Shown here: positions 1 to 64,000 of the stretch, in pieces
Layout: the number at the start of each line of letters is the position of its first letter
Numbering within the stretch: position 1 is the stretch's first letter
Origin: Azoarcus sp. CIB
Lineage (GTDB): Bacteria > Pseudomonadota > Gammaproteobacteria > Burkholderiales > Rhodocyclaceae
DNA length: 64,000 nucleotides
Reading direction: 5' to 3'
Assembly (NCBI RefSeq): GCF_001190925.1
Contig: NZ_CP011072.1
Span: 3,286,001-3,350,000, forward strand
Position numbers and translations under genes: made by a program
Notes under the pieces: model-generated
What the model saw: the letters and a program-made list of their open reading frames with translations, nothing else
Database searches by the model: none
What the model was told of the DNA's origin: nothing

Positions 1-756
1 CTCCGCGTCGCGGTCGACCGAGCAATCGCCTGCGCTGCCATGCGCACGCAAGCGGCGCGCGAGGAAGGGATCGGCGACCGCCCCGCGCCCCAGCATCACG
101 TCGGCAACCCCGCTCTCGGCGCGGCAGCGCCGCCAGTCCACCTCGGACCATACTTCGCCGTTGGCGGTCACGGGAATGTCCACCGCCTCCGCGATGCGCG
201 CAATCCACACCCAATGCGCGGGCGGACGGTAACCGTCGAGCTTGGTGCGCGCATGCACGACCAGGCCTTCCACGCCCCCAGCGGCGAGCGCCTGGGCACA
301 TTCGACAGCCTTCGACGCATCGGTGACACCCAGACGCATTTTCGCGGTGAACGGCACCCCGACCGGCACGGCACCCCGCACGGCCGCGGCGATGCGATGG
401 AGGAGCTCCGGCTCGTCGAGCAGTACGGCTCCGCCGCGATGGCGGTTCACCGTCGGCGCAGGGCAGCCGAAATTGAGGTCGATGCCAGGAGGGGCGAGCT
501 CGGCGAGATGTGCCGCATTGTCGGCAAGGCAGGAGGGATCCGAACCCAGCAGCTGCACGCGTACCGGCACCGACGCCCGGGTCCGCCCGCCGGACTGCAG
601 TTCGGGGCTGATGCGTCGGTAGACGCGATGCGGAAGGAGCGTACCGGACACGCGCGCGAATTCGCTCACGGCCCAGTCGTAGGGACAGGCGCGGGTGAGC
701 ACGTCGCGCAAATCGGCGTCGAGCAGACCTTCCATCGGCGCGAGCAGCAGACGCAC
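1..756 (-). CDS. dusC: tRNA-dihydrouridine synthase, partial (C-terminus beyond the left edge)
   Basis: Flavin enzyme that reduces uridine to dihydrouridine in tRNA; the DusC subfamily acts on U16. The first 252 codons are present, against about 315-330 residues for a full protein. Seen: the N-terminal LLLAPMEGL motif, the [15 protein letters not shown] segment with the catalytic-cysteine motif, TAKMRLG, and VHARTK followed by TANGEVW, the order of a Dus TIM barrel. The start is GTG at 756, preceded by a clear AGGGAG ribosome binding site about 6 nt away. An open frame of nearly 290 codons on the opposite strand is a high-GC shadow. The subfamily (DusC rather than DusA or DusB) rests on overall resemblance. 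Confidence 0.9.
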
Positions 757-875
757 ACCAACTCCCTGAAAAAAGGGCGATATTGTAAGCCCATCCGCGA
801 TCCGGGCGAACATGGTGGTGACGCCTGCCCACCACCAGCACTAGCGGCATCCCCGCCCGGGCGCCCCCGCCTCAC

Positions 876-904
876 TTGCCTTGTCGCGGCCGATCAAGGA
901 TAAT
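876..904 (+). promoter_or_regulatory. Sigma-70-type promoter for rpmE
   Basis: TTGCCT at 876-881 and GATAAT at 899-904 are separated by 17 nt, about 60 nt upstream of the rpmE start. Both hexamers are close to consensus and stand out in this high-GC background. No transcript data are available. Confidence 0.55.
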
Positions 905-966
905 TCCCGGTTTCCACCCGTTATCAGGGCGGCCACATTCACCGCCCGCTTGTCCAAGGAATCGCC

Positions 967-1185
967 ATGAAAGCGGATATCCACCCGAATTACAAAGCCG
1001 TCCAGGTCACCTGCTCCTGCGGCAATGCCTTCGAAACCCGTTCGACGCTGGGCAAGCCCGTGCTGCACGTCGAAGTGTGCTCTGCCTGCCACCCCTTCTA
1101 CACCGGCAAGCAGAAGATCGTCGACACCGCCGGTCGCGTCGAGCGTTTCCGCCAGAAATACGGCAGCGTTCAGCGCCTTGGCTGA
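967..1185 (+). CDS. rpmE: 50S ribosomal protein L31 (zinc-binding type)
   Basis: Small protein of the large ribosomal subunit, 72 residues, the normal length. It begins MKADIHPNY and keeps the L31 cysteine set: the CSC pair near residue 16 and the CSAC group near residue 37. This marks the zinc-containing (C+) form rather than the zinc-free paralogue made under zinc starvation. The gene is monocistronic, with its own promoter upstream and a strong terminator directly downstream. Confidence 0.97.
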
Positions 1186-1206
1186 ACCCCGGCTTCCGGT
1201 CACGGC

Positions 1207-1234
1207 AAAAAAGGCAGCTTCGGCTGCCTTTTTT
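1207..1234 (+). terminator. Rho-independent terminator of rpmE
   Basis: A perfect GGCAGC/GCTGCC stem with a TTCG tetraloop is flanked by six A residues and six T residues. It lies about 20 nt past the rpmE stop. Confidence 0.9.
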
Positions 1235-1313
1235 GTTCCTCGAAACACGGCGCGGCTGCCCGCTCCGGCTAGAATTCCGCACCCGACGTTCGGACGCCTC
1301 CGCACAATGACGG

Positions 1314-2966
1314 ATGGCGCAACATGACATGACTGGAGAATCCTTCCGGACCTCAACGATCCGGCGGCATCTGTACGGTGCGACCGGCCTTGCGCTGCTC
1401 ATCGCCCTGTACCTGCTCACCGGACTGACCGGCCACGACCCTTGGCGCGGCGACGACGCGCGCCATTTTGGCCCGATCCTGGAAATGCTGCAGGGGAACC
1501 ACCTGCTGTTCCCTGCGATCGCCGGTCAGCCCGAAACGGATTTTCCGCCGCTCTACTACTGGACCGGCGCGGCGTTCGCGCGCCTGCTCGCCCCGCTCCT
1601 GCCCCTGCACGACGGGGCCCGGCTCGCGACGACGCTGTTCACGGCCCTGGCGATCTTCTGGATCGCGCGCGCGGCGACCCGTCTCTACGGCCGCGAGACA
1701 CGCACCCCCGCGGCCCTGCTGACCCTCGGCACGCTGGGCCTGGTGCTGCACGCGCATGAAACGCAGCCGATGATCGCGCTGATGGCGATGCAGGCGCTCG
1801 CGCTGGCGGGCCTCTCGCACATACCGACGCGCCCGGTGCTCGGCGGCGTCCAGGCCGGTCTGGGTGCCGCCCTCGCCTTCCTCGCGGGCGGCCTGCCGGG
1901 CATCCTGCTCACGCTGCCGCTCTTCCTCGTCGTCATCGCCTGCAGCCCCGAATGCCGCAACCCGCGCGCCAGCAGCGGGCTGATCATCGGCCTGAGCCTC
2001 GCGATCGGCGCGTCCGCACTGTGGCCGCTGGTGCTGCATTACCAGTCCCCCGACCTGCTCGCGCAGTGGTGGCGCACCGAGTGGCGCAACCTATGGGCAG
2101 AAGCGATGAGCGGCAACGAGCTCACGCGTCTCGTCGAACTCCTCGGCTGGTTCGCCTGGCCGCTGTGGCCCATCACGCTGTGGTCGCTGTGGCGCACGCG
2201 CCGCCATCTGTTGCGCGTGTCCTCGCTGCTGCCGATCGCCGCTCTCGTGCTCGCCCTGACCTGGATCATCCTGAACGGCAGCCTCAGTCCGGCGTCGATG
2301 CTGCCGCTCGTGCCGCCGCTCGCGCTGCTCGCGGCGTCCGGCGTGCCGACCCTGCGCCGCGGCGCGGCGAACGCGTTCGACTGGTTCGGCATCATGACCT
2401 TCGGCGTCTTCGCACTGCTCGTGTGGATCGCATGGAGCGCGCAGGTCTTCCTGTGGCCGCCCGGGCTCGCGCGTCACCTCGTACGTGTCGCACCCGATTT
2501 CGCCGTGCGTGCGCCCGAGATATCGGCGATCACCGGCATCGTCATCATCTCGGCGTGGGTGCTGCTGGTGTGGCGGCTGCCGCGCTCGCCGAACCGCGCG
2601 CCGACCAACTGGGCGCTTGGGATGACGATGCTGTGGTGCCTCGCGATCGCGCTGCTCAAGCCCTGGTTCGACCATGACCGCAGCTACCGTCCGGCCGCCA
2701 CGTCGCTGAAAATCGCGCTGGCTGGCGAGCGCGAGGACTGCGTCGCGATGATGGGCCTGTCGGCCAGCCAGCGCGCGTCCTTCCATTACTTCGCCGGCGT
2801 CCGGCCCGAGCGGGTGATCAACAACGGGACGCCGTGCGGCTTCCTGCTGGTTTTCGACGATCGCGGCAACACCCAGAAACCTGAACAGGAATGGCAGCAG
2901 ATCTGGGAATTCCGCCGCGGCGGGGGACGACAGCGGGAAATTTTCCGCCTGTACCGGCGCGACTGA
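1314..2966 (+). CDS. ArnT/PMT-family membrane glycosyltransferase
   Basis: Predicted inner-membrane enzyme that moves a sugar from an undecaprenyl-phosphate carrier to a cell-surface acceptor, as ArnT does for lipid A. The 550-residue protein has many hydrophobic segments. The first outer loop carries a GDDAR motif after DPWR, the place where ArnT-type enzymes have their catalytic acidic residue, and then FPPLYYW, like the PPLxYW motif of the family. The C-terminal ~110 residues are soluble. The start could be 1314 or the ATG at 1329; no strong ribosome binding site separates them. Substrate and acceptor cannot be told from sequence. It is convergent with orn. Confidence 0.8.
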   Translation: MAQHDMTGESFRTSTIRRHLYGATGLALLIALYLLTGLTGHDPWRGDDARHFGPILEMLQGNHLLFPAIAGQPETDFPPLYYWTGAAFARLLAPLLPLHDGARLATTLFTALAIFWIARAATRLYGRETRTPAALLTLGTLGLVLHAHETQPMIALMAMQALALAGLSHIPTRPVLGGVQAGLGAALAFLAGGLPGILLTLPLFLVVIACSPECRNPRASSGLIIGLSLAIGASALWPLVLHYQSPDLLAQWWRTEWRNLWAEAMSGNELTRLVELLGWFAWPLWPITLWSLWRTRRHLLRVSSLLPIAALVLALTWIILNGSLSPASMLPLVPPLALLAASGVPTLRRGAANAFDWFGIMTFGVFALLVWIAWSAQVFLWPPGLARHLVRVAPDFAVRAPEISAITGIVIISAWVLLVWRLPRSPNRAPTNWALGMTMLWCLAIALLKPWFDHDRSYRPAATSLKIALAGEREDCVAMMGLSASQRASFHYFAGVRPERVINNGTPCGFLLVFDDRGNTQKPEQEWQQIWEFRRGGGRQREIFRLYRRD

Positions 2967-2987
2967 GCCGGGCCGCACCCGGCGATA

Positions 2988-3012
2988 CCGCGCGCCGGCA
3001 AGGGGCGCGCGG
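2988..3012. terminator. GC-rich hairpin between convergent genes
   Basis: A perfect 9-bp inverted repeat CCGCGCGCC/GGCGCGCGG with a 6-nt loop lies between the stops of the glycosyltransferase and orn. There is no T-tract on either side, so intrinsic termination is uncertain. Confidence 0.3.
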
Positions 3013-3026
3013 ATGCTGCAAGCCGC

Positions 3027-3578
3027 TCAGCCTTCGAGGCGCAGGAAGTTGTCGCGATAGTGGCGCAATTCGCCGATCGATTCGTAGATATCCGACAGCG
3101 CCTCGTGCTTGCCCTTCTTGACGACGCCCTTGTAGACCTCCGGACGCCACCGGCGCGCGAGTTCCTTCAGCGTCGACACGTCCAGGTTGCGGTAGTGGAA
3201 CCAGGCCTCGAGCTGCGGCATGTAGCGGGCAAGGAAGCGGCGATCCTGGCACACCGAGTTGCCGCACATCGGCGAGGTACGCGCCGGCACGTACTGCTGC
3301 AGGAAGGCGAGCATCTGCGCTTCGGCATCCGCCTCGCCGATCGTCGACGCCTTCACGCGGTCGGTCAGGCCGGATTTGCCGTGCGTGTCGCGATTCCACT
3401 GATCCATCCCGTCGAGCACGCTGTCGGGCTGATGCACCGCGATCACGGGCGCTTCGGCAACGGTGTTGAGCTGCGAATCGGTGATCACGATCGCGATCTC
3501 GATGATGCGATCGGTATCGGGCTCCAGGCCGGTCATTTCCATGTCCAGCCAGATGAGGTGATTCTGATCCTGTGCCAT
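3027..3578 (-). CDS. orn: Oligoribonuclease
   Basis: A 3'-5' exoribonuclease that finishes RNA decay by degrading two- to five-nucleotide RNAs, including pGpG from c-di-GMP breakdown. The protein has 183 residues, the usual length. DEDDh exonuclease motifs are visible: LDMEMTGL (D12, E14), the conserved HGKSGLT region, and the late [10 protein letters not shown] with the catalytic His and Asp. The start ATG at 3578 gives the canonical N-terminus; longer readings would run into the region of the divergent protease gene. The role in c-di-GMP turnover is relevant because HD-GYP and HD proteins are encoded nearby. Confidence 0.96.
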
Positions 3579-3652
3579 AATCGTCCGCCCCCCTTGAGCA
3601 AAGGCGCGATTGTGGCATAGATGCCTCGCCGCCCGCCCACTCCACTCGCCGA

Positions 3653-4909
3653 ATGTCCCCGGAAGCCTTCTCGTCTCTGTTCCTCGCCGCCGCCGCACTG
3701 ACCCTGTTCGCCAGGCTCGTGCTCATGATGCGCCAGATCCGGCACGTGCACGCGCACCGGGAAGCCGTGCCGCCTCCGTTCGCGGAGTCGATAACGCTCG
3801 AATCACATCGCAAGGCGGCGGACTACACCGCCGCGCGGATGAAACTCGGCACCGTTGATGCCGCTATCGGCACGGCCTACGTGCTCGCCCTCACGCTCGG
3901 CGGCGGCCTGCAGGCCATCCAGGACCTGCTCGCCGGAATTTTCGCAGCCGGAACGCTTGCGCACGGCGTCGCCCTGCTCGCGGCGCTCGGCATCGCAGGC
4001 TGGGCCATCGAACTTCCATTCTCGCTCTATCGCACCTTCGGCATCGAGAAGCGCTTCGGCTTCAACCGCATGACGCCCGGCCTGTATCTGGCGGACCTCG
4101 CCCGCGAGGCGATGCTCGCCGTGCTCATCGGACTGCCCGTCCTCGCCGCCGTGCTGTGGCTGATGGGCGCCATGGGCGAGCGCTGGTGGCTGTGGGTGTG
4201 GCTCTTCTGGCTCGCGTTCAACCTGCTTGCGCTCTTCATCTGGCCGACCTTCATCGCGCCGCTGTTCAACAAGTTCATGCCGCTCGCGGACGAGGCCCTG
4301 AAGGCACGCGTCGAGGCCCTGCTGGCGCGCTGCGGCTTCCGCTCCCGCGGGCTGTTCGTGATGGACGGCTCCCGCCGCTCGGCGCACGGCAATGCCTACT
4401 TCACCGGCTTCGGCGCGGCCAAGCGCATCGTCTTCTTCGATACCCTGCTGGAAAAACTCCGCCCCGAGGAAGTCGAGGCCGTGCTGGCGCACGAACTCGG
4501 CCATTTCCACCACCGCCACATCTGGAAGCGCCTCGCGGTCATCTCGGCGACGAGCCTCGGCCTGCTGTGGCTGCTCGGCTGGCTGATGGGACAGGCGTGG
4601 TTCTTCGCCGGGCTGGGCGTCGCCCCCGCATCGGCCGGCACCGCCGTCGCGCTAGCCCTGTTCGCGCTGGCCCTGCCCTGTTTCACATTCCCGGCCGCCC
4701 CACTGATGAGCTACTGGTCACGGGTGCATGAATTCGAAGCCGACGCGTACGCGGCACGGCAGACACGCGCCGCCGATCTTGCGCAGGCACTCGTCAAGCT
4801 CTACCGGGACAACGCCTCGACGCTCACCCCCGATCCGCTGTACTCGAGCTTCTTCGACTCCCACCCGCCGGCCGCGCTGCGTGTAGCGCGACTGCGCTCC
4901 TCCAGCTGA
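3653..4909 (+). CDS. Ste24-type M48 membrane zinc metalloprotease
   Basis: Integral-membrane endopeptidase of the M48A (Ste24/CAAX protease 1) type, 418 residues. Seen: several N-terminal hydrophobic segments, the zinc motif HELGH at residues 280-284 followed by an extra HHRH, and the downstream EFEADAYA motif that supplies the third zinc ligand. Bacterial members are thought to act in membrane-protein quality control; the substrate is unknown. The gene is divergent from orn (74 nt between starts) and 13 nt upstream of rsgA, so it probably shares a transcript with rsgA. Confidence 0.9.
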
Positions 4910-4922
4910 GACCCGGCATTTC

Positions 4923-5855
4923 GTGAGCAAACCCCGACAGAACCGCGGCACGACAATCGAAGGCGTGATCGTCGCCGCCTTTGGCCGCCACTACGAGATC
5001 GTCGTCGCGGGACAGGCCGGGCAGGCAGAAACCCGCCTGAAGTGCTACCCGCGCGGCAAGAAAAGCACCTTCGCGTGCGGCGACGAAGTCGAGATCGAAG
5101 CCACGGGCAGCGACCAGGGCGTCATCACGGCGCTCAAGCCGCGGCGGAACCTGCTGTGGCGCTCGGACGCATTCCGCGAAAAGCTCATCGCCGCGAACCT
5201 CAGCCAAGTCGTGCTGGTGACGGCGACCGAGCCCGGATTCTCGGACCTGCTGATCTCGCGCTGCATAGCGGCTGCCGAAAGCCAGCACCTCAGGACCCTG
5301 ATCGTCCTCAACAAGGCCGACCTCGCCGAATCCCTGCCCGCCGCCCGCCGCATGCTCGCCCCCTTTGAAAAGCTCGGCTACGAGGTGGTCGAACTGAGCG
5401 CCCGCGCCGGCGCCGACAGCCTGCGCCCGTATCTCGCCGGGCAGCGCAGCATCTTCGTCGGCCAGTCGGGCATGGGAAAATCGACGCTCACCAACGCCCT
5501 GATCCCGGAAGCCCGCGCAGCGACGCGCGAGATCTCGGAAGCGCTCAACAGCGGCAAACACACGACCACCTTCGCCCGCCTGTATCCGCTCGACGGCGGC
5601 TGGCTGATCGACAGCCCGGGGCTGCAGGCCTTCGGCCTCGCCCACCTTACGCCCGACGAACTCGCCGCGAGTTTCATCGAATTCCAGGACCACCTCGGCA
5701 AATGCCGCTTCCGCGACTGCCAGCACGAGTCCGAACCGGGCTGCGCCCTGCAGGGCGCGCTCGCGGCGGGCACGATCAATGCACGCCGGTTCGAGCATTA
5801 CCGCCAGATCCGCGACGAGATCCGCCTGGCAAAACGGCAGTCGCAGGGCTGGTAG
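4923..5855 (+). CDS. rsgA: Ribosome small-subunit-dependent GTPase A
   Basis: GTPase that helps late maturation of the 30S subunit. The 310-residue protein starts with GTG. It shows the circularly permuted GTPase order typical of RsgA: NKAD (about 130-133) comes before the P-loop GQSGMGKS (about 180-187), followed by DSPG. The N-terminal part is the OB-fold. The C-terminal zinc knuckle has the pattern C-x4-C-x-H-x5-C. It follows the protease gene by 13 nt, and a terminator lies just after it. Confidence 0.95.
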   Translation: MSKPRQNRGTTIEGVIVAAFGRHYEIVVAGQAGQAETRLKCYPRGKKSTFACGDEVEIEATGSDQGVITALKPRRNLLWRSDAFREKLIAANLSQVVLVTATEPGFSDLLISRCIAAAESQHLRTLIVLNKADLAESLPAARRMLAPFEKLGYEVVELSARAGADSLRPYLAGQRSIFVGQSGMGKSTLTNALIPEARAATREISEALNSGKHTTTFARLYPLDGGWLIDSPGLQAFGLAHLTPDELAASFIEFQDHLGKCRFRDCQHESEPGCALQGALAAGTINARRFEHYRQIRDEIRLAKRQSQGW

Positions 5856-5884
5856 GCACCACCGGCGCTTCGCCGACGCGAAAA

Positions 5885-5906
5885 AAAACCCGCCGAGGCG
5901 GGTTTT
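5885..5906. terminator. Bidirectional rho-independent terminator
   Basis: AAAACCCGCC/GGCGGGTTTT with a 2-nt apical GA, flanked by more A residues on the left and T residues on the right. It sits between the convergent rsgA and thiolase genes and can serve both. Confidence 0.85.
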
Positions 5907-5928
5907 CTGCTTTCCGGAAGCGTATCGC

Positions 5929-7110
5929 TCAGATGCGTTCCCAGATCGTCGTGATGCCCTGACCGCCGCCGATACACATCGTCGCCATGCCGTAGCGACC
6001 ATTGGTACGGATCAGCTCGTGCAGCAGCTTGGTGATGATGACGCCGCCGGTCGCGCCGACCGGGTGGCCCAGCGCGATCGCGCCGCCGTTCGGGTTGGTC
6101 TTCTTCGGATCGAGCTCGAGCCCCTTGTTCACCGCGATCGACTGCGCAGCGAAGGCTTCGTTGGATTCGATCACGTCGATCTTGTCCAGCGACAAACCGG
6201 CACGCTGCAGAGCGAGCTTGGAGGCCGGGATCGGGCCTTCACCCATCACGTCGTTGGGCACGCCGGCGATCGCGTAGGCGACCAGGCGCGCGATCGGCTT
6301 GTGACCGCCAGCGGCAGCCTTGGCAGCGTCGGCCAGCACGAGGAAGGCAGCTGCATCGTTGATGCCGGAGGCGTTACCGGCAGTGACCGAACCGTCCTTC
6401 TTGAACGCGGGCTTCATCTTGCCCAGCGCTTCCATGGTGGTCATGCGCGGATGCTCGTCGGTGTCGAACACGACCGGGCCCTTGCGGGTCTCGAAGGTGA
6501 TCGGAACGATCTGGCTCTTGAAACGGCCTTCGGCGATCGCCGCTGCGGCACGGTTCTGCGACTCGAGCGCGAAGGCGTCCTGATCCTCGCGGCTGATGCT
6601 CCACTTGGCGGTCAGGTTCTCGGCGGTTATGCCCATGTGGCCGACGCCGAACGGGTCGGTCAGCACCGAGACCATCGCGTCGATGGCCTTGGCGTCGCCC
6701 ATGCGGGCACCGTTACGCAGAGCGGGCATCAGATAGGCACCGCGCGACATGACTTCGACACCGCCGCCGATCGCAAAGTCGGCATCGCCGAGCATGATCG
6801 CCTGGGCGGAGTTGACGATGGCCTGCTGCGCCGAGCCGCACAGACGGTTAACGGCGAAAGCCACCGAATCCATCGACATACCGCCCTGGATCGTCGCGAC
6901 GCGCGCGACATAGGCGTAGCGCGATTCGGTCGGGATGCAGTTGCCGACGGTGGCGAAGGTCACCTGCTTCGGATCGACGCCGGCGCGGGCGATCGCTTCC
7001 TTGACGACCACACCACCCAGCTCAGCCGGCTCCATGTCCTTCAGCGATCCGCCGAAACCGCCCACGGCCGAACGGACTGCGCTCAAAACCACTACTTCAC
7101 GATTCGCCAT
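5929..7110 (-). CDS. Acetyl-CoA acetyltransferase / beta-ketothiolase (BktB-like)
   Basis: Thiolase that condenses or cleaves 3-ketoacyl-CoA, with likely roles in polyhydroxyalkanoate synthesis or acyl-CoA degradation. The 393-residue protein begins MANREVVVL; the start at 7110 follows a GGAGGG ribosome binding site. Catalytic residues are visible: Cys91 in NRLCGSAQQ, the His in ALGHPVGATGG, and the late Cys in MCIGGGQG. The overall look is nearest to BktB of Cupriavidus. One oddity is CGSA where most thiolases have CGSG after the nucleophilic cysteine. No phaB or phaC is nearby, so the pathway is not fixed by context. Confidence 0.9.
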   Translation of the reverse strand: MANREVVVLSAVRSAVGGFGGSLKDMEPAELGGVVVKEAIARAGVDPKQVTFATVGNCIPTESRYAYVARVATIQGGMSMDSVAFAVNRLCGSAQQAIVNSAQAIMLGDADFAIGGGVEVMSRGAYLMPALRNGARMGDAKAIDAMVSVLTDPFGVGHMGITAENLTAKWSISREDQDAFALESQNRAAAAIAEGRFKSQIVPITFETRKGPVVFDTDEHPRMTTMEALGKMKPAFKKDGSVTAGNASGINDAAAFLVLADAAKAAAGGHKPIARLVAYAIAGVPNDVMGEGPIPASKLALQRAGLSLDKIDVIESNEAFAAQSIAVNKGLELDPKKTNPNGGAIALGHPVGATGGVIITKLLHELIRTNGRYGMATMCIGGGQGITTIWERI

Positions 7111-7129
7111 CTGTGCTCCCTCCTGGATG

Positions 7130-8056
7130 TTAGGCACCAACCCAGCCGGCAATCACCAGCAGGGCCAGCATCAGCAAGCAAAGCACGAGCGCGCGCCAGA
7201 TCAGGCCCACGGTGCTCTGCATGTAGTCGGCATCGGCTTCTTCGCCGACACCCATTTCCGGTCGTTCGACGATCTCGCCGGATTCATGGACTGGCATGCC
7301 GAGGCGCACACCGAGCGCGCCCGCACCTGCCGCGATGAGTATACCGGACGCCCTGTCGGCCCAGAGCATCGCCTGGGTGCGCCAGCAGAACACGGCGTCC
7401 TCGAAGTCGCCCACCACCGAGAACGATGCGGCGGTCAGGCGAGCGGGCAGCCAGTCAATCACTTCGAACGCCTTGCGTGCGAAGCGCCCGAACTGGCCGA
7501 ATTCGGCATCATTGCGCTCGCCCCACTCCTCGCAGAGGAAGCGCGCAAGACGATACAGCAAGGCGCCACTCGGTCCCGGCAGGACGATGAACCAGAAGAT
7601 CACGCCGAACACGTTGCGGTGGGCGGCGACGAGCCCTTCCTCGATGGCCAGCCGCGCGACCTCGCTGGAACTCGCGCCGACGTACTGGCCACCGCGCCAT
7701 TCCCCCAGCAGCGAACGCGCGCGATCGAGTTCGCCCATGCGCAGAGCGAGATGGATGTCCGTGAAGAAATGGCTTTCCTGACGGAAGCCCATCGTCAGAT
7801 AGAGCACCGCTATGTTGAAGACCACCGCCAGCAAAGGATGGACGACCCACAACAGGAAGAAGGCGAGCGCACCGCCCGCGACCACCGAAACGACGAGGAG
7901 CAGCCACGCAACCAGGCCGTTGCGGGCCTGCCCGTCGTTGAAGCGTTCGACGAGGACGCCCGACAGGCGATGAAGCGGATCCAGAACGATTTGCCGTACC
8001 GGCAACGGCCGTACCTGCTCTAGCAGCAGCGCAACGATCAGCGAAAGAAGCGTCAT
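7130..8056 (-). CDS. CobD/CbiB-family membrane protein
   Basis: A 308-residue protein with several hydrophobic segments that resembles the CobD/CbiB family (adenosylcobinamide-phosphate synthase of cobalamin synthesis). Family-like features are the N-terminal LLLEQVRPLP segment, the DIHLALRMGELDRARSLLGEWRG region (described in two parts) and FWFIVLPGPSGALLYRLA. Divergent betaproteobacterial relatives occur outside cobalamin clusters and may do something else, as also seen for AmpE-like proteins. No other cob gene is in the window, although nrdJ and a B12-binding radical SAM enzyme would need cobalamin. The start at 8056 is chosen on similarity; no good ribosome binding site is seen. The thiolase start lies 19 nt past its stop. 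Confidence 0.72.
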   Translation of the reverse strand: MTLLSLIVALLLEQVRPLPVRQIVLDPLHRLSGVLVERFNDGQARNGLVAWLLLVVSVVAGGALAFFLLWVVHPLLAVVFNIAVLYLTMGFRQESHFFTDIHLALRMGELDRARSLLGEWRGGQYVGASSSEVARLAIEEGLVAAHRNVFGVIFWFIVLPGPSGALLYRLARFLCEEWGERNDAEFGQFGRFARKAFEVIDWLPARLTAASFSVVGDFEDAVFCWRTQAMLWADRASGILIAAGAGALGVRLGMPVHESGEIVERPEMGVGEEADADYMQSTVGLIWRALVLCLLMLALLVIAGWVGA

Positions 8057-8313
8057 TCGTATTGCGATTGAGATAAGGGTCCGGGCCCGTAATATCTGGC
8101 CACGATACCATAAAAGCACGACGCGATTGTGCAACGCGGAAAGCGTGTTGGCGAAAGCGAAACGACTGCCCTGACAACACTAGACTGACGATTGTTGCAA
8201 ATGAACGAACAGTGCGTGCCGCCGGTGCCGGTTTATCGGCTAGCGGGAGCTCCATAGACTGCTGCGTGCCGGGCCATGCAGGAATGGCCCACTCGACACG
8301 CAATGGAGCCCAC

Positions 8314-9099
8314 ATGAGCACGATGCCCACTCTCTTCGTTTCCCACGGAGCGCCCACTTTCGCCCTGGAACCGGGAGAGGCCGGACGCGAACTTGCGGCC
8401 CTTGCGCGGGGGATTCCGGCGCCCCGCGCAATCCTCATCGCCTCGCCCCACTGGATGAGTCCGGTCGTGAGCGTGACGGCGAGCGACCGGCCGGAGACGA
8501 TCCACGATTTCGGCGGATTCCCGGCGCCCTTGTACGACCTGCGCTATCCGGCGCCCGGCGAACCGGCGCTCGCCGCCCGCGCGATCGAGCTGCTCGCCGC
8601 CGCGGGCGTGGATGCGCATGCGGACCCGCGTCGCGGGCTGGATCACGGCGCGTGGGTGCCCCTGCTGCACATGTACCCGGATGCCGCCGTGCCGGTCGTG
8701 CAGATTTCGATGGCCGGACGCCGCCCGGCGAGCTGGTTCCACACCCTCGGGCGAGCGCTTGCCCCACTGCGCGACGAAGGCGTCCTGATCGTCGGCTCGG
8801 GCAGCCTCACGCACAACCTGTACGAATTCACGGGCGCAGCAGCCGGGACGACGCCCTATGTCGGCGCCTTCGCGCAGTGGATCGCCGACACGCTGGCTGC
8901 CGGCGACGTCGACGCCCTGCTCGACTACCGGCAGCTCGCGCCCCACGCCGAACGCGCCCACCCGACGGACGAACACCTGATGCCGCTGATGTTCGCCCAC
9001 GGCGCCGCCGGGGCGCACGCGGGCGCACGACGCCTCGCCGCCGCCGACGTGCGCTACGGCATGCTGGCGATGGACGCCTACGTCTTCGGCGCAAGCTGA
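8314..9099 (+). CDS. DODA-type extradiol aromatic ring-opening dioxygenase family protein
   Basis: A 261-residue protein of the class III extradiol dioxygenase / 4,5-DOPA dioxygenase (YgiD) family, a non-heme metal enzyme fold. Seen: VSHGAPTFAL near the N-terminus, ASPHW (metal-ligand region), LDHGAWVPL, and a late HPTDEHLMPL. These carry the usual histidine ligands. The start ATG at 8314 follows a GGAG motif; a longer reading from further upstream is less likely. The substrate is unknown; many members act on catecholic compounds. Confidence 0.88.
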   Translation: MSTMPTLFVSHGAPTFALEPGEAGRELAALARGIPAPRAILIASPHWMSPVVSVTASDRPETIHDFGGFPAPLYDLRYPAPGEPALAARAIELLAAAGVDAHADPRRGLDHGAWVPLLHMYPDAAVPVVQISMAGRRPASWFHTLGRALAPLRDEGVLIVGSGSLTHNLYEFTGAAAGTTPYVGAFAQWIADTLAAGDVDALLDYRQLAPHAERAHPTDEHLMPLMFAHGAAGAHAGARRLAAADVRYGMLAMDAYVFGAS

Positions 9100-9221
9100 T
9101 CGGAAGCGGGAAGTTCATGCAGCCGGCGGGTTTGCCGGACGATGCTTGCCTGGCCGACGATCCGGGAGTTTAATCGCCTGACATCGACGGCATGATGCCG
9201 CACACGACGGGAGGAATCGCC

Positions 9222-9422
9222 ATGGATCGTTTGCTGTTGCTCGCCGGCAGGCTTTCGGGACTTGGCGGGCTCGCCCTCTGCGTGATCGCAGGCGCCGCAA
9301 GGGTATCGGGTAATTTCTGGATTTTGGGGTTTCAGGTCGGCACGCTGCTCCAAGCGGGGATTGGCGCACTCGTCGTCGGGTGCTTTCTGCTGCTTTGGGT
9401 GCTGACCGGGCGCAACAGCTAG
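9222..9422 (+). CDS. Small membrane protein of unknown function
   Basis: 66 residues with two predicted transmembrane segments (about residues 10-28 and 40-60) and a short polar C-terminus. The start at 9222 follows a GAGGAA ribosome binding site, supporting a real gene. I do not recognise a family. It stands between the dioxygenase and a periplasmic heme protein, all on the plus strand. Confidence 0.65.
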   Translation: MDRLLLLAGRLSGLGGLALCVIAGAARVSGNFWILGFQVGTLLQAGIGALVVGCFLLLWVLTGRNS

Positions 9423-9527
9423 TCGCACCGATCGTCCGGGCGTAGCACTGCCCGCGCCGAGGCCCGCTTCACCATCCCCATTCGCAATAATATAAGATAT
9501 TGCTTCTATTTGAATGAGGAGATGGCG

Positions 9528-10103
9528 ATGACGATCGGACGCCTGGCCCTGATGGCCGCAATTGCGAGCGCGGCGCTGCCCGCCTTCGCACAGGAACTCG
9601 CCCTGATGACCGAGGCACGCGCTGCCGCGACTAGCCTGCCACCGCGGCTCGTGACGGCGCTCAACGACGAAATTGCCAAGAGCGGCCCGGAGGGCGCGAT
9701 TCCCGTGTGCCGCGACATGGCGCCGAAGATGGCCAAGGAGATTGGCGCGAGCACCGGCTGGCAGTTGAAGCGCGTGACCCTGAAGGCGCGCAATCCCCAG
9801 CGCGCGACACCGGACGCATGGGAGCGGGCGACACTGGAGGAGTTCGATCGCCGCGCGGCGGCGGGCGAGAACCCCGCGAAACTGGAGAAGGGCGAGCTGG
9901 TCGAACAGGCGGACGGCACGCGCGCGTTCCGCTACGCCAAAGCCCTGCCGACACAGTCCCTGTGCCTGAACTGCCACGGCCCCGAGAACAAGCTCACGCC
10001 GGCGGTGAAAGCGCGCCTGACCGAACATTACCCGCAGGATCGTGCGACGGGCTACAGTGAAGGGCAGATCCGCGGAGCCATTGTCGCGACAAAACCGCTG
10101 TAA
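9528..10103 (+). CDS. Tll0287-like (DUF3365) periplasmic heme-binding protein
   Basis: 191 residues. A signal peptide is clear: a short basic start, a hydrophobic core and AFA before QELAL. Near residue 150 there is one CLNCH c-type heme motif, in the typical surrounding of the DUF3365/Tll0287-like domain. The family is thought to act as redox or gas sensors or electron carriers; here it would be a stand-alone soluble periplasmic cytochrome. The start at 9528 is chosen because GAGGAG lies 6 nt upstream; TTG and ATG codons slightly upstream are alternatives. The A/T-rich region at about 9481-9510 probably holds its promoter. Confidence 0.82.
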
Positions 10104-10159
10104 ACACGCGAGAAGCACCGGCGGGCGCCGAGGCCCGCCGAAAACCAGGAGCGAAGCAG

Positions 10160-10609
10160 ATGTTGGCAGTGGTGCAGCGCGTGTCGGAAGCGCGCGTGGT
10201 GGTGGACGACAGGATTACCGGCGCGATCGGTCATGGCCTGCTGGTACTGGTATGCGCGGAACGCGGCGATCGTCGCGCGGAAGCTGACAAGCTGTTGGGC
10301 AAGATCCTGAAGTTGCGGATCTTTTCCGACGAGGCCGGCAAGATGAACCGCTCGGTGCAGGACGTGCAGGGCGGGCTGCTGATCGTCAGCCAGTTCACCC
10401 TTGCGGCCGACACCACGGGCGGAAACCGGCCGAGCTTCACCAACGCGGCGGCGCCGGACGAAGGGCGCGCGCTGTACGAGCATTTCGTCGCCGAGGCGCG
10501 CAAGGCCCACGAGCAGATCGGGACCGGCGAATTCGCGGCGGAGATGCAGGTCCACCTCGTCAATGACGGTCCGGTCACCATCCCGATGCGCGTCGCGCCG
10601 GCAACCTGA
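10160..10609 (+). CDS. dtd: D-aminoacyl-tRNA deacylase
   Basis: Removes D-amino acids, and glycine from mischarged tRNA, by hydrolysing the ester bond, protecting translation. It has 149 residues, near the usual 145. Both family signatures are present: SQFTLAAD (catalytic SQFTL) and NDGPVTIP near the C-terminus, the cross-subunit GxVxP-like element. It is preceded by an AGGAG sequence. The gene probably stands alone; a GC hairpin without a T-tract follows it. Confidence 0.96.
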
Positions 10610-10703
10610 ACCCTGCGGCCGTGCCCGGCCGCACAGCCGCGACACGAAGCCCCCCCTCTTGCCATCCTCCACGCCACTCGCGTGTTACCCGCAGGAAGCG
10701 CTC

Positions 10704-11018
10704 ATGAACGCCCTCACGATTACCCTCCCCGCCTTCCTTATCGCCGCATTGCTTGCGGGTTGCGCGCAGACGCCGCCCGCAGCGCGCCCCGTCGCATACG
10801 CCTGCGATGCGGGCAAGGGTTTTTCGGTGACCTACCATCCGTGGGGCGACGCGACGATCGACATCGAGAGGATGCGCTTCTCACTGATGCGAGAGGCCGC
10901 CGACGGCAGCGGCGAACGTTACGCATGCGGAGCCCTGACGCTGTGGCGCAGCGGCGATACGGCGCGCGTGGACATGCAGGGGGCCGGCGTGTACGAAAAC
11001 TGTCGCCCAGGCGAATGA
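10704..11018 (+). CDS. MliC-like lysozyme-inhibitor lipoprotein
   Basis: 104 residues. The N-terminus is a lipoprotein signal with lipobox LAGC, so the mature protein is anchored by a lipid at Cys20. The remaining ~85 residues look like the MliC/PliC fold (membrane-bound inhibitor of C-type lysozyme): an early YACDAG, a mid RYACGALTLW and a terminal ENC, leaving cysteines for a disulfide. A role in resisting host or predator lysozyme is inferred from the family. The start at 10704 follows AGGAAG. Confidence 0.72.
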   Translation: MNALTITLPAFLIAALLAGCAQTPPAARPVAYACDAGKGFSVTYHPWGDATIDIERMRFSLMREAADGSGERYACGALTLWRSGDTARVDMQGAGVYENCRPGE

Positions 11019-11072
11019 ACTTCGCAGCGCCAACGCGTTAAGATTGACGATCAACCGGCGGAGACTTGGATC

Positions 11073-11726
11073 ATGTTCTACGGCGTAACCGACCTGGCGA
11101 CCTTTATCCTCGGCACGATCTTCATCGTTCTGCTGCCGGGGCCAAACTCGCTGTACGTGATGTCGGTCGCCTCGCGCCTGGGCGTTGCGGCAGGCTATCG
11201 CGGCGCGTGCGGCATCTTCCTCGGCGACACCGTGCTGATGGTTCTCTCCGCGACCGGCGTCGCATCCCTGCTGCAGACGACTCCCGCGCTGTTCATGGTG
11301 CTGAAGTACGCCGGGGCCGCCTACCTCGCGTGGATGGGGATCGCGCTGCTGCGTTCGGCAATTTCCGGCTGGCGCGACAAGGCGGCCGGCACGGCGGCAG
11401 CCGAGCAGGCGCCGACCGATGCTACGCGCCCCTTCCGCACCGCGCTGGTGATCAGCCTGATGAACCCGAAGGCGATCCTGTTCTTCGTGTCATTCTTCAT
11501 CCAGTTCGTCGATCCGGGCTACGCCTACCCCGCGCTGTCGTTCGCGATCCTCGGTACGATCGTGCAGGTGTGCAGTGCGATCTACCTGTCGGCGCTGATT
11601 TTCGGCGGTGCGCACCTCGCGGCGCAGTTCCGCCGCCGCAGGCGCCTGTCCGCGGCGGCGACCGGCGGGGTCGGCGGGCTGTTCATCGGCTTCGGCGCGA
11701 AACTGGCGAACGCGACGCTCGGCTGA
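11073..11726 (+). CDS. LysE/RhtB-family amino-acid exporter
   Basis: 217-residue inner-membrane protein with about six hydrophobic segments. The LysE/RhtB signature LLPGPNSLYV is at residues 20-29, followed by GYRGACGIFLGDT and the later LMNPKAILFF. It is closest in look to LeuE-type members, which export leucine and related amino acids. It starts after a GGAGA ribosome binding site. The real substrate cannot be read from sequence. Confidence 0.88.
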   Translation: MFYGVTDLATFILGTIFIVLLPGPNSLYVMSVASRLGVAAGYRGACGIFLGDTVLMVLSATGVASLLQTTPALFMVLKYAGAAYLAWMGIALLRSAISGWRDKAAGTAAAEQAPTDATRPFRTALVISLMNPKAILFFVSFFIQFVDPGYAYPALSFAILGTIVQVCSAIYLSALIFGGAHLAAQFRRRRRLSAAATGGVGGLFIGFGAKLANATLG

Positions 11727-11872
11727 GGCCCGCCGGGAGTGGCACGGCTCGCCCGTGCTATTCATCCGGAATCTGCCATTCCGCCAACGAGCGTGAGGCG
11801 TTGCACGGCGGCCATAACCGGTTCACGGTAGTTTCGGGCTCATCGCAACGCCACTCCACCCAGGATCCCGCC

Positions 11873-12946
11873 ATGAACGTCGTCATTGTCGACGACACCC
11901 CGACCAACCTCGAGTTGATGCGCATGCTCATCGAGCGACTGGACGGCTGCCAGCCCATCCCTTTCGCGGATTCGGGCTCAGGGCTCGACTGGTGTCTCGA
12001 GAACGACCCCGACCTGGTCATCGTCGATTACCTGATGCCGAAACTCGACGGCCTGGAGTTCATCCGCCACGTACGGCGCGAACCGCGGCACGACAGTTTG
12101 CCGATCCTGATGGTGACCGCGGACCATGAGAAGAGCGTCCGGTACGCGGCACTCGACGAAGGCGGCGTGGATTTCCTCAACAAACCCGTCGACCGCATGG
12201 AGTTCCTTGCGCGCGTCAGGAACATGCTCGCGCTGCGGCGCAGCCAGCGGGCCCTGGCCGACCGCGCAACGTGGCTGGCCGAGGAAGTACGGCGCGCCGT
12301 CGCGGAGATTCACGACCGGGAGCGCGAGACCATCGTGCGGCTGGCACGCGCGGCGGAGTGCCGCGATCCGGAGACGGGCACCCACATCCTGCGCATGGCC
12401 CATTATGCGCAGCTCATTGCGGCGCAGATGGGCCTTCCGCCGGATTTCGCCGACATGCTGCTGCATGCGGCACCGATGCATGACGTGGGCAAGCTCGGAA
12501 CCCCCGACCACATCCTGCTCAAACCCGGCCGGCACAGCCCGGAAGAGTTCGAGATCATGAAGCAGCACACGCAGATCGGGTACGAGATCCTGCGCGAAAG
12601 CAGCTCGCATGCGATCCAGATGGCCGCCTCGATCGCGCTGCATCACCACGAGAAGTTCGACGGCTCGGGCTACCCCCGGGGCCTCGCCAGGGATGCAATC
12701 CCTGTCGAAGGCAGGATCGTCGCGGTGGCCGACGTGTTCGACGCGCTGACCTCGGCGCGCCCGTACAAGCGCGCGTGGTCGCTCGACGAGGCGCGCGACT
12801 ATCTGTGCGAGAACCGGGGTGCGCATTTCGACCCCGTGTGCGTGGATGCCTTCCTCGCCGTCTGGAACGAGGTGCTCGAGATCCGCGAGCGCTTCGAGGA
12901 CGAGGAAGAAACTTCCGCGGCCCCGGAACCGGACAATGAAAAGTGA
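11873..12946 (+). CDS. Response regulator with HD-GYP phosphodiesterase output
   Basis: 357 residues. Residues 1-120 form a receiver domain with the acidic pair DD at 6-7, the phosphoacceptor in VIVDYLMPKLDG and the conserved Lys in LNKPVDR. A short coiled-coil linker leads to an HD-GYP domain (about 160-340) with HDVGKLG, then HHHEKFDGSGYPRG and VADVFDAL. HD-GYP domains hydrolyse c-di-GMP, so phosphorylation probably controls local c-di-GMP levels. The last 11 nt overlap the Hpt gene, so the two are translationally coupled. The cognate kinase is likely the convergent hybrid kinase. Confidence 0.93.
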   Translation: MNVVIVDDTPTNLELMRMLIERLDGCQPIPFADSGSGLDWCLENDPDLVIVDYLMPKLDGLEFIRHVRREPRHDSLPILMVTADHEKSVRYAALDEGGVDFLNKPVDRMEFLARVRNMLALRRSQRALADRATWLAEEVRRAVAEIHDRERETIVRLARAAECRDPETGTHILRMAHYAQLIAAQMGLPPDFADMLLHAAPMHDVGKLGTPDHILLKPGRHSPEEFEIMKQHTQIGYEILRESSSHAIQMAASIALHHHEKFDGSGYPRGLARDAIPVEGRIVAVADVFDALTSARPYKRAWSLDEARDYLCENRGAHFDPVCVDAFLAVWNEVLEIRERFEDEEETSAAPEPDNEK

Positions 12947-13274
12947 ACCGCTGTTCGACCTTCGTTCGACGCTAGACAACCTCGGCAACGATGTCGAGAT
13001 CCTGCGGGTCGTTGCCGCGACCTTCGTCGAGGATGCGCCGCGCCTGCTTGCCGACCTTCGCACCGCCCTCGCCGACCGCGACGTTCCGATGGTGATCCGG
13101 GCCGGCCACAGTCTCAAGGGGTCGGCGGAAAACTTTGGTGCCGCAGCGCTGATTCGTGCCGTGGGAGCCTTGGAGGAAGCGGCGAGGACGAACGACTACA
13201 CGTCGGCAATCGGGCGGCTGGACGAGGTCGATCGACTCCTCGCCCGATTGCGCGCAGAGCTGCAGGCCTTGTAG
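12936..13274 (+). CDS. Hpt-domain phosphotransfer protein
   Basis: 112 residues, a single histidine phosphotransfer domain. The phosphorylated His lies in AGHSLKGSAENFGA, a clear Hpt signature. It overlaps the upstream response regulator by 11 nt and ends 7 nt from the convergent hybrid kinase stop. It can carry phosphate from the kinase's receiver domain to the HD-GYP regulator's receiver. Confidence 0.92.
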   Translation: MKSEPLFDLRSTLDNLGNDVEILRVVAATFVEDAPRLLADLRTALADRDVPMVIRAGHSLKGSAENFGAAALIRAVGALEEAARTNDYTSAIGRLDEVDRLLARLRAELQAL

Positions 13275-13281
13275 GGGCGCC

Positions 13282-15501
13282 TCAGCCTGTCCAGTTCTGC
13301 AGCAGGACGCTCAGGTCACCCTTGGGTGCTCTGCGATGCTCGATCGCGCGCTTGAGCAATTCACTCAACGCCTGGCGGCGGATGGGTTTGGAGATGTAGT
13401 CGTCCATTCCGGCGGCAAGGCAGCGTTCGCGGTCTCCGTGCATCGCGTGGGCAGTCATTGCAGCGATGTAGCACTGCCGCTGGCCCTCGCCGACGGCCCA
13501 GCTCCGGCTTGCTTCGCGTGCGCGGATCTTCCCGGTGGCTTCCATGCCGTCGATGAGTGGCATCTGCAGGTCCATCAGGATGAGGTCGAACGGCTGCTGC
13601 TCGAACCAGTCGAGCGCCTCGGCTCCGTTGTTCGCAACGGTGACTCGGTGCCCTGCCCTGGTCAGCAACTGCACGGCAAGTGTCTGGTTGACGGGCGTGT
13701 CCTCGACCAGCAGTACATTGAGCGCGTCGGACGCATCGAGCGCCATCGCCGCGGCTTCATCGACGGCGAACCGCTCCAGTTCCAGCCGCTGCAGGTCCGC
13801 GACGTCGAATGCCGCGCGCAGGGCGTCGAACAGGTTGTCCTCGAACACCGGCTTGACGAGATGGGTTCGCGACGGCACCGCGCCGCTGCGTGCGAGTTCC
13901 TGTCGCTGTGCGTGGTTTGCCAGCAACAACAGGACGTTGTCGAACGCCTGTGCGAGCGCGAGCCCGCCCGGCGGCGGCATGCCGCCATCGGCAAGGAGGA
14001 TGTCGTACGGACGACCCGCACTGGCGCGCTCGGCAACGAGGGACGGGACGCGGGCCACATCGTCGGTCGTGTCGACCTCCAGCCCGAGCCGCTGCAGCAT
14101 GCGTGCGATGAGCGCGAGGGCGTGGGGACAATCGTCGATGACCAGTGCCGTGCGGCCTTTCAGCCATGCGGGCAGCTCGAACGACGGTGCGGCAGCATTG
14201 GGATCGGCGGCCACACGGGACGTGAAGTAGAAGGTGCTGCCCCCGCCCGGCTCGCTTTCGAGCCAAATCTGGCCGTCCATCAGCTTGACGAGCCGGTTCG
14301 TGATCGCGAGGCCGAGGCCCGTGCCACCGAAGCGCCGCGCCGTAGACGGGTCGCCCTGCATGAAGGCGTCGAAGATCTGTTCGTGGAGTTCCGGCGCGAT
14401 ACCGACGCCGGTGTCGCGGACGACGAACTGCAGGTAAAGGGACATGCCGCTGTGCCGCAGCTTGCTGACTTCCACGGCGACTTCACCCCGTTCGGTAAAC
14501 TTGATCGCATTGCCGACGAGATTGGAGAGAATCTGGCGCAAGCGCGTCGGGTCGCCGTACAGCCGATCGGGAACGTCGGGCGCGACGTCGAGCAGCATCT
14601 CCAGCCCCTTGCGATGGGCCGAAACCGCGAGCCCGCGGATGGTGTCGCCCAGGACATTGCGCAGCGGAAACACGACGGATTCGAGTTCGAGACGGCCGGC
14701 TTCGATCTTGGAGAGGTCCAGGACGTCGTCGATGATCGTGAGCAGGGCGTCGGCGGACGATTTGACGGTCTCCAGATAGCCGCGCTGCACGTCGTCGAGT
14801 GCCGTATCGAGCACGAGCTCGGTCATGCCGACGACCGCATTCATCGGCGTGCGGATCTCGTGACTCATGTTCGCGAGAAAGGCTCCACGCGCGCGGTTGG
14901 CCGTTTCAGCCTCCTCCTTCGCGCGCAGGAGGGCTGCCTCCGACCGCTTCTGCTCGGTGATGTCGCGGTGCAGGACGAGAAGCCGCGTGGGCTTGCCTTC
15001 GCCATCCCGCGCTGTGACGCGGCAGCGCAGAAGCCACCAGCGCCACCCGTCGTCCTGATCCAGCATGCGGTGCTCGATCTCCATCAGCGGTGCTCGCCGC
15101 TGCAGCACGGTGTTGAGCCGCTCGCCCACCATGGTGCGATCGTCCGGGAGGATCCAGGCGTGCCAGTCCTCGATGCAGCGCACCGGTGCTCCGTCGATGA
15201 TGCCGAAACGCCTCTGCCAGGCCGACGATTGCTTGATCTTGCGCGAGACGAGATCCCACTCGCACAGCACGTCGCCGGTCAGGTCGAGGCAATCCACGAG
15301 ACGCCGCGCCTTCTCGGCCCGCCGTTCGACCTCGGCGTGCCGATTGTAGGTATCCTCGATCTCGACCAACAGGTTGACGAAGTTCGCCGCAAGGTCGGAA
15401 AGACCGGCCGACTGCAGCGCATCCAGCACGCCCTTGAGGGGGGCCTCCTCGCTGGCGCCAAATGCGGCGGCAATCTGGCGGTTCAGAAGAGCAGATGTCA
15501 T
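13282..15501 (-). CDS. Hybrid sensor histidine kinase with two receiver domains
   Basis: 739 residues, apparently cytoplasmic (no clear membrane segment). Order: an N-terminal helical region with coiled coil to about 70, a PAS/PAC fold (about 70-200), the dimerisation/phosphoacceptor segment with NMSHEIRTPMNAVVG, the ATPase domain with GNAIKFT, DTGVGI and GGTGLGL, then two receivers. The first receiver (VIDD, LLADGG, VKP) is unusual but keeps its acidic residues and lysine. The second (LLVEDT, LILMDLQMPLIDG, SKPI) is canonical. Convergent and 7 nt from the Hpt gene, it most likely starts the His-Asp-His-Asp relay ending at the HD-GYP regulator. The signal is unknown. Confidence 0.93.
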   Translation of the reverse strand: MTSALLNRQIAAAFGASEEAPLKGVLDALQSAGLSDLAANFVNLLVEIEDTYNRHAEVERRAEKARRLVDCLDLTGDVLCEWDLVSRKIKQSSAWQRRFGIIDGAPVRCIEDWHAWILPDDRTMVGERLNTVLQRRAPLMEIEHRMLDQDDGWRWWLLRCRVTARDGEGKPTRLLVLHRDITEQKRSEAALLRAKEEAETANRARGAFLANMSHEIRTPMNAVVGMTELVLDTALDDVQRGYLETVKSSADALLTIIDDVLDLSKIEAGRLELESVVFPLRNVLGDTIRGLAVSAHRKGLEMLLDVAPDVPDRLYGDPTRLRQILSNLVGNAIKFTERGEVAVEVSKLRHSGMSLYLQFVVRDTGVGIAPELHEQIFDAFMQGDPSTARRFGGTGLGLAITNRLVKLMDGQIWLESEPGGGSTFYFTSRVAADPNAAAPSFELPAWLKGRTALVIDDCPHALALIARMLQRLGLEVDTTDDVARVPSLVAERASAGRPYDILLADGGMPPPGGLALAQAFDNVLLLLANHAQRQELARSGAVPSRTHLVKPVFEDNLFDALRAAFDVADLQRLELERFAVDEAAAMALDASDALNVLLVEDTPVNQTLAVQLLTRAGHRVTVANNGAEALDWFEQQPFDLILMDLQMPLIDGMEATGKIRAREASRSWAVGEGQRQCYIAAMTAHAMHGDRERCLAAGMDDYISKPIRRQALSELLKRAIEHRRAPKGDLSVLLQNWTG

Positions 15502-15640
15502 CGGTATGGTCAGCCTCTGCGCAACGAACAGGTGACCCCGCCGGTCGCCAGCGGGGTGATGCCGATTGTATTAGCGCCGGCCCCGCTATCGTGTGCAGAA
15601 ATACCGCGCCCGGGCCGCGGCGCGGATACGACTCAGACCA

Positions 15641-17056
15641 CTAGTTCTGCTGCGGCTCGGTCTTGCGCGGTCGGCGGCCGCGAGGCGCGGTCTTGCGGGC
15701 TGGCTTGGCCGCGCCCTCGTCCCCGGTGGCGATCTCTTTCGCGGGCGCCGGCTCGGCCGCAGCCGTAGCAGGTTGCGCCGCGTCCGGACTTGCTGCTTCC
15801 GGCTTCGCAGGCTCGGTCTTCGCGGCCGAGGTCTTGCCGCGACGCGAACGACGCGCGCCCACCTTGGCAACCTCTGCTGGCGACACTTCGGTCTGCTCCG
15901 CTTCCGGTGCAGCGCTTACAGGCGCGGGACTGATCACAATCTGCGACTCGGGCTGTGCCGGCACGCTTGCCGAGGATTCCGCCTCGACTGCCTTCGGCGC
16001 CTCCGCCCTGGCTCCTTCGGCCGCGCTTTCGGCCTTCTTGCCGGCGGTCTTGCGTCCGCCACGCTTGCGGCGGGATTCGTGCCGGCCCGAAGGCTCTTCG
16101 CCCGCCGGGCGTTCCTCCGCCGTCGCGGACGCGGATTCGGCATGCGCCGGTTCTCCGCCTGCGGGCACGGCCTCGAATGCGGCCCCCTGCTCCATGGCCG
16201 CGGACGCCTCGGCGCCCCCTTCCGCCGCTGCCGCGCGGTTGCCGCGATAGACATAGGCGCCCGATTTCTCGTCGCGGCCGAACTCGAGCAGGCCGCGCGC
16301 CTGGGCTTCCTCGAGCAGGTTGCCGAAGGCGCGGAAGCCGTAGTACGACTCGTTGAAGTCGGGCTTGCGGCGCTTGATGGCCTCCTTCAGCATCGACGCC
16401 CAGATGCGGACGCCGCTGTCGCCGCGTTCGGCCACCAGCGCGTCGAAGGTCTCGACGGCGATGTTGATGGCCTTGCGCTTGCGCGCCTCGACCTCATCCT
16501 TGCGGTGCTTTTCCTCTTCGGGCGAACGCTTCGTCGTAGGCTGGGTTTCGCGCGTTTCGCGCTTGGCCGCGCGCTGGCTCTCGCGCACGAGGTCGTCGTA
16601 GAAGATGAATTCGTCGCAGTTGGCGATCAGCAGGTCGGAGGTCGATTGCTTCACGCCGACGCCGATGACCTGCTTGGCGTTCTCGCGCAGCTTGGACACC
16701 AGCGGGGAGAAATCGGAGTCGCCGCTGATGATGACGAAGGTGTCGACGTGCGATTTCGTGTAGCACAGGTCGAGCGCATCGACGACGAGGCGGATATCGG
16801 CGGAGTTCTTGCCCGACTGGCGTACGTGCGGGATCTCGATCAGCTCGAAGTTGGCCTCGTGCATCACGGCCTTGAAGCCCTTGTAGCGCTCCCAGTCGCA
16901 GTAGGCTTTCTTGACGACGATGCTGCCCTTGAGCAGCAGGCGTTCGAGCACCGGCTTGATGTCGAATTTTTCGTATTTCGCGTCGCGCACGCCGAGCGCG
17001 ACGTTTTCGAAATCGCAGAACACCGCCATGCTGACGTTGTCATGGGCTGAAGCCAT
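15641..17056 (-). CDS. NYN-domain (LabA/DUF88-like) RNase-fold protein with OST-HTH/LOTUS-like region
   Basis: 471 residues. Residues about 8-160 form a NYN/PIN-like nuclease domain: AVFCDFENVA with the first catalytic acid, SADIRLVVDAL, and FVIISGDSDFSPL. These are the usual metal-binding acidic residues. Residues about 195-275 resemble an OST-HTH/LOTUS module (RIWASMLKEAIKRR, SYYGFRAFGNLLE). The last ~190 residues are low complexity, rich in Ala, Glu and Pro, ending in a basic KKTAPRGRRPRK-like stretch that could bind nucleic acid. RNA-processing function is inferred from the family; the target is unknown. Apparently monocistronic. Confidence 0.85.
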   Translation of the reverse strand: MASAHDNVSMAVFCDFENVALGVRDAKYEKFDIKPVLERLLLKGSIVVKKAYCDWERYKGFKAVMHEANFELIEIPHVRQSGKNSADIRLVVDALDLCYTKSHVDTFVIISGDSDFSPLVSKLRENAKQVIGVGVKQSTSDLLIANCDEFIFYDDLVRESQRAAKRETRETQPTTKRSPEEEKHRKDEVEARKRKAINIAVETFDALVAERGDSGVRIWASMLKEAIKRRKPDFNESYYGFRAFGNLLEEAQARGLLEFGRDEKSGAYVYRGNRAAAAEGGAEASAAMEQGAAFEAVPAGGEPAHAESASATAEERPAGEEPSGRHESRRKRGGRKTAGKKAESAAEGARAEAPKAVEAESSASVPAQPESQIVISPAPVSAAPEAEQTEVSPAEVAKVGARRSRRGKTSAAKTEPAKPEAASPDAAQPATAAAEPAPAKEIATGDEGAAKPARKTAPRGRRPRKTEPQQN

Positions 17057-17140
17057 AAGGTTCTCCGGTGGTGTATCGGGCGCGGGCGCGGGGACCGCAT
17101 AAGGCGCACATGATAGCGATTCCTGCAGCGGCGATGCACG

Positions 17141-17380
17141 TCACATGCCGCGGCCCGCGCCACCCTTGCCGCCGCTGTCGCCATCCTCGCGCACCAGCCG
17201 CCATGCAAACCACATTCCGAGCAGCGCGTTCGCGAGGGCGAGGCCAGCGACCACGGCAAGGCCGAGGGTGTTGAGGGGATAAGTGCGCAGGATCCACGCG
17301 AACACCGACGACAGGACGTTGAACGCGATCATCACCCAGAAGGCCGGATTGCGCGGCAGGAACAGGCGGGAGAGCTTCAC
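17141..17380 (-). CDS. Small two-helix membrane protein
   Basis: 79 residues with a GTG start at 17380 after a GGGG motif and two hydrophobic segments (about 12-30 and 38-58). The tail is glycine-rich and charged. It begins 10 nt after the hydroxyacid dehydrogenase stop, so the two are probably co-transcribed. No family recognised. Confidence 0.6.
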   Translation of the reverse strand: MKLSRLFLPRNPAFWVMIAFNVLSSVFAWILRTYPLNTLGLAVVAGLALANALLGMWFAWRLVREDGDSGGKGGAGRGM

Positions 17381-17390
17381 GGCCGCCCCT

Positions 17391-18359
17391 TTAGACGACA
17401 CGGTCGGGGGGCGTGCAGCCGGCAAAGAAGGCCTCGACATTCTCGAGCACGCGCATCCCCATGCCGACGCGCGTCTCGCGCGTGGCGCTGCCGAGGTGCG
17501 GCAAAAGGATGACGTTTTCGAGTGTGAGCAGGCCCTCGCTGACCTTGGGCTCGGCTTCGAACACGTCCAGCCCGGCGCCGGCGATCATGCCGTTGCGCAG
17601 CGCATCGACCAGAGCGGCCTCATCGACCACTTCGCCGCGCGCGGTGTTGATCAGGAAGGCGTCGTGGCCCATCAGCGCGAGGCGTTCGCGGTTGATCAGG
17701 TGGCGCGTCGCCGCGCCGCCCGGGCAATGCAGGGAGACGAAATCCGCCTCGACCAGGACTTCCTCGACCGAGTCGCACTGCCGCGCGTCGAGCCCCGCGA
17801 GCGTTTCCGCCGCCACGCGGCTGCGGTTGAAGAACACGATCTTCATGCCGAAGCCGTGCTGCGCGCGCATCGCGACCGCACGGGCGATGCGGCCCATGCC
17901 GATGAGGCCGAGCGTCTTGCCGCTCACCTTCGCGCCGATCATGTGCGTCGGGCGCCAGCCGGTCCAGTTGCCGCTGCGCACTTCGCGTTCGCCCTCCCCC
18001 GCACGCCGGGCGACCATCAGCATCAGCGTGATCGCGAGGTCGGCGGTGCAGTCGGTGAGGACGTCGGGGGTGTTCGTCACCGCGATCCCGCGGGCCCTGG
18101 CGGTGTCGATGTCGATGTGGCTGTAGCCGACGCCGTAGTTGGCGATCAGCCTGGCGCTCGGGGCCGTGCCGAGCGCGTCGGCGTCGATGCGGTCGGACAC
18201 GGTGGCGAGCAGCGCGTCGCACGAGGCCAGCGCCGTGCGCATCTCTTCGCGCGTGAAAGGGTGATCGTCGGCATTGAGGCGCACGTCGAAGCGCTCGGCG
18301 AGCGCGCGCTCGACCTCGGCGGGCCAGCGGCGGGTAACGATGAGTCGGGGTCGGGTCAT
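17391..18359 (-). CDS. D-2-hydroxyacid dehydrogenase (glyoxylate/hydroxypyruvate reductase type)
   Basis: NAD(P)H-dependent reductase that interconverts 2-keto acids such as glyoxylate or hydroxypyruvate with the hydroxy acids. 322 residues from the ATG at 18359, which has AGGA at good spacing; an ATG nine nt upstream is the alternative. Seen: the nucleotide-binding GLIGMGRIARAVA, NTPDVLTDCTADL, INTARGEVVDE with the catalytic Arg region, the acidic catalytic residue in GLDVFEAEP, and the catalytic His in LLPHLGSAT. GhrB-like by appearance. A small membrane-protein gene follows by 10 nt. Confidence 0.9.
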   Translation of the reverse strand: MTRPRLIVTRRWPAEVERALAERFDVRLNADDHPFTREEMRTALASCDALLATVSDRIDADALGTAPSARLIANYGVGYSHIDIDTARARGIAVTNTPDVLTDCTADLAITLMLMVARRAGEGEREVRSGNWTGWRPTHMIGAKVSGKTLGLIGMGRIARAVAMRAQHGFGMKIVFFNRSRVAAETLAGLDARQCDSVEEVLVEADFVSLHCPGGAATRHLINRERLALMGHDAFLINTARGEVVDEAALVDALRNGMIAGAGLDVFEAEPKVSEGLLTLENVILLPHLGSATRETRVGMGMRVLENVEAFFAGCTPPDRVV

Positions 18360-18553
18360 GTTGTTCATCCTGCGCGTTGTTCGCTGTGATCTCGGAACGA
18401 TACCCGCAGGTCGCGTCCAAGGGGATCGGGCTCAACCCCAACGACACGGTCTTTCGTCCCCATGCGAGCACTCGCGGGAAACCTCCGACCCGCACGAGCA
18501 CTCCAAAGGATGCGATCCACTGCGGATCGCCGCAGCGCACGGGAGTCCGCCAC

Positions 18554-19378
18554 TTGAGCATCCTGCCCCCGATCTCGCCGCTCGGCCTCTCCGGCACGAG
18601 CGCCCTTCGTCCCGTTTCGACGAATTTCGCCGCGACGGCGGCCAGTTTGTCGCTGTTCTCGGGCTCTTCGACGATCGTCGATCTCTCGAGTTTCGGCCAG
18701 CTCCTGTCTGCCGTCGCGAACTTCGAAAACCGCCTCTCCGTGCTGCGCCCCGGATCGTCGAACAGCGGTATCGGGCAAAATTTCGGCACCGACTTCGGTA
18801 GTCTGGCGGCGGAAACGCAGTATTTCGTGGACAGCTTCAACAACCTGCAGGGCAGCCTCGGCGAACTGAACTTCCCGTTCGGCACCGTCCCGGCTTCCTC
18901 ACCCGCGGCGCAACTGTCCGGGGATCTGCAGGCACGTGTAGACGAGGCTTTCGACAACGGCGAATCGGCATTCACGCAGTTGTCCGACCTCGGGATCGAA
19001 TTGCGGCCATCGCTGCTTCCCGGCGTCGGGGGCGGCCTGAGCATCGACATGGAGGCGCTGCGCTCTGCCTTCGAGGCCGATCCCGAAGGCAGCTTCTCCC
19101 TGCTCGCGCGGGCGGCCGACGCATTCGCCACACTGGCGACGGAGTTTACGGCGTCGAGCGACGGCACGACCTCGCTGCTCGCGGCACAGCTCCAGTTCTC
19201 GTCCCTGCAGTTGACGCTCGGCCTGTTCGACGGCAGCAACGATGCCTCGCAAAGCGGCTTCCAGAACCTCAACGACCTCCTCACCCTCGCCTCGCTCGGC
19301 AACGGCGGACCGGAATCCCAGGCGCGCGTCGTAGCCGCGCTCAATGAATTCTCGCTCGTCTCATCGCTGCTGCGCTGA
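18554..19378 (+). CDS. Orphan protein resembling the FliD C-terminal domain
   Basis: 274 residues from a TTG start at 18554 with GGGAG 8 nt upstream; the region before it is low-quality coding. The segment FVDSFNNLQGSLGEL near residue 100, then a leucine-rich helical part with LSGDLQARVDEAF, LGIELRP and LSIDMEALRSAFEADP, follows the pattern of the C-terminal half of flagellar filament caps (FliD_C). There is no N-terminal FliD domain, no signal peptide and no flagellar gene nearby. It could be a cap-related structural protein or a distant coincidence of helical repeats. It lies directly upstream of the small-RNA block. Confidence 0.6.
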   Translation: MSILPPISPLGLSGTSALRPVSTNFAATAASLSLFSGSSTIVDLSSFGQLLSAVANFENRLSVLRPGSSNSGIGQNFGTDFGSLAAETQYFVDSFNNLQGSLGELNFPFGTVPASSPAAQLSGDLQARVDEAFDNGESAFTQLSDLGIELRPSLLPGVGGGLSIDMEALRSAFEADPEGSFSLLARAADAFATLATEFTASSDGTTSLLAAQLQFSSLQLTLGLFDGSNDASQSGFQNLNDLLTLASLGNGGPESQARVVAALNEFSLVSSLLR

Positions 19379-19459
19379 TCGGCGACATGGCAGCGCAACA
19401 TACCCAGAGCATCGCACTTCCAGCGCAACGCAATGATTATTATTGTCTATTTAACGCAG

Positions 19460-19481
19460 TGATCAGGATATAAAAATATTT
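19460..19481 (+). promoter_or_regulatory. Conserved upstream block of sRNA copy 1
   Basis: 22-bp block of the form TGATC, then GATATAAAAA, ending TATTT. Matching blocks precede copies 2, 3 and 4 at the identical distance, 14 nt before the -35. It could be an activator site plus an A-tract UP element. Confidence 0.6.
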
Positions 19482-19495
19482 TGGAGTGGAACATG

Positions 19496-19524
19496 TTGCA
19501 TCGCACAAGCTCTTCCAATAGAGT
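19496..19524 (+). promoter_or_regulatory. Promoter of sRNA copy 1
   Basis: TTGCAT at 19496-19501 and TAGAGT at 19519-19524, 17 nt apart. The spacer begins CGCACAAGC as in copies 3 and 4. Confidence 0.7.
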
Positions 19525-19528
19525 CTGA

Positions 19529-19597
19529 ACCGTCTCCTCCACCCTCCTCCTTTGGTGTGGATTTAGCCCGAGCCCGCAAACGCGCTCGGGCTTTTTT
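19529..19597 (+). ncRNA. Anti-Shine-Dalgarno small RNA, copy 1
   Basis: About 69 nt. The start is set to the A a few nt after the -10. After CGTCTCC comes a hairpin (19538-19561): TCCAC pairs with GTGGA and CC with GG across a bulged T, leaving a 9-nt loop that displays TCCTCC. This is complementary to Shine-Dalgarno GGAGGA. The terminator stem GCCCGAGC/GCTCGGGC (19566-19573, 19584-19591) is followed by six T. The 5' 36 nt are identical in copies 1-4. There is no coding potential of note. The likely action is pairing with ribosome binding sites, inferred from the exposed motif. Confidence 0.85.
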
Positions 19598-19663
19598 CTT
19601 TTCCGGCGTCCCTCGGCGATTTCGCGCCCCGGATGCGTTGCGCCGGCACTGCATAGGGAATTC

Positions 19664-19685
19664 TGATCGCCCGATAAAAACATTT
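19664..19685 (+). promoter_or_regulatory. Conserved upstream block of sRNA copy 2
   Basis: 22-bp block with TGATCG, then CGATAAAAA and CATTT, 14 nt before the -35, matching copies 1, 3 and 4 in sequence and position. Confidence 0.6.
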
Positions 19686-19699
19686 GTACGGCAAACTTA

Positions 19700-19728
19700 T
19701 TGCGTCGCAACATACGGTACCGTATGCT
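19700..19728 (+). promoter_or_regulatory. Promoter of sRNA copy 2
   Basis: TTGCGT at 19700-19705 and TATGCT at 19723-19728 with a 17-nt spacer. The spacer holds the palindrome CGGTACCG at 19715-19722. Confidence 0.65.
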
Positions 19729-19732
19729 TTGA

Positions 19733-19798
19733 ACCGTCTCCTCCACCCTCCTCCTTTGGTGTGGATTTAAGCCCGAGCCTCAACCGCTCGGGCTTTTT
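19733..19798 (+). ncRNA. Anti-Shine-Dalgarno small RNA, copy 2
   Basis: About 66 nt. The 5' part is identical to copy 1, with the TCCTCC-displaying hairpin at 19742-19765. The terminator arms GCCCGAGC and GCTCGGGC enclose a 7-nt loop and precede five T. It ends about 33 nt from the stop of the convergent lysR, so it may also limit read-through from or into lysR. Confidence 0.85.
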
Positions 19799-19831
19799 CT
19801 TTTTCTGCGCCCGCAGTGGCCTCAGGTCGCC

Positions 19832-20743
19832 TCAGGCCGTTCGCTGCGGCGCATTCAGCAGGGCCCAGATCTTGTCCACCATGGGGTTGCTGTTGTCCGC
19901 AGCACGATGCAGGCGGACCTCCAGCGAGCAGCTCCACTGCGCGGGACCGGCCTCCACCAGGCGCCCTTCCGTGAGTTCGCGGCCCACGCAACTCTCGGGC
20001 AGCCAGCCGAGCCCGTGCCCTTCGAGCACCATCGCCTTCAGCGCCTCCGACATGTGGGTGTCGAACGAGCGGTCGAAATGGCAGCGCTCGTTCGCGCCGA
20101 GCAGGATCATCTCGACAACGTGCCCGAGGTAGGTGCCTGACGAGTACGCGAGAAAGGGCACGACCGCCTCGGCCCGCCCGGGCAGCTTGTAGCGCGGCCG
20201 GCCGTCCGCGCGCGGCGCCGACAGGGGCAGCATGCGGTCGGTGGCGAGCGCGATGTAGGGAAAACGCACCGGGTCGAGCAGCATCGGCAGCTGCGGATGG
20301 TGATAGGCGATGAGGAGATCGGTGGCGCCTTCGATCAGCGCGCTCGCTCCTTCCGGCACATTCACCGCACCGACGCGCGCGACGACGTTGCCCAGCGCTT
20401 CCTTGAGCTGCCCAAGCCAGCGCGGGAAGAAGGTGAGCGACAGCGTGTGCGCGACCGAGAAACGCACGGTATCGACGTTTCCGGGCGACTGCCCGCGCAG
20501 CACGGTGCGCATGTCGTAGGTACGCCGCAGGATGTCCGCCGCAAAGCCGCGGAAGATCCGGCCTGCGGCCGTGAGGTGCACGCCCTGCGCGCGGCGATCG
20601 ATCAGTTCGACGCCGAGCCAGTCTTCCAGCGCCTGGATGTGGCGGCTGAAGGTCGGCTGGGAGACGTTGCGGCGTTCGGCGGCGCGCGAGAACGCGCGTG
20701 CGTCGGTGAGCGTCAGGAAGTCCTCGATCCACTTTATCTGCAT
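19832..20743 (-). CDS. LysR-type transcriptional regulator
   Basis: 303 residues. The N-terminal winged helix-turn-helix is clear: FLTLTDARAFSRAAE, then SQPTFSRHIQALEDWLGVEL. The remaining ~210 residues are the effector-binding domain. It is divergent from aspA with 162 nt between starts, the classic arrangement for a LysR regulator of the neighbouring enzyme gene, so aspA is the likely target and aspartate, fumarate or a relative a possible effector. An ATGC-N7-GCAT palindrome in the shared region fits a LysR T-N11-A site. The start at 20743 gives the usual family N-terminus. Confidence 0.92.
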   Translation of the reverse strand: MQIKWIEDFLTLTDARAFSRAAERRNVSQPTFSRHIQALEDWLGVELIDRRAQGVHLTAAGRIFRGFAADILRRTYDMRTVLRGQSPGNVDTVRFSVAHTLSLTFFPRWLGQLKEALGNVVARVGAVNVPEGASALIEGATDLLIAYHHPQLPMLLDPVRFPYIALATDRMLPLSAPRADGRPRYKLPGRAEAVVPFLAYSSGTYLGHVVEMILLGANERCHFDRSFDTHMSEALKAMVLEGHGLGWLPESCVGRELTEGRLVEAGPAQWSCSLEVRLHRAADNSNPMVDKIWALLNAPQRTA

Positions 20744-20825
20744 GTTCCACGCTCCTGCGGTGTTCGTCCGGCGGCATCCGCGAGTCGCCACCGCGCGCCC
20801 CCTATTCGGGTTCCTTGGGAATGTT

Positions 20826-20840
20826 ATGCGTTTTTTGCAT
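20826..20840. promoter_or_regulatory. Candidate LysR operator between lysR and aspA
   Basis: Perfect ATGC-N7-GCAT palindrome containing a T-N11-A core (20827 to 20839), about 65 nt before the aspA start and 80 nt before lysR. Position and form fit a LysR-family binding site. Confidence 0.45.
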
Positions 20841-20905
20841 GGCGCGACACGCAATCCTTTGTGCGTCCGTAGCATCCATGCGTCGCACCACACATCGGAG
20901 GAAAC

Positions 20906-22324
20906 ATGTCGCAGACAACAGAACGCATCGAACACGATCTCCTGGGAGATCGCTCCCTGCCCGCCGACGCCTACTACGGGGTCCATACGCTGCGCGCGGT
21001 CGAGAATTTCCCGATCACCGGCACGCCGATTTCGATCTATCCCGACCTCGTGCGCGCGCTCGCCGCGATCAAGCAGGCCGCCGCACTGACCAACCGCGAA
21101 CTCCGCCTGCTGGATGCCGAGCGCACCGACGCGATCGTCCGCGCCTGCGAGGAGATCCGTGCCGGGGCGCTGCACGAGCACTTCGTCGTGGACGTGATCC
21201 AGGGCGGCGCCGGGACCTCGACCAACATGAACGCGAACGAGGTGATCGCGAACCGTGCGCTGGAACTGCTGGGACACGCGAAGGGCGACTACGCCCGTCT
21301 GCACCCGAACGAGCACGTGAACATGAGCCAGAGCACCAACGACGTCTATCCGACGGCGCTGAAGCTCGCCGGCTACGAAGGCATCCTGAGCCTGATCGAG
21401 GCGATGGAGGTGCTGCGCGACGCGTTCCACGAGAAGGCGGTCGAATTCGCCGACGTGCTGAAGATGGGGCGCACCCAGCTGCAGGACGCGGTGCCGATGA
21501 CGGTCGGCCAGGAGTTCTCGACCTACGTCGTGATGCTCGGCGAGGACATCGAGCGGCTGAAGGAGGCGGTGCTGCTGATCTGCGAGATCAACCTCGGCGC
21601 CACCGCGATCGGCACCGGCATCAACGCCCACCCCGACTACGCTGCTCTGGTGCGCGGCCACCTCGCGGAGATCACCGGCATCCCGGTGCTGACCGCGCCG
21701 AACCTGGTCGAGGCGACGCAGGACTGCGGCAGCTTCGTGCAGCTGTCGGGCGTGCTCAAGCGCGTGGCGGTGAAGCTCTCCAAGGTGTGCAACGATCTGC
21801 GCCTGCTGTCTTCGGGGCCGCGCGCGGGTTTCGGCGAGATCAACCTGCCGGCACGCCAGGCCGGCTCGTCGATCATGCCGGGCAAGGTGAATCCGGTGAT
21901 TCCGGAAGTCGTGAACCAGATCGCCTACGAGGTGATCGGCAACGACCTGACGATCTCCTTCGCCGCGGAAGCCGGCCAGCTGCAGCTGAACGCCTTCGAG
22001 CCGATCATCGCCCACAGCCTGTTCAAGAGCGTCACCCATCTGCGCGCGGGCTGCCTGACGCTGGCCGAGCGCTGCGTCAGGGGCATCACCGTGAATCGCG
22101 AGTTCCTCCGCAGGAGCGTCGAGAATTCGATCGGCCTCGTGACCGCGCTGAACCCCTACATCGGCTACGCCAACGCGACCGGCATCGCGCAGGAGGCGCT
22201 GGTCGGCGGGTACAGCGTGTATGAACTGGTGCTCGACAAGGGGCTGCTCACGCGGGCTCAGCTCGACGAGATCCTGAGGCCCGAAGTGCTCACGCAGCCG
22301 CGCGCGCTGGTCGGGCTGGCCTGA
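20906..22324 (+). CDS. aspA: Aspartate ammonia-lyase
   Basis: Deaminates aspartate to fumarate and ammonia. 472 residues, the normal length. Fumarase/aspartase superfamily motifs are present: GGAGTSTNMNANEV, then the C-terminal SSIMPGKVNPVIPE loop with the catalytic Ser region. HVNMSQSTNDVYPTA is also visible. The N-terminus (RIEHDLLGDRSLPADAYYG) favours aspartase over fumarase C. GGAGG lies 4 nt before the start. Flanked on both sides by paralogous sRNA genes and controlled, probably, by the divergent LysR. Confidence 0.92.
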   Translation: MSQTTERIEHDLLGDRSLPADAYYGVHTLRAVENFPITGTPISIYPDLVRALAAIKQAAALTNRELRLLDAERTDAIVRACEEIRAGALHEHFVVDVIQGGAGTSTNMNANEVIANRALELLGHAKGDYARLHPNEHVNMSQSTNDVYPTALKLAGYEGILSLIEAMEVLRDAFHEKAVEFADVLKMGRTQLQDAVPMTVGQEFSTYVVMLGEDIERLKEAVLLICEINLGATAIGTGINAHPDYAALVRGHLAEITGIPVLTAPNLVEATQDCGSFVQLSGVLKRVAVKLSKVCNDLRLLSSGPRAGFGEINLPARQAGSSIMPGKVNPVIPEVVNQIAYEVIGNDLTISFAAEAGQLQLNAFEPIIAHSLFKSVTHLRAGCLTLAERCVRGITVNREFLRRSVENSIGLVTALNPYIGYANATGIAQEALVGGYSVYELVLDKGLLTRAQLDEILRPEVLTQPRALVGLA

Positions 22325-22427
22325 GCCGACGACACACCCGCAAGACGATTGATACCGCACTGCACAATACAAGTCTTGTATAAGACACGACGTAAAATCC
22401 CAGCCACTGCGCAGCCATACGAAGATC

Positions 22428-22449
22428 TGATCGTCGAATAGAAAAATTT
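22428..22449 (+). promoter_or_regulatory. Conserved upstream block of sRNA copy 3
   Basis: 22-bp block with TGATCGTCGAATAG then AAAAATTT, 14 nt before the -35, matching copies 1, 2 and 4. Confidence 0.6.
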
Positions 22450-22463
22450 ATTGCGCATTATTA

Positions 22464-22492
22464 TTGCGTCGCACAAGCCGGTTCGCTAGTAT
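22464..22492 (+). promoter_or_regulatory. Promoter of sRNA copy 3
   Basis: TTGCGT at 22464-22469 and TAGTAT at 22487-22492 with a 17-nt spacer. The spacer is nearly identical to that of copy 4, with the shared CGCACAAGCCGG stretch. Confidence 0.75.
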
Positions 22493-22496
22493 TTGA

Positions 22497-22564
22497 ACCG
22501 TCTCCTCCACCCTCCTCCTTTGGTGTGGATTTAGCCCGAGCCCGCAACCGAGCTCGGGCTTTTT
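22497..22564 (+). ncRNA. Anti-Shine-Dalgarno small RNA, copy 3
   Basis: About 68 nt. The TCCTCC hairpin spans 22506-22529, identical to copies 1, 2 and 4. Terminator arms GCCCGAGC at 22534-22541 and GCTCGGGC at 22552-22559 are followed by five T. It lies about 170 nt downstream of aspA on the same strand but has its own promoter. Confidence 0.87.
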
Positions 22565-22717
22565 CTTTTCCGGCCCCGGATTTTCGGCAAGCACGGCTGG
22601 AACACGATCGCCAAACACCGTCCCCGGAACATCGCGCGCCAAGTTCGGCGGCCCCACGTGCGTTCGGTCCGCTGACTGCCCGGGAGCGTGGCCGTCGCTA
22701 CTGAGCATTCGCGTGCC

Positions 22718-22739
22718 TGATCGTGCGATAAAAAAATTT
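22718..22739 (+). promoter_or_regulatory. Conserved upstream block of sRNA copy 4
   Basis: 22-bp block with TGATCG, then GCGATAAAAAAATTT, 14 nt before the -35; closest to the block of copy 2. Confidence 0.6.
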
Positions 22740-22753
22740 GTCGTACAAATTTA

Positions 22754-22782
22754 TTGCGACGCACAAGCCGGTTCGTTAATAT
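22754..22782 (+). promoter_or_regulatory. Promoter of sRNA copy 4
   Basis: TTGCGA at 22754-22759 and TAATAT at 22777-22782 with a 17-nt spacer; the best -10 of the five copies. Confidence 0.78.
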
Positions 22783-22786
22783 TTGA

Positions 22787-22853
22787 ACCGTCTCCTCCAC
22801 CCTCCTCCTTTGGTGTGGATTTAAGCCCGGACCGTCAAACGTCCGGGCTTTTT
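22787..22853 (+). ncRNA. Anti-Shine-Dalgarno small RNA, copy 4
   Basis: About 67 nt. The hairpin at 22796-22819 displays TCCTCC as in copies 1-3. The terminator arms are GCCCGGAC (22825-22832) and GTCCGGGC (22841-22848). They differ from the other copies at two base pairs, with compensating changes on both sides, so the structure is maintained. Confidence 0.88.
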
Positions 22854-22956
22854 CTTTTTCGCCGGTCGATCGGCGTCGACAGGCCTGATCAACGACTTGC
22901 GGGGTCGGTCATTTGTCCCGTAAATCACCGCATGAGAACATCTCACAGGCTTATTA

Positions 22957-22985
22957 TTGAACTACACACCTATTTTGTTTAGTAT
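22957..22985 (+). promoter_or_regulatory. Promoter of sRNA copy 5
   Basis: TTGAAC at 22957-22962 and TAGTAT at 22980-22985, 17 nt apart. It lacks both the CGCACAAGC spacer and the 22-bp upstream block of the other copies, so its control may differ. Confidence 0.65.
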
Positions 22986-22989
22986 TTCA

Positions 22990-23061
22990 ACTGTCTCCTC
23001 CACCCTTTCCTCCTTTGGTGTGGATTCAAGCCCGAGCCCCTCCAGAGCTCGGGCTTTTTTT
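22990..23061 (+). ncRNA. Anti-Shine-Dalgarno small RNA, copy 5 (divergent)
   Basis: About 72 nt. The hairpin at 22999-23024 has the same stem, but its loop is 2 nt longer (TTTCCTCCTTT) and still displays TCCTCC. The 5' end reads CAACTG where the others read GAACCG. The terminator arms GCCCGAGC (23030-23037) and GCTCGGGC (23047-23054) precede seven T. It ends 17 nt from the stop of the convergent U32 gene at the end of the qhp operon. Confidence 0.82.
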
Positions 23062-23078
23062 CGGACCGGCCGACCGCT

Positions 23079-24125
23079 TCAGGCGGCCGTCAGGGCCTTT
23101 CCTTCGGCATCACTGGTTGCCTGCGGGCACCTCACCTCGGGGTAGTAGCACATGTAGCCGCTGGCGCAGTGGCTCGGCGCGTCGCGCAGGCCGACGGCGA
23201 AGTCGCGCACCTCGTGCTCCGGCTCGCCCGCCTCGATCCGCTCCAGCACGCGGGCGACAAGCTCGACGCTCTTGATCTTGCGTTCGCTCGCCCCCTCGCG
23301 GCCAGCGATCTTCACCGAGTGCACACCCGCCGCATGCATCGCCGGCATCGCGCAGATGCCGCAGGGTCCCCACGGATAGCCATTGGGTGCAACCGAGAAG
23401 CCGTTGCCGAAGCGGTACCAGAGCCAGCGCTTGTAATCGAGGTCGTTCTGTTCGAGGCGTCGCAGCGCGCGCTCCTGCGGCTGTCCGCCACCGGTGGCCT
23501 GATACTCGAACTGGTAGTTGTCGATGCAGATGGGGCCGCCCTTGTTCATCGGCAGATGGACGGTGTGGCAGGCGCCTTCCTCGAACACGCAGCCGTCGTT
23601 GAGGACGAAGGCTTCGACGTCAAGTTCGGGCAGCGCCTGTGTGATCGCGGCGATCTCTGCGACCGTGACGTCGCGCGGCAGGATGATGCGCTTGGCGCCG
23701 AGCGCGGCGAAGAAGCGTGCGGATTCGACGTTGCGACAGGTGGCGACGGAACTGACGTGGATGTCGAGGTCCGGCACGTTGGCGGCGAGCGAGGCGATCA
23801 GCGAGATGTCGGCGACGATGGCGGCCTTGCCGCCGATGCTGCGGAAACGGGCGGCGATCTCGGTGAGCGCGTCGAGGTGCTGTTCGCCGTACTGCTGCGC
23901 GTTGAGGACGAGGAAGACTTCGGCGTCGAGCGACATGGCCTTGTCGACGACACGTTCGAGGTCCGCGTAGCCGTTGAGGTTGCCGAAGACGCGGCGATTG
24001 ACGCCGGAGGTGTTGAAGCGCTGGATCCAGTCGGGCGGTACGACGCCGCAGTAGAGCTCGCGGGCGCCGGCGCGCACGAGCGGTTCGACTTCGGCGGGGG
24101 TGCTGATGGGGGCGGTGATTTTCAT
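23079..24125 (-). CDS. U32-family protein, UbiU-like (candidate O2-independent hydroxylase subunit)
   Basis: 348 residues, a U32 'peptidase' family protein. Known members UbiU/UbiV, TrhP and RlhA take part in O2-independent hydroxylation of ubiquinone precursors or RNA. Seen: the TIM-barrel start MKITAPISTPAE, ILPRDVTVAEI (like the SRELS element of UbiU), then Cys179 and Cys186 (spacing 7, as in UbiU), Cys200 and Cys255/Cys258 as candidate Fe-S ligands. AGREGASERKIKSVELV near 275 is another family-like element. It is the last gene of the qhp operon, one nt after its UbiV-like partner. I infer a role in CTQ tryptophan hydroxylation; a general U32 role unrelated to CTQ is the alternative. Confidence 0.8.
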   Translation of the reverse strand: MKITAPISTPAEVEPLVRAGARELYCGVVPPDWIQRFNTSGVNRRVFGNLNGYADLERVVDKAMSLDAEVFLVLNAQQYGEQHLDALTEIAARFRSIGGKAAIVADISLIASLAANVPDLDIHVSSVATCRNVESARFFAALGAKRIILPRDVTVAEIAAITQALPELDVEAFVLNDGCVFEEGACHTVHLPMNKGGPICIDNYQFEYQATGGGQPQERALRRLEQNDLDYKRWLWYRFGNGFSVAPNGYPWGPCGICAMPAMHAAGVHSVKIAGREGASERKIKSVELVARVLERIEAGEPEHEVRDFAVGLRDAPSHCASGYMCYYPEVRCPQATSDAEGKALTAA

Positions 24126-24126
24126 G

Positions 24127-25029
24127 TCAGGCTCCCGAGAGGACGATGCGGCTGACCCAGCCGTTGTTCACGGCCTCGGCGACCGCGGTGGCCATGCCTT
24201 TCGCGTGACGGTAGTACATGGTGTTACCGCGCTGCGAGGTGTGGAGTTCGTGGGTGCCGGGTCGTGCGCCAACTTCGTTAAATCCGAGGCATTCGCGGCG
24301 GCACTTGTGACCGGGCGAGAACTTCTCCGGTGTGTCGAGCGACAGCGAGCCGAGCTTGCAGATGCGGCCCTTGGCGATGTAGCCGTACGGCGCGCGCACG
24401 CCGACCGGGAAATCGATGCCGGCGTACATGTCGGCGGCGCCGAAGGGTGGGAAGTCGAGTTCCAGGCGTCCGATGCCGAGGCCGTCGAGGATGTCTCGGA
24501 AGGGGCCGGCGCGCAGGCCGTTCGGATACATGCGCGCCCAGGTCGCCGAGGGCAGGCGCGGATCCTTCAGCATCTTGCCGAGGAGGCGTCCGGCGACCGG
24601 GCGCAGCGCCGGGAACTCGCGCTGCACGAGGCGCGCGACGCCCCAGTCGTTGATGGTGACTTCGGAGCCCGCTGGCAGGCGCGCGAGCGCGGCGCGCAGC
24701 GGGTCGAACAGGCCGTCGCAGGCGATCGGCGTGACAAGGCCGAAGGCGAGGCCCCAGCGCTCGCACAGCGCCACGGCGCGGTCGATGGATTCGACGCTCG
24801 GGAGCAGGTGTTCGCAGAACTCGCTGCCGAGGAAGAAGTGCGTGGGTTCGGCGTCGTCGGGCAGCGTGACGCAGTCGCGCGCTTCGCCGAGTTGGTCGAG
24901 GTAGTCGTCGCGCGTGAGGCGATCGTGCCGCGCGAAGGCGGCCAGTTCGCGTTCGTCGACCAGCGCAAAGCCGAGTTCGATCGGACGCGCGCCGCTGTCG
25001 GGCGCGGGAGTGTGCGGTGTGCTTGTCAT
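24127..25029 (-). CDS. U32-family protein, UbiV-like partner
   Basis: 300 residues. It resembles UbiV: FFLGSEFCEHL carries Cys72 where UbiV has its early ligand, EVTINDWGVARLV mirrors the EANDLGA element, and Cys224, Cys243 and Cys247 follow (the last pair spaced 4, as in UbiV). This gives a plausible four-cysteine [4Fe-4S] site. The start overlaps the qhpE stop by 4 nt, and the UbiU-like start lies one nt after its stop, so the three products are probably made in step. UbiU and UbiV work as a heterodimer, and the same is likely here. No ubiT-like gene is beside it, which argues against a normal ubiquinone role. Confidence 0.78.
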   Translation of the reverse strand: MTSTPHTPAPDSGARPIELGFALVDERELAAFARHDRLTRDDYLDQLGEARDCVTLPDDAEPTHFFLGSEFCEHLLPSVESIDRAVALCERWGLAFGLVTPIACDGLFDPLRAALARLPAGSEVTINDWGVARLVQREFPALRPVAGRLLGKMLKDPRLPSATWARMYPNGLRAGPFRDILDGLGIGRLELDFPPFGAADMYAGIDFPVGVRAPYGYIAKGRICKLGSLSLDTPEKFSPGHKCRRECLGFNEVGARPGTHELHTSQRGNTMYYRHAKGMATAVAEAVNNGWVSRIVLSGA

Positions 25030-25721
25030 GAATCGATCTCCGCGATTCTCTTGTGTTCCCGCCCCTGCCAGCTTGCGCGGGCGGCGAGGTGATCCGCGAG
25101 CCCTTGCGGGTCCGCGGCGGGGTATTGCATGAGATGACGGGCGAGGATTCCGGTGAAGCGCGCCGTCGCCATGCTCGCGCCGCCGGCCGTTTTCCCCGGT
25201 CCGGCAGGGGAACAGCCCCAGTCCGCAGCGCCTGACGTCTCGCCCTTGAGCAGCGACCACTGTCCGGGCGCGCAGCGCGCATCGCCGCTGACGGCGAGCA
25301 CGCCGGGATACGCCGCGGGGAAGACTGGCGTGCCGCGCGCGGGGGCAGCCGCGACGAGCACGACGCTGCGGGCGATGGCGCGCTCGCAAGCGTCGCTCAG
25401 CACGGCACGATCTTCGAGCAGGCCGAGGCTGAGGTTGATGATCCGCGCGCCCTCGTCCGCACACCACTCGATCGCCGCGGCGACCATGGCCGGCGTCGGT
25501 GCGTGCCGGTGCGACGCGATGCGCGCGTCGATGAGGCGGGCCGCGGGTGCGGCCTCGAGCACGAGCGCGGCCACCGCTTCGCCGTGCGGCAGCGGGCGAC
25601 CGCCTGCGGACTCGCAACCGACGCTTCCGTCGGCGGCGGGAATGAAGCTCGCCGCCCGATGCAGTGCGTGCGAGGGTACGCCGATGAAGCCGCCGTCGAT
25701 GATGCCGACCGTCACGCTCAT
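25026..25721 (-). CDS. qhpE: Subtilisin-like protease for the QHNDH gamma subunit
   Basis: 231 residues. In Paracoccus, QhpE removes the leader peptide of the gamma subunit QhpC during maturation. The catalytic triad is visible: Asp9 in GIIDGG, His46 in LPHGEAVA and Ser183 in GGASMATA. The segment VAAAPARGTPVFPA stands where subtilases usually have the oxyanion Asn (AAGN), and that Asn is not evident. There is no signal peptide, in keeping with action in the cytoplasm before export. It overlaps qhpF and the UbiV-like gene by 4 nt each. Confidence 0.88.
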   Translation of the reverse strand: MSVTVGIIDGGFIGVPSHALHRAASFIPAADGSVGCESAGGRPLPHGEAVAALVLEAAPAARLIDARIASHRHAPTPAMVAAAIEWCADEGARIINLSLGLLEDRAVLSDACERAIARSVVLVAAAPARGTPVFPAAYPGVLAVSGDARCAPGQWSLLKGETSGAADWGCSPAGPGKTAGGASMATARFTGILARHLMQYPAADPQGLADHLAARASWQGREHKRIAEIDS

Positions 25722-27436
25722 ACGACCCTCAACAGCGGTGCGGCGGACCGGGCCGGCTCGGGCTCGACGAGCCGGCCGTCACGCAGCTCGACGACGCGAT
25801 CGACCGCGCCGACGGACACAAGGTTGTGGGTGATGACGATGCGGGTGCGGCCGGCGAAGACGCGATCGACCGCGGCGATGATCGCCTGTGCGACCGGGAG
25901 ATCCAGTCCGGAGGTCGTCTCGTCGAGGATCAGCACCGCCGGGTCCTGCAGGATCGCGCGGGCGAGCGCGATGCGCAGGCGCTCGCCGCGCGACAGCGCG
26001 GACGCCGACGCGCCGACCGGTTTGTCGAGGCCGCCCGCGTGGGCGAAGTTCGCGAGGCCGGCGAGGTCCAGCGCGCGCAGCAGCGCCGCCTCGTCGGCCT
26101 CCGGGGCGACGAAGCGCAGGTTGTCGCGTACCGTGCCGGGCATCAGGACCGGATCCTGATCGACGACGACGACCTCGCGGCGCAGCTCGACGAGGTCGAG
26201 CAGGTCGAGGCGCACGCCGTCGAGGAGGAGCCGCCCGGCCTGCGGGTCATAATGGCGTTGCAGCAGGTCGATCAGCGTCGACTTGCCCGCACCGGACGCG
26301 CCGACGAGGGCGAGCTTGGTGCCGGCCGGCACGTCAAGCGTCGCGCCCTCGAGCACTGCCTCGGCGCCATAGCCGAAGCGCACGGCGTCGAGCCGCAGTT
26401 CGCCGCGCACCGGGCGGACGAGCGCGACCGGTTGCGCCGGGGAGGCCACCGTCGGCTGCTCGGCGGCGAGCTCCTGGATGCGCTGCAGGCTGACCTTCGC
26501 GCGCTGCCAGCCCATGAACACGCCCGCCAGCGTCTGCAACGGCCCCGCGGCGCGCGTCGTGTAGGCGATGAAGGCGACGACGACGCCGACCGAGAGCTCC
26601 CCGCCCGCCGCCAGCGAGCCGCCGACGGCGAACACCAGCAGCACGCCGAGGCCCGACAGCACGCGCTGCAGGCCCCCCGCGCCGAGCGAGGCGAGTTGCG
26701 AGCGGCGCAGCGCGGCGAAGTAGTCGCCGTGGTGCGCGCGAAGGCCCGCTTCCTGGCGCCGCGCGGCATTGGAGGCCTGGATGAACTTCATTGCGCGCAG
26801 CGATTCGACGAAGAAACTCGACATCGCCGCGCTTTCCTTGCGCAAGGCCTGCGTGCTCTTTTCCAACCAGGGGCGCGAGAACATTAGCGCCGCGACCTGC
26901 AGCGGCACGAGCGCGAACACGAGCGAGGTGAGAAGCGGGCTCAGCGACAGCATCAGCACCAGCGCGACCGCCAGCGAGAATGCGCCGTTCAGCAGCGCCA
27001 TCGGGGCGTCGAGGGCGAAGCGCTGCACCTCGGCGACGTCTCCGTCCAGCCGCGACAGGATCTCGCCGCCGCGGGTGCGCGCGTACCAGGTCGGCGCGAG
27101 CGTTTGCAGGTGCCGCCACACCTGCTCGCGCAGCCCGAAAAGGACGTGCGCGGAGAGCTTCAGGTAGGTGAGGCGGGACAGCGTCTCGACGAGCACGCCG
27201 CCGAGCATCAGGACGAGGAAGGCCGCGCAGAGCTGCAGCACGAGATCGACCTTGCCGCCGACGATGCCTTCGTCGACGAGGCGTTGCATGAGGTAGGGCG
27301 GCAGCAGCGCCGCGGCCGAGCCGATGCAGGAAAGGACGACGACGCCCGTGACCGACCCGGCACGTTCGCGCACCAGCGGCAGCGCCCAGCCGAGGGCCTG
27401 CAGGGGCAGGGAACGATCCGCGCGCAGCCCGATCAC
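25718..27436 (-). CDS. qhpF: ABC transporter for QHNDH maturation (membrane plus ATPase)
   Basis: 572 residues, an ABC exporter half-transporter with a GTG start. Residues about 20-310 hold the six-helix membrane domain; the nucleotide-binding domain has Walker A GASGAGKST, signature ALSRGERLRI (LSGGQ variant) and Walker B AVLILDETTSG. In the known qhp system it moves the cross-linked gamma subunit to the periplasm; that role is taken from the family and the operon. The gene starts 10 nt after qhpB and overlaps qhpE by 4 nt. Confidence 0.9.
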   Translation of the reverse strand: MIGLRADRSLPLQALGWALPLVRERAGSVTGVVVLSCIGSAAALLPPYLMQRLVDEGIVGGKVDLVLQLCAAFLVLMLGGVLVETLSRLTYLKLSAHVLFGLREQVWRHLQTLAPTWYARTRGGEILSRLDGDVAEVQRFALDAPMALLNGAFSLAVALVLMLSLSPLLTSLVFALVPLQVAALMFSRPWLEKSTQALRKESAAMSSFFVESLRAMKFIQASNAARRQEAGLRAHHGDYFAALRRSQLASLGAGGLQRVLSGLGVLLVFAVGGSLAAGGELSVGVVVAFIAYTTRAAGPLQTLAGVFMGWQRAKVSLQRIQELAAEQPTVASPAQPVALVRPVRGELRLDAVRFGYGAEAVLEGATLDVPAGTKLALVGASGAGKSTLIDLLQRHYDPQAGRLLLDGVRLDLLDLVELRREVVVVDQDPVLMPGTVRDNLRFVAPEADEAALLRALDLAGLANFAHAGGLDKPVGASASALSRGERLRIALARAILQDPAVLILDETTSGLDLPVAQAIIAAVDRVFAGRTRIVITHNLVSVGAVDRVVELRDGRLVEPEPARSAAPLLRVV

Positions 27437-27446
27437 CGCCCTGCCC

Positions 27447-28535
27447 TCAGCGCTTCACCACGCGCATCCAGCCGATCGACTGGTCGGCGCCGCCGGGCAT
27501 CGTGATCTCGCCCTTCTTCTCGAAGCTGTCCGCGTCGTAGATCGCGATCTTGTCGAGCGCGCCGCCGACGTAGAGCTCCTTGCCGTCGCCCGAGATGTTG
27601 ATCGCATAGTAGGTCTGATCCAGATCCTTGCGCTTCAGGAGCTTGCCGGTGTCGGTGTCGACCTTGGTGAGCTGGTTCATCACGAGGAAGGCCTCGTTGC
27701 GCGCGACCGGGCTCACGACCGACGAGAACATCGCCGTCGTCGCGTTCTCGAACTCCTTCACCTTAAGCGTCTCGGCGTCGAGGTCGAATACCGCGATGCC
27801 GGCCTTGAAGGCTTCGGGCGAGTCGGGCGGGACGTCGGTCTTCGCGACGAAGTATGGCGTCGACAGCGCACGCGCCTGCTCGAAAGTGCCCCACATTGCG
27901 AGCACGTCCGGCTCGCCGATGCCGGGGCGGTTCCAGTGGCGCACCGGGAAGGTCTGCTCGAGCTTGCCGGTCCTGGTGTTGAAGAGGTACATGTCCCAGC
28001 CGAGCGCGATGAGGTGGTCGGGCTTGCCGGTCGCGGCCATCAGGCTGATGCGGCGCGGCGCCGGGAAGCTGCGGCGCGGCTTGGCGGTCATGCCGTCGGC
28101 GGTGTCGAAGACCGCGATGTAGGTGTCTTCGACCGTGTACTCGGAGCGCCCGAGCTGCACCGGCGCCTGATGCACGTACAGCTCCTTGCCGTCCTCGCTC
28201 ACCGCGACCGCGAAGAAGGCCTTCACGCGGCGCTGCGGCGTGGAGAAATCGGCGCGGAACACCGGCTTGCCGGTGTCGAGATCGACGCCGACCACGCTTT
28301 CCATGCGGTTCGTCAGCACGTAGGCGATCTTGCCGTCCTTCGGCACCGCGATCGCGCCGGGAATGCCGTCGCCGGGCAGGTTGATCGTGCGGACGATCGC
28401 GCGCTTGGCCGGATCGACGATGTGCAGGTTGTTGGGCCGCGTGACGGTCAGCAGGTATTCGGCCGCGAGCACGGGCAGCGAGGCGGCAACGCAGCACAGG
28501 GCAACGAGCGCCTTCTTGATGGGTAGCGTCCTCAT
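27447..28535 (-). CDS. qhpB: Quinohemoprotein amine dehydrogenase, beta subunit
   Basis: 362 residues with a signal peptide (basic start, hydrophobic core to about residue 25, ALA-type end), so periplasmic. The rest has repeating propeller-like strands (YLLTVTRPNNLHIVD, GKIAYVLTNRMESVVGVD, in part), the seven-bladed beta subunit of QHNDH. The beta subunit helps hold the small gamma subunit with its quinone cofactor. qhpC ends 3 nt upstream of its start. Confidence 0.93.
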   Translation of the reverse strand: MRTLPIKKALVALCCVAASLPVLAAEYLLTVTRPNNLHIVDPAKRAIVRTINLPGDGIPGAIAVPKDGKIAYVLTNRMESVVGVDLDTGKPVFRADFSTPQRRVKAFFAVAVSEDGKELYVHQAPVQLGRSEYTVEDTYIAVFDTADGMTAKPRRSFPAPRRISLMAATGKPDHLIALGWDMYLFNTRTGKLEQTFPVRHWNRPGIGEPDVLAMWGTFEQARALSTPYFVAKTDVPPDSPEAFKAGIAVFDLDAETLKVKEFENATTAMFSSVVSPVARNEAFLVMNQLTKVDTDTGKLLKRKDLDQTYYAINISGDGKELYVGGALDKIAIYDADSFEKKGEITMPGGADQSIGWMRVVKR

Positions 28536-28538
28536 CGC

Positions 28539-28859
28539 TCAGTCTCCAGGGAACAGCGTCTGCAGTTCGCGCCAGTCGCGCAGGGCCGAGTTCTTGCCGT
28601 CGGTCCAGTCGCGCGCGGTGTTCAGGCTGTCGGCGAGCTGTGCCGGCCACCAGCAGGGGTCGGTGCAGCCATAGAGATCGGCTTCCATCGGCTGGCACAG
28701 GCTCGCCAATCCGCCGAAGGCATCGACTTCCCAGCCGGGGTCGAAGGTCGTGGTGCAACCGACGACACTGCTCATCAGCTGGACTTCCTCGCGGTGGCCG
28801 TCGCTGGCCGCCTGCTCGATCAGGTGCGCCTTGTGGTTCAGGGCTCGCAGTCGTTTCAT
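28539..28859 (-). CDS. qhpC: Quinohemoprotein amine dehydrogenase, gamma subunit precursor (CTQ-bearing)
   Basis: 106 residues. A 28-residue leader precedes a 78-residue core. Numbered from Met29 as residue 1, the core has Cys7/Glu16, Cys27/Asp33 and Cys41/Asp49 (thioether pairs) and Cys37/Trp43 (cysteine tryptophylquinone). These are exactly the positions known for mature QHNDH gamma subunits. The radical SAM enzyme QhpD forms the thioethers, the leader is cut by QhpE and the chain is exported by QhpF. The start overlaps the qhpD stop by 4 nt. Confidence 0.95.
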
Positions 28860-30286
28860 TGCAGGGCACTCCTTTGTTCGATGGCGCCATTGAAGAACGC
28901 CGGATTGGCGAGCGCGATGTCGCCGAAGGCTTCGAGGCCGAACGCGGTCCATTCGCGGATCTGGTCGCAGTACTCGAAGGTCGGCTGGAAGGGGTCGCCG
29001 CTACGCGAATAGGATTCGTGGTAGCAGCCGCCGGCGCACAGGCTGCGCGCGGGGCACACTTGGCAGGCGCCGTGCGGGGCCTGCGCGCGGGTCATGAAAT
29101 GCGACAATGACTCGCGCGCGATGCCGTTCTCGACGTCGCCGAAGGTCTCGAGCTCCGAGCCGGTGAAGCGGTGGCACAGTGATATCTTGCCGCTGGTGCC
29201 GACCGCCAGCAGGCCGACGCCGGCGCCGCAGGGCAGGACTTTGCGCGTGCCCATCCACAGGTCGGTCATCAGCTGCTGCATGTTGCCGAAGCCGTGGCGC
29301 TTGCCGCGCTTGGCCTCGGACACATACTCGCGGCCGAGCGCCTTGAACGCTTCGAACACGGTGTCGAGCTCCTCGCGCGACAGACCGACCGGCGAATCGG
29401 GGCCGGCGGTCGCGGGCGCGAAACCCACCTCGAAGAAGCCCAATTCGTCGTGCAGATGCTTGTAGATGCCTGCGACGTCGAGGTTGCCGGATGCGAGCGT
29501 GACGCGCGCACCGACCGGCTTCGACTTGTAGCGCTCGAGCAGCCGCTTCACGCGCATCGCGACCGTCTTGTAGGTGCCGCCGCCGGCGATCGTGCGGCGG
29601 TGGCGGTCGTGCTGCGCCTGGTCGCCGTCGATGCTGATGGTGATGCCGAAGCGGTGCGTATCGAGGAAGTCGATGATCTCGTCGGTGAGCAGCGTCGCGT
29701 TGGTCGTCAGCGAGAACTCGACGTCCTTGCCAGCGGCCACGGCCTTCTCCTCGGCGTAATCGACGAGATCGCGAATGACCGCGATGCGGGTCAGCGGCTC
29801 ACCGCCGAAGAACACGATGCCGACGCGCTCGTTCTCGCTTGCCTCCTCCATCAGCAGGTCGATCGAGCGCGAGCCGGTCTGGTAGTCCATCACCGCGGAG
29901 TTCTTCGGCGAAGTCAGGTCTTCGCGGTAGCAGTAGCTGCAGCCGAGGTTGCAGCCGGTGGTGAGCGTCAGCACCAGCGTCTTCAGCGGCGAACGCTCGA
30001 CGACGCGCGCCGGGATCTCGTAGTGCTTGGGCTGCGGCGCGACGATGCCGAGGTCGATGAAGTCGGAGAGGCTGTCGCACAGCTCCGCCGGCGTGTAGCG
30101 ACCGTCGAAGCGCGACTGGATGTCGTCCGCACTGACCGCCGGCGCCGACTCGAACAACCCGAGCAGGTCGGATGCGGCCGGGTCGAGCTCGAAGATCGAG
30201 GTCGTCGGCACGTGCAGCAGCACCTGCCGGTCGCCCTTGCGAATCGCACGGTAGTTGTGGGGTTGTACCTGCAATGTTGTAGTCAT
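28856..30286 (-). CDS. qhpD: Radical SAM/SPASM thioether-forming maturase
   Basis: 476 residues. An N-terminal peptide-binding region (about 1-95) precedes the radical SAM core with Cys112, Cys116 and Cys119 in [16 protein letters not shown] and ISIDGD follow, and then the C-terminal SPASM cysteines ([25 protein letters not shown]). In the family it makes the three Cys-to-Asp/Glu cross-links of QhpC. AGGAG lies before the start, and the end overlaps qhpC by 4 nt. Confidence 0.95.
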
Positions 30287-30305
30287 TGTCTCTTCTCCTT
30301 TGCCC

Positions 30306-31925
30306 TCAGCGCAGCGGCGTCGGGTTCCAGCGCTGCACGGTGACGACCAGCTGGCCTTTCGCGTTGAGCGAGCGCCCGCCGTCCGCGACGGTCGCGACGA
30401 CCGACAGGTTGCCGACGTTGTTGAGGCCGCGACGTGCCGGATTGGGACCGCCGAAGGACGGCAGGAACTGTCCGTGCGGCTCCATGTGGCCGGCGAATTT
30501 CAGGTCCTCGTCATGCTTCGCGCGCTCGTCGAAGGGCTCGGTGGACCACGTCGCCGGCACGCTGCCCAGACGCACGTCGTCGTCGGTGCCGGGTTTGCCG
30601 TCCGCGCCGTCGAGGAAGGCGACGGCGTCGAACTGCGCGGTCACCGGCGGATTCGTGCCGCCGCCGACGCGTGCGATGCCGAAGGCCGGCTCGACGCGCA
30701 CCGAGTCGATCTGGCGATACACGGCAACGCTCTTGTCGGACTCGCGTCCGCCGACGGCGAGCTTGCGCAGGCCGGGCGCCGCGTCGGCTGCGACCTTCAC
30801 GCGCAGCTTCAGCTGCTCCGCGGACTTGCCCAGCCACTCGACGACCTCGACGTCCGGCCCGAGATCGAGCTTCGCATCGAGGCCGGCGCCCGCGACCGTC
30901 ACGGTCGCCGTCTCGCCCGCCCGCAGCATCTGCGGACTCACGGACACCAGCGCGTTCTTCGCCGCCTTGTCGGCGCGCACCGCCTCGAACGTGGCCCCGA
31001 TCTCGTCGGCCTTACGCAGGAACCAGCGCCCGCTCATCCGGCCGCCGTCCTCGCTCAGCGCGAAGATCGACTGCGTCTGCTCGTTGCCGAGTTGCGCCGT
31101 GCCGCGCCATTCGTAGCCGGTATAGACGAGCGACTCGCCCTTGCCGCGCACGGTGTTGCCCGGCCCGAAGTGCAGCTCGTAGCCGACCTCGTAGCGGTCA
31201 CTGCCCTTCGCGGTGACGGTCATCGTACCGGTATAAGCGCCCCAGCCCGGCCGCTCGCCGGCGACGATCCAGCGCCCGGTGGCCGGCCGGTGCTTCGCGC
31301 GGCTCCAGTCGCGCCACGCGTCGGTGTTCTTCGGATACATCTCCGCGAGTCGCCCCGGCATCTTGTCGCGCGCGATCTCCCACCAGTTGCGGTCGCGCCC
31401 GAGCGCCGAGTATTCCGCGCTGGGGAACTGGCCGAGATGGGTGTGCATCAGCTTCCTCCACTCGTTCTCGTCGCGCCGCTGCAGCGCGACGCGGCCGTAG
31501 CTGTGGCAGCGGCCGCACATCTGCGCCAGTTCCTCGTCGGGCGGCGCGTCCTGCATGTTCGGCCGGCGCTCGGTCAGGAAGCGGAACGCTGCGGCCTCGG
31601 ACGGCGCAAGCCCCTGCCGGTCGGCGAGGTACTTCACCACCGCGCGGCGCTCGTCGGGCGTCAGCTCGACCTTGTGCCAGATGCCCATGCGCACGATGGT
31701 CATGTCCCAGCCCTCGGGGGTCTTGCGGACCTCGGGGATGCGCGTGAGCTTGCCGCCCTCGAGGTGACAGCTCGCGCACTTCTTGTCGATCACCTCGCGG
31801 CCGGGGTCCTGCGCCGCGACGGCGGGCGTCGTGCCCGCCATCCCCAGCACCAGCGCCACCGCGCCGGCGATGCGCAGACGTCTGCGCGTGTGTTTTTTGG
31901 TCTCAGCCTTCACTTGTGTCTCCAC
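30306..31925 (-). CDS. qhpA: Quinohemoprotein amine dehydrogenase, alpha subunit (diheme)
   Basis: 539 residues with a signal peptide ending about residue 38 (AVAA). Two c-type heme motifs are CASCH at 50-54 and CGRCH at 137-141, the diheme domain of the alpha subunit. The rest is the beta-rich part that builds the periplasmic complex. It carries electrons from CTQ to an external acceptor such as a cytochrome or azurin. It is 19 nt upstream of qhpD and 55 nt downstream of the aldehyde dehydrogenase gene. Confidence 0.95.
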   Translation of the reverse strand: METQVKAETKKHTRRRLRIAGAVALVLGMAGTTPAVAAQDPGREVIDKKCASCHLEGGKLTRIPEVRKTPEGWDMTIVRMGIWHKVELTPDERRAVVKYLADRQGLAPSEAAAFRFLTERRPNMQDAPPDEELAQMCGRCHSYGRVALQRRDENEWRKLMHTHLGQFPSAEYSALGRDRNWWEIARDKMPGRLAEMYPKNTDAWRDWSRAKHRPATGRWIVAGERPGWGAYTGTMTVTAKGSDRYEVGYELHFGPGNTVRGKGESLVYTGYEWRGTAQLGNEQTQSIFALSEDGGRMSGRWFLRKADEIGATFEAVRADKAAKNALVSVSPQMLRAGETATVTVAGAGLDAKLDLGPDVEVVEWLGKSAEQLKLRVKVAADAAPGLRKLAVGGRESDKSVAVYRQIDSVRVEPAFGIARVGGGTNPPVTAQFDAVAFLDGADGKPGTDDDVRLGSVPATWSTEPFDERAKHDEDLKFAGHMEPHGQFLPSFGGPNPARRGLNNVGNLSVVATVADGGRSLNAKGQLVVTVQRWNPTPLR

Positions 31926-31980
31926 TCTCCGGTGAGGAAATGCGCCGCCCTGTCGACTGCGACGAGGCGGCGCGCCGCAC

Positions 31981-33483
31981 TCACAAAGCCATGATCACGG
32001 ACTTGGATTCGGTGTACAGATCGAGCACCGCGCGCCCCATCTCGCGCCCGATGCCGGACTGCTTGAAGCCACCGAAGGGCATCGCGTTGTCGAGGATGTT
32101 GTGGCAGTTCACCCACACCGTGCCGGCCTGGATCTTCGGGATCAGGCGATGAACGCGCGACAGGTCGTTCGACCAGATGCTCGCGGCGAGCCCGTAGGGG
32201 GTGTCATTCGCACGGCGTGCCACCTCGTCCAGATCGTCGTAGGGCATCGCGACAACGACCGGTCCGAAGATCTCCTCGCGCACCACCTTCATGTCGTCGC
32301 TCGTGTCGACCAGCACCGTCGGCTTCACGAAGTAGCCTGCGCCCTCGCCCGCCGCACCGCCGGTCGCGGCCCGCGCGCCCTCGGCAAAGCCGCTCTCGAT
32401 GTAGCCGAGCACGCGCTTCTGCTGCGTGGCCGACACGAGCGGGCCGATCTGCGTCGTCGGGTCGATGCCTGCGCCGAGCTTCATGCCGGCAGCGATGCCG
32501 GAAAGCCCCTCGACCACCTCGTCGAAGCGGCTCTTGTGCACGAAGAGGCGCGAGCCGGCCGTGCACACCTGCCCCTGGTTGAAGAAGATCGCCTGCGCGG
32601 CGCCCGCCGCAGCCTGACTCACGTCGGCATCATCGAGCACGATCACCGGGCTCTTGCCGCCGAGCTCCAGCGACACGCGCGTCATGTTGTCGAGCGCGGC
32701 CTTGCCGACCAGCTTGCCGATCTCGGTCGAGCCGGTGAAGGCGACCTTCTCGACGCCCTTGTGCGACGCGAGCGCGGCGCCCGCCGTGTGGCCGAGGCCG
32801 GTCACAACGTTGAGCACCCCGGCCGGGTAACCCGCCTCCAGCGCCAGTTCCGCGAAACGCAGCGCCGAGAGCGGCGTCTCCTCGGCCGGCTTCAGCACCA
32901 TCGTGCAGCCCGTCGCCAGTGCCGGCGCCACCTTCCATGCCGCCATCAGCAGCGGGAAATTCCACGGGATGATCGCGCCGACCACCCCCACCGGTTCGCG
33001 TCGGGTGAAACCGAAGAACTCGCGGTCGCGGATGATGGGCACCGACACGTCCATCGTCGAGCCTTCGATCTTGGTCGCCCAGCCCGCCATGTAGCGCAGG
33101 AAGTCGACCACCAGCGCGACGTCGACGTGGCGTGCCATCGTCACCGGCTTGCCGTTGTCGAGCGACTCGATCTCGGCCAGCTCCTGGGCGTTCGCTTCCA
33201 CGAGATCGGCGAACTTCAGCAGCAGGCGCTCGCGATCGACCGGGCGCATCTTCGGCCAATCACCCGATTCGAAGGCGCGGCGCGCCGCTGCGACGGCGCG
33301 GTCGATGTCCGCTGCCCCGCCGGCCGGCACGCTGGCGAATTTCTCGCCGTTGGCCGGATCGATGACCGCCAGCGTCTCGCCGCTCGCCGCCTCGACCCAC
33401 TCCGCACCGATCAGCATGCGCCGCGGGCGCTCCAGAAAGCGCCGAGTGCCGTCGCTCAGCAGTTGTCCGTGGTAACGCTCCAT
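31981..33483 (-). CDS. NAD(P)-dependent aldehyde dehydrogenase
   Basis: 500 residues. The ALDH family signature is plain: IIPWNFPLLM, ELGGKSP with the general-base Glu, and GQVCTAGSRL with the nucleophilic Cys. It resembles phenylacetaldehyde and related aldehyde dehydrogenases (PadA/FeaB type). As the first gene of the qhp operon it would oxidise the aldehyde made from the amine by QHNDH to an acid, for example phenylacetate from phenylethylamine; the actual amine is not known. AGGAGA lies before the start. Confidence 0.92.
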   Translation of the reverse strand: MERYHGQLLSDGTRRFLERPRRMLIGAEWVEAASGETLAVIDPANGEKFASVPAGGAADIDRAVAAARRAFESGDWPKMRPVDRERLLLKFADLVEANAQELAEIESLDNGKPVTMARHVDVALVVDFLRYMAGWATKIEGSTMDVSVPIIRDREFFGFTRREPVGVVGAIIPWNFPLLMAAWKVAPALATGCTMVLKPAEETPLSALRFAELALEAGYPAGVLNVVTGLGHTAGAALASHKGVEKVAFTGSTEIGKLVGKAALDNMTRVSLELGGKSPVIVLDDADVSQAAAGAAQAIFFNQGQVCTAGSRLFVHKSRFDEVVEGLSGIAAGMKLGAGIDPTTQIGPLVSATQQKRVLGYIESGFAEGARAATGGAAGEGAGYFVKPTVLVDTSDDMKVVREEIFGPVVVAMPYDDLDEVARRANDTPYGLAASIWSNDLSRVHRLIPKIQAGTVWVNCHNILDNAMPFGGFKQSGIGREMGRAVLDLYTESKSVIMAL

Positions 33484-33650
33484 GTGTCTGTCTCCTCTGT
33501 TTCCGTTAGTTATTTATTGAATCTGTCAGTAACGAGTCACGTATCGCGTAGGGCGGATGAGCCGAAGGCGTTATCCGCCGCATGCTTGCGCCGAATGCCA
33601 TACGGCGGAAGGCGCTCCGCTTTTCCGCCCTACTTCGATTGGGGGGCGGA
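33484..33650. other. Intergenic region upstream of the aldehyde dehydrogenase and qhp operon
   Basis: It holds the ribosome binding site of the aldehyde dehydrogenase gene, a short A/T-rich segment (about 33505-33525) that could hold the operon promoter, and the palindrome described separately. I see no confident -35/-10 pair or AraC site. Confidence 0.4.
33548..33633. repeat. REP-like palindromic element
   Basis: Outer arms GTAGGGCGGA (33548-33557) and TCCGCCCTAC (33624-33633) are perfect inverted repeats. Inside are GGCGTTATCCGCCG and GGCGGAAGGCG, partial repeats of the same theme. Elements of this style (GTAGGGCGGAT...ATCCGCC) are common intergenic palindromes in Proteobacteria. The element could also slow transcription between the two gene blocks. 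Copies elsewhere in this window were not seen. Confidence 0.55.
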
Positions 33651-34130
33651 TCAGGCGTCCGGCCCATCGTCGATCAGCCCGGCACGCGCCACGGCAGTGG
33701 CCCGCGCCGCATCGACTGCGTCGGGATCCAGGTCGAGCTGCTGTGCGAGCCGCGACACCAGCCGTTCCTCGAGCCGCTCGAGGTCGCCGTCTGCATAGGC
33801 GACCTCCCACAGCATCGTCAGCACTTCGCGCCGCTCCGCGGCGTTGAAGCCCGAACGCACCGCTTCCGCGAACTCCCAGTCGTCGAGCACCTCGGCGAAG
33901 CGCTCGTCGGCGACCGCGACGAGCTGCTGCGCGGCCTCCTCGGGCAGCGCGAAGTGCTCGCGCAGCAGCCGCGTAATCGCAGTGTGCTCACGCTCGCTGG
34001 TACGGTGATCGATGTACATCGCTTCCAGCAGCAGCACCGCAACGGCGATGTGGCGGCGTTCGAACGGCCCGGTCTCCAGCCCTTCGGCCTGCAGTTCGCC
34101 GGACAGCAGGGCCATCAATTTGGTCAGCAT
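33651..34130 (-). CDS. TerB-like protein
   Basis: 159 residues, helical and acidic, with DEQ/E-rich patterns like the TerB (tellurite resistance) family: HIAVAVLLLEAMYIDH early and LWEVAYADGDLERLEERLV late. The start at 34130 follows GGAGA. TerB domains bind metal ions and occur in membrane-stress systems. It is the last gene of the DUF1329/DUF1302/RND/YCF48 block. Confidence 0.72.
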   Translation of the reverse strand: MLTKLMALLSGELQAEGLETGPFERRHIAVAVLLLEAMYIDHRTSEREHTAITRLLREHFALPEEAAQQLVAVADERFAEVLDDWEFAEAVRSGFNAAERREVLTMLWEVAYADGDLERLEERLVSRLAQQLDLDPDAVDAARATAVARAGLIDDGPDA

Positions 34131-34156
34131 GCGGGGGTCTCCGGTGTTGTTGTTTC

Positions 34157-35128
34157 TTATCGGGCAGGCGCAAGGCGCTCGACGCCGAGCTGTCCGGCAA
34201 CGACCACCGCTCCGGTCGGGGCCGCCATCACCGCCGCAAGGTTCTGCCGGTCGGGGCGGATCTCGAGCTGCAGTGGTCCGCCACCGCTGCTGCGCAGCAC
34301 CACGCCGCCGGCGCCGACGACGATCAGCCCGCCGTTCGCGAGCGCCAGCCCCGAGGTCAGCGACTGCTCGGTGCCGGTCTCGCGCACCTGCCAGCTGTTG
34401 CCGCCGTCGCGGCTCGCGATCACCTTGCCGCTCATCCCCAACAGCACGACCTCGCCGTCGCCGCGTTCGAGCCCGCTCCACAGCGATCCCGACACCCCGG
34501 TCGCGAGCTTCGTCCAGGTCGCCCCACGGTCGGTCGAACGGAACGCGAGTCCGGTTTCGGCGGCGAGGAAGAGCTTGCCGTCGCGCGTCGAGAAGATGTG
34601 GTTGAGGTGCAAGTCCGCGTCATGCCCGCTACCGACCGCCATCGGCGCCCAGTCGCGCCCGCCGTCGCTCGTCACGAAGGCTGCGCCGTAGGCCCCGACC
34701 GCGTAGCCGCGCTGCGCATCGGTGAAATGCACCGACAGCAGCACCGGCTTGTCGTCGAGCGTCGCCTGCAGCTGCCAGTTCGCGCCGCCGTCCGTCGTCA
34801 CGAGGATCACGCCACCGTGCCCCACGGCCCAGCCGCGGCTGTCATCGACGAAATGCACCGCCGTCAGCAACAGGCTGACCGGCACCTCCGCCTGCTGCCA
34901 GGTCTTGCCTTCGTCGGTCGAGCGCACGATCGTGCCGTAGTCGCCCACCGCAACCAGCGCATTGCCCGCGCGCACCAGTCCCGTCACCGGCACCTTCGCC
35001 GCCAGCCGCGCCTTCATTGCCGGGGCGGGCACCTTGGCGGCATCCGCCGGGCCGGCCGCGAACACCGCCGCGCTCGTCGCCAGACACAGGCAGACCAGGG
35101 TCCGCCCGATTCGATTGCTTGTTTTCAT
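34157..35128 (-). CDS. YCF48-like periplasmic beta-propeller protein
   Basis: 323 residues with a signal peptide (to about residue 30) and a series of BNR/Asp-box repeats: VRSTDEGKTWQ, VTTDGGANWQ, VTSDGGRDWA, FRSTDRGATWT and ASRDGGNSWQ. This is the YCF48/BNR beta-propeller pattern. Such proteins are often encoded next to RND transporters with DUF1302 and DUF1329 genes, as here, and probably act in assembly or scaffolding. It starts 10 nt after the RND gene stop. Confidence 0.85.
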   Translation of the reverse strand: MKTSNRIGRTLVCLCLATSAAVFAAGPADAAKVPAPAMKARLAAKVPVTGLVRAGNALVAVGDYGTIVRSTDEGKTWQQAEVPVSLLLTAVHFVDDSRGWAVGHGGVILVTTDGGANWQLQATLDDKPVLLSVHFTDAQRGYAVGAYGAAFVTSDGGRDWAPMAVGSGHDADLHLNHIFSTRDGKLFLAAETGLAFRSTDRGATWTKLATGVSGSLWSGLERGDGEVVLLGMSGKVIASRDGGNSWQVRETGTEQSLTSGLALANGGLIVVGAGGVVLRSSGGGPLQLEIRPDRQNLAAVMAAPTGAVVVAGQLGVERLAPAR

Positions 35129-35138
35129 CGGGTTCCCC

Positions 35139-37502
35139 TCAATGGGCCATCAGCGGCGCGCGCACCGGGCCACGCCGCGGGATCAGCACGTCGAGCGTCA
35201 CGGCCAGCGCCGGCAGCAGCGTGATCGCCATAATCATGTTCATCATGAACATGAAGGTCAGCAGCATCCCCATGTCGGCCTGGAACTTCAGCGCCGAGAA
35301 GGACCAGGTGGCCACGCCGATCGACAGCGTCACCGCGGTGAACACGGTCGCCACACCGATCTCGCGCAGGGCCTGCTTGAACGCCGTGACGATGTCCTCG
35401 CCGTGCGCCAGATGCATCTGCAGCCGGTTGTAGATGTAGAACGCGTAATCGACGCCGATCCCCACCGCCAGGACCATCACCGGCAGCGTCGCCACCGTCA
35501 GGCCGATGTCCAGTTCCTTCATGAACCAGTAGCCGAGGAAGGTCGCGAGCGTCAGCGGCACGCAGCACGCCACCATCGCGCGCCAGTCGCGATACACCGC
35601 GAACACCAGCACGAGGATAGTGGCATACACATACAGCATCATCGGCAACTCGGAGTGCTCGACCACCTCGTTGGTCGCCGCCTGCACGCCGGCGTTGCCG
35701 CTGGCGAGCCGCACGGTCACGCCCGGGAACGGCTGGGTCTCGCGGAAATGCTTCACCGCAGCGACCACCTCCTTGATCGTCGACGCCTTGTGGTCGGCGA
35801 GGTACAGATTCACCGGCAGCAGCGTGCAATCCGCATTGAAGAGCCGCATGCCTTCCGGCACCTGACGCACCGCCTCACCCAGCGTCAGCTCCTCCTGCGG
35901 CAGCGCCGCCCACTTCGGGTTGCCCTCGTTCACCCCGGACGCCGCGAGCTTGGTCATGCCCGGCAGCGACTGCGCCGACAGCACGCCCGGCACGTTCGCC
36001 AGATACCAGCTCAGGCGGTCGAGATGGCTCATCACGTCGTGGCGATAGCAGCCGTCCGCGGGCGTCTCGACGACCACCGTCAGCATGTCCAGCCCCAGCG
36101 CGTAGCGGGCGACGACGGCCTCGACGTCCTGGTTGTAGCGCGAATCGTCGTGCAGCTCCGGCGCGCCCGGCAGCACATGGCCGACGTGCCGCCCCTGGCT
36201 CTGCCACACTGCAATGGCCATCAACGCGAGGCACACCAGCGTGCCGATCGCCGCATTGCGCGGATTCGCGATATGCACGCCGATGGACGCCATCATGCGA
36301 TTGCGCAACCCTTCGACCTTGCTCGCCCGCAGCACGAAGGCGTCGTCGAAGCGGAAGTAGCTCGCCACCACCGGCAGCATGATCAGGTTCGTGACGATCT
36401 TGTACGCCACACCGACCGACGCGGTGATCGCCAGCTCGCGGATCATCGGAATCGGCACCAGCACCAGGGTCGCGAAACCGACGAAGGCCGTGATCAGCGC
36501 CAGCGTCCCCGGCACCAGCAGCCCGGTGAAGCTGCGGCTCGCCGCGGTGTAGCCGTCAGCGCCGTTGATGACTTCCTTCGCGATGTAGTTCACCTGCTGG
36601 ATGCCGTGCGACACGCCGATCGCGAACACCAGGAAGGGCACCAGGATGGCCAGCGGATCCAGCCCGAAGCCCAGCAGCGTGATCGTGCCGAACTGCCACA
36701 CCACCGATACCAGGGAGCAAACCAGCGGCAAGACGGTCAGCATCCACGAACGGGTGTACCAATAGACGGCCGCCGCAGTCAGCAGGAAGGCCAGCGCGAA
36801 GAACTCGATCACGCTGGTCGCCCCTTCCGAGATGTCGCCCATCTGCTTCGCGAAGCCGATGATGCGGATACGCACGTCGTCGTCGCTGAACGTATCGCGC
36901 ACCTCGCGCTCCAGCCGCTGGCTGAACTCCGAGTAATCCAGCCGCGCGCCGGTCTGCGGATCGGGATCCGCCAGCTCGGCGACCACCATCGCCGACGACG
37001 AATCGTTTGCCACGAGGCTGCCGATGAAGCCGCCGACGATCGTGCGCTCGCGGATCGCGGTGATGTTCTCCGGCGTCAGCGCCTTCACCGTCACGTCGCC
37101 GCCGATCACGTCCTCGGCCTTCATCCCCTCCTCGGTGATCTGCACCGCGCGGGTATTCGGGGTCCACAGGGACGTCACCGTGCGCCGGTCGACGCCCTTC
37201 ATGAAGAACAGCGCCTGCGTCACGTCGTACAGCTTGGTCAGTGCCTTCTCGTTCCAGATGTCGCCGTTCTTCGCCTCGACCGTCACGATGATGCGGTTCG
37301 CGCCGAACAGCACCTCGCGATACTGGTTGAAGGTCTGGATGTATTCGTGGTTTTGCGGCAACTGCTTGTCAAAGCCTGCGCTCATCTCGAGGCGCGACGC
37401 GAACAACGCCATCACCGCGGTAAAGCCGAGCAGCGCGAGCAGGATCGGCAGGCGGTGCCTGAAGCACACGCGCTGCATCGCCAGCACCAGTTTCTCGATC
37501 AT
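35139..37502 (-). CDS. RND/MMPL-family transporter
   Basis: 787 residues, inner membrane, with two repeats of the RND type: a first helix near residue 20, a large periplasmic loop, a group of helices including a sterol-sensing-like segment (LLPVVASYF region), then a second copy. MMPL-type members move hydrophobic compounds. The start at 37502 (MIEKLVLAMQRV) fits the family N-terminus. With DUF1302 (outer membrane) and DUF1329 (periplasmic) genes upstream it probably forms a trans-envelope route for a hydrophobic substrate; direction and substrate are unknown. Confidence 0.88.
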   Translation of the reverse strand: MIEKLVLAMQRVCFRHRLPILLALLGFTAVMALFASRLEMSAGFDKQLPQNHEYIQTFNQYREVLFGANRIIVTVEAKNGDIWNEKALTKLYDVTQALFFMKGVDRRTVTSLWTPNTRAVQITEEGMKAEDVIGGDVTVKALTPENITAIRERTIVGGFIGSLVANDSSSAMVVAELADPDPQTGARLDYSEFSQRLEREVRDTFSDDDVRIRIIGFAKQMGDISEGATSVIEFFALAFLLTAAAVYWYTRSWMLTVLPLVCSLVSVVWQFGTITLLGFGLDPLAILVPFLVFAIGVSHGIQQVNYIAKEVINGADGYTAASRSFTGLLVPGTLALITAFVGFATLVLVPIPMIRELAITASVGVAYKIVTNLIMLPVVASYFRFDDAFVLRASKVEGLRNRMMASIGVHIANPRNAAIGTLVCLALMAIAVWQSQGRHVGHVLPGAPELHDDSRYNQDVEAVVARYALGLDMLTVVVETPADGCYRHDVMSHLDRLSWYLANVPGVLSAQSLPGMTKLAASGVNEGNPKWAALPQEELTLGEAVRQVPEGMRLFNADCTLLPVNLYLADHKASTIKEVVAAVKHFRETQPFPGVTVRLASGNAGVQAATNEVVEHSELPMMLYVYATILVLVFAVYRDWRAMVACCVPLTLATFLGYWFMKELDIGLTVATLPVMVLAVGIGVDYAFYIYNRLQMHLAHGEDIVTAFKQALREIGVATVFTAVTLSIGVATWSFSALKFQADMGMLLTFMFMMNMIMAITLLPALAVTLDVLIPRRGPVRAPLMAH

Positions 37503-37563
37503 GTTGGGGTATCCGTTATGCCGGCACCGCGGAAGTCGCGCCCCCGCGGCGCCGGCGCGTGCA

Positions 37564-39366
37564 TCAGAACGAGTACGAAACGCTTGCCGAGAGGAAGTCC
37601 CGGTCACGCATCAGGTTGTTGGCGCCGCCGCCGTAGAAGGTCACCCACTGGATCGCCCCCTTCCACGCGTCGCGGTAGTTCGCGAACAGCGACAGCGTCA
37701 GCGCCTTGCGGCCCTCGACGAAGGGCAGCCCATTCGGCGTCGTGCCATCGACGTCGTGGTACCAGTCGATCTGCGGCGTCAGCGTCACGCCCGTGCCGGC
37801 GACGTTCGGGTAGTTCAGCGCCGCCTCCACCACGTAACCCCACGACGTCTTGTCCGGCAGCGCATAGTTCGGCAGGAAGTACGGCGTCACCCCACTCGTG
37901 TCGAGCCCCGGGTAATGCGCGACCGCCGCTTCGGCGAGGATGAAGCCGTCCGTCGCCCCCAACGCCTTCGCGAAGCCGCCCAGCGGGTCGTTATGCGAGA
38001 AGGTATAGAAGCCCGTGAGGTGGAACTGGTACTTCTCCTCCTCGACGAAGCCGGGATTGCTGCCGTGCTCGTAGATGCTGTACTTGCTCGACGGGCCGCC
38101 AAAAACGTTGCCGAAAGGCACCGTCGGATCGATGCCGACGCTGTCGTTGGGCCGGTACGACAGCTCCGCCCCGACCGCGATGTTCGCGAGCTTGGTGTTC
38201 GCCGAAATCGCGTACAGATCCTTGTCCTCGCCATAGGCGATGAAGTAGCCGGTGACCGCGCCTGCGCTGTTGCCCTTGAAGCCGAGGAAGGGCAGCTTGT
38301 CGTGGTAGCGCTGGTACGTGAAGGCGAACTCGGTGTCGATCTCCTCCGCGTTGTAGCGGAAGTTCACCCCGTACTGGCCCGTCTTCTTCGGCTTGTTGGT
38401 CCCCAGATAGGGCACCGCGATTCCCGCCGCGACCGCATCCGCATCCGGAATCCCGGGGTTGTCGCCGCATTGCCCCGTCGGCAGCCCTGCGCACGCGCCC
38501 GGCCCGGCGAAGTCCTCGATGATGCTCGTCGGCACGTACGCCACGCGCCGCCCCTTGCCCAGCACGTCGGCGGTCGAGAAGAAGGTCCCCACCGGGTCGA
38601 ACTTGAAGCCGTTCCACCCGAATTGGTAATACGCCTCCGCCCCCAGGTTCTCGGTCAGGCCCATCGATGCCGACAACATCGGCGCCGGAATGAAGATCTC
38701 CTTCAACTGCGTGCCCGGCACATGGAACTTCTGCAGATCGATCGCATTGATCTGGTTCACGCCGCCGATGATGAAGATGTCCTCGCCCCAGGAGATCACC
38801 TGGTTGCCGAACTTCACCTTGCCGCGCCGCTCGCCGACGGTGAACTCCTTGGCGATCCACGCGTCGAGCAAGGTCATCTCGCCCGAAGCCTCGTCCGCGA
38901 CCGACGTACGCCGCGTGTCGTCCGACTTCGTATCGACGAACCAGTTGAAGCGCGCCAGCGCGCTCCAGCCGCCCGGGTACTTCAGCGACAGGTCGTGGGT
39001 GCCCTTCAGCACCGCCGAGACGATGTCCCCCTTCTTGTAGTTCAGGTTGCCATCGTCGAAGTTCGTGTAGTTGAAATCGGCATTCGCATAGCCGGTGCCG
39101 TTGGCCAGGTTGTACACCTGCGACAGCTCGTTGTTCGTGCCGTTGTTGCAGCCGCCGCTGTCGTTACTCACCGTCTTGCAACCTGCCGACTGCAGGCGGC
39201 TCATCACGCCGTACGAGACGGTGCTGTCGAAGCTGCCCGAAATTCCCTCTTCCGAACCGAAGCGGAACGCATGGCTCGCCGGCGACCAGCATGCCGCCGC
39301 AACCGCAACTGCCAGAATCGAAGGCGCGAGCGTGCCCCGACGATCCGAAATCGTCCTTTTCTTCAT
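37564..39366 (-). CDS. DUF1302 outer-membrane protein
   Basis: 600 residues with a signal peptide (SPASHA end) and a beta-rich rest with many aromatic strand ends, finishing in the Phe-ending YSF expected of an outer-membrane barrel. The DUF1302 family is often found with DUF1329 and RND genes in degradation loci for steroids and aromatic compounds. It starts 28 nt after the DUF1329 stop and is 61 nt before the RND gene. Confidence 0.88.
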   Translation of the reverse strand: MKKRTISDRRGTLAPSILAVAVAAACWSPASHAFRFGSEEGISGSFDSTVSYGVMSRLQSAGCKTVSNDSGGCNNGTNNELSQVYNLANGTGYANADFNYTNFDDGNLNYKKGDIVSAVLKGTHDLSLKYPGGWSALARFNWFVDTKSDDTRRTSVADEASGEMTLLDAWIAKEFTVGERRGKVKFGNQVISWGEDIFIIGGVNQINAIDLQKFHVPGTQLKEIFIPAPMLSASMGLTENLGAEAYYQFGWNGFKFDPVGTFFSTADVLGKGRRVAYVPTSIIEDFAGPGACAGLPTGQCGDNPGIPDADAVAAGIAVPYLGTNKPKKTGQYGVNFRYNAEEIDTEFAFTYQRYHDKLPFLGFKGNSAGAVTGYFIAYGEDKDLYAISANTKLANIAVGAELSYRPNDSVGIDPTVPFGNVFGGPSSKYSIYEHGSNPGFVEEEKYQFHLTGFYTFSHNDPLGGFAKALGATDGFILAEAAVAHYPGLDTSGVTPYFLPNYALPDKTSWGYVVEAALNYPNVAGTGVTLTPQIDWYHDVDGTTPNGLPFVEGRKALTLSLFANYRDAWKGAIQWVTFYGGGANNLMRDRDFLSASVSYSF

Positions 39367-39394
39367 GGAGATTCTCCCTGGGTGGAGGTGCGGG

Positions 39395-40774
39395 TCAGCG
39401 CTCGCCGCGGCGGCGCATTTCGTCCTGGGTGAAGTTCGCTGCCGTCACGCGGCCGTCCTTCGCCGCCGTCAGGTCCAGCACTTCACCTTCGGCGGTCCAG
39501 TTGTCGACCACGTAGCGGCGCGCCACCAGGTCGTACATCTGGGTCTCGTAGGCCATGCACGCGCCCACCTCCGGTGCCGCCCACAGGCTGCCTTCCTGCA
39601 CGCGCCAGAGATTGCCCTTGGCGTCGTACATATCCACCTGCAGCAACGCCCAGGAATCCTCGTCGAAGTGGAACACCCGCTTCGCAAAGGAATGGCGCTT
39701 GTCCGCCTTCACCGTCGCCTCGACCACCCACACGCGGTGCGGCTCGTAGCGCATCAGGTCGCGATTGACATACTCGGGCCCGAGCATGTCCTTGAACTTC
39801 TGCTTCTTGTTGATCAGCTTGTAGGAGTTGTACGGCACGTACATCTCCTTCTTGCCCACCAGCTTGTAGTCGTAACGGTCCAGTGCGCCCGTGAACATGT
39901 TGATCTGGTCGACGAAGTACAGGTTGTCGAAGCCCGCGATCGGGTTGTCATAGGCAAAGGTCGGCGAGCGACGCACGCGGCGCTGACCGGGGAAGTAGAT
40001 CCACGCATCCTGCGGCTTGTCGATGTAGGCGTGGATCAGGTAACCCTCGCCCGCGCGCGACGGCGGCGTCAGCACGTCGTACAGCAGCTTCGACTCGACC
40101 CCGCCCACGTCCGCCGGCCCGGTCACCTTCGGGTCGTTGAACGGGTACATCTCGTACGCCCACTGCTTGTTCTCGACGTAGCTGCCGTCCTTCTCCGGCA
40201 TCAGCGCCGAGATCTGCGCACGGCGGCCGAGGCCCGTATAGCGCAGCTTGTAGTTCCACATCGCCTCCGCACCCGACTTCGGCACCGGGAAGGGCACCCC
40301 CGCCCCGAACACCTGCTCGAGCTGCCAGCCATCCGCTCCCAGCTTCGCCGCCGTCGCATTCTTCTTCGTCTGCGTCGCCACGAAATCCGGCACCGGACAG
40401 CTGCGCCGGCTCGGATAGACGTCCATGCGGTAACCCTTGTACGCCTTGATCAGCGCCAACTGGCCCGCCGACAGCTTGTCCGCGTACTTGTCGACGTTGG
40501 CCGCATCGATCGAGAACAGCGGCTTGTCGTCCTTGAACGGATCCAGGTGCCCCGGCTTCCAGCCGGCCGGCACCTGCGTCATCCCGCCGCTCCACGCCGG
40601 AATCGAGCCATCCTTGCTCGCAGCCACCTCCGCGCCGATCGGCGTCAGGCTCTTGCCCAGCGTTGCCGCTTCCGCCTCGCTCGCCGCCGCCCGCACTGCC
40701 CCGCTGCCCAGCCCCGCGGCAAGCGCGATGCAGATGAGCGCAAGGCGAGGGGATCTCCTCGTCCTGGTAGTCAT
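39395..40774 (-). CDS. DUF1329 (LolB-like fold) periplasmic protein
   Basis: 459 residues with a signal peptide (to about residue 30). The body matches the DUF1329 pattern: LTPIGAEVAASKDGSIPAW near the start, the tract of GYRMDVYPSRRSC, WIYFPGQRRVRR, and YVPYNSYKL. LolA/LolB-like folds bind lipids, so it may carry a hydrophobic substrate across the periplasm between RND and DUF1302. It is the first gene of the block and divergent from the AraC regulator. Confidence 0.88.
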   Translation of the reverse strand: MTTRTRRSPRLALICIALAAGLGSGAVRAAASEAEAATLGKSLTPIGAEVAASKDGSIPAWSGGMTQVPAGWKPGHLDPFKDDKPLFSIDAANVDKYADKLSAGQLALIKAYKGYRMDVYPSRRSCPVPDFVATQTKKNATAAKLGADGWQLEQVFGAGVPFPVPKSGAEAMWNYKLRYTGLGRRAQISALMPEKDGSYVENKQWAYEMYPFNDPKVTGPADVGGVESKLLYDVLTPPSRAGEGYLIHAYIDKPQDAWIYFPGQRRVRRSPTFAYDNPIAGFDNLYFVDQINMFTGALDRYDYKLVGKKEMYVPYNSYKLINKKQKFKDMLGPEYVNRDLMRYEPHRVWVVEATVKADKRHSFAKRVFHFDEDSWALLQVDMYDAKGNLWRVQEGSLWAAPEVGACMAYETQMYDLVARRYVVDNWTAEGEVLDLTAAKDGRVTAANFTQDEMRRRGER

Positions 40775-41077
40775 GTTGTCGTCTCCTCACTTGATGTGAT
40801 GTGCCGTTCGGTTCGGCATTTTTTTCCGGCTGTCCCCGGCCGCGTCCTCGCACGGCGGTACAACCGATGGAGGCGATTGTAGGAAGCGGTTTCCCGAAGC
40901 CGTTATCCGAAATTGGCAATCCGCGACGAGACGGCGGGGACGACTTCACGGCGGGACGTGCGACGCGGTTCCTTAGAAAAATTTCACTGTTCCGCGTGCG
41001 ACTTTTGTATTAGCTTTAAAAAAATAATCAAAGCCATAACTACAAACGGCCCTTTCCGGTCAGGAGACAATCGGAAA
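40775..41077. promoter_or_regulatory. Divergent control region between the DUF1329 gene and the AraC regulator gene
   Basis: 303 nt without a gene. It has ribosome binding sites for both sides, a tract rich in A and T at about 40990-41045 likely to hold the regulator's promoter, and no clear -10/-35 pair. It is a good place for AraC-family binding sites, but I could not define one. Confidence 0.4.
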
Positions 41078-42100
41078 ATGGATGCTCACACTCTCGCCGG
41101 GCGCAACAGCATCGCGCGCACCGCGGGCGACGACGCGTATTCCGTCGTGCATCTCGACACACGCGACGCAGACGACCACGCAGCCTGCCTGCAACACTGG
41201 AGTCAGCGCTACGACCAGCTTTCGGCCGGCACCTTCACGGGGCGGTTCGACGAATTCTGGTTCGACAACGTGCAGGTCTTCCGCGAGCGAACGAATCAGG
41301 TCGTGCACGAAATCGGCACGTCCTGGGAAGGCTCGCGCACGATCGGCGTGCCGGTCGAGCTCGACGGCACCGGCTGGTACTGCGGCGAACCGTGCGAGCT
41401 CGACTCCATCATCACGCTCAAGGGCGGGGAAGACCTCGACTACCGCACCCCGCGCCTGCACGACATCGTCGCCGTGACGACGGACAGCGCAGCCTTCACC
41501 GATTACGCCCTGCGCGTCGAGCATCGCGACATAGAAGCCGAAATCGGCAAGCGTCGCATCATCGCGGCGACCGCCGACCAGGCTGCGACACTGCGCGCCT
41601 TCCTCCTGACGGTGCTCGCCAGCCTCGAAGCCACCCCGGACCTGCTCCGCCATCCGCAGATGCGCAAGGGTCTGGAACAGGCGATCTACGGCAGCATCGT
41701 CGCCGCCATCACGCCGCGCGAAGATACCCCGCGCCCGGCCACACCCTGTCGCACGCGACAGCTCATCGTCGACCGCGCGCGCGAATACATGCGCGCGCAC
41801 ATCGACGCACCGATCACCGTCCCCGACCTGTGCACCGAGCTGCGCGTCTCCCGCCGCACGCTGCAGTACAGCTTCCAGGACATCCTCAACCTGAACCCCG
41901 TCAGCTTCCTGCGTGCCTTGCGCCTCAATGGCGTGCGCCGCGAACTGAAGTCCGCCGACCCGGCCAGCCACCAGATCGCCGACATCGCCGCGCGCTGGGG
42001 CTTCTGGCACCTGTCGCACTTCGCGTCGGACTACCGCGCGATGTTCGGCGAACTGCCTTCGGACACCCTGCGCCAGGCCACGCCCCCCACCCACGCATGA
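41078..42100 (+). CDS. qhpR: AraC-family transcriptional regulator of the amine dehydrogenase locus
   Basis: 340 residues. The C-terminal ~105 residues hold the two helix-turn-helix motifs of the AraC family: VPDLCTELRVSRRTLQYSF, then IADIAARWGFWHLSHFASDYRAMFGELPS (in parts). The N-terminal part resembles the sensing domain of regulators such as EutR, FeaR and QhpR. The start at 41078 follows AGGAGA. Its place beside the amine dehydrogenase genes suggests it turns the locus on when amine is present. Confidence 0.85.
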   Translation: MDAHTLAGRNSIARTAGDDAYSVVHLDTRDADDHAACLQHWSQRYDQLSAGTFTGRFDEFWFDNVQVFRERTNQVVHEIGTSWEGSRTIGVPVELDGTGWYCGEPCELDSIITLKGGEDLDYRTPRLHDIVAVTTDSAAFTDYALRVEHRDIEAEIGKRRIIAATADQAATLRAFLLTVLASLEATPDLLRHPQMRKGLEQAIYGSIVAAITPREDTPRPATPCRTRQLIVDRAREYMRAHIDAPITVPDLCTELRVSRRTLQYSFQDILNLNPVSFLRALRLNGVRRELKSADPASHQIADIAARWGFWHLSHFASDYRAMFGELPSDTLRQATPPTHA

Positions 42101-42115
42101 ACCGGTGAAACGCCC

Positions 42116-44131
42116 TCAGGCCACCTTGAAACGGCTTACGTCGGCAAGCAGGCTGCCCGCCAGGCTCTCCAACCGATCCGCCGTGCGGTGGCTTTCGACC
42201 GCAATCGCGCTGTTCTCCTCCGCCATGCGCGCGATCGTCTCCACGTTGCGCGCAATCTCCGTCGAGGCGACGCTCTGCTCGCGCAAAGCATCGGAAATCT
42301 CGGCCACCGTGTCCACCACGCGACCGGCCTCGTCGCGAATGCTCGACATCGCCGTCCCCGCCTGCTGGGCGCGCGTAACGCCCGCATTCACCTGCGTCAC
42401 GCCCCCCTGCATACTCTCCACGGCATCGCGCGCATCGCGCTGAATCGCCCCGACCATCTGGGCGATCTCCTGCGTCGAATGCGTCGTGCGCTCGGCCAGC
42501 TTGCGCACCTCGTCCGCCACCACCGCAAAGCCCCGCCCCTGCTCGCCCGCGCGAGCGGCCTCGATCGCCGCGTTCAGCGCCAGGAGGTTGGTCTGGTCGG
42601 CGATCTCCTTGATCACATTCACAATCGCCGAAATCCGCTCCGAGCTGCGGTCGAGTTCGGTAATCGTATCGGCTGACCCGGACACCGCCCGCGCGATCTC
42701 CCCGATATCGGCAACCACCGACTCGACGATCTCGCCCCCTTCGCCCGACAGTTTGCCCGAGCGCTGTGCGAGCTCGTTGGCATTGCTCGCGTTGCTGGCG
42801 ATATGGTCGATGCCCACCGTCATCTCTTCCACCGCCGCCGCCATGCTCGACGCCGCCTCGCTCTGCCGCTGCGACGCCGTGTCGATCTGGCGCGCCGACT
42901 CCACCATGCCGCGCGCAGTCTCCGCCACCTGGCCCGAATTGCTCTGGATGTTCGTGATCAGGCGACACATCGTCGATGCCATATCGTTGAAGCTGTCGGC
43001 GATCACGTGCAGCTCGTCGCGCGCCTGAAGCCTGATCGCCGTCGTCAGATCGCCAGCCGCCAGCCGATGGCTTCCCTCGGCGAGCCGCTTCACGCTGCCC
43101 ATGATCGACAGATACACCCCGATGGACAGGTAGGCGATCGCGACCGCGACGACCACCAGCACGACGATGTTGAAATGCAGCACGCGCTGCGCCTCGACGA
43201 TGCGCTGCCGCAACAGTTCGTCCAGCGTCGGCAGCAGGATCTCGTTCATCTGCCGGTAGCCCACCGTGATCGCCTCGGTCGTCATCCCGAAGTAGGCCGA
43301 CGACGACGTGCTCTGCAGGTCGCCCGCCAGGATCTGGCGCACCACCCCGCTCACCGTCGCCAGCTTGCCGTTCATTTCCGCGAGCGACGACTCCAGCCGC
43401 TGTCCGAGATCCGGCCGCTGTGCGACGATCTTGCGGATATTGGTCTCGAGATCGCTCACCGCCTCGGTCACGTCACCCGCGAGCACGCTCACGCCGAGCT
43501 TGCCCGCATCGTCGATCGTGCCGCGCGCGAGCGCCGCCGCCCCCCTGGCGCGCAATTGGCCCGTGCGCTCCAGCAGGTAGGGCATGCGGATCACCGCCGT
43601 CGACATCAGGTAGTAGCTGTCCTGCTGCGGATCGAAGGTCAGGCCGTACTCGTCGGCGACCGCGATCTGAAAATCCAGCAGATTGTCGATCAGCCGCGTA
43701 TGCGTCTGGAAATTCTCGGGCTGGCTCAGCTTCAGCCCCTCCTGCTTCAACGCACTCCAGCGCGAACGGATGTCGCTCCACCCGCTGTTGCGCACGGATT
43801 GCGGAAGCGCCGCCTCCAGCGTCTCGAGCGCACGATCGACCTCGACGGCCTTGTCGGCGCGCGTCGCCTTCGCACTCTCAAGCCCCCCGAGCATCGCCGA
43901 CGACAGCCCGCGGTGCTGCTGCATCAGTTCGACCGCCCTGGAGATCGGTCGCGACAGCTCCGACGCCACGAGCTCGCGCTCCGTCCGCTCGATCGTCGCA
44001 TTCAACTGGCGCGCCAAGGTCAGCATCAGGCTGGCAAAGGCCACCAGGATGATCAGGCCCAGCAGGCCGAACTTCACCGGGTAACTGCAGCGATTCATCA
44101 GCCCCACGGCAGGTGCAAAAAGTACTTTCAC
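42116..44131 (-). CDS. Methyl-accepting chemotaxis protein
   Basis: 671 residues from GTG at 44131 (GGAG 6 nt before); a TTG further upstream is the alternative. Order: helix near 20-40, periplasmic sensor of helical type with [11 protein letters not shown] as in nitrate/nitrite-sensing (NIT-like) domains, second helix near residue 320, HAMP, and the MCP signalling domain with the highly conserved [20 protein letters not shown]. The signal is not known. Confidence 0.9.
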
Positions 44132-44185
44132 GATCCGCTCCACAAACAGGATCCGCACGCCTTCGGGCCGTCGCCGGAGATCCAA

Positions 44186-44459
44186 TGCACAGGAGTCCGG
44201 CGCGGGGCATGCAGGCGATATAAGCGTATGGAGATTTACCGGAAAAGTACGTGATCCGCATCAAGAACACATCGGCATCCCATGCATTCGTCACAGAGCC
44301 GGAAATTCGCGTACCCCTCCCCGCCTCCGTCCGTCGCGCGCTCGGCACGTGGGGGGCAAAATCACCTATTGCTCCCCTCGCGGCAAGCGCCCAAAATAGC
44401 CGCCGGTATCATGCCGGCTGCACAGCAGCCTCCGGCTCTGCTGTCAGGACAAGCACATC
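44186..44459. other. Intergenic region with hairpins before the HD-domain gene
   Basis: 274 nt. Two short hairpins lie at the right end: GCCGGTATCATGCCGGC and CAGCAG...CTGCTG. No coding region or confident promoter is seen. Confidence 0.35.
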
Positions 44460-45731
44460 ATGCTATTCAATTCGGTCAATCAGCACTGCCTGGAGCGCAT
44501 CGTCGAACTCGCGGAAACGCGGACGGTGGAAGCTGCGGAAGACATCTACGACGAACGCGGGATCAAGCTCTGGGCGAAGGGCAAGCCCGTTTCCGCCGAC
44601 CTGCAGGAAAAGCTGCTGCGCCGCAAACTCGCGAAGCCGCTCGAAACGACCCTCGCCGTCGAGGGCGCCGTCGCATTCGGCGACGTCGCCAGCGCATGCA
44701 TGGCACACATCGAACAGAATCCGCTGCTCGCCCGCATCGTCAACCGCGACGCGATCGGGCTCATCAACGGCATGCGCAACGTGCCGCTCCCGCAACCGCT
44801 GCGCCTTCTCCTCACCACCGCGCATGCCAAGGGCAGCGCCAGCTTCAAGCATGCACAGACCACCGTGATCATCTGCGCCGGAATCGCCGCGCGTCTGAAT
44901 GCGACCGATCACGACGCCCAGCTCCTGCTGATGGCGGCCCTGGTGCACGACCTCGGCGAGATGTACATCAACCCCGACTACCTGAACAACAGTTACCGGC
45001 TCAAACCGGGAGAATGGAAGCACGTGGCCAGTCACCCGCGCGTCGGCCAACTCCTCATCGCCGAACTCACGACGCTGCCGGCCGCAGTCGGCCAGTGCGT
45101 CGCGCACCATCACGAACGCCTCGACGGCAGCGGCTACCCGAACCAGGTGGACCGCAGCGGGCACAGCCGGCTCGGTGCGTGGCTCGCGGTCGCCGATTCC
45201 GTCGGCGCCATCCTGTCCCGCGGCGACGACGGCGCCGCCCTGCGCGCCTCGTTGGCGCTGCGCATCGTTCCCGAAGAATTCGACCACGATTCAGTCGCGG
45301 TCATCACGCAAGCCTTGCGTAATGGCGACGACGTGTTCGGGACAACGCCGGAGGGGGGCTTCAACGCACGCGTCCAGGAAAGCTGCCGACGCATCAACGC
45401 CGCCATGGCGGAGGCCGAATCGCTGATTGCACAGGCCCCGACGCCCTTCGTGCGACATACGTCCACCAATGCGCTCGCCCTGCTCCACAACCTGCTCAAG
45501 TCGCTGCGCTCCACCGGGGTCATGGAGGCCGATTCGCTCGGCGTCGGCAACCTCGACGGCGAACTCATCGCCGAAATCAATCTCGTGATCCGCGAAATCG
45601 AATGGCGCATGCGCAACCTCGCGCGCAACCTGCACCTTCGCGCCGAAGCGCAGATGGAAGGGAGTCCCCTCGAACGAATCGCCCCGCTGATCCGCGCGCT
45701 CGACGGCAGCAGCATTCCCGCGACAACCTGA
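44460..45731 (+). CDS. HD-domain (HD-GYP-like) phosphohydrolase
   Basis: 423 residues. A middle HD-GYP-like domain has ALVHDLGEMYINP and AHHHERLDGSGYPNQ, with a c-di-GMP phosphodiesterase pattern. In place of the Lys of HDxGK stands Glu, so activity may differ. The N-terminal ~100 and C-terminal ~150 residues have no recognised domain. An HDOD gene and a radical SAM gene follow. Confidence 0.85.
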   Translation: MLFNSVNQHCLERIVELAETRTVEAAEDIYDERGIKLWAKGKPVSADLQEKLLRRKLAKPLETTLAVEGAVAFGDVASACMAHIEQNPLLARIVNRDAIGLINGMRNVPLPQPLRLLLTTAHAKGSASFKHAQTTVIICAGIAARLNATDHDAQLLLMAALVHDLGEMYINPDYLNNSYRLKPGEWKHVASHPRVGQLLIAELTTLPAAVGQCVAHHHERLDGSGYPNQVDRSGHSRLGAWLAVADSVGAILSRGDDGAALRASLALRIVPEEFDHDSVAVITQALRNGDDVFGTTPEGGFNARVQESCRRINAAMAEAESLIAQAPTPFVRHTSTNALALLHNLLKSLRSTGVMEADSLGVGNLDGELIAEINLVIREIEWRMRNLARNLHLRAEAQMEGSPLERIAPLIRALDGSSIPATT

Positions 45732-45817
45732 CCGCAGTCCGGGTGTCGTCGCAACGAACTCCCGACCGAAGTCCAGGCAGGGTAAACTTTCACGAACAAC
45801 ATGCATCCGGGGGCGCG

Positions 45818-46678
45818 ATGAAGGATTTCGAATCTCAGGCACGAGCATTCGGCGAGCAGATCGAAGCCGAAATTGCGGAAGGCCATCTCAGCTTCCCGAC
45901 CTCCCTCGACGTCTCGTTACGCATCAAGCGGCTCGCCGACAGCCCCGCGTCCTCGCTCGAAGAGATCGCCGCGGCAGTCAAGACCGAGCCCGTTCTCAGC
46001 GCCAAGACGGTGCGCATGGCCAACGCCGTCGCACTCAACCCCCAGGCCACCCCCATCACCAACGTTGCCGATGCCGTGCGTCGCATCGGCCTCTCGTCGC
46101 TGCGCTGCCTTGCCTTTTCGGTCGCGGCCGAACAACTCGCACAGGATCACCGCTCGCCCAAAATGCGCACCATCGCCTCCGGGCTGTGGATGCACGCGGT
46201 CGATGTCGCGGCCTGGTCCTACGCCCTCGCCCGCGATCTGCGTGTCGTGAATCCCGACACCGCGATGTTCGCAGGCATGCTGGCCGACATCGGGCAGTTC
46301 CTGCTACTGGCCCGCGCTGCCGAGTATCCCGCCCTGGAAGACGATCTGCCGCGTTTTGCAGGCTTCGTGACCACCTGGAGCGAACCCGTCAGCGAGGCCG
46401 TGCTCGATGTGTTCGAACTGCCCGAATCGATCCTGGACGCGTTCGAGTGCAGCAATCCTTACGGCGGCTCCTGGCCCCCCGCGAACCTCGCGGACATCCT
46501 TTTCGTCGCGGAGCTTGCGGCCGAAACGCCCAATCCGTTCGACAAGCTCCTCGGGCTGGATCACCGCACCAGCCTTCTTGACGCAGCCACGCACGGCATC
46601 GACCAACAGGACCTGGACCATCTGCTCGAATCGGCCCGCGAAAACCGCCAGCTGATCCTGGCTGCGCTCTGCAGCTGA
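45818..46678 (+). CDS. HDOD-domain protein
   Basis: 286 residues, mostly an HDOD domain (about 20-220), a non-catalytic relative of HD hydrolases used in signalling. FPTSLDVSLRIKRLAD and VLSAKTVRMANAVA near the start, then DAVRRIGLSSLRCLA and the MLADIGQFLLL region, are typical. Starts at 45818 from a good frame. It precedes the radical SAM gene by 8 nt. Confidence 0.88.
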   Translation: MKDFESQARAFGEQIEAEIAEGHLSFPTSLDVSLRIKRLADSPASSLEEIAAAVKTEPVLSAKTVRMANAVALNPQATPITNVADAVRRIGLSSLRCLAFSVAAEQLAQDHRSPKMRTIASGLWMHAVDVAAWSYALARDLRVVNPDTAMFAGMLADIGQFLLLARAAEYPALEDDLPRFAGFVTTWSEPVSEAVLDVFELPESILDAFECSNPYGGSWPPANLADILFVAELAAETPNPFDKLLGLDHRTSLLDAATHGIDQQDLDHLLESARENRQLILAALCS

Positions 46679-46686
46679 CGCCCCCC

Positions 46687-48270
46687 ATGCGCGTCACCCT
46701 CGTCCATCCCGCCGGTTTCAACTTCGTTCCCGGACAGCCCGATTTCTCGGTGCTGGCCAACCGCATGGCGCCGATCGGCGTCCTGTCGCTCGCCGCCTGG
46801 CTGGACAAACACGGTCACCAAACCGCCGTCCACGACTGCCTCGGCCCATTCGCACCGGCCGGCATCGACGCCAACGTCGACGTCATTCTCGCCACCAACC
46901 CCGAACTCGTCGGCTTCTCGGCGACGACCTCAGCATTCATGGACGCCGTCGACATGGCGGCGAGTATCCGGCGGCGGCGCCCGCACATCCGCATCGTGCT
47001 CGGCAACGTCCACGCCTCCTCGATCGGCGCGCCGCTGCTCGAACACTTCCCCGAGATCGACTACCTGTGCATCGGCGAGGGCGAAGGCCCCCTGCTCGAC
47101 CTCGCCGACGGCAAGCCCCCCGCTGCGATCGACAATCTCGTGTGGCGCGACGGCCCGCGCATCGTCGCCAACCCGCGCCGGCCGCGCATCCTCGACCTCG
47201 ACGAACTGCCCTTCCCCGCCTACGAAAAGCTCGCCGGCTTCCCCGCCGGCTACCACCTGCCGCTCTTCTCGTACGCGCAACGCCACGGCGCCACGATGAT
47301 CACCTCGCGCGGCTGCCCCTACACCTGCTCGTTCTGCGACCGCACCGTGTTCGAGCGCCTCTACAAGGTCAACTCGGCCGCGTACATCTACGCGCACATG
47401 AAGCACCTGCGCGACAAGTTCGGCGTCCACCACATCAATTTCTACGACGACCTGTTCACCGCCAGCCGCAAGCGCGTCGACGAACTCTGCCGCCTGCTCA
47501 TCGAAAAGCCGCTGGGCATGCAGTTCAACTGCGCCATCCGCACCGGCCACACCTCGGCAGAGATGCTTCACCAGCTCAAACGCGCCGGCGCGCTGATGGT
47601 CTCCCTCGGTATCGAATCGGCCGATCCGGCGATGATGGAACGCCACAAGGCCGGCGTCACCCTCGACGCAGTACGCGACACCGTCCGCAAGATCCACGCC
47701 GCGGGCCTGCGCGCCAAGGGCCTCTTCATCTTCGGCCTGCCCGGGGAGACCCCGCAGACGCTGCACGCGACCAGCGACTTCATCCTCTCGCTGGACCTCG
47801 ACGAGATGAACATGACCAAGTTCAGCCCCATGTACGGCGCGCCGATCTGGGACGAATGCGCCGACGGCAGCAGCGGCGACTTCCGCGAAGACTGGCGCCT
47901 GATGAACTGCCTCAACTTCGTCTACCGCCCCGAAGGTTTCGCCTCGCGCGAAGAGATGGACGCCCTCTACAACTGGCACGTCCGCCGCTTCTACGACAGC
48001 AAGGGCTACCGCCGCCGCTTCGCCCGCCGCCTGTGGGAACACCGCTGGAGTCTTTGGCACCTGATCAGGAACCTCCCGCACGTGATCCAGGCAGCCCGCT
48101 ACTTCAGCGCCAACCGCGCCCAGCTCGAAGCCGCCCGGCGCGACTTCCCCACGCACCCGCGCCAACCGGCGGGACTGAAGGCCCTGCTCGGCGCGGACCT
48201 GCAGGCCGACAAGGCGCGTTCCGCCGCCCCGATTGCCGTCGTGCGCAAGGAACCATCACCAACCGCCTGA
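46687..48270 (+). CDS. B12-binding radical SAM enzyme
   Basis: 527 residues. An N-terminal cobalamin-binding fold (about 1-150; VLGNVHASSIG) leads to the radical SAM core with CPYTCSFC. It resembles BchE/Fmt-like proteins and hopanoid-modifying enzymes (HpnP, HpnJ-like). The product is unknown; hopanoid or lipid modification is one idea. The gene starts 8 nt after the HDOD gene. Confidence 0.85.
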   Translation: MRVTLVHPAGFNFVPGQPDFSVLANRMAPIGVLSLAAWLDKHGHQTAVHDCLGPFAPAGIDANVDVILATNPELVGFSATTSAFMDAVDMAASIRRRRPHIRIVLGNVHASSIGAPLLEHFPEIDYLCIGEGEGPLLDLADGKPPAAIDNLVWRDGPRIVANPRRPRILDLDELPFPAYEKLAGFPAGYHLPLFSYAQRHGATMITSRGCPYTCSFCDRTVFERLYKVNSAAYIYAHMKHLRDKFGVHHINFYDDLFTASRKRVDELCRLLIEKPLGMQFNCAIRTGHTSAEMLHQLKRAGALMVSLGIESADPAMMERHKAGVTLDAVRDTVRKIHAAGLRAKGLFIFGLPGETPQTLHATSDFILSLDLDEMNMTKFSPMYGAPIWDECADGSSGDFREDWRLMNCLNFVYRPEGFASREEMDALYNWHVRRFYDSKGYRRRFARRLWEHRWSLWHLIRNLPHVIQAARYFSANRAQLEAARRDFPTHPRQPAGLKALLGADLQADKARSAAPIAVVRKEPSPTA

Positions 48271-48408
48271 GGCACGGCACGCGGTGCCGTCCAAGGATCG
48301 CACGGCCATGCTGCGCAGCAAGTTGTCATTGCCCCGCGCGGCGCATAAGATTGCCGGTCTGAACATCCCTCCAACGGCGTGCACACGCCCAGCCCGAGCA
48401 GGTCCCCG

Positions 48409-48624
48409 ATGACCGAGGAAGCATTCGACCACGTCACCAGCCTGCAGATCCGGCTCACGGAACTCCGCAACGAGCACCGCGACCTCGATGACGCCATTTC
48501 GCGTCTGCAGGACTCCCCGCAGGAAGACGAACTGCTGCTGCGCCGCCTGAAGAAGCGCAAGCTCGCCCTCAAGGACCGCATTTCCGTCATCCAGCGCATG
48601 CTCGACCCCAACGAACTGGCGTAA
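48409..48624 (+). CDS. YdcH-family small protein
   Basis: 71 residues, coiled-coil helical with LRNEHRDLDDAISRLQ and LLLRRLKKRKLALKDRI, matching YdcH/DUF465. Function unknown; related proteins are common in Proteobacteria. It lies 37 nt upstream of metY. Confidence 0.85.
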   Translation: MTEEAFDHVTSLQIRLTELRNEHRDLDDAISRLQDSPQEDELLLRRLKKRKLALKDRISVIQRMLDPNELA

Positions 48625-48661
48625 GCCCCGCTCGCCCCGAGGACAGGAAACCGCACCGCCG

Positions 48662-49966
48662 ATGACCCAACCCAAGACATTCGGACCTGAAACCCTCGCA
48701 CTCCACGCGGGCCAGTCTCCCGACCCCGCCTTCGGCGCCCGCGCCGCCCCCATCTACTTCACCACCAGCTACGTCTTCCCCGACACCGACCACGCTGCGG
48801 CGCTGTTCAACCTTGAACGCCCCGGCCACGTCTATACGCGCATCTCCAACCCGACCAACGCGATGCTCGAAGAACGCATCGCCGCCCTCGAAGGCGGGGT
48901 TGGCGCGATCGCCGTCGCGAGCGGACAGGCCGCCCTGCACCTTGCGATCACCACGCTGATGGGCGCCGGTGGCCACATCGTAGCCTCGCACGCGCTGTAC
49001 GGCGGCTCGCACAACCTGCTCGCTTACACGCTGCCGCGCTTCGGCATCACCACCACCTTCGTCGATCCGCACGATCCGGACGCCTGGCGCGCCGCCGTCC
49101 GTCCCGAGACGCGCCTCTTCTTCGGCGAATCGCTCGGCAATCCCGGCCTCGACGTGCTCGACATCCCCGCGGTCGCCGACATCGCGCACGCCCATCGCAT
49201 CCCCCTGCTGGTCGACGCGACCCTCGTCACCCCCTGCCTGCAGCGCCCGCTCGCACTCGGCGCCGACCTCGTGCTGCACTCGGCGACCAAGTTCCTCGGC
49301 GGCCACGGCGTCGCGGTCGGCGGCCTGCTCGTCGACGGCGGGCGCTTCGACTGGGAAGCCTCCGGCCTCTTCCCGACGCTCACCGAACCCTACGACGGCT
49401 TCCACGGCATGGATTTCGCCGAGGAATCGCCCATCGCCGCTTTCCTGCTGCGCGCGCGGCGCGAGGGCCTGCGCGACTTCGGCGCCTGCCTGTCGCCGAT
49501 GAACGCCTTCCAGATCCTGCAAGGCATGGAAACCCTGCCGCTGCGCATGCGCGCCCACGTCGCCAACGCGCGCAAGGTCGCGGAACACCTCGCGGCCCAT
49601 CCGCTCGTCGCCCACGTCGCCTGGCCCGGCCTCGCCAGCCACCGTGACCACGCGCTCGCCGCCCGCCTGCTGCCCGACGGCGCCGGCTCGGTGTTGTCCT
49701 TCGAACTGAAAGGCGGCCGCGCCGCCGGCCGCGCCTTCATCGAAGGCCTGCGGGTGTTCTCCCATCTGGCCAACGTCGGCGACGCCAAGTCCCTCGTGAT
49801 CCACCCGGCCAGCACCACCCATTTCCGCATGTCGGCGCAGGACCTCGCCGCCGCGGGCATCGGCGAGGGCACCGTGCGCCTGTCGGTCGGACTCGAAAGC
49901 GTCGATGACCTCATCGAAGACCTCAACCGCGGCCTCTACGCCGCCAGCCGTGTCGAGCAGGGTTAA
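48662..49966 (+). CDS. metY: O-acetylhomoserine aminocarboxypropyltransferase
   Basis: PLP enzyme that makes homocysteine from O-acetylhomoserine and sulfide. 434 residues. Seen: ETLALHAGQ at the start, [20 protein letters not shown], and [11 protein letters not shown] with the PLP lysine. The length and N-terminus favour MetY over MetZ or MetB. The next gene starts 3 nt after its stop, so the two are probably linked. Confidence 0.9.
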
Positions 49967-49969
49967 GCC

Positions 49970-50779
49970 ATGGAACTGAGCGTCAACGACACGCCCGCCT
50001 ACCTCTACACCGGCGGCCGCCCCTTCGACCGACAGCAGCCTGTCGTCGTCCTGATCCACGGTGCCGGCCACGACCACAGCGTGTGGAACTACCAGGCCCG
50101 TCAGCTCGCACACCACGGCTTCGCCGTGCTCACCCCTGATCTCCCCGGCCACGGACGCTCGCAGGGCAGCGCGCTGCCCACCATCGAGGCCCTCGCGGAC
50201 TGGGTCGAGGCCCTGCTCGACGCCGCGGGCGTCGTCCACGCCGCCCTCGCCGGCCACAGCATGGGTTCGCTCGTCGCCCTCCAGACGGCCGCGCAGGCGC
50301 CGGCGCGCATCTCGAAACTCATCCTGATCGGCAGCGTCGCACCGATGCCCGTCGCGCCACCGCTCCTCGAAGCCGCCGCAAACGCGCGCGCTGCCGCGCA
50401 CGGGATGATCAACCAGTGGTCCTACACCCCCGCCTCGCAGCTCGGCGCGAGCCCCGTCCCCGGCGTTTCCCTCATCGGCCTCAACCAGCGCCTGATGGAA
50501 CGCCAGCGCGAAGGCGTGCTCGCAAACGACCTCGCAGCATGCAATGCCTACCAGGGCGGCCTCGACGCCGCAGCGCGCATCGCCGTCCCGTGCGCGATGC
50601 TGTGCGGTGAACGCGACCAGATGACGCCCCGCAAGGCCGTCAAGCCCCTGCAGGAAGCGCTCGCCAAGGTTCCCGGCGGCGCGCGTATGATAGTGATCAA
50701 AGGCGCCGGTCATGCGATGATGGCCGAAGCGCCCGATGCGGTCGGCGATGCCATGCGAGGCTTCCTCACCAGCGCATAA
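49970..50779 (+). CDS. Alpha/beta-hydrolase
   Basis: 269 residues, the alpha/beta-hydrolase fold with VVLIHGAGHDHSVW, nucleophile elbow GHSMGS, and the late KGAGHAMMAEAP with the catalytic His. No substrate can be read. It follows metY by 3 nt. Confidence 0.88.
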   Translation: MELSVNDTPAYLYTGGRPFDRQQPVVVLIHGAGHDHSVWNYQARQLAHHGFAVLTPDLPGHGRSQGSALPTIEALADWVEALLDAAGVVHAALAGHSMGSLVALQTAAQAPARISKLILIGSVAPMPVAPPLLEAAANARAAAHGMINQWSYTPASQLGASPVPGVSLIGLNQRLMERQREGVLANDLAACNAYQGGLDAAARIAVPCAMLCGERDQMTPRKAVKPLQEALAKVPGGARMIVIKGAGHAMMAEAPDAVGDAMRGFLTSA

Positions 50780-50840
50780 CACAACAACAGGGAAGCCCCG
50801 TTCGCTGCCGCACGACAAGACCCCCCAACAGGAGAGAGCC

Positions 50841-51653
50841 ATGTCGCAGCAGAACGATACGGGTACGGCAGCGGAGGAACCAGTCTTTCCAACTGTCCGC
50901 GAAGTCGATGCGGGCGCCCCCCTGCGCTGGATCGGGCGCGGGATCGGCGACTTCCGTGCCTGTCCGATTCCCAGCCTGTTCTACGGCTTCTGCTTCGCGG
51001 CGATGGGCCTGCTCGTCACAATGGTGTTCGAGCACGCCTACGAATACACCGCCGCGATGACGTCAGGATTCCTGCTGCTCGGCCCCTTCCTCGCGATGGG
51101 CCTGTACGAGATCAGCCGCAGGCACGAAGAAGGACAGGCCTGCGCCCTGCTGCCGACGCTCACCGTGTGGCGGCGCAACGCCGGCAACATCGGCATCTTC
51201 GCGGTCGTCCTCGGCGTGGTCTTCCTCGTCTGGGCACGCGCTTCGCTGGTCATCTTCGCCCTCTTCTACACCAACGAACTCCCCAACCTCAGCGGCTTTC
51301 TCAACCAGCTCGTGACGCTCGAGAATCTCGAGTTCCTGCTCGTCTATTTCAGCGTCGGCCTGCTGTTCGCCTGCATCGTCTTCGCCGCGAGCGTGATCTC
51401 CGTCCCCCTCATGCTCGACCGCAACCAGGACGCCATATCCTCGATGCTCGCCAGCATCGGCGCACTCGCCCGCAACCCCGGCGCGATGATCGTGTGGGCC
51501 TCGCTCATAGTCATACTGACTATAATCGGATTCCTCAGCTTCCATCTCGGACTGGTGGTACTGATGCCCGTCGTCGGTCATGCCAGCTGGCACGCGTACC
51601 GCGACCTCGTCGCCCCCGTCGGCGACGCGCCGCCACCGACCGGCACCCCTTGA
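50841..51653 (+). CDS. DUF2189-family membrane protein
   Basis: 270 residues with about six hydrophobic segments and the DUF2189 pattern (LRWIGRGIGDFRACPIPSL start, in parts, and LLGPFLAMGLYEISRR). AGGAGA lies before the start. Function not known; an HDOD gene follows by 23 nt. Confidence 0.82.
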   Translation: MSQQNDTGTAAEEPVFPTVREVDAGAPLRWIGRGIGDFRACPIPSLFYGFCFAAMGLLVTMVFEHAYEYTAAMTSGFLLLGPFLAMGLYEISRRHEEGQACALLPTLTVWRRNAGNIGIFAVVLGVVFLVWARASLVIFALFYTNELPNLSGFLNQLVTLENLEFLLVYFSVGLLFACIVFAASVISVPLMLDRNQDAISSMLASIGALARNPGAMIVWASLIVILTIIGFLSFHLGLVVLMPVVGHASWHAYRDLVAPVGDAPPPTGTP

Positions 51654-51676
51654 ACAAGCCCCCTCGGACCACCGTC

Positions 51677-52546
51677 ATGCACTCCGCTCAGGAACTTGTC
51701 GCCAACGTCATAACGCTCGCATCGCTGCCGACCGTATATCTGCGCATTCGCGATGAACTCGACGCGCCGACGGGGTCGGCCAGCAGCGTCGCCCATGCCA
51801 TCAGCGCCGATCCCGCAATCGCCTCCAGCCTGCTGCGCCTTGCCAACAGCGCCTTCTACGGCTACGGCGGGAAGATCGACACCATCTCGCGCGCCGTGAC
51901 GGTTCTCGGCATCCAGCAGGTGCACGACCTCGTGCTTGCCATATCGGTGAGCGGCGCCTTTTCCCTGTTCGCGCCCCGCCACCTCGACATGCCGCGCTTC
52001 TGGCGCGGAAGTGTCATGCGCGGCCTCGCTGCACGCGAAATCGGCCGAAACCAGGGCATGATCGGAGTCGAACGGCTGTTCGTCATCGGCATGCTGTCCG
52101 ACATTGGCCATCTGGTGATGCACCAGACGGTGCCGGAACTCGCGCACGAAGCACGCACCATCGCGGCCGGCACCCGCGAACCGCTGCACGAAGCAGAACG
52201 CCGCATCGTCGGCTGCGACCACGCCGAAGTCGGCGCCGCGCTGATGGCACAGTGGCGCCTGCCGACGAGCTTCGTGGACATCATCGGTGCACAGACCGTG
52301 CCGCGCCTCGGCGGCGACTACGTCTACGAGGCAGCGATGGTGCACGTGGCCGCGCGCATTGCCGAAGCCGACCAGGAAAACGAATCGAGCACCGCCGCGG
52401 CAGAGCGCATGGACCCCACGATCTGGACCCTGCTCGAAATGGAACCGGTCAGCCTGCGCCGCATCCGTGAAAGCGCCGAACTCGACCTGGCGGGCTATAC
52501 CGCGCTCTTCTTCCCGAACCTCGGCAACGAACGCGCACGCGCCTGA
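51677..52546 (+). CDS. HDOD-domain protein
   Basis: 289 residues, an HDOD domain (about 10-210) with LASLPTVYLRIRDEL, DPAIASSLLRLANSAFYG and IGMLSDIGHLVMHQ. A second copy in the window is the gene at 45818. Its 3' end overlaps the convergent hoxW by 52 nt. Confidence 0.88.
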   Translation: MHSAQELVANVITLASLPTVYLRIRDELDAPTGSASSVAHAISADPAIASSLLRLANSAFYGYGGKIDTISRAVTVLGIQQVHDLVLAISVSGAFSLFAPRHLDMPRFWRGSVMRGLAAREIGRNQGMIGVERLFVIGMLSDIGHLVMHQTVPELAHEARTIAAGTREPLHEAERRIVGCDHAEVGAALMAQWRLPTSFVDIIGAQTVPRLGGDYVYEAAMVHVAARIAEADQENESSTAAAERMDPTIWTLLEMEPVSLRRIRESAELDLAGYTALFFPNLGNERARA

Positions 52547-53019
52547 GCCGCCGCACGCCAGCGGTCCGGCTGCGGCACCTCGAACAACGCCCGGACAAAT
52601 GGAAGGGCCGCCTCCACCGCTTCCTCCGCGAGCGCCGACAAACCCTCGCCCAGCTCGAAGCGGACAGCGCGCAGCCCCAGAATGAAGGCCGGGGGCGGTT
52701 CCGCCCCCTCGATGCGGCGGAACACGTCCAGCACCGCCGCAGGCGACAGCGCATGGGAAAAACTCGACACCGGCCCTTTCCCGTCGGCTTCGGCGAACTC
52801 GAAAGGCGCCTCCAGGCCGCAGGCGGCATCGATGAACAGCGCCACGTCGGCGCCGCGCAGCTCCAGCGCATGCTCGACCTGGAGCTGAAACTCGCACACC
52901 ACCCGCGCACCCGCCGGCAGGTCGCCCTCGAGACCGTGCAATAACAACGGTCCCGCCGCATCGTCCCCGCGCGATTCGTTGCCGGTGACGAAAACGACCA
53001 GCCGGCCGGAATCAGTCAC
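52495..53019 (-). CDS. hoxW: Hydrogenase maturation protease
   Basis: 174 residues. Endopeptidase that trims the C-terminus of the large subunit HoxH after nickel insertion. The start FVTGNESRGDDAAGPLL has the conserved Asn/Asp-type nickel-sensing residues of the family, and LFIDAACG follows. The GTG start overlaps the hoxH stop by 8 nt. It is the last hox gene and overlaps the convergent HDOD gene by 52 nt. Confidence 0.9.
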   Translation of the reverse strand: MTDSGRLVVFVTGNESRGDDAAGPLLLHGLEGDLPAGARVVCEFQLQVEHALELRGADVALFIDAACGLEAPFEFAEADGKGPVSSFSHALSPAAVLDVFRRIEGAEPPPAFILGLRAVRFELGEGLSALAEEAVEAALPFVRALFEVPQPDRWRAAAQARARSLPRFGKKSAV

Positions 53020-54472
53020 GCACCACCCGATCCACGACCTCCCCGCCGGCATCCGCCAGTTCCAGCACCAGCGGCATCTTGCCCAGCGCGTGGGTCGCAC
53101 AGGACAGGCACGGATCGTAAGCCCGGATCGCCACCTCGATGTGGTTGAGCAAACCCTCCGTCAGCTTCCGCCCGTCCAGGTAGCGACGCGCGACCTCCCG
53201 CACCGCCGTGTTCATCGCCTGGTTGTTATGCGTCGTCGACACGATCAGGTTGCACATCGTGACGAGGTCGTCGTCACCGACCTGATAATGGTGGATCAGC
53301 GTTCCGCGCGGCGCCTCGATGATGCCGACCCCCTCGTTCCCGCGCTCGCCGTCCGCCAGCAGCGCGCCCTCCAGCAGGTCGCCGTCCCCCAGCAGATCGC
53401 GAATCACCTCCGCTGCATGCAGCATCTCGATCATCCGCGCCCAGTGATAGGCCAGCGTCGCCCTGACTGGTTCGCCCCTGCCGTGATCGATGAACTCGCG
53501 GCGCTCCGCCTCGGCCAGCGGAGTCGGAATGAAATCGCAGTTCTGCACCCGCGCGAGCGGCCCCACCTGGTACCACCCCTCGTCCGGCCCCAGCTGCTGC
53601 AGGTAAGGGAACTTCATGTAGCTCCAGGGCTTGACCTGCTCCCGGATGAGACTGCGGTAAGACTGGTCCGGCACCTTATCGACCAGGATCTTTCCGTCTG
53701 CATCGCGGAAGCGCAGCGCCCCGTGATACAGATCCATCGCCCCGTCGGCCCGCACCAGGCTCATCACGTTGGCGCGGAAGCGCCCGAACTCGTCGTACAG
53801 GGCGGGATCGGCCCGATGCAGCCGCTTCACCAGTTCGACCGCCGCGCGGCTCCACTCCACCATGTGGTCGATCTCCGCGCGCAGCGCGTCCCGGTCCTCC
53901 ACCGCGAGATGCCGGTTCATCCCGCCGGGAACCGAGCCCGTACCGTGGATGCGCTTGCCGGCCGTCGCGCGGATCACCTCCTGCCCGAACTTGCGCAGCA
54001 GCACCCCCTGCCGCGCCACCTCCGGGTAAGCCGCGGCGACACCGACGATGTTGCGCTTGCCGACTTCGGACTCGAAGCCAAACAGCAGGTCCGGCGACGA
54101 CAGGTGAAAGAAGTGCAGCGCATGCGATTGCAGGATCTGCCCGTAATGCATCAGGCGCCGCAGCTTCTCGGCCGAACGCGTGACCGGAATGCCCAACACG
54201 CGGTCCATCGCCTTCGACGCCGCAAGGTGATGGCTGACGGGACAGATGCCGCACAGGCGCTGCACCATCACCGGCACCTCCCAGTACGGGCGCCCCTGGA
54301 TGAACACCTCGAAGCCGCGGAATTCCACGATATGGAGACGCGCCTCGCGAACATGGTCGTCGTCGTCGAGCAGCAGCGTCACCTTGCCGTGCCCTTCGAC
54401 ACGCGACACCGGGTCGATCACGACCCGGTGCAAATGCTCCCTGTCGGCAGCGGTTTCAAGCGACGAATCCAT
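53012..54472 (-). CDS. hoxH: NAD-reducing hydrogenase, large subunit
   Basis: 486 residues. Holds the [NiFe] centre. Cys74 and Cys77 lie in RLCGIC, Cys455 and Cys458 in DPCLSC, the four ligands. About 25 residues follow His461, the peptide cut by HoxW. The family is group 3d bidirectional hydrogenase with hoxF, U and Y. The start is 8 nt after the hoxY stop. Confidence 0.95.
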   Translation of the reverse strand: MDSSLETAADREHLHRVVIDPVSRVEGHGKVTLLLDDDDHVREARLHIVEFRGFEVFIQGRPYWEVPVMVQRLCGICPVSHHLAASKAMDRVLGIPVTRSAEKLRRLMHYGQILQSHALHFFHLSSPDLLFGFESEVGKRNIVGVAAAYPEVARQGVLLRKFGQEVIRATAGKRIHGTGSVPGGMNRHLAVEDRDALRAEIDHMVEWSRAAVELVKRLHRADPALYDEFGRFRANVMSLVRADGAMDLYHGALRFRDADGKILVDKVPDQSYRSLIREQVKPWSYMKFPYLQQLGPDEGWYQVGPLARVQNCDFIPTPLAEAERREFIDHGRGEPVRATLAYHWARMIEMLHAAEVIRDLLGDGDLLEGALLADGERGNEGVGIIEAPRGTLIHHYQVGDDDLVTMCNLIVSTTHNNQAMNTAVREVARRYLDGRKLTEGLLNHIEVAIRAYDPCLSCATHALGKMPLVLELADAGGEVVDRVVRD

Positions 54473-54480
54473 GCGAGACC

Positions 54481-55035
54481 TCAATCGAAACGCAACAAGG
54501 GATGCGCCAGGCGCGGCGTCCGACCGCCGATCAGGTCGGTCAGGAACTTCCAGATCGCTTCGCCCGACGGCGGACATCCCGGTATGAAGTAATCGACCCG
54601 CACCACCTCGTGAATCGGGTGAACCCGGTCGAGCAGCAGCGGCAGTTCGGGATCGTCCGGAACGCCCCCCTCCTCGATGCCGTCGCGCCCCACGTACACC
54701 TGCTGCAGGCAGTCGCCGAGATCGAGATGATTGCGCTGCGCCGGCAGACCGCCATTGATCGCGCACGCGCCGATCGCGACCAGCGTCTTGCAGTTGCGGC
54801 GGAACTCGCGCAGCACATGCACATTCTCGGCATTGCACACGCCCCCCTCGATCAGGCCGATGTCGCAGGGTCCGCAATGCTTGATGTCGGTCAGCGGCGA
54901 GCGGTCGAACTCCACGATCTTCGCCAACTCGAGCAGGCGCTCGTCCATGTCGAGGAAGGACATGTGGCAGCCGAAACATCCCGCCAGCGAGGTCGTCGCA
55001 ACACGCACGCGGGGCATACCGATGCTGTCGCTCAT
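54481..55035 (-). CDS. hoxY: NAD-reducing hydrogenase, small subunit
   Basis: 184 residues. It carries the proximal [4Fe-4S] cluster; cysteines are seen in LAGCFGCHMSF, IEGGVC, IGACAINGG and IPGCPPSG. Length is normal for HoxY. It overlaps the hoxU end by 4 nt and precedes hoxH. Confidence 0.95.
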   Translation of the reverse strand: MSDSIGMPRVRVATTSLAGCFGCHMSFLDMDERLLELAKIVEFDRSPLTDIKHCGPCDIGLIEGGVCNAENVHVLREFRRNCKTLVAIGACAINGGLPAQRNHLDLGDCLQQVYVGRDGIEEGGVPDDPELPLLLDRVHPIHEVVRVDYFIPGCPPSGEAIWKFLTDLIGGRTPRLAHPLLRFD

Positions 55036-55736
55036 TCGCCCTTCTCCATCGCAACGATGCTGATCGAGGCTTCGTCGTACTTGCGCTCGCCGATCGGCAC
55101 CGCGAAGCCCACCCGCTTGTGCAAGATCACGCCGACCGGGCAGATGTTCGCAGCCCGGTCGCTCACGGCGAAGTCTGTATCGGCAAGCCGCCCCGACTCC
55201 GCATTCACGACCAGATGCTTACCAATGCCGCGACCGGTCAGCGCGAACACGCCCTTGTGATCCACATCCCGCGACGCCCGCACGCACAACTCACAGAAGA
55301 TGCAGCGATTGAAATCCAGCAGCACGTCCGGATGCGACGCGTCCACCGGGCGGTCCGGGTAGAAATGCGCGAAGCGCGCGCTGCTCATGTCCAGCTCGTA
55401 GGCCAGTGCCTGCAACTGGCAGTTGCCGCTCTTCTCGCACGAAGGACAGAAATGGTTGCCCTCCACGAACAGCATCTGCAACAACGCGCGCCGTTCGCCG
55501 TTGATCTCCGGCGTGTTGCTTTCCACCTCCATTCCGTCCCGCGCCGGCAACGCGCAGGACGAAACGTGGCGCCCGCCGACCTTCACGATGCACAGCTTGC
55601 ACGAGCCGTGCGGCGGAAAATCCGGGTGCCAGCACAGGTGAGGAATATAGTGCCCGGCCGCGCGTGCGGCCTGGAGTATCGTCTGGCCTTCCTCGAACGG
55701 CACCGGCCGCCCGTCGAACAGGAACTTCCCGCCCAT
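55032..55736 (-). CDS. hoxU: NAD-reducing hydrogenase, diaphorase iron-sulfur subunit
   Basis: 234 residues. Seen: an N-terminal [2Fe-2S] region with CWHPDFPPHGSCKLC, the HFCPSCEKSGNC [4Fe-4S] set, and CIFCELC. It passes electrons between HoxF and HoxY. The start at 55736 is 2 nt after the hoxF stop; a longer reading would overlap hoxF. Confidence 0.95.
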   Translation of the reverse strand: MGGKFLFDGRPVPFEEGQTILQAARAAGHYIPHLCWHPDFPPHGSCKLCIVKVGGRHVSSCALPARDGMEVESNTPEINGERRALLQMLFVEGNHFCPSCEKSGNCQLQALAYELDMSSARFAHFYPDRPVDASHPDVLLDFNRCIFCELCVRASRDVDHKGVFALTGRGIGKHLVVNAESGRLADTDFAVSDRAANICPVGVILHKRVGFAVPIGERKYDEASISIVAMEKGE

Positions 55737-55738
55737 CG

Positions 55739-57532
55739 CTAAACCTCCTCCCGCCAATCCAGGTGCGCAGCCGGATCGTCACGACCGGTCATGCGGCGCG
55801 CCGTTTCGAGCGCCGCATCGAGGTCGAACGCCGGCTTGAAGTCGAGCGACACGAGCCGCCGCTCGTAGGCCGGCCGGAACTTGATCAGCGTGTCGATCAC
55901 CGGATTCGGTGCGCTCGACCCAAGCCCGCAATGGCTCGCATTCTTCAGCAGCCGGTCCAGCCATTCAATGTCGGCCAGATCCATCTTCGCCCCCTTCCCG
56001 CTCGCGAGCTTGTCCATGTAGCCCTTGAGCAAGGCCGTCCCGACGCGGCACGGCGTGCAGAATCCGCAACTCTCGTGCGCGAAGAAATGCACGAAATTGC
56101 GTGCCATCTCGAACGGGTCGCGGCGGCCATCGAAGACCATGAAGGCTCCAGCCGTCGGTACGTCCTCGAACGCGATACGCCGATGGAACTCGTGCCCCGC
56201 GATCGTCACGCCCGACGCGCCGCCCACCTGCACGACCTGCGGATCGTGCGCGCCGCAGTCCTCGAGCACGTGCTCGATCGTCACGCCGAAGGGATACTCA
56301 TACACCCCGGGATACGCACAGTCTCCCGAGATCGAAAGAAGTTTCGTGCCCGTCGACTGCGGCGTGCCCGTTGCCGCGAACGCCGAACCGCCCTGCAGTG
56401 CGATCAGCGTGGTTTTCGCCAGCGTCTCGACGTTGTTCACCACCGTCGGACGTCCGAGATAGCCGTGCGTGACCGGGAACGGCGGCCTGATCCGCGGCGT
56501 GCCGCGCTTGCCTTCGAGCGATTCGAGCAAGGCCGTTTCCTCGCCGCACACGTAGGCCCCGGCGCCCAGATGGATGTCGATATCGAAGTCGAATCCCCCT
56601 TCGCCGAGGATCCGCGCTCCCAGAAGCCCCGCCGCGCGACGCAGCGCCAGTACCGCCCGCAGATGCTTCAGCAGATAGCGATACTCGCCCCGCAGGTACA
56701 GCAAGCCCTGCCGCGCGCCCGTCGCCCACGCCGCGAGGGTCATCCCCTCGAAGATGCGCTCCGCCTGGCTCGCGAGCAGCACGCGATCCTTGAACGTGCC
56801 CGGTTCGCCTTCGTCCGCGTTGCACACCACCACCTTGTCGGCACCCGGTGCATCGCGACAGGCCATCCATTTCACCGCTGTCGTGAAGCCCGCCCCGCCA
56901 CGCCCGCGCAACCCGGAAATGCGCATTTCCTCGAGCCAGCCCTGCCGCCCGCGCGCCATTGCCGCCTGCAGCGCAGCACCGGGAACGAAGTCCTCCCCGA
57001 GCAACGCCCCCCGCCGGCGGATGTTGTCCTCGACGCAAAAATACTCTGCGGGCCACTCGGCCAAAGGCGTGCCGGCGCGCACCAGCGATGCGATGCGCTC
57101 GACTCGCGCCTCGTCGAGTCGCGTCACGGCAAGCCCATTGACCAGGATCGCCGGCCCCTGATCGCCCATACCCGTACATGACGTGGTGTCGACGCTCGCC
57201 GCCCCGCCTGCCGACACATCTCCCGGCGCCACCTCCAGCTGGCGGCAGAGGCTCTCCATCAGCCCGCGGCTGCCCAGCATCCGGTCGATGATGTTGTCGG
57301 AAAAAAGGATGCGGTAACGCCCGACAGGCTCCGCGTACAGGAAACTGTAGAACCCGGCCACACCTTCCACGCGTGAACGCGGCAAGTCGAGCAGGTCCGC
57401 AATCCGCGTCAGCGACGCCGCCGGCAAATGGCCGATTCCGTCCTGCGTTTCAATAAGAATCTGCAGCAGTTGCGAAGGTTCTCGCCGGTGGCGCTCGACC
57501 GCCTGTGCTGCTATCCGCTCGGCATCTTGCAT
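55739..57532 (-). CDS. hoxF: NAD-reducing hydrogenase, diaphorase flavoprotein subunit
   Basis: 597 residues. A NuoE-like N-terminal domain (about 1-150) is fused to a NuoF-like part with GLRGRGGAGF (NADH and FMN binding), CNADEGEPGTFKDR and the iron-sulfur motif CGFCTPCRVG. This couples NAD reduction to hydrogen oxidation. The start at 57532 follows GGAG. First gene of hoxFUYHW. Confidence 0.95.
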   Translation of the reverse strand: MQDAERIAAQAVERHRREPSQLLQILIETQDGIGHLPAASLTRIADLLDLPRSRVEGVAGFYSFLYAEPVGRYRILFSDNIIDRMLGSRGLMESLCRQLEVAPGDVSAGGAASVDTTSCTGMGDQGPAILVNGLAVTRLDEARVERIASLVRAGTPLAEWPAEYFCVEDNIRRRGALLGEDFVPGAALQAAMARGRQGWLEEMRISGLRGRGGAGFTTAVKWMACRDAPGADKVVVCNADEGEPGTFKDRVLLASQAERIFEGMTLAAWATGARQGLLYLRGEYRYLLKHLRAVLALRRAAGLLGARILGEGGFDFDIDIHLGAGAYVCGEETALLESLEGKRGTPRIRPPFPVTHGYLGRPTVVNNVETLAKTTLIALQGGSAFAATGTPQSTGTKLLSISGDCAYPGVYEYPFGVTIEHVLEDCGAHDPQVVQVGGASGVTIAGHEFHRRIAFEDVPTAGAFMVFDGRRDPFEMARNFVHFFAHESCGFCTPCRVGTALLKGYMDKLASGKGAKMDLADIEWLDRLLKNASHCGLGSSAPNPVIDTLIKFRPAYERRLVSLDFKPAFDLDAALETARRMTGRDDPAAHLDWREEV

Positions 57533-57877
57533 GGGCAAACTCCGGAGCATGCTCTATGCAAGAAGTTTAGCAGCAAGTGATGCTGCAGTGCGTCGCAGGG
57601 AAGGACACAAATATTTCTGCCCCCGCCTGCGGGACGGCCATCGCCCGACGCATCCGGACACTGCGCCGAAACCCTTTGCGGGCGCGACTTTCAGCGCCGA
57701 GAGCCATCCAAATGAGCTACTAGATATAGTAATCACCCCGCACTTGACATACCGCAATAACTCTTAACGCCTTGTTTTTACGTGCTTTTATTTTTTTGCA
57801 AAATCGAACATGGCGAGCTATTCTTCACGCCGAAACACACACCATCGAACGGACTCACACACGGACTCAAAAAGACC
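57533..57877. promoter_or_regulatory. Divergent region between hoxF and nrdJ
   Basis: 345 nt. It holds TTGACA at 57744-57749 with no good -10 at 17 nt, the candidate NrdR box, and no recognisable cobalamin riboswitch core. Promoters for hoxF and nrdJ must be here. Confidence 0.45.
57718..57731. promoter_or_regulatory. Candidate NrdR-like box upstream of nrdJ
   Basis: TACTAGATATAGTA, an A/T-rich near-palindrome with two mismatched pairs, 147 nt before nrdJ. It resembles but does not exactly match the NrdR consensus core; only one copy is seen where NrdR usually has two. Confidence 0.3.
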
Positions 57878-60745
57878 ATGAGCACGACGATCAATTCGCA
57901 GGCCAAAGGCAAGGCCGACGCCTCGACGCTCGCCCCGCAGGAAATCTCGGGCGAAGTTCTCATCGAAAAATATGCCAAGGACGACGAGCAGAGCGTCACC
58001 GAAGTCCGCGCGCGAGTAGCGCGGGCCCTCGCTGCCGTCGAGGCCGAAGAAAAGCGCGCCCACTGGGAAGCGAAGTTCCTCGAAGCCCAGGAAAAAGGCT
58101 TCGTCCCCGCAGGCCGCATCAACAGCGCCGCCGGCACCAAGCTGCAGGCAACCCTGATCAACTGCTTTGTCCAGCCGGTCGGCGATTCCGTCTCGGAAGC
58201 CGTCGACGGCCGCCCCGGCATCTACACCGCGCTTGCCCAAGCCGCCGAGACGATGCGCCGCGGCGGCGGCGTCGGCTACGACTTCTCCAGCATCCGTCCG
58301 AAGGGCGCCCTCGTGAAGGGCACCCTGTCCAACGCGTCCGGCCCCGTATCCTACATGCGCGTCTTCGACCGCTCGTGCGAAACGGTCGAGTCCGCCGGCG
58401 CGCGCCGCGGAGCCCAGATGGGCGTGCTGCGCTGCGATCACCCCGACATCGAGGAGTTCATCCACGCCAAGGACCACGGTGACCTGACGAACTTCAACAT
58501 CTCCGTCGGCGTCACCGATGCCTTCATGGAGGCCGTTGACACCGACACCGATGTCGAGCTCGCGCACAAGGCAGAACCGATCGACGACCTCAAGGCCGCC
58601 GGCGCCTACCAGCGCGATGACGGCCTGTGGGTGTACCGCAAGCTGCGCGCGCGCGAGTTGTGGGACCAGATCATGCGATCGACCTACGACCATGCAGAGC
58701 CGGGCATCCTGTTCCTCGACCGCATGAACCAGGACAACAACCTGTACTACTGCGAAACCATCGAGGCAACCAACCCCTGCGCCGAGCAACCCCTCCCTCC
58801 CTACGGCTGCTGCGACCTCGGCTCGATCAACCTCACGCCCTTCGTGAAGAACGCCTTCACCGACAAAGCGGACTTCGACTACGCGGCTTTCGGCAAGGTC
58901 GTCGACGTCGCCATCCGCATGCTCGACAACGTGCTCGACGTCACGCACTGGCCGCTCGAGCAGCAGGAGAACGAGGCACAGTCCAAGCGCCGCGTCGGCC
59001 TCGGCTTCACCGGCCTCGGCGACGCCCTGATCATGCTCGGCAAGCGTTACGACAGCCCCGAGGCCCGCACCGTCGCCGCGAAGATCTCCGAATACATGCG
59101 TGATCGCGCCTACCTCGCTTCGGTCGAGCTGGCCAAAGAACGTGGCGCCTTCCCGCTGTTCAACGCCGATCTCTACCTGTCCGGCGGCAACTTCGCTTCG
59201 CGCCTGCCGTCCGAGGTCAAGGACAAGATCCGCAAGCACGGCCTGCGCAACTCGCACCTGCTGTCGATCGCCCCGACCGGCACGATCTCGCTCGCCTTCG
59301 CGGACAACGCGTCGAACGGCATCGAACCGCCCTTCTCCTACACCTACACCCGGCGCAAGCGCATGGCCGACGGCACCTACAAGGAATACGCCGTCGAAGA
59401 CTACGCATGGCGCCTGTACAAGCACCTCGGCGGCAACGTCGCGAGCCTTCCGTCCTACTTCGTCACCGCGCTCGAAATCTCCGCGCAGGCCCACAAGGAC
59501 ATGGTCGCCGCGGTCGCACCGTTCGTCGACACCTCGATCTCCAAGACCGTAAACGTCCCCGAGGACTACCCCTACACCGAGTTCGAGGACCTCTACCTCT
59601 CCGCCTGGAAGGCCGGCCTCAAGGGACTTGCGACCTATCGTCCCAACTCCGTCTTGGGCTCCGTGCTCTCCGTGACCCCATCGTCCGAGCAGAAGCAGCC
59701 GCAAGACGTCGAGCTTTCCGGCCCGAACAAGCGTCTGTCGATCAACAGCCTGCCCGCCCCCGTCCTCTCCAGCCTGCGCTGGCCCGGCCGCCCCGAGCTG
59801 CCGGACGGCAACATGGCCTGGACCTACATGCTCGGCACTCCGACCGGCGACTTTGCCCTCTTCGTCGGCCAGGTCGGCAATAACGGCGGCTCCTTCCCGT
59901 TCGAAGTGTGGGTCAACGGCGCAGACCAGCCGCGCGGCCTCGGCGCCGTCGCCAAGACCTTGTCGATGGACATGCGCGCAAACGACCGCGGCTGGCTGAA
60001 GCTCAAGCTCGAAACCCTGGCCCGCACGATCGGCGAAAAATCCTTCGAGATGCCCTTCCCGCCGCACGGCGAGAAAACCATGTTCCCCGGCGTGGTCTCC
60101 GCTTTCGCCCAGGTGGTGCGCTACCGCTGCGAGAAGCTCGGTGCCCTCGAGGTGAATGACACCCCGACCCCGGTGCTCGACACCCTCTTCAGCCTGCAGG
60201 AACCCAAGACCGGCACCGACGGCACGCTGTCCTGGACCGTCGATATCGCCAACCCCGCCACTGCAGAAGACTTCGTCCTCGGTCTGAAGGAAATCACCCT
60301 GCCCGACGGCGTCACGCGCCCGTACTCGGTATGGCTGTCCGGCAACTATCCGCGCGCACTCGACGGCCTTACCCGCATCCTGTCGCTCGACATGCGCGTC
60401 ATGGATCCGGCCTGGATCGGCATGAAGCTGCGCAAGCTGCTCAACTACCCCGAGCCGCTGGGCGACTTCATGGCCTTCGTCCCGGGCACCCGCCGCCAGC
60501 AGAACTACCCGAGCACCGTGGCCTACATGGCACAACTCATCATCCACCGCTATGCGATGCTCGGCGTGCTCGATGAGCAAGGCTATCCGGTACGCGAGAT
60601 GGGCATTCTCGAAGCCCCGCGCGAGAACAGCGATCCGAAGGTCATGCAGGGCGGGCTCTGCTCCGAATGCGGCAACCACTCCGTGATCCGCAAGGACGGC
60701 TGCGACTTCTGCACCGCATGCGGCGCGGTCGGCACCTGCGGCTGA
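57878..60745 (+). CDS. nrdJ: Adenosylcobalamin-dependent ribonucleotide reductase (class II)
   Basis: 955 residues. Makes deoxyribonucleotides with B12 and needs no oxygen. Seen: the N-terminal half with [62 protein letters not shown], and a C-terminal TSCPD-like repeat region with a zinc ribbon ([13 protein letters not shown]). The start at 57878 is chosen by family similarity. Confidence 0.93.
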
Positions 60746-60774
60746 CCGGCACCCAAGCGTCCTCGCGGAGGCTC

Positions 60775-60809
60775 AAAAAAAACGCGAACCACAAGGTTCG
60801 CGTTTTTTT
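60775..60809 (+). terminator. Rho-independent terminator of nrdJ
   Basis: Arms AACGCGAACC/GGTTCGCGTT with a 4-nt loop, eight A before and seven T after. A strong terminator, also oriented to serve the convergent NUDIX gene. Confidence 0.9.
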
Positions 60810-60897
60810 GCCGCCGACCTATCCAACCCTGCCGGCACGTTCCCGCTCATGTCGCGATTTTGGCCACCGAGCCAGACCTCGACCCAGCCTGGTGCGG

Positions 60898-61482
60898 CTA
60901 CGGCGCTGAAGCTGAAATTACGACTCCAAGTGCGGGCAAGGCCCGGAACAAGGCCGTGATCGTCTTCGCATCGGTAATCACGCCCTCCATCACCGCACGA
61001 ATCGCCTCATCGACCGAGTACGTCAGGACTTCGAGGAATTCGCCATCATCGAGCGCGTCGCCTACGTGGGTCAGATCACGGGCCAGGAATATCTCGATGC
61101 GCTCATCCGAGTAACCGATACACGGGTGCATGACGCCGAGGTACAGCCAAGCACCGGCGTCGTAGCCCGTCTCCTCGCGCAACTCACGTCGGGCACAAGC
61201 AAGCAGGTCCTCACCCGCATCGATCTTGCCCGCGGGCAATTCGAGGAAAGCACGACGCAGGGGATAACGGAACTGCCGTTCAAACAGAAGGCGACCGTCA
61301 GGCAGAACTGCGACGACAACGACGGCCCCCGGGTGGGTGATGTATTCCCGGACCGATTCGCTGCCATCCGGAAGCGCAACCCGGTCCCGACGGACCTTCA
61401 ACAGGACGCCGTCGTAGACCGGGAGGGATTCGAGTGGACTCTCTTCGAGCGGATCCGTCTCAGAGGGAGGCAAGGAGCGCAT
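60898..61482 (-). CDS. NUDIX hydrolase (ADP-ribose pyrophosphatase type)
   Basis: 194 residues. The Nudix box [20 protein letters not shown] (part) lies near residue 85-107, complete with Glu residues. Similar to NudF-type ADP-ribose pyrophosphatases. Its start overlaps the nuoN stop by 23 nt, so it ends the nuo operon. Confidence 0.9.
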
Positions 61483-63028
61483 AGGCGCAGAGCGACATCA
61501 AGCCCTGTGGCAGCAGGCCGAGGACGGCGATCGCGAGACCATTCGCGGACAACAGGAAACGTACCTCGCCCTGAGCACGGATCGGCGTACTGTCGACCGG
61601 TTCGTCGAAGTACATGATCTTCACGACGCGCAGGTAGTAGAACGCGCCAATCACCGACATCATGACAGCCAGGACCGCCAGCCAGACATGGCCCGCGGCG
61701 ACCACGGCCTGCAGCACCGAAAGCTTGGCGAAGAAACCGATGAAGAAGGGGATACCCGCCATCGAGAACATCACGATCATCATCAGCGCCGCAAACCACG
61801 AATTGCGCTTGTTCAAGCCCTTGAAGTCGTCGATGTTCTCGGCCTCGAAGCCTGCACGTGACAGCAGGATCACCATGCCGAACGATGCGAGGCTCATGAT
61901 CACGTAGGACACCGCATAGAACATCGCCGAGCTGTAAGCGTTGAGCGCGAAGTTGCGATCACCGTCGACCACCCCCGCGAGCAGGCCGAGCAGCACGAAA
62001 CCCATGTGCGAGATACCCGAGTAGGCAAGCATGCGCTTGATGTTCGTCTGGGCGATCGCTGCCAGATTGCCGAGCACGATCGAAAGCACCGAGAGGAACA
62101 TCAGCATCGTCTGCCACTGGTCCGCCAGTTCGAACAGACCGTAGACCAGCAGGCGCATCGTGATCGCGAAGGCGGCGAGCTTGGGCGCAGCCGAAATCAT
62201 CAGCGTCACGGCCGTCGGTGCGCCCTGATAGACGTCGGGCACCCACATGTGAAACGGGACCACGCCCAGCTTGAATGCGAGTCCGGCGACGATGAACACC
62301 AGACCGAACACCAGCACCGTCTTGTTGGCGGCCTGATGGTAGATCGACTGCGCAATGCCCGACAGCTCAAGGCTGCCCGTCGCGCCGTAGATCATCGACA
62401 TGCCGTAGAGCAGGAGACCGGAGGCCAGCGCACCGAGCACGAAGTACTTCATCGCTGCCTCGGTCGCACGCGGCGAGTCGCGATCGAAGGCAACCATCCC
62501 GTACAGGGACAGAGACATCATCTCGAGGCCCATGTACAGCGACAGCATGTGATTCGCGCTGATCATCACCATCATGCCGAGGCTCATCAGGAGCGACAGC
62601 AGGTAATACTCGGGGCGATCCATCTTGCGGTCGGCAAGGTAACCGCGACCGTACAGCAGCGCGATCGCAACCGCCAGCAGCGAAAACACCTTGAGCAGAC
62701 CGCCGAGCATGTCGCCGATGAACATGCCGCTGAAAGTCGCAACCACCTCGTTCGCCGCGTAGCCCTCGGCAAGGCTCATCAGTACCTCGGCGAGTCGAAC
62801 ACCAAACAGGGGTACCTCGGAGACCACCGCCGCAACGGCCGCGAGGAGGTTGGGACTCACGAGCACGCTGACCAGTGCAGCAAACACCAGCGTAAGTTGA
62901 GTGAGCCCGTAAGCGAGATCGCTGGCCACGCGCCGCGCAAAGGTGGAAGCCAACATGATCACCAGCGCCATCACGGCGACGAGAATCTCTGCCGCGGCGG
63001 GGTAAAAGTCGGGAATGACGAAATTCAT
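61460..63028 (-). CDS. nuoN: NADH-quinone oxidoreductase subunit N
   Basis: 522 residues, multi-helix proton channel of complex [39 protein letters not shown] and [11 protein letters not shown] are typical, with Lys and His of the channel. It is about 35 residues longer than most NuoN; the extra lies in the early loop around residues 60-95. It is 37 nt after nuoM. Confidence 0.94.
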
Positions 63029-63065
63029 CTTCTGACCAATCCGAAAAAGTGTCTCGCCCGCTCGC

Positions 63066-64000
63066 TCAGAGCTTGCTCACGGCAACATGCCGCAGGAGTT
63101 CATTAACCGACGCATGCATCACTTCCGTGAACGGGAAGGGATACAAGCCCATCGCCAGCACACACAGCGCAAGTATCCCGAGGAAGGCGAACTCGCGCGC
63201 ACCGATGTCCTCGAGTTCGGCGACGTGGCTATTGCCGACGACGCCGAAGACGACGCGCTTGTACATCCAGAGCGTATAGGCGGCACCAAGGATCAGGGTC
63301 GTCGCGGCAGCGAAGGCAACCCAGAAGTTGAACTGGACCGCACCCAGCACAACCATGAACTCGCCGATGAAGCCGCTGGTACCAGGAAGACCGGCGTTCG
63401 CCATAGCAAACAGCATGAAGAAGGCGGCGAACTTCGGCATCGTCTTAACCACGCCGCCATAGTCGGCGATGTTGCGCGTATGCATCCGGTCGTAAAGCAC
63501 GCCGATGCAAAGGAACATGGCACCCGAAACGAATCCGTGCGAAATCATCTGCACCAGCGCGCCTTCGAGACCCACGGCGTTGAACATGAAGAAACCGAGG
63601 GTCACGAAACCCATGTGCGAAATCGACGAGTACGCCACGAGCTTCTTCATGTCGGTCTGGACCAACGCGACGAAGCCGATATAGATCACGGCAATCAACG
63701 ACAAAGTAATCATCATCGGCGCCATGGCCTGCGATGCGTCAGGCACGATCGGCAGGGAGAACCGCAGGAAACCGTAGGCACCCAGCTTCAGAGCAATCGC
63801 GGCCAGCACCACAGAGCCTCCCGTGGGCGCCTCGACGTGCGCATCCGGTAGCCAGGTATGCACCGGCCACATCGGCACCTTGACCGCAAAGGCGATCAGG
63901 AAGGCCCAGAAGATCAACTGCTGCGCATCCATCGCGAGCGGCAGCTTGTGCCAGTCGAGGATGCTGAAACTGCCGCCCGCCTGCATGAACAGGTACAACA
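63066..64000 (-). CDS. nuoM: NADH-quinone oxidoreductase subunit M, partial (N-terminus beyond the right edge)
   Basis: About 311 codons of the C-terminal part. [20 protein letters not shown] and [14 protein letters not shown] are family hallmarks. The coding frame is open through position 64000, so the true start is outside the window. Confidence 0.93.

Follow-up and report, generated by a model that had tools for sequence, protein, structure and literature searches.

Two adjacent genes at the end of the qhp operon of Azoarcus sp. CIB, referred to here as gene A and gene B, probably encode a two-protein iron-sulfur hydroxylase that works independently of O2, is dedicated to the maturation of quinohemoprotein amine dehydrogenase (QHNDH), and serves as an alternative to the O2-dependent enzyme QhpG. 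A search of the open-access literature found no named enzyme for an O2-free route to the cysteine tryptophylquinone (CTQ) cofactor of QHNDH, and a published proposal could exist in subscription papers; nor did it yield any paper joining cysteine tryptophylquinone with the U32 family, or peptidase U32 with amine dehydrogenase. The pair provides a concrete candidate for this route with comparative genomics behind it.

Genomic context of the pair

The operon was found in a window of 64,000 nucleotides from the complete 5,257,030 bp genome, and all of its genes are encoded on the reverse strand. First in the order of transcription is an aldehyde dehydrogenase-like gene (31981-33483) beside qhpA, recognized by its similarity to annotated aldehyde dehydrogenases of other qhp loci (64% to that of Cupriavidus and 38% to that of Paracoccus). 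It is followed by qhpA for the di-haem alpha subunit (30306-31925; TIGR03908, 729 bits), qhpD for the radical SAM maturase that forms the thioethers (28856-30286; TIGR03906, 745.6 bits against a cut-off of 453), qhpC for the gamma subunit, which is the substrate of maturation (28539-28859; NF037958, 162 bits, and alignment), and qhpB for the beta subunit (27447-28535; TIGR03907, 504 bits). The start of qhpC was set at an inner ATG, the listed open reading frame being 28539-28952. Next come a probable qhpF for an ABC exporter (25718-27436), qhpE for a subtilisin-like leader protease (25026-25721; NF049966, 238 bits against a cut-off of 165), gene B (24127-25029; 300 amino acids) and gene A (23079-24125; 348 amino acids), the last two identified as intact open reading frames with their translations. 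The name qhpF is based on operon position and on the ABC transporter domains PF00664 and PF00005, as no QhpF-specific model gave a match. QhpA, QhpB, QhpC, QhpD and QhpE all pass their NCBIfam cut-offs, which identifies the locus as qhp and bears out the original prediction on this point, as do the two reading frames of the pair. QhpD of this strain and its counterpart in Aromatoleum tolulyticum share 97% identity.

The genes of the maturation proteins and the pair are tightly packed, with 4-bp overlaps between qhpF and qhpE and between qhpE and gene B, while gene A begins 1 bp past gene B. These overlaps and this spacing make translation of the pair together with the qhp operon very probable. 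Among the named Aromatoleum and Azoarcus loci the pair directly follows qhpE in six of seven; the contig of the seventh stops at this point, and gene B of that genome (G1067) is on another contig.

Several further features of the surrounding DNA were observed. The aldehyde product of QHNDH is probably taken by the protein of the neighboring aldehyde dehydrogenase-like gene. Further along the window, at 34157-40774, beyond the aldehyde dehydrogenase gene and on the same strand, is a YCF48-like protein (PF14870), and inspection by eye of this region revealed an RND-type transporter and two further genes for exported proteins. An AraC-type regulator on the opposite strand (40913-42100), for which the nearest model is EutR (193 bits against a cut-off of 319), is a candidate regulator of the qhp genes. 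Five copies of the betaproteobacterial toxic small RNA RF02278 (Rfam) fall in two groups (19531-19599 and 19735-19801; 22499-22567, 22789-22856 and 22992-23062), and the three of the latter group are directly downstream of the pair.

Occurrence of the pair with QhpD

Gene B was used as the genome-wide marker of the pair, and the presence of gene A beside it was taken from the loci that were fetched. The first sample comprised 199 genomes from the family of the source genome, of which 29 had a QhpD above the cut-off. The gene B profile (E <= 1e-10; weakest match 319 bits) matched 20 of these 29 and 0 of the 170 QhpD-negative genomes of this first sample (Fisher p = 7e-21). Forty pairs were located in 35 genomes, 30 of them within 6 kb of qhpD, five more within 15 kb, one at 28.6 kb, and four on another contig; five distal pairs, in G009, G037, G048, G095 and the second locus of G103, were found by searching whole genomes for gene B. 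One genome (G044) has two qhp loci with a pair in each and QhpG in one.

Of 398 genomes sampled across the phylum, the gene B profile matched the source genome alone and none of the other 397. QhpD was found in two of 369 genomes of a class-wide sample, the source genome and G530, the latter standing outside the counts of pair and QhpG given below. Among 72,556 plasmid records there was no match to gene B and there were 49 matches to QhpD at E <= 1e-40, the weaker of which are other radical SAM proteins. Three plasmid qhp loci that were inspected, from Paracoccus, Pseudomonas and Cupriavidus, have QhpG in the locus and lack the pair; qhpG of the Paracoccus locus was named by position and similarity, its record reading NAD(P)-binding protein. 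Runs of three consecutive genes for QhpD-like radical SAM proteins below the TIGR03906 cut-off were seen in two genomes of the family (G023:C1:1689357-1693177 and G031:C14:75116-78924), and are perhaps another thioether-forming maturation system.

Complementarity with QhpG

If the pair performs the step of QhpG, genomes with QhpD would be expected to carry one or the other. QhpG was called where the best piece scored at least 394 bits, the best match in QhpG-negative genomes being 100 bits. In the 29 QhpD-containing genomes of the first sample, 14 have the pair only, nine QhpG only, six both and none neither (p = 7e-4). The family sample was then enlarged to 395 genomes as a fresh test, and the 25 new genomes with QhpD divided in the same manner, with ten pair only, nine QhpG only, five both and one neither (p = 0.012). 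Taken together, the 54 genomes comprise 24 with the pair only, 18 with QhpG only, 11 with both and one with neither (Fisher p = 7e-6, uncorrected for descent as the independent pairs on the QhpD tree are too few). The single genome with neither (G1079) was assembled to draft level, in about 680 contigs, and its qhpD is 1.6 kb from a contig end. In G1045, which is closest to it on the QhpD tree, 10.8 kb separate the pair from qhpD, and a gap in the assembly of G1079 may therefore account for the result. Five of the QhpG matches were flagged as having one in-frame stop, and in the two that were checked against open reading frames (G193 and G139) this is the terminal stop.

The original prediction had called for testing whether the pair and qhpG are mutually exclusive. 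Complementarity is evident in these counts, but strict exclusion does not hold, as 11 of 54 genomes carry both, including the source genome. The claim that the qhp locus and the window lack qhpG is correct, since the sole match to the QhpG profile in the source genome (E <= 1e-5) is at 1.355 Mb (G000:C1:1354747-1356075; L120 9748-11100), but with 598 bits this orphan qhpG-like gene means that the absence does not extend to the genome. Some 1.95 Mb separate it from the pair, its neighbors are efflux-type genes and a gene for a repeat protein, and no qhp genes were found in the 20 kb fetched around it. QhpG is also apart from the qhp genes in G137 and G192. Judging from gene position, the pair would be the operon-borne system of the source genome and QhpG a distant second one.

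The proposed target residues are conserved as well. The C-x-D-x-C-W-W pattern of QhpC, with the Cys and Trp of CTQ, is kept in 43 of 43 rows, loci with only the pair included, and oxidation of the Trp is therefore still required where QhpG is absent. The partner Cys of CTQ is Cys37. The Trp of CTQ is numbered Trp43 in PMC7876137.

Oxygen and lifestyle

A link between the pair and anaerobic life, which had also been proposed, was partly upheld. The narG gene, a marker of nitrate respiration, exceeded its cut-off in 19 of 24 genomes with the pair only, seven of 18 with QhpG only, six of 11 with both and the one with neither; the difference between the pair-only and QhpG-only groups has p = 0.011, uncorrected for descent and for narG only. 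No FNR-type site (TTGAT-N4-ATCAA, at most one mismatch) was found upstream of 13 pairs, in 2.5 kb for each but one, for which 1.5 kb was covered; since such a site is rare in GC-rich DNA, its absence is a weak negative. Schmitt et al. in 2019 reportedly found that two QHNDHs of A. aromaticum EbN1 are made under denitrifying conditions.

Gene A is a member of a separate U32 clade

The original prediction described two U32 genes, the one like UbiU and the other like UbiV, and this description fits gene A better than gene B. Gene A matches the U32 family (PF01136) with 147.8 bits against a cut-off of 22.4. Alignment with UbiU by hhalign gives a probability of 99.5%, but gene A scores 78.1 bits against the UbiU model NF047963, for which the equivalog cut-off is 440, and it forms a separate clade (100/100) in a tree with UbiU, TrhP, RlhA and three other U32 proteins of the source genome. 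Long branches meet in this tree, which limits what it says on the nearest relative. With the gene A profile, TrhP (99.5 and 90.9 bits) scores slightly higher than UbiU (81.9 and 80.7 bits). Gene A is accordingly a homolog of UbiU rather than UbiU itself. At a great distance from the window, four U32 genes of the source genome stand in a row (G000:C1:4840477-4845348; L086 5370-10421), among reading frames that look dikinase-like and solute-binding-like by eye, and U32 matches with equal spacing are present in G137, G167 and G192.

Eight Cys residues of gene A (26, 179, 186, 200, 255, 258, 320 and 326) are shared by all 24 aligned sequences, and Cys130 is present in 23 of 24. The predicted Cys179 and Cys186, with their spacing of 7, and Cys200 are among them. 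The cluster of UbiU is bound by C169, C176, C193 and C232 (PMC6747719). The first three of these ligands are aligned with invariant Cys of gene A and the fourth is unaligned; Cys255 and Cys258 could serve in its place, and gene A may hold an iron-sulfur cluster. The additional invariant Cys include a GPCGxCA motif and two residues close to the C-terminus.

Gene B is a family with no recognized relatives

Searches of Pfam and NCBIfam with gene B gave no match at E <= 0.001, and the U32 model of Pfam matched none of 19 gene B sequences even at E <= 10. Its profile gave a best score of 5.9 bits against 13 U32 proteins and a next-best match of 12 bits in the source genome. The hhalign probability of its homology with UbiV is 0.3%, from a shallow profile and two UbiV rows. 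Exactly four Cys of gene B (72, 224, 243 and 247) are invariant in 24 of 24 sequences, at the positions and with the Cys243/Cys247 spacing of 4 that had been predicted. The resulting motif, CXnCX18CX3C, is equal in order to the CXnCX12CX3C of UbiV with a longer spacer. The term U32 pair therefore holds for gene A, and for gene B the likeness to UbiV is a suggestive Cys pattern, in which the four residues could bind a second cluster, and not sequence homology.

The AlphaFold models of genes A and B are poor (mean pLDDT 50.2 and 53.9), having been built from seven near-identical rows each. The top Foldseek match of the gene A model is 5D88, titled U32 peptidase (E 1.3e-5), and the gene B model had no match at E <= 0.001. 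Sequence searches of solved structures found no relative of the gene A profile at E <= 0.01 or of the gene B profile at E <= 1.

Comparison with known systems

QhpG and the pair have a common operon context and largely alternative occurrence, and they would share a substrate and a step. They differ in that QhpG, an FAD enzyme, draws the two oxygens that it inserts from O2 (PMC7876137), whereas the pair has conserved Cys, and neither gene A nor gene B gave a flavin-enzyme match in Pfam or NCBIfam. The pair resembles UbiU-UbiV in being two adjacent genes, of which gene A is homologous to UbiU and gene B has four Cys in UbiV order, and is unlike it in the low UbiU score of gene A and the lack of UbiV homology of gene B. 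TrhP and RlhA are members of the U32 family like gene A, in clades of their own; they are longer and act on RNA without a paired partner.

A role for the pair in ubiquinone synthesis, as UbiU/UbiV, was considered and rejected because a true UbiU exceeds its cut-off elsewhere in 27 of 29 QhpD-containing genomes, including the source genome (G000:C1:471221-472213; 563.6 bits). UbiU for this reason has no value in discriminating among these genomes. As had been predicted, no ubiT adjoining the pair was recognized in the window.

Proposed role and alternatives

We propose that QhpC would first be cross-linked by QhpD, and that a complex of the gene A and gene B proteins would then add the quinone oxygens to the precursor Trp without O2, which is the step otherwise performed by QhpG. 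U32 enzymes hydroxylate independently of O2 (PMC11574389), with the oxygen thought to derive from prephenate (PMC11574389, PMC10470549), and the oxygen inserted by the pair would likewise come from a donor other than O2. UbiIHF can be replaced by UbiUV (PMC10470549), and because this substitution is a matching precedent, the relationship of the pair to QhpG may be likened to that of UbiUV to UbiIHF. By retaining either system on its own or the two together, bacteria could cover different oxygen tensions. The original suggestion that the pair is an alternative to QhpG in CTQ formation thus stands in the comparative test, both in the restriction of the pair to QhpD-containing genomes within the family sample and in the presence of the pair or QhpG in 53 of 54, but its wording has to give way where both are present and where gene B is called a U32 protein.

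Four other explanations were weighed against this one. The pair might aid QHNDH maturation at another step, for example by carrying out a single hydroxylation, oxidizing an intermediate of CTQ or assisting QhpD, in which case an unrecognized enzyme would oxidize the Trp. Restriction to QhpD-containing genomes and operon coupling would suit any step, and 11 of 54 genomes retain QhpG as well, but the complementarity is specifically with QhpG, and when reading frames of 15 pair-bearing loci were clustered no further family was common to all 15 among the 28 clusters listed, apart from frames running against known genes; we regard this explanation as unlikely. A catabolic role within the regulon, in which the pair would act on the amine, its aldehyde or some product further on instead of the cofactor, is suggested by loci in which the pair adjoins an aldehyde dehydrogenase gene (L054, L123, L124, L125, L126 and L127). 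Such a role seems decidedly improbable, as it leaves unexplained both the 24 of 54 genomes that have the pair without QhpG though the CTQ residues of QhpC are kept, and the 4-bp coupling to the gene of the maturation protease QhpE.

There is very little to be expected from a true peptidase activity of gene A on QhpC or its leader. The Pfam name and the top fold match of the poor model both point to a peptidase, but the leader of QhpC is already cleaved by QhpE (PMC7876137), characterized members of U32 are described as oxidases in a review (PMC11574389), and the invariant Cys sets suit an iron-sulfur enzyme. Finally, the pair and QhpG could have hitch-hiked as marks of different qhp lineages with no step in common. 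Few label changes are needed on the QhpD tree (seven for the pair and four for QhpG), and in an independent-pairs test just two pairs were informative; each agrees with the prediction, but two are too few to separate the association from common descent. Pair-only rows nevertheless fall in several separate clades of this tree, and 24 genomes would be left with no known route to oxidize the Trp of QhpC, which makes hitch-hiking highly improbable.

Returning to the proposed hydroxylase, none of the U32 enzymes described in the portions of the literature searched has a protein substrate, and we lean towards regarding the pair as the first O2-independent hydroxylase to act on a protein. It would combine a new U32 subfamily with a family lacking relatives, convert a peptidyl Trp to a quinone precursor and allow a tryptophylquinone enzyme to be built during denitrification. 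If this is true, proteins join small molecules and RNA as substrates of U32 chemistry, and a new partner family is defined. Genomes with the pair only, QhpG only or both would then offer a natural genetic series for examining how oxygen-free hydroxylases take the place of monooxygenases.
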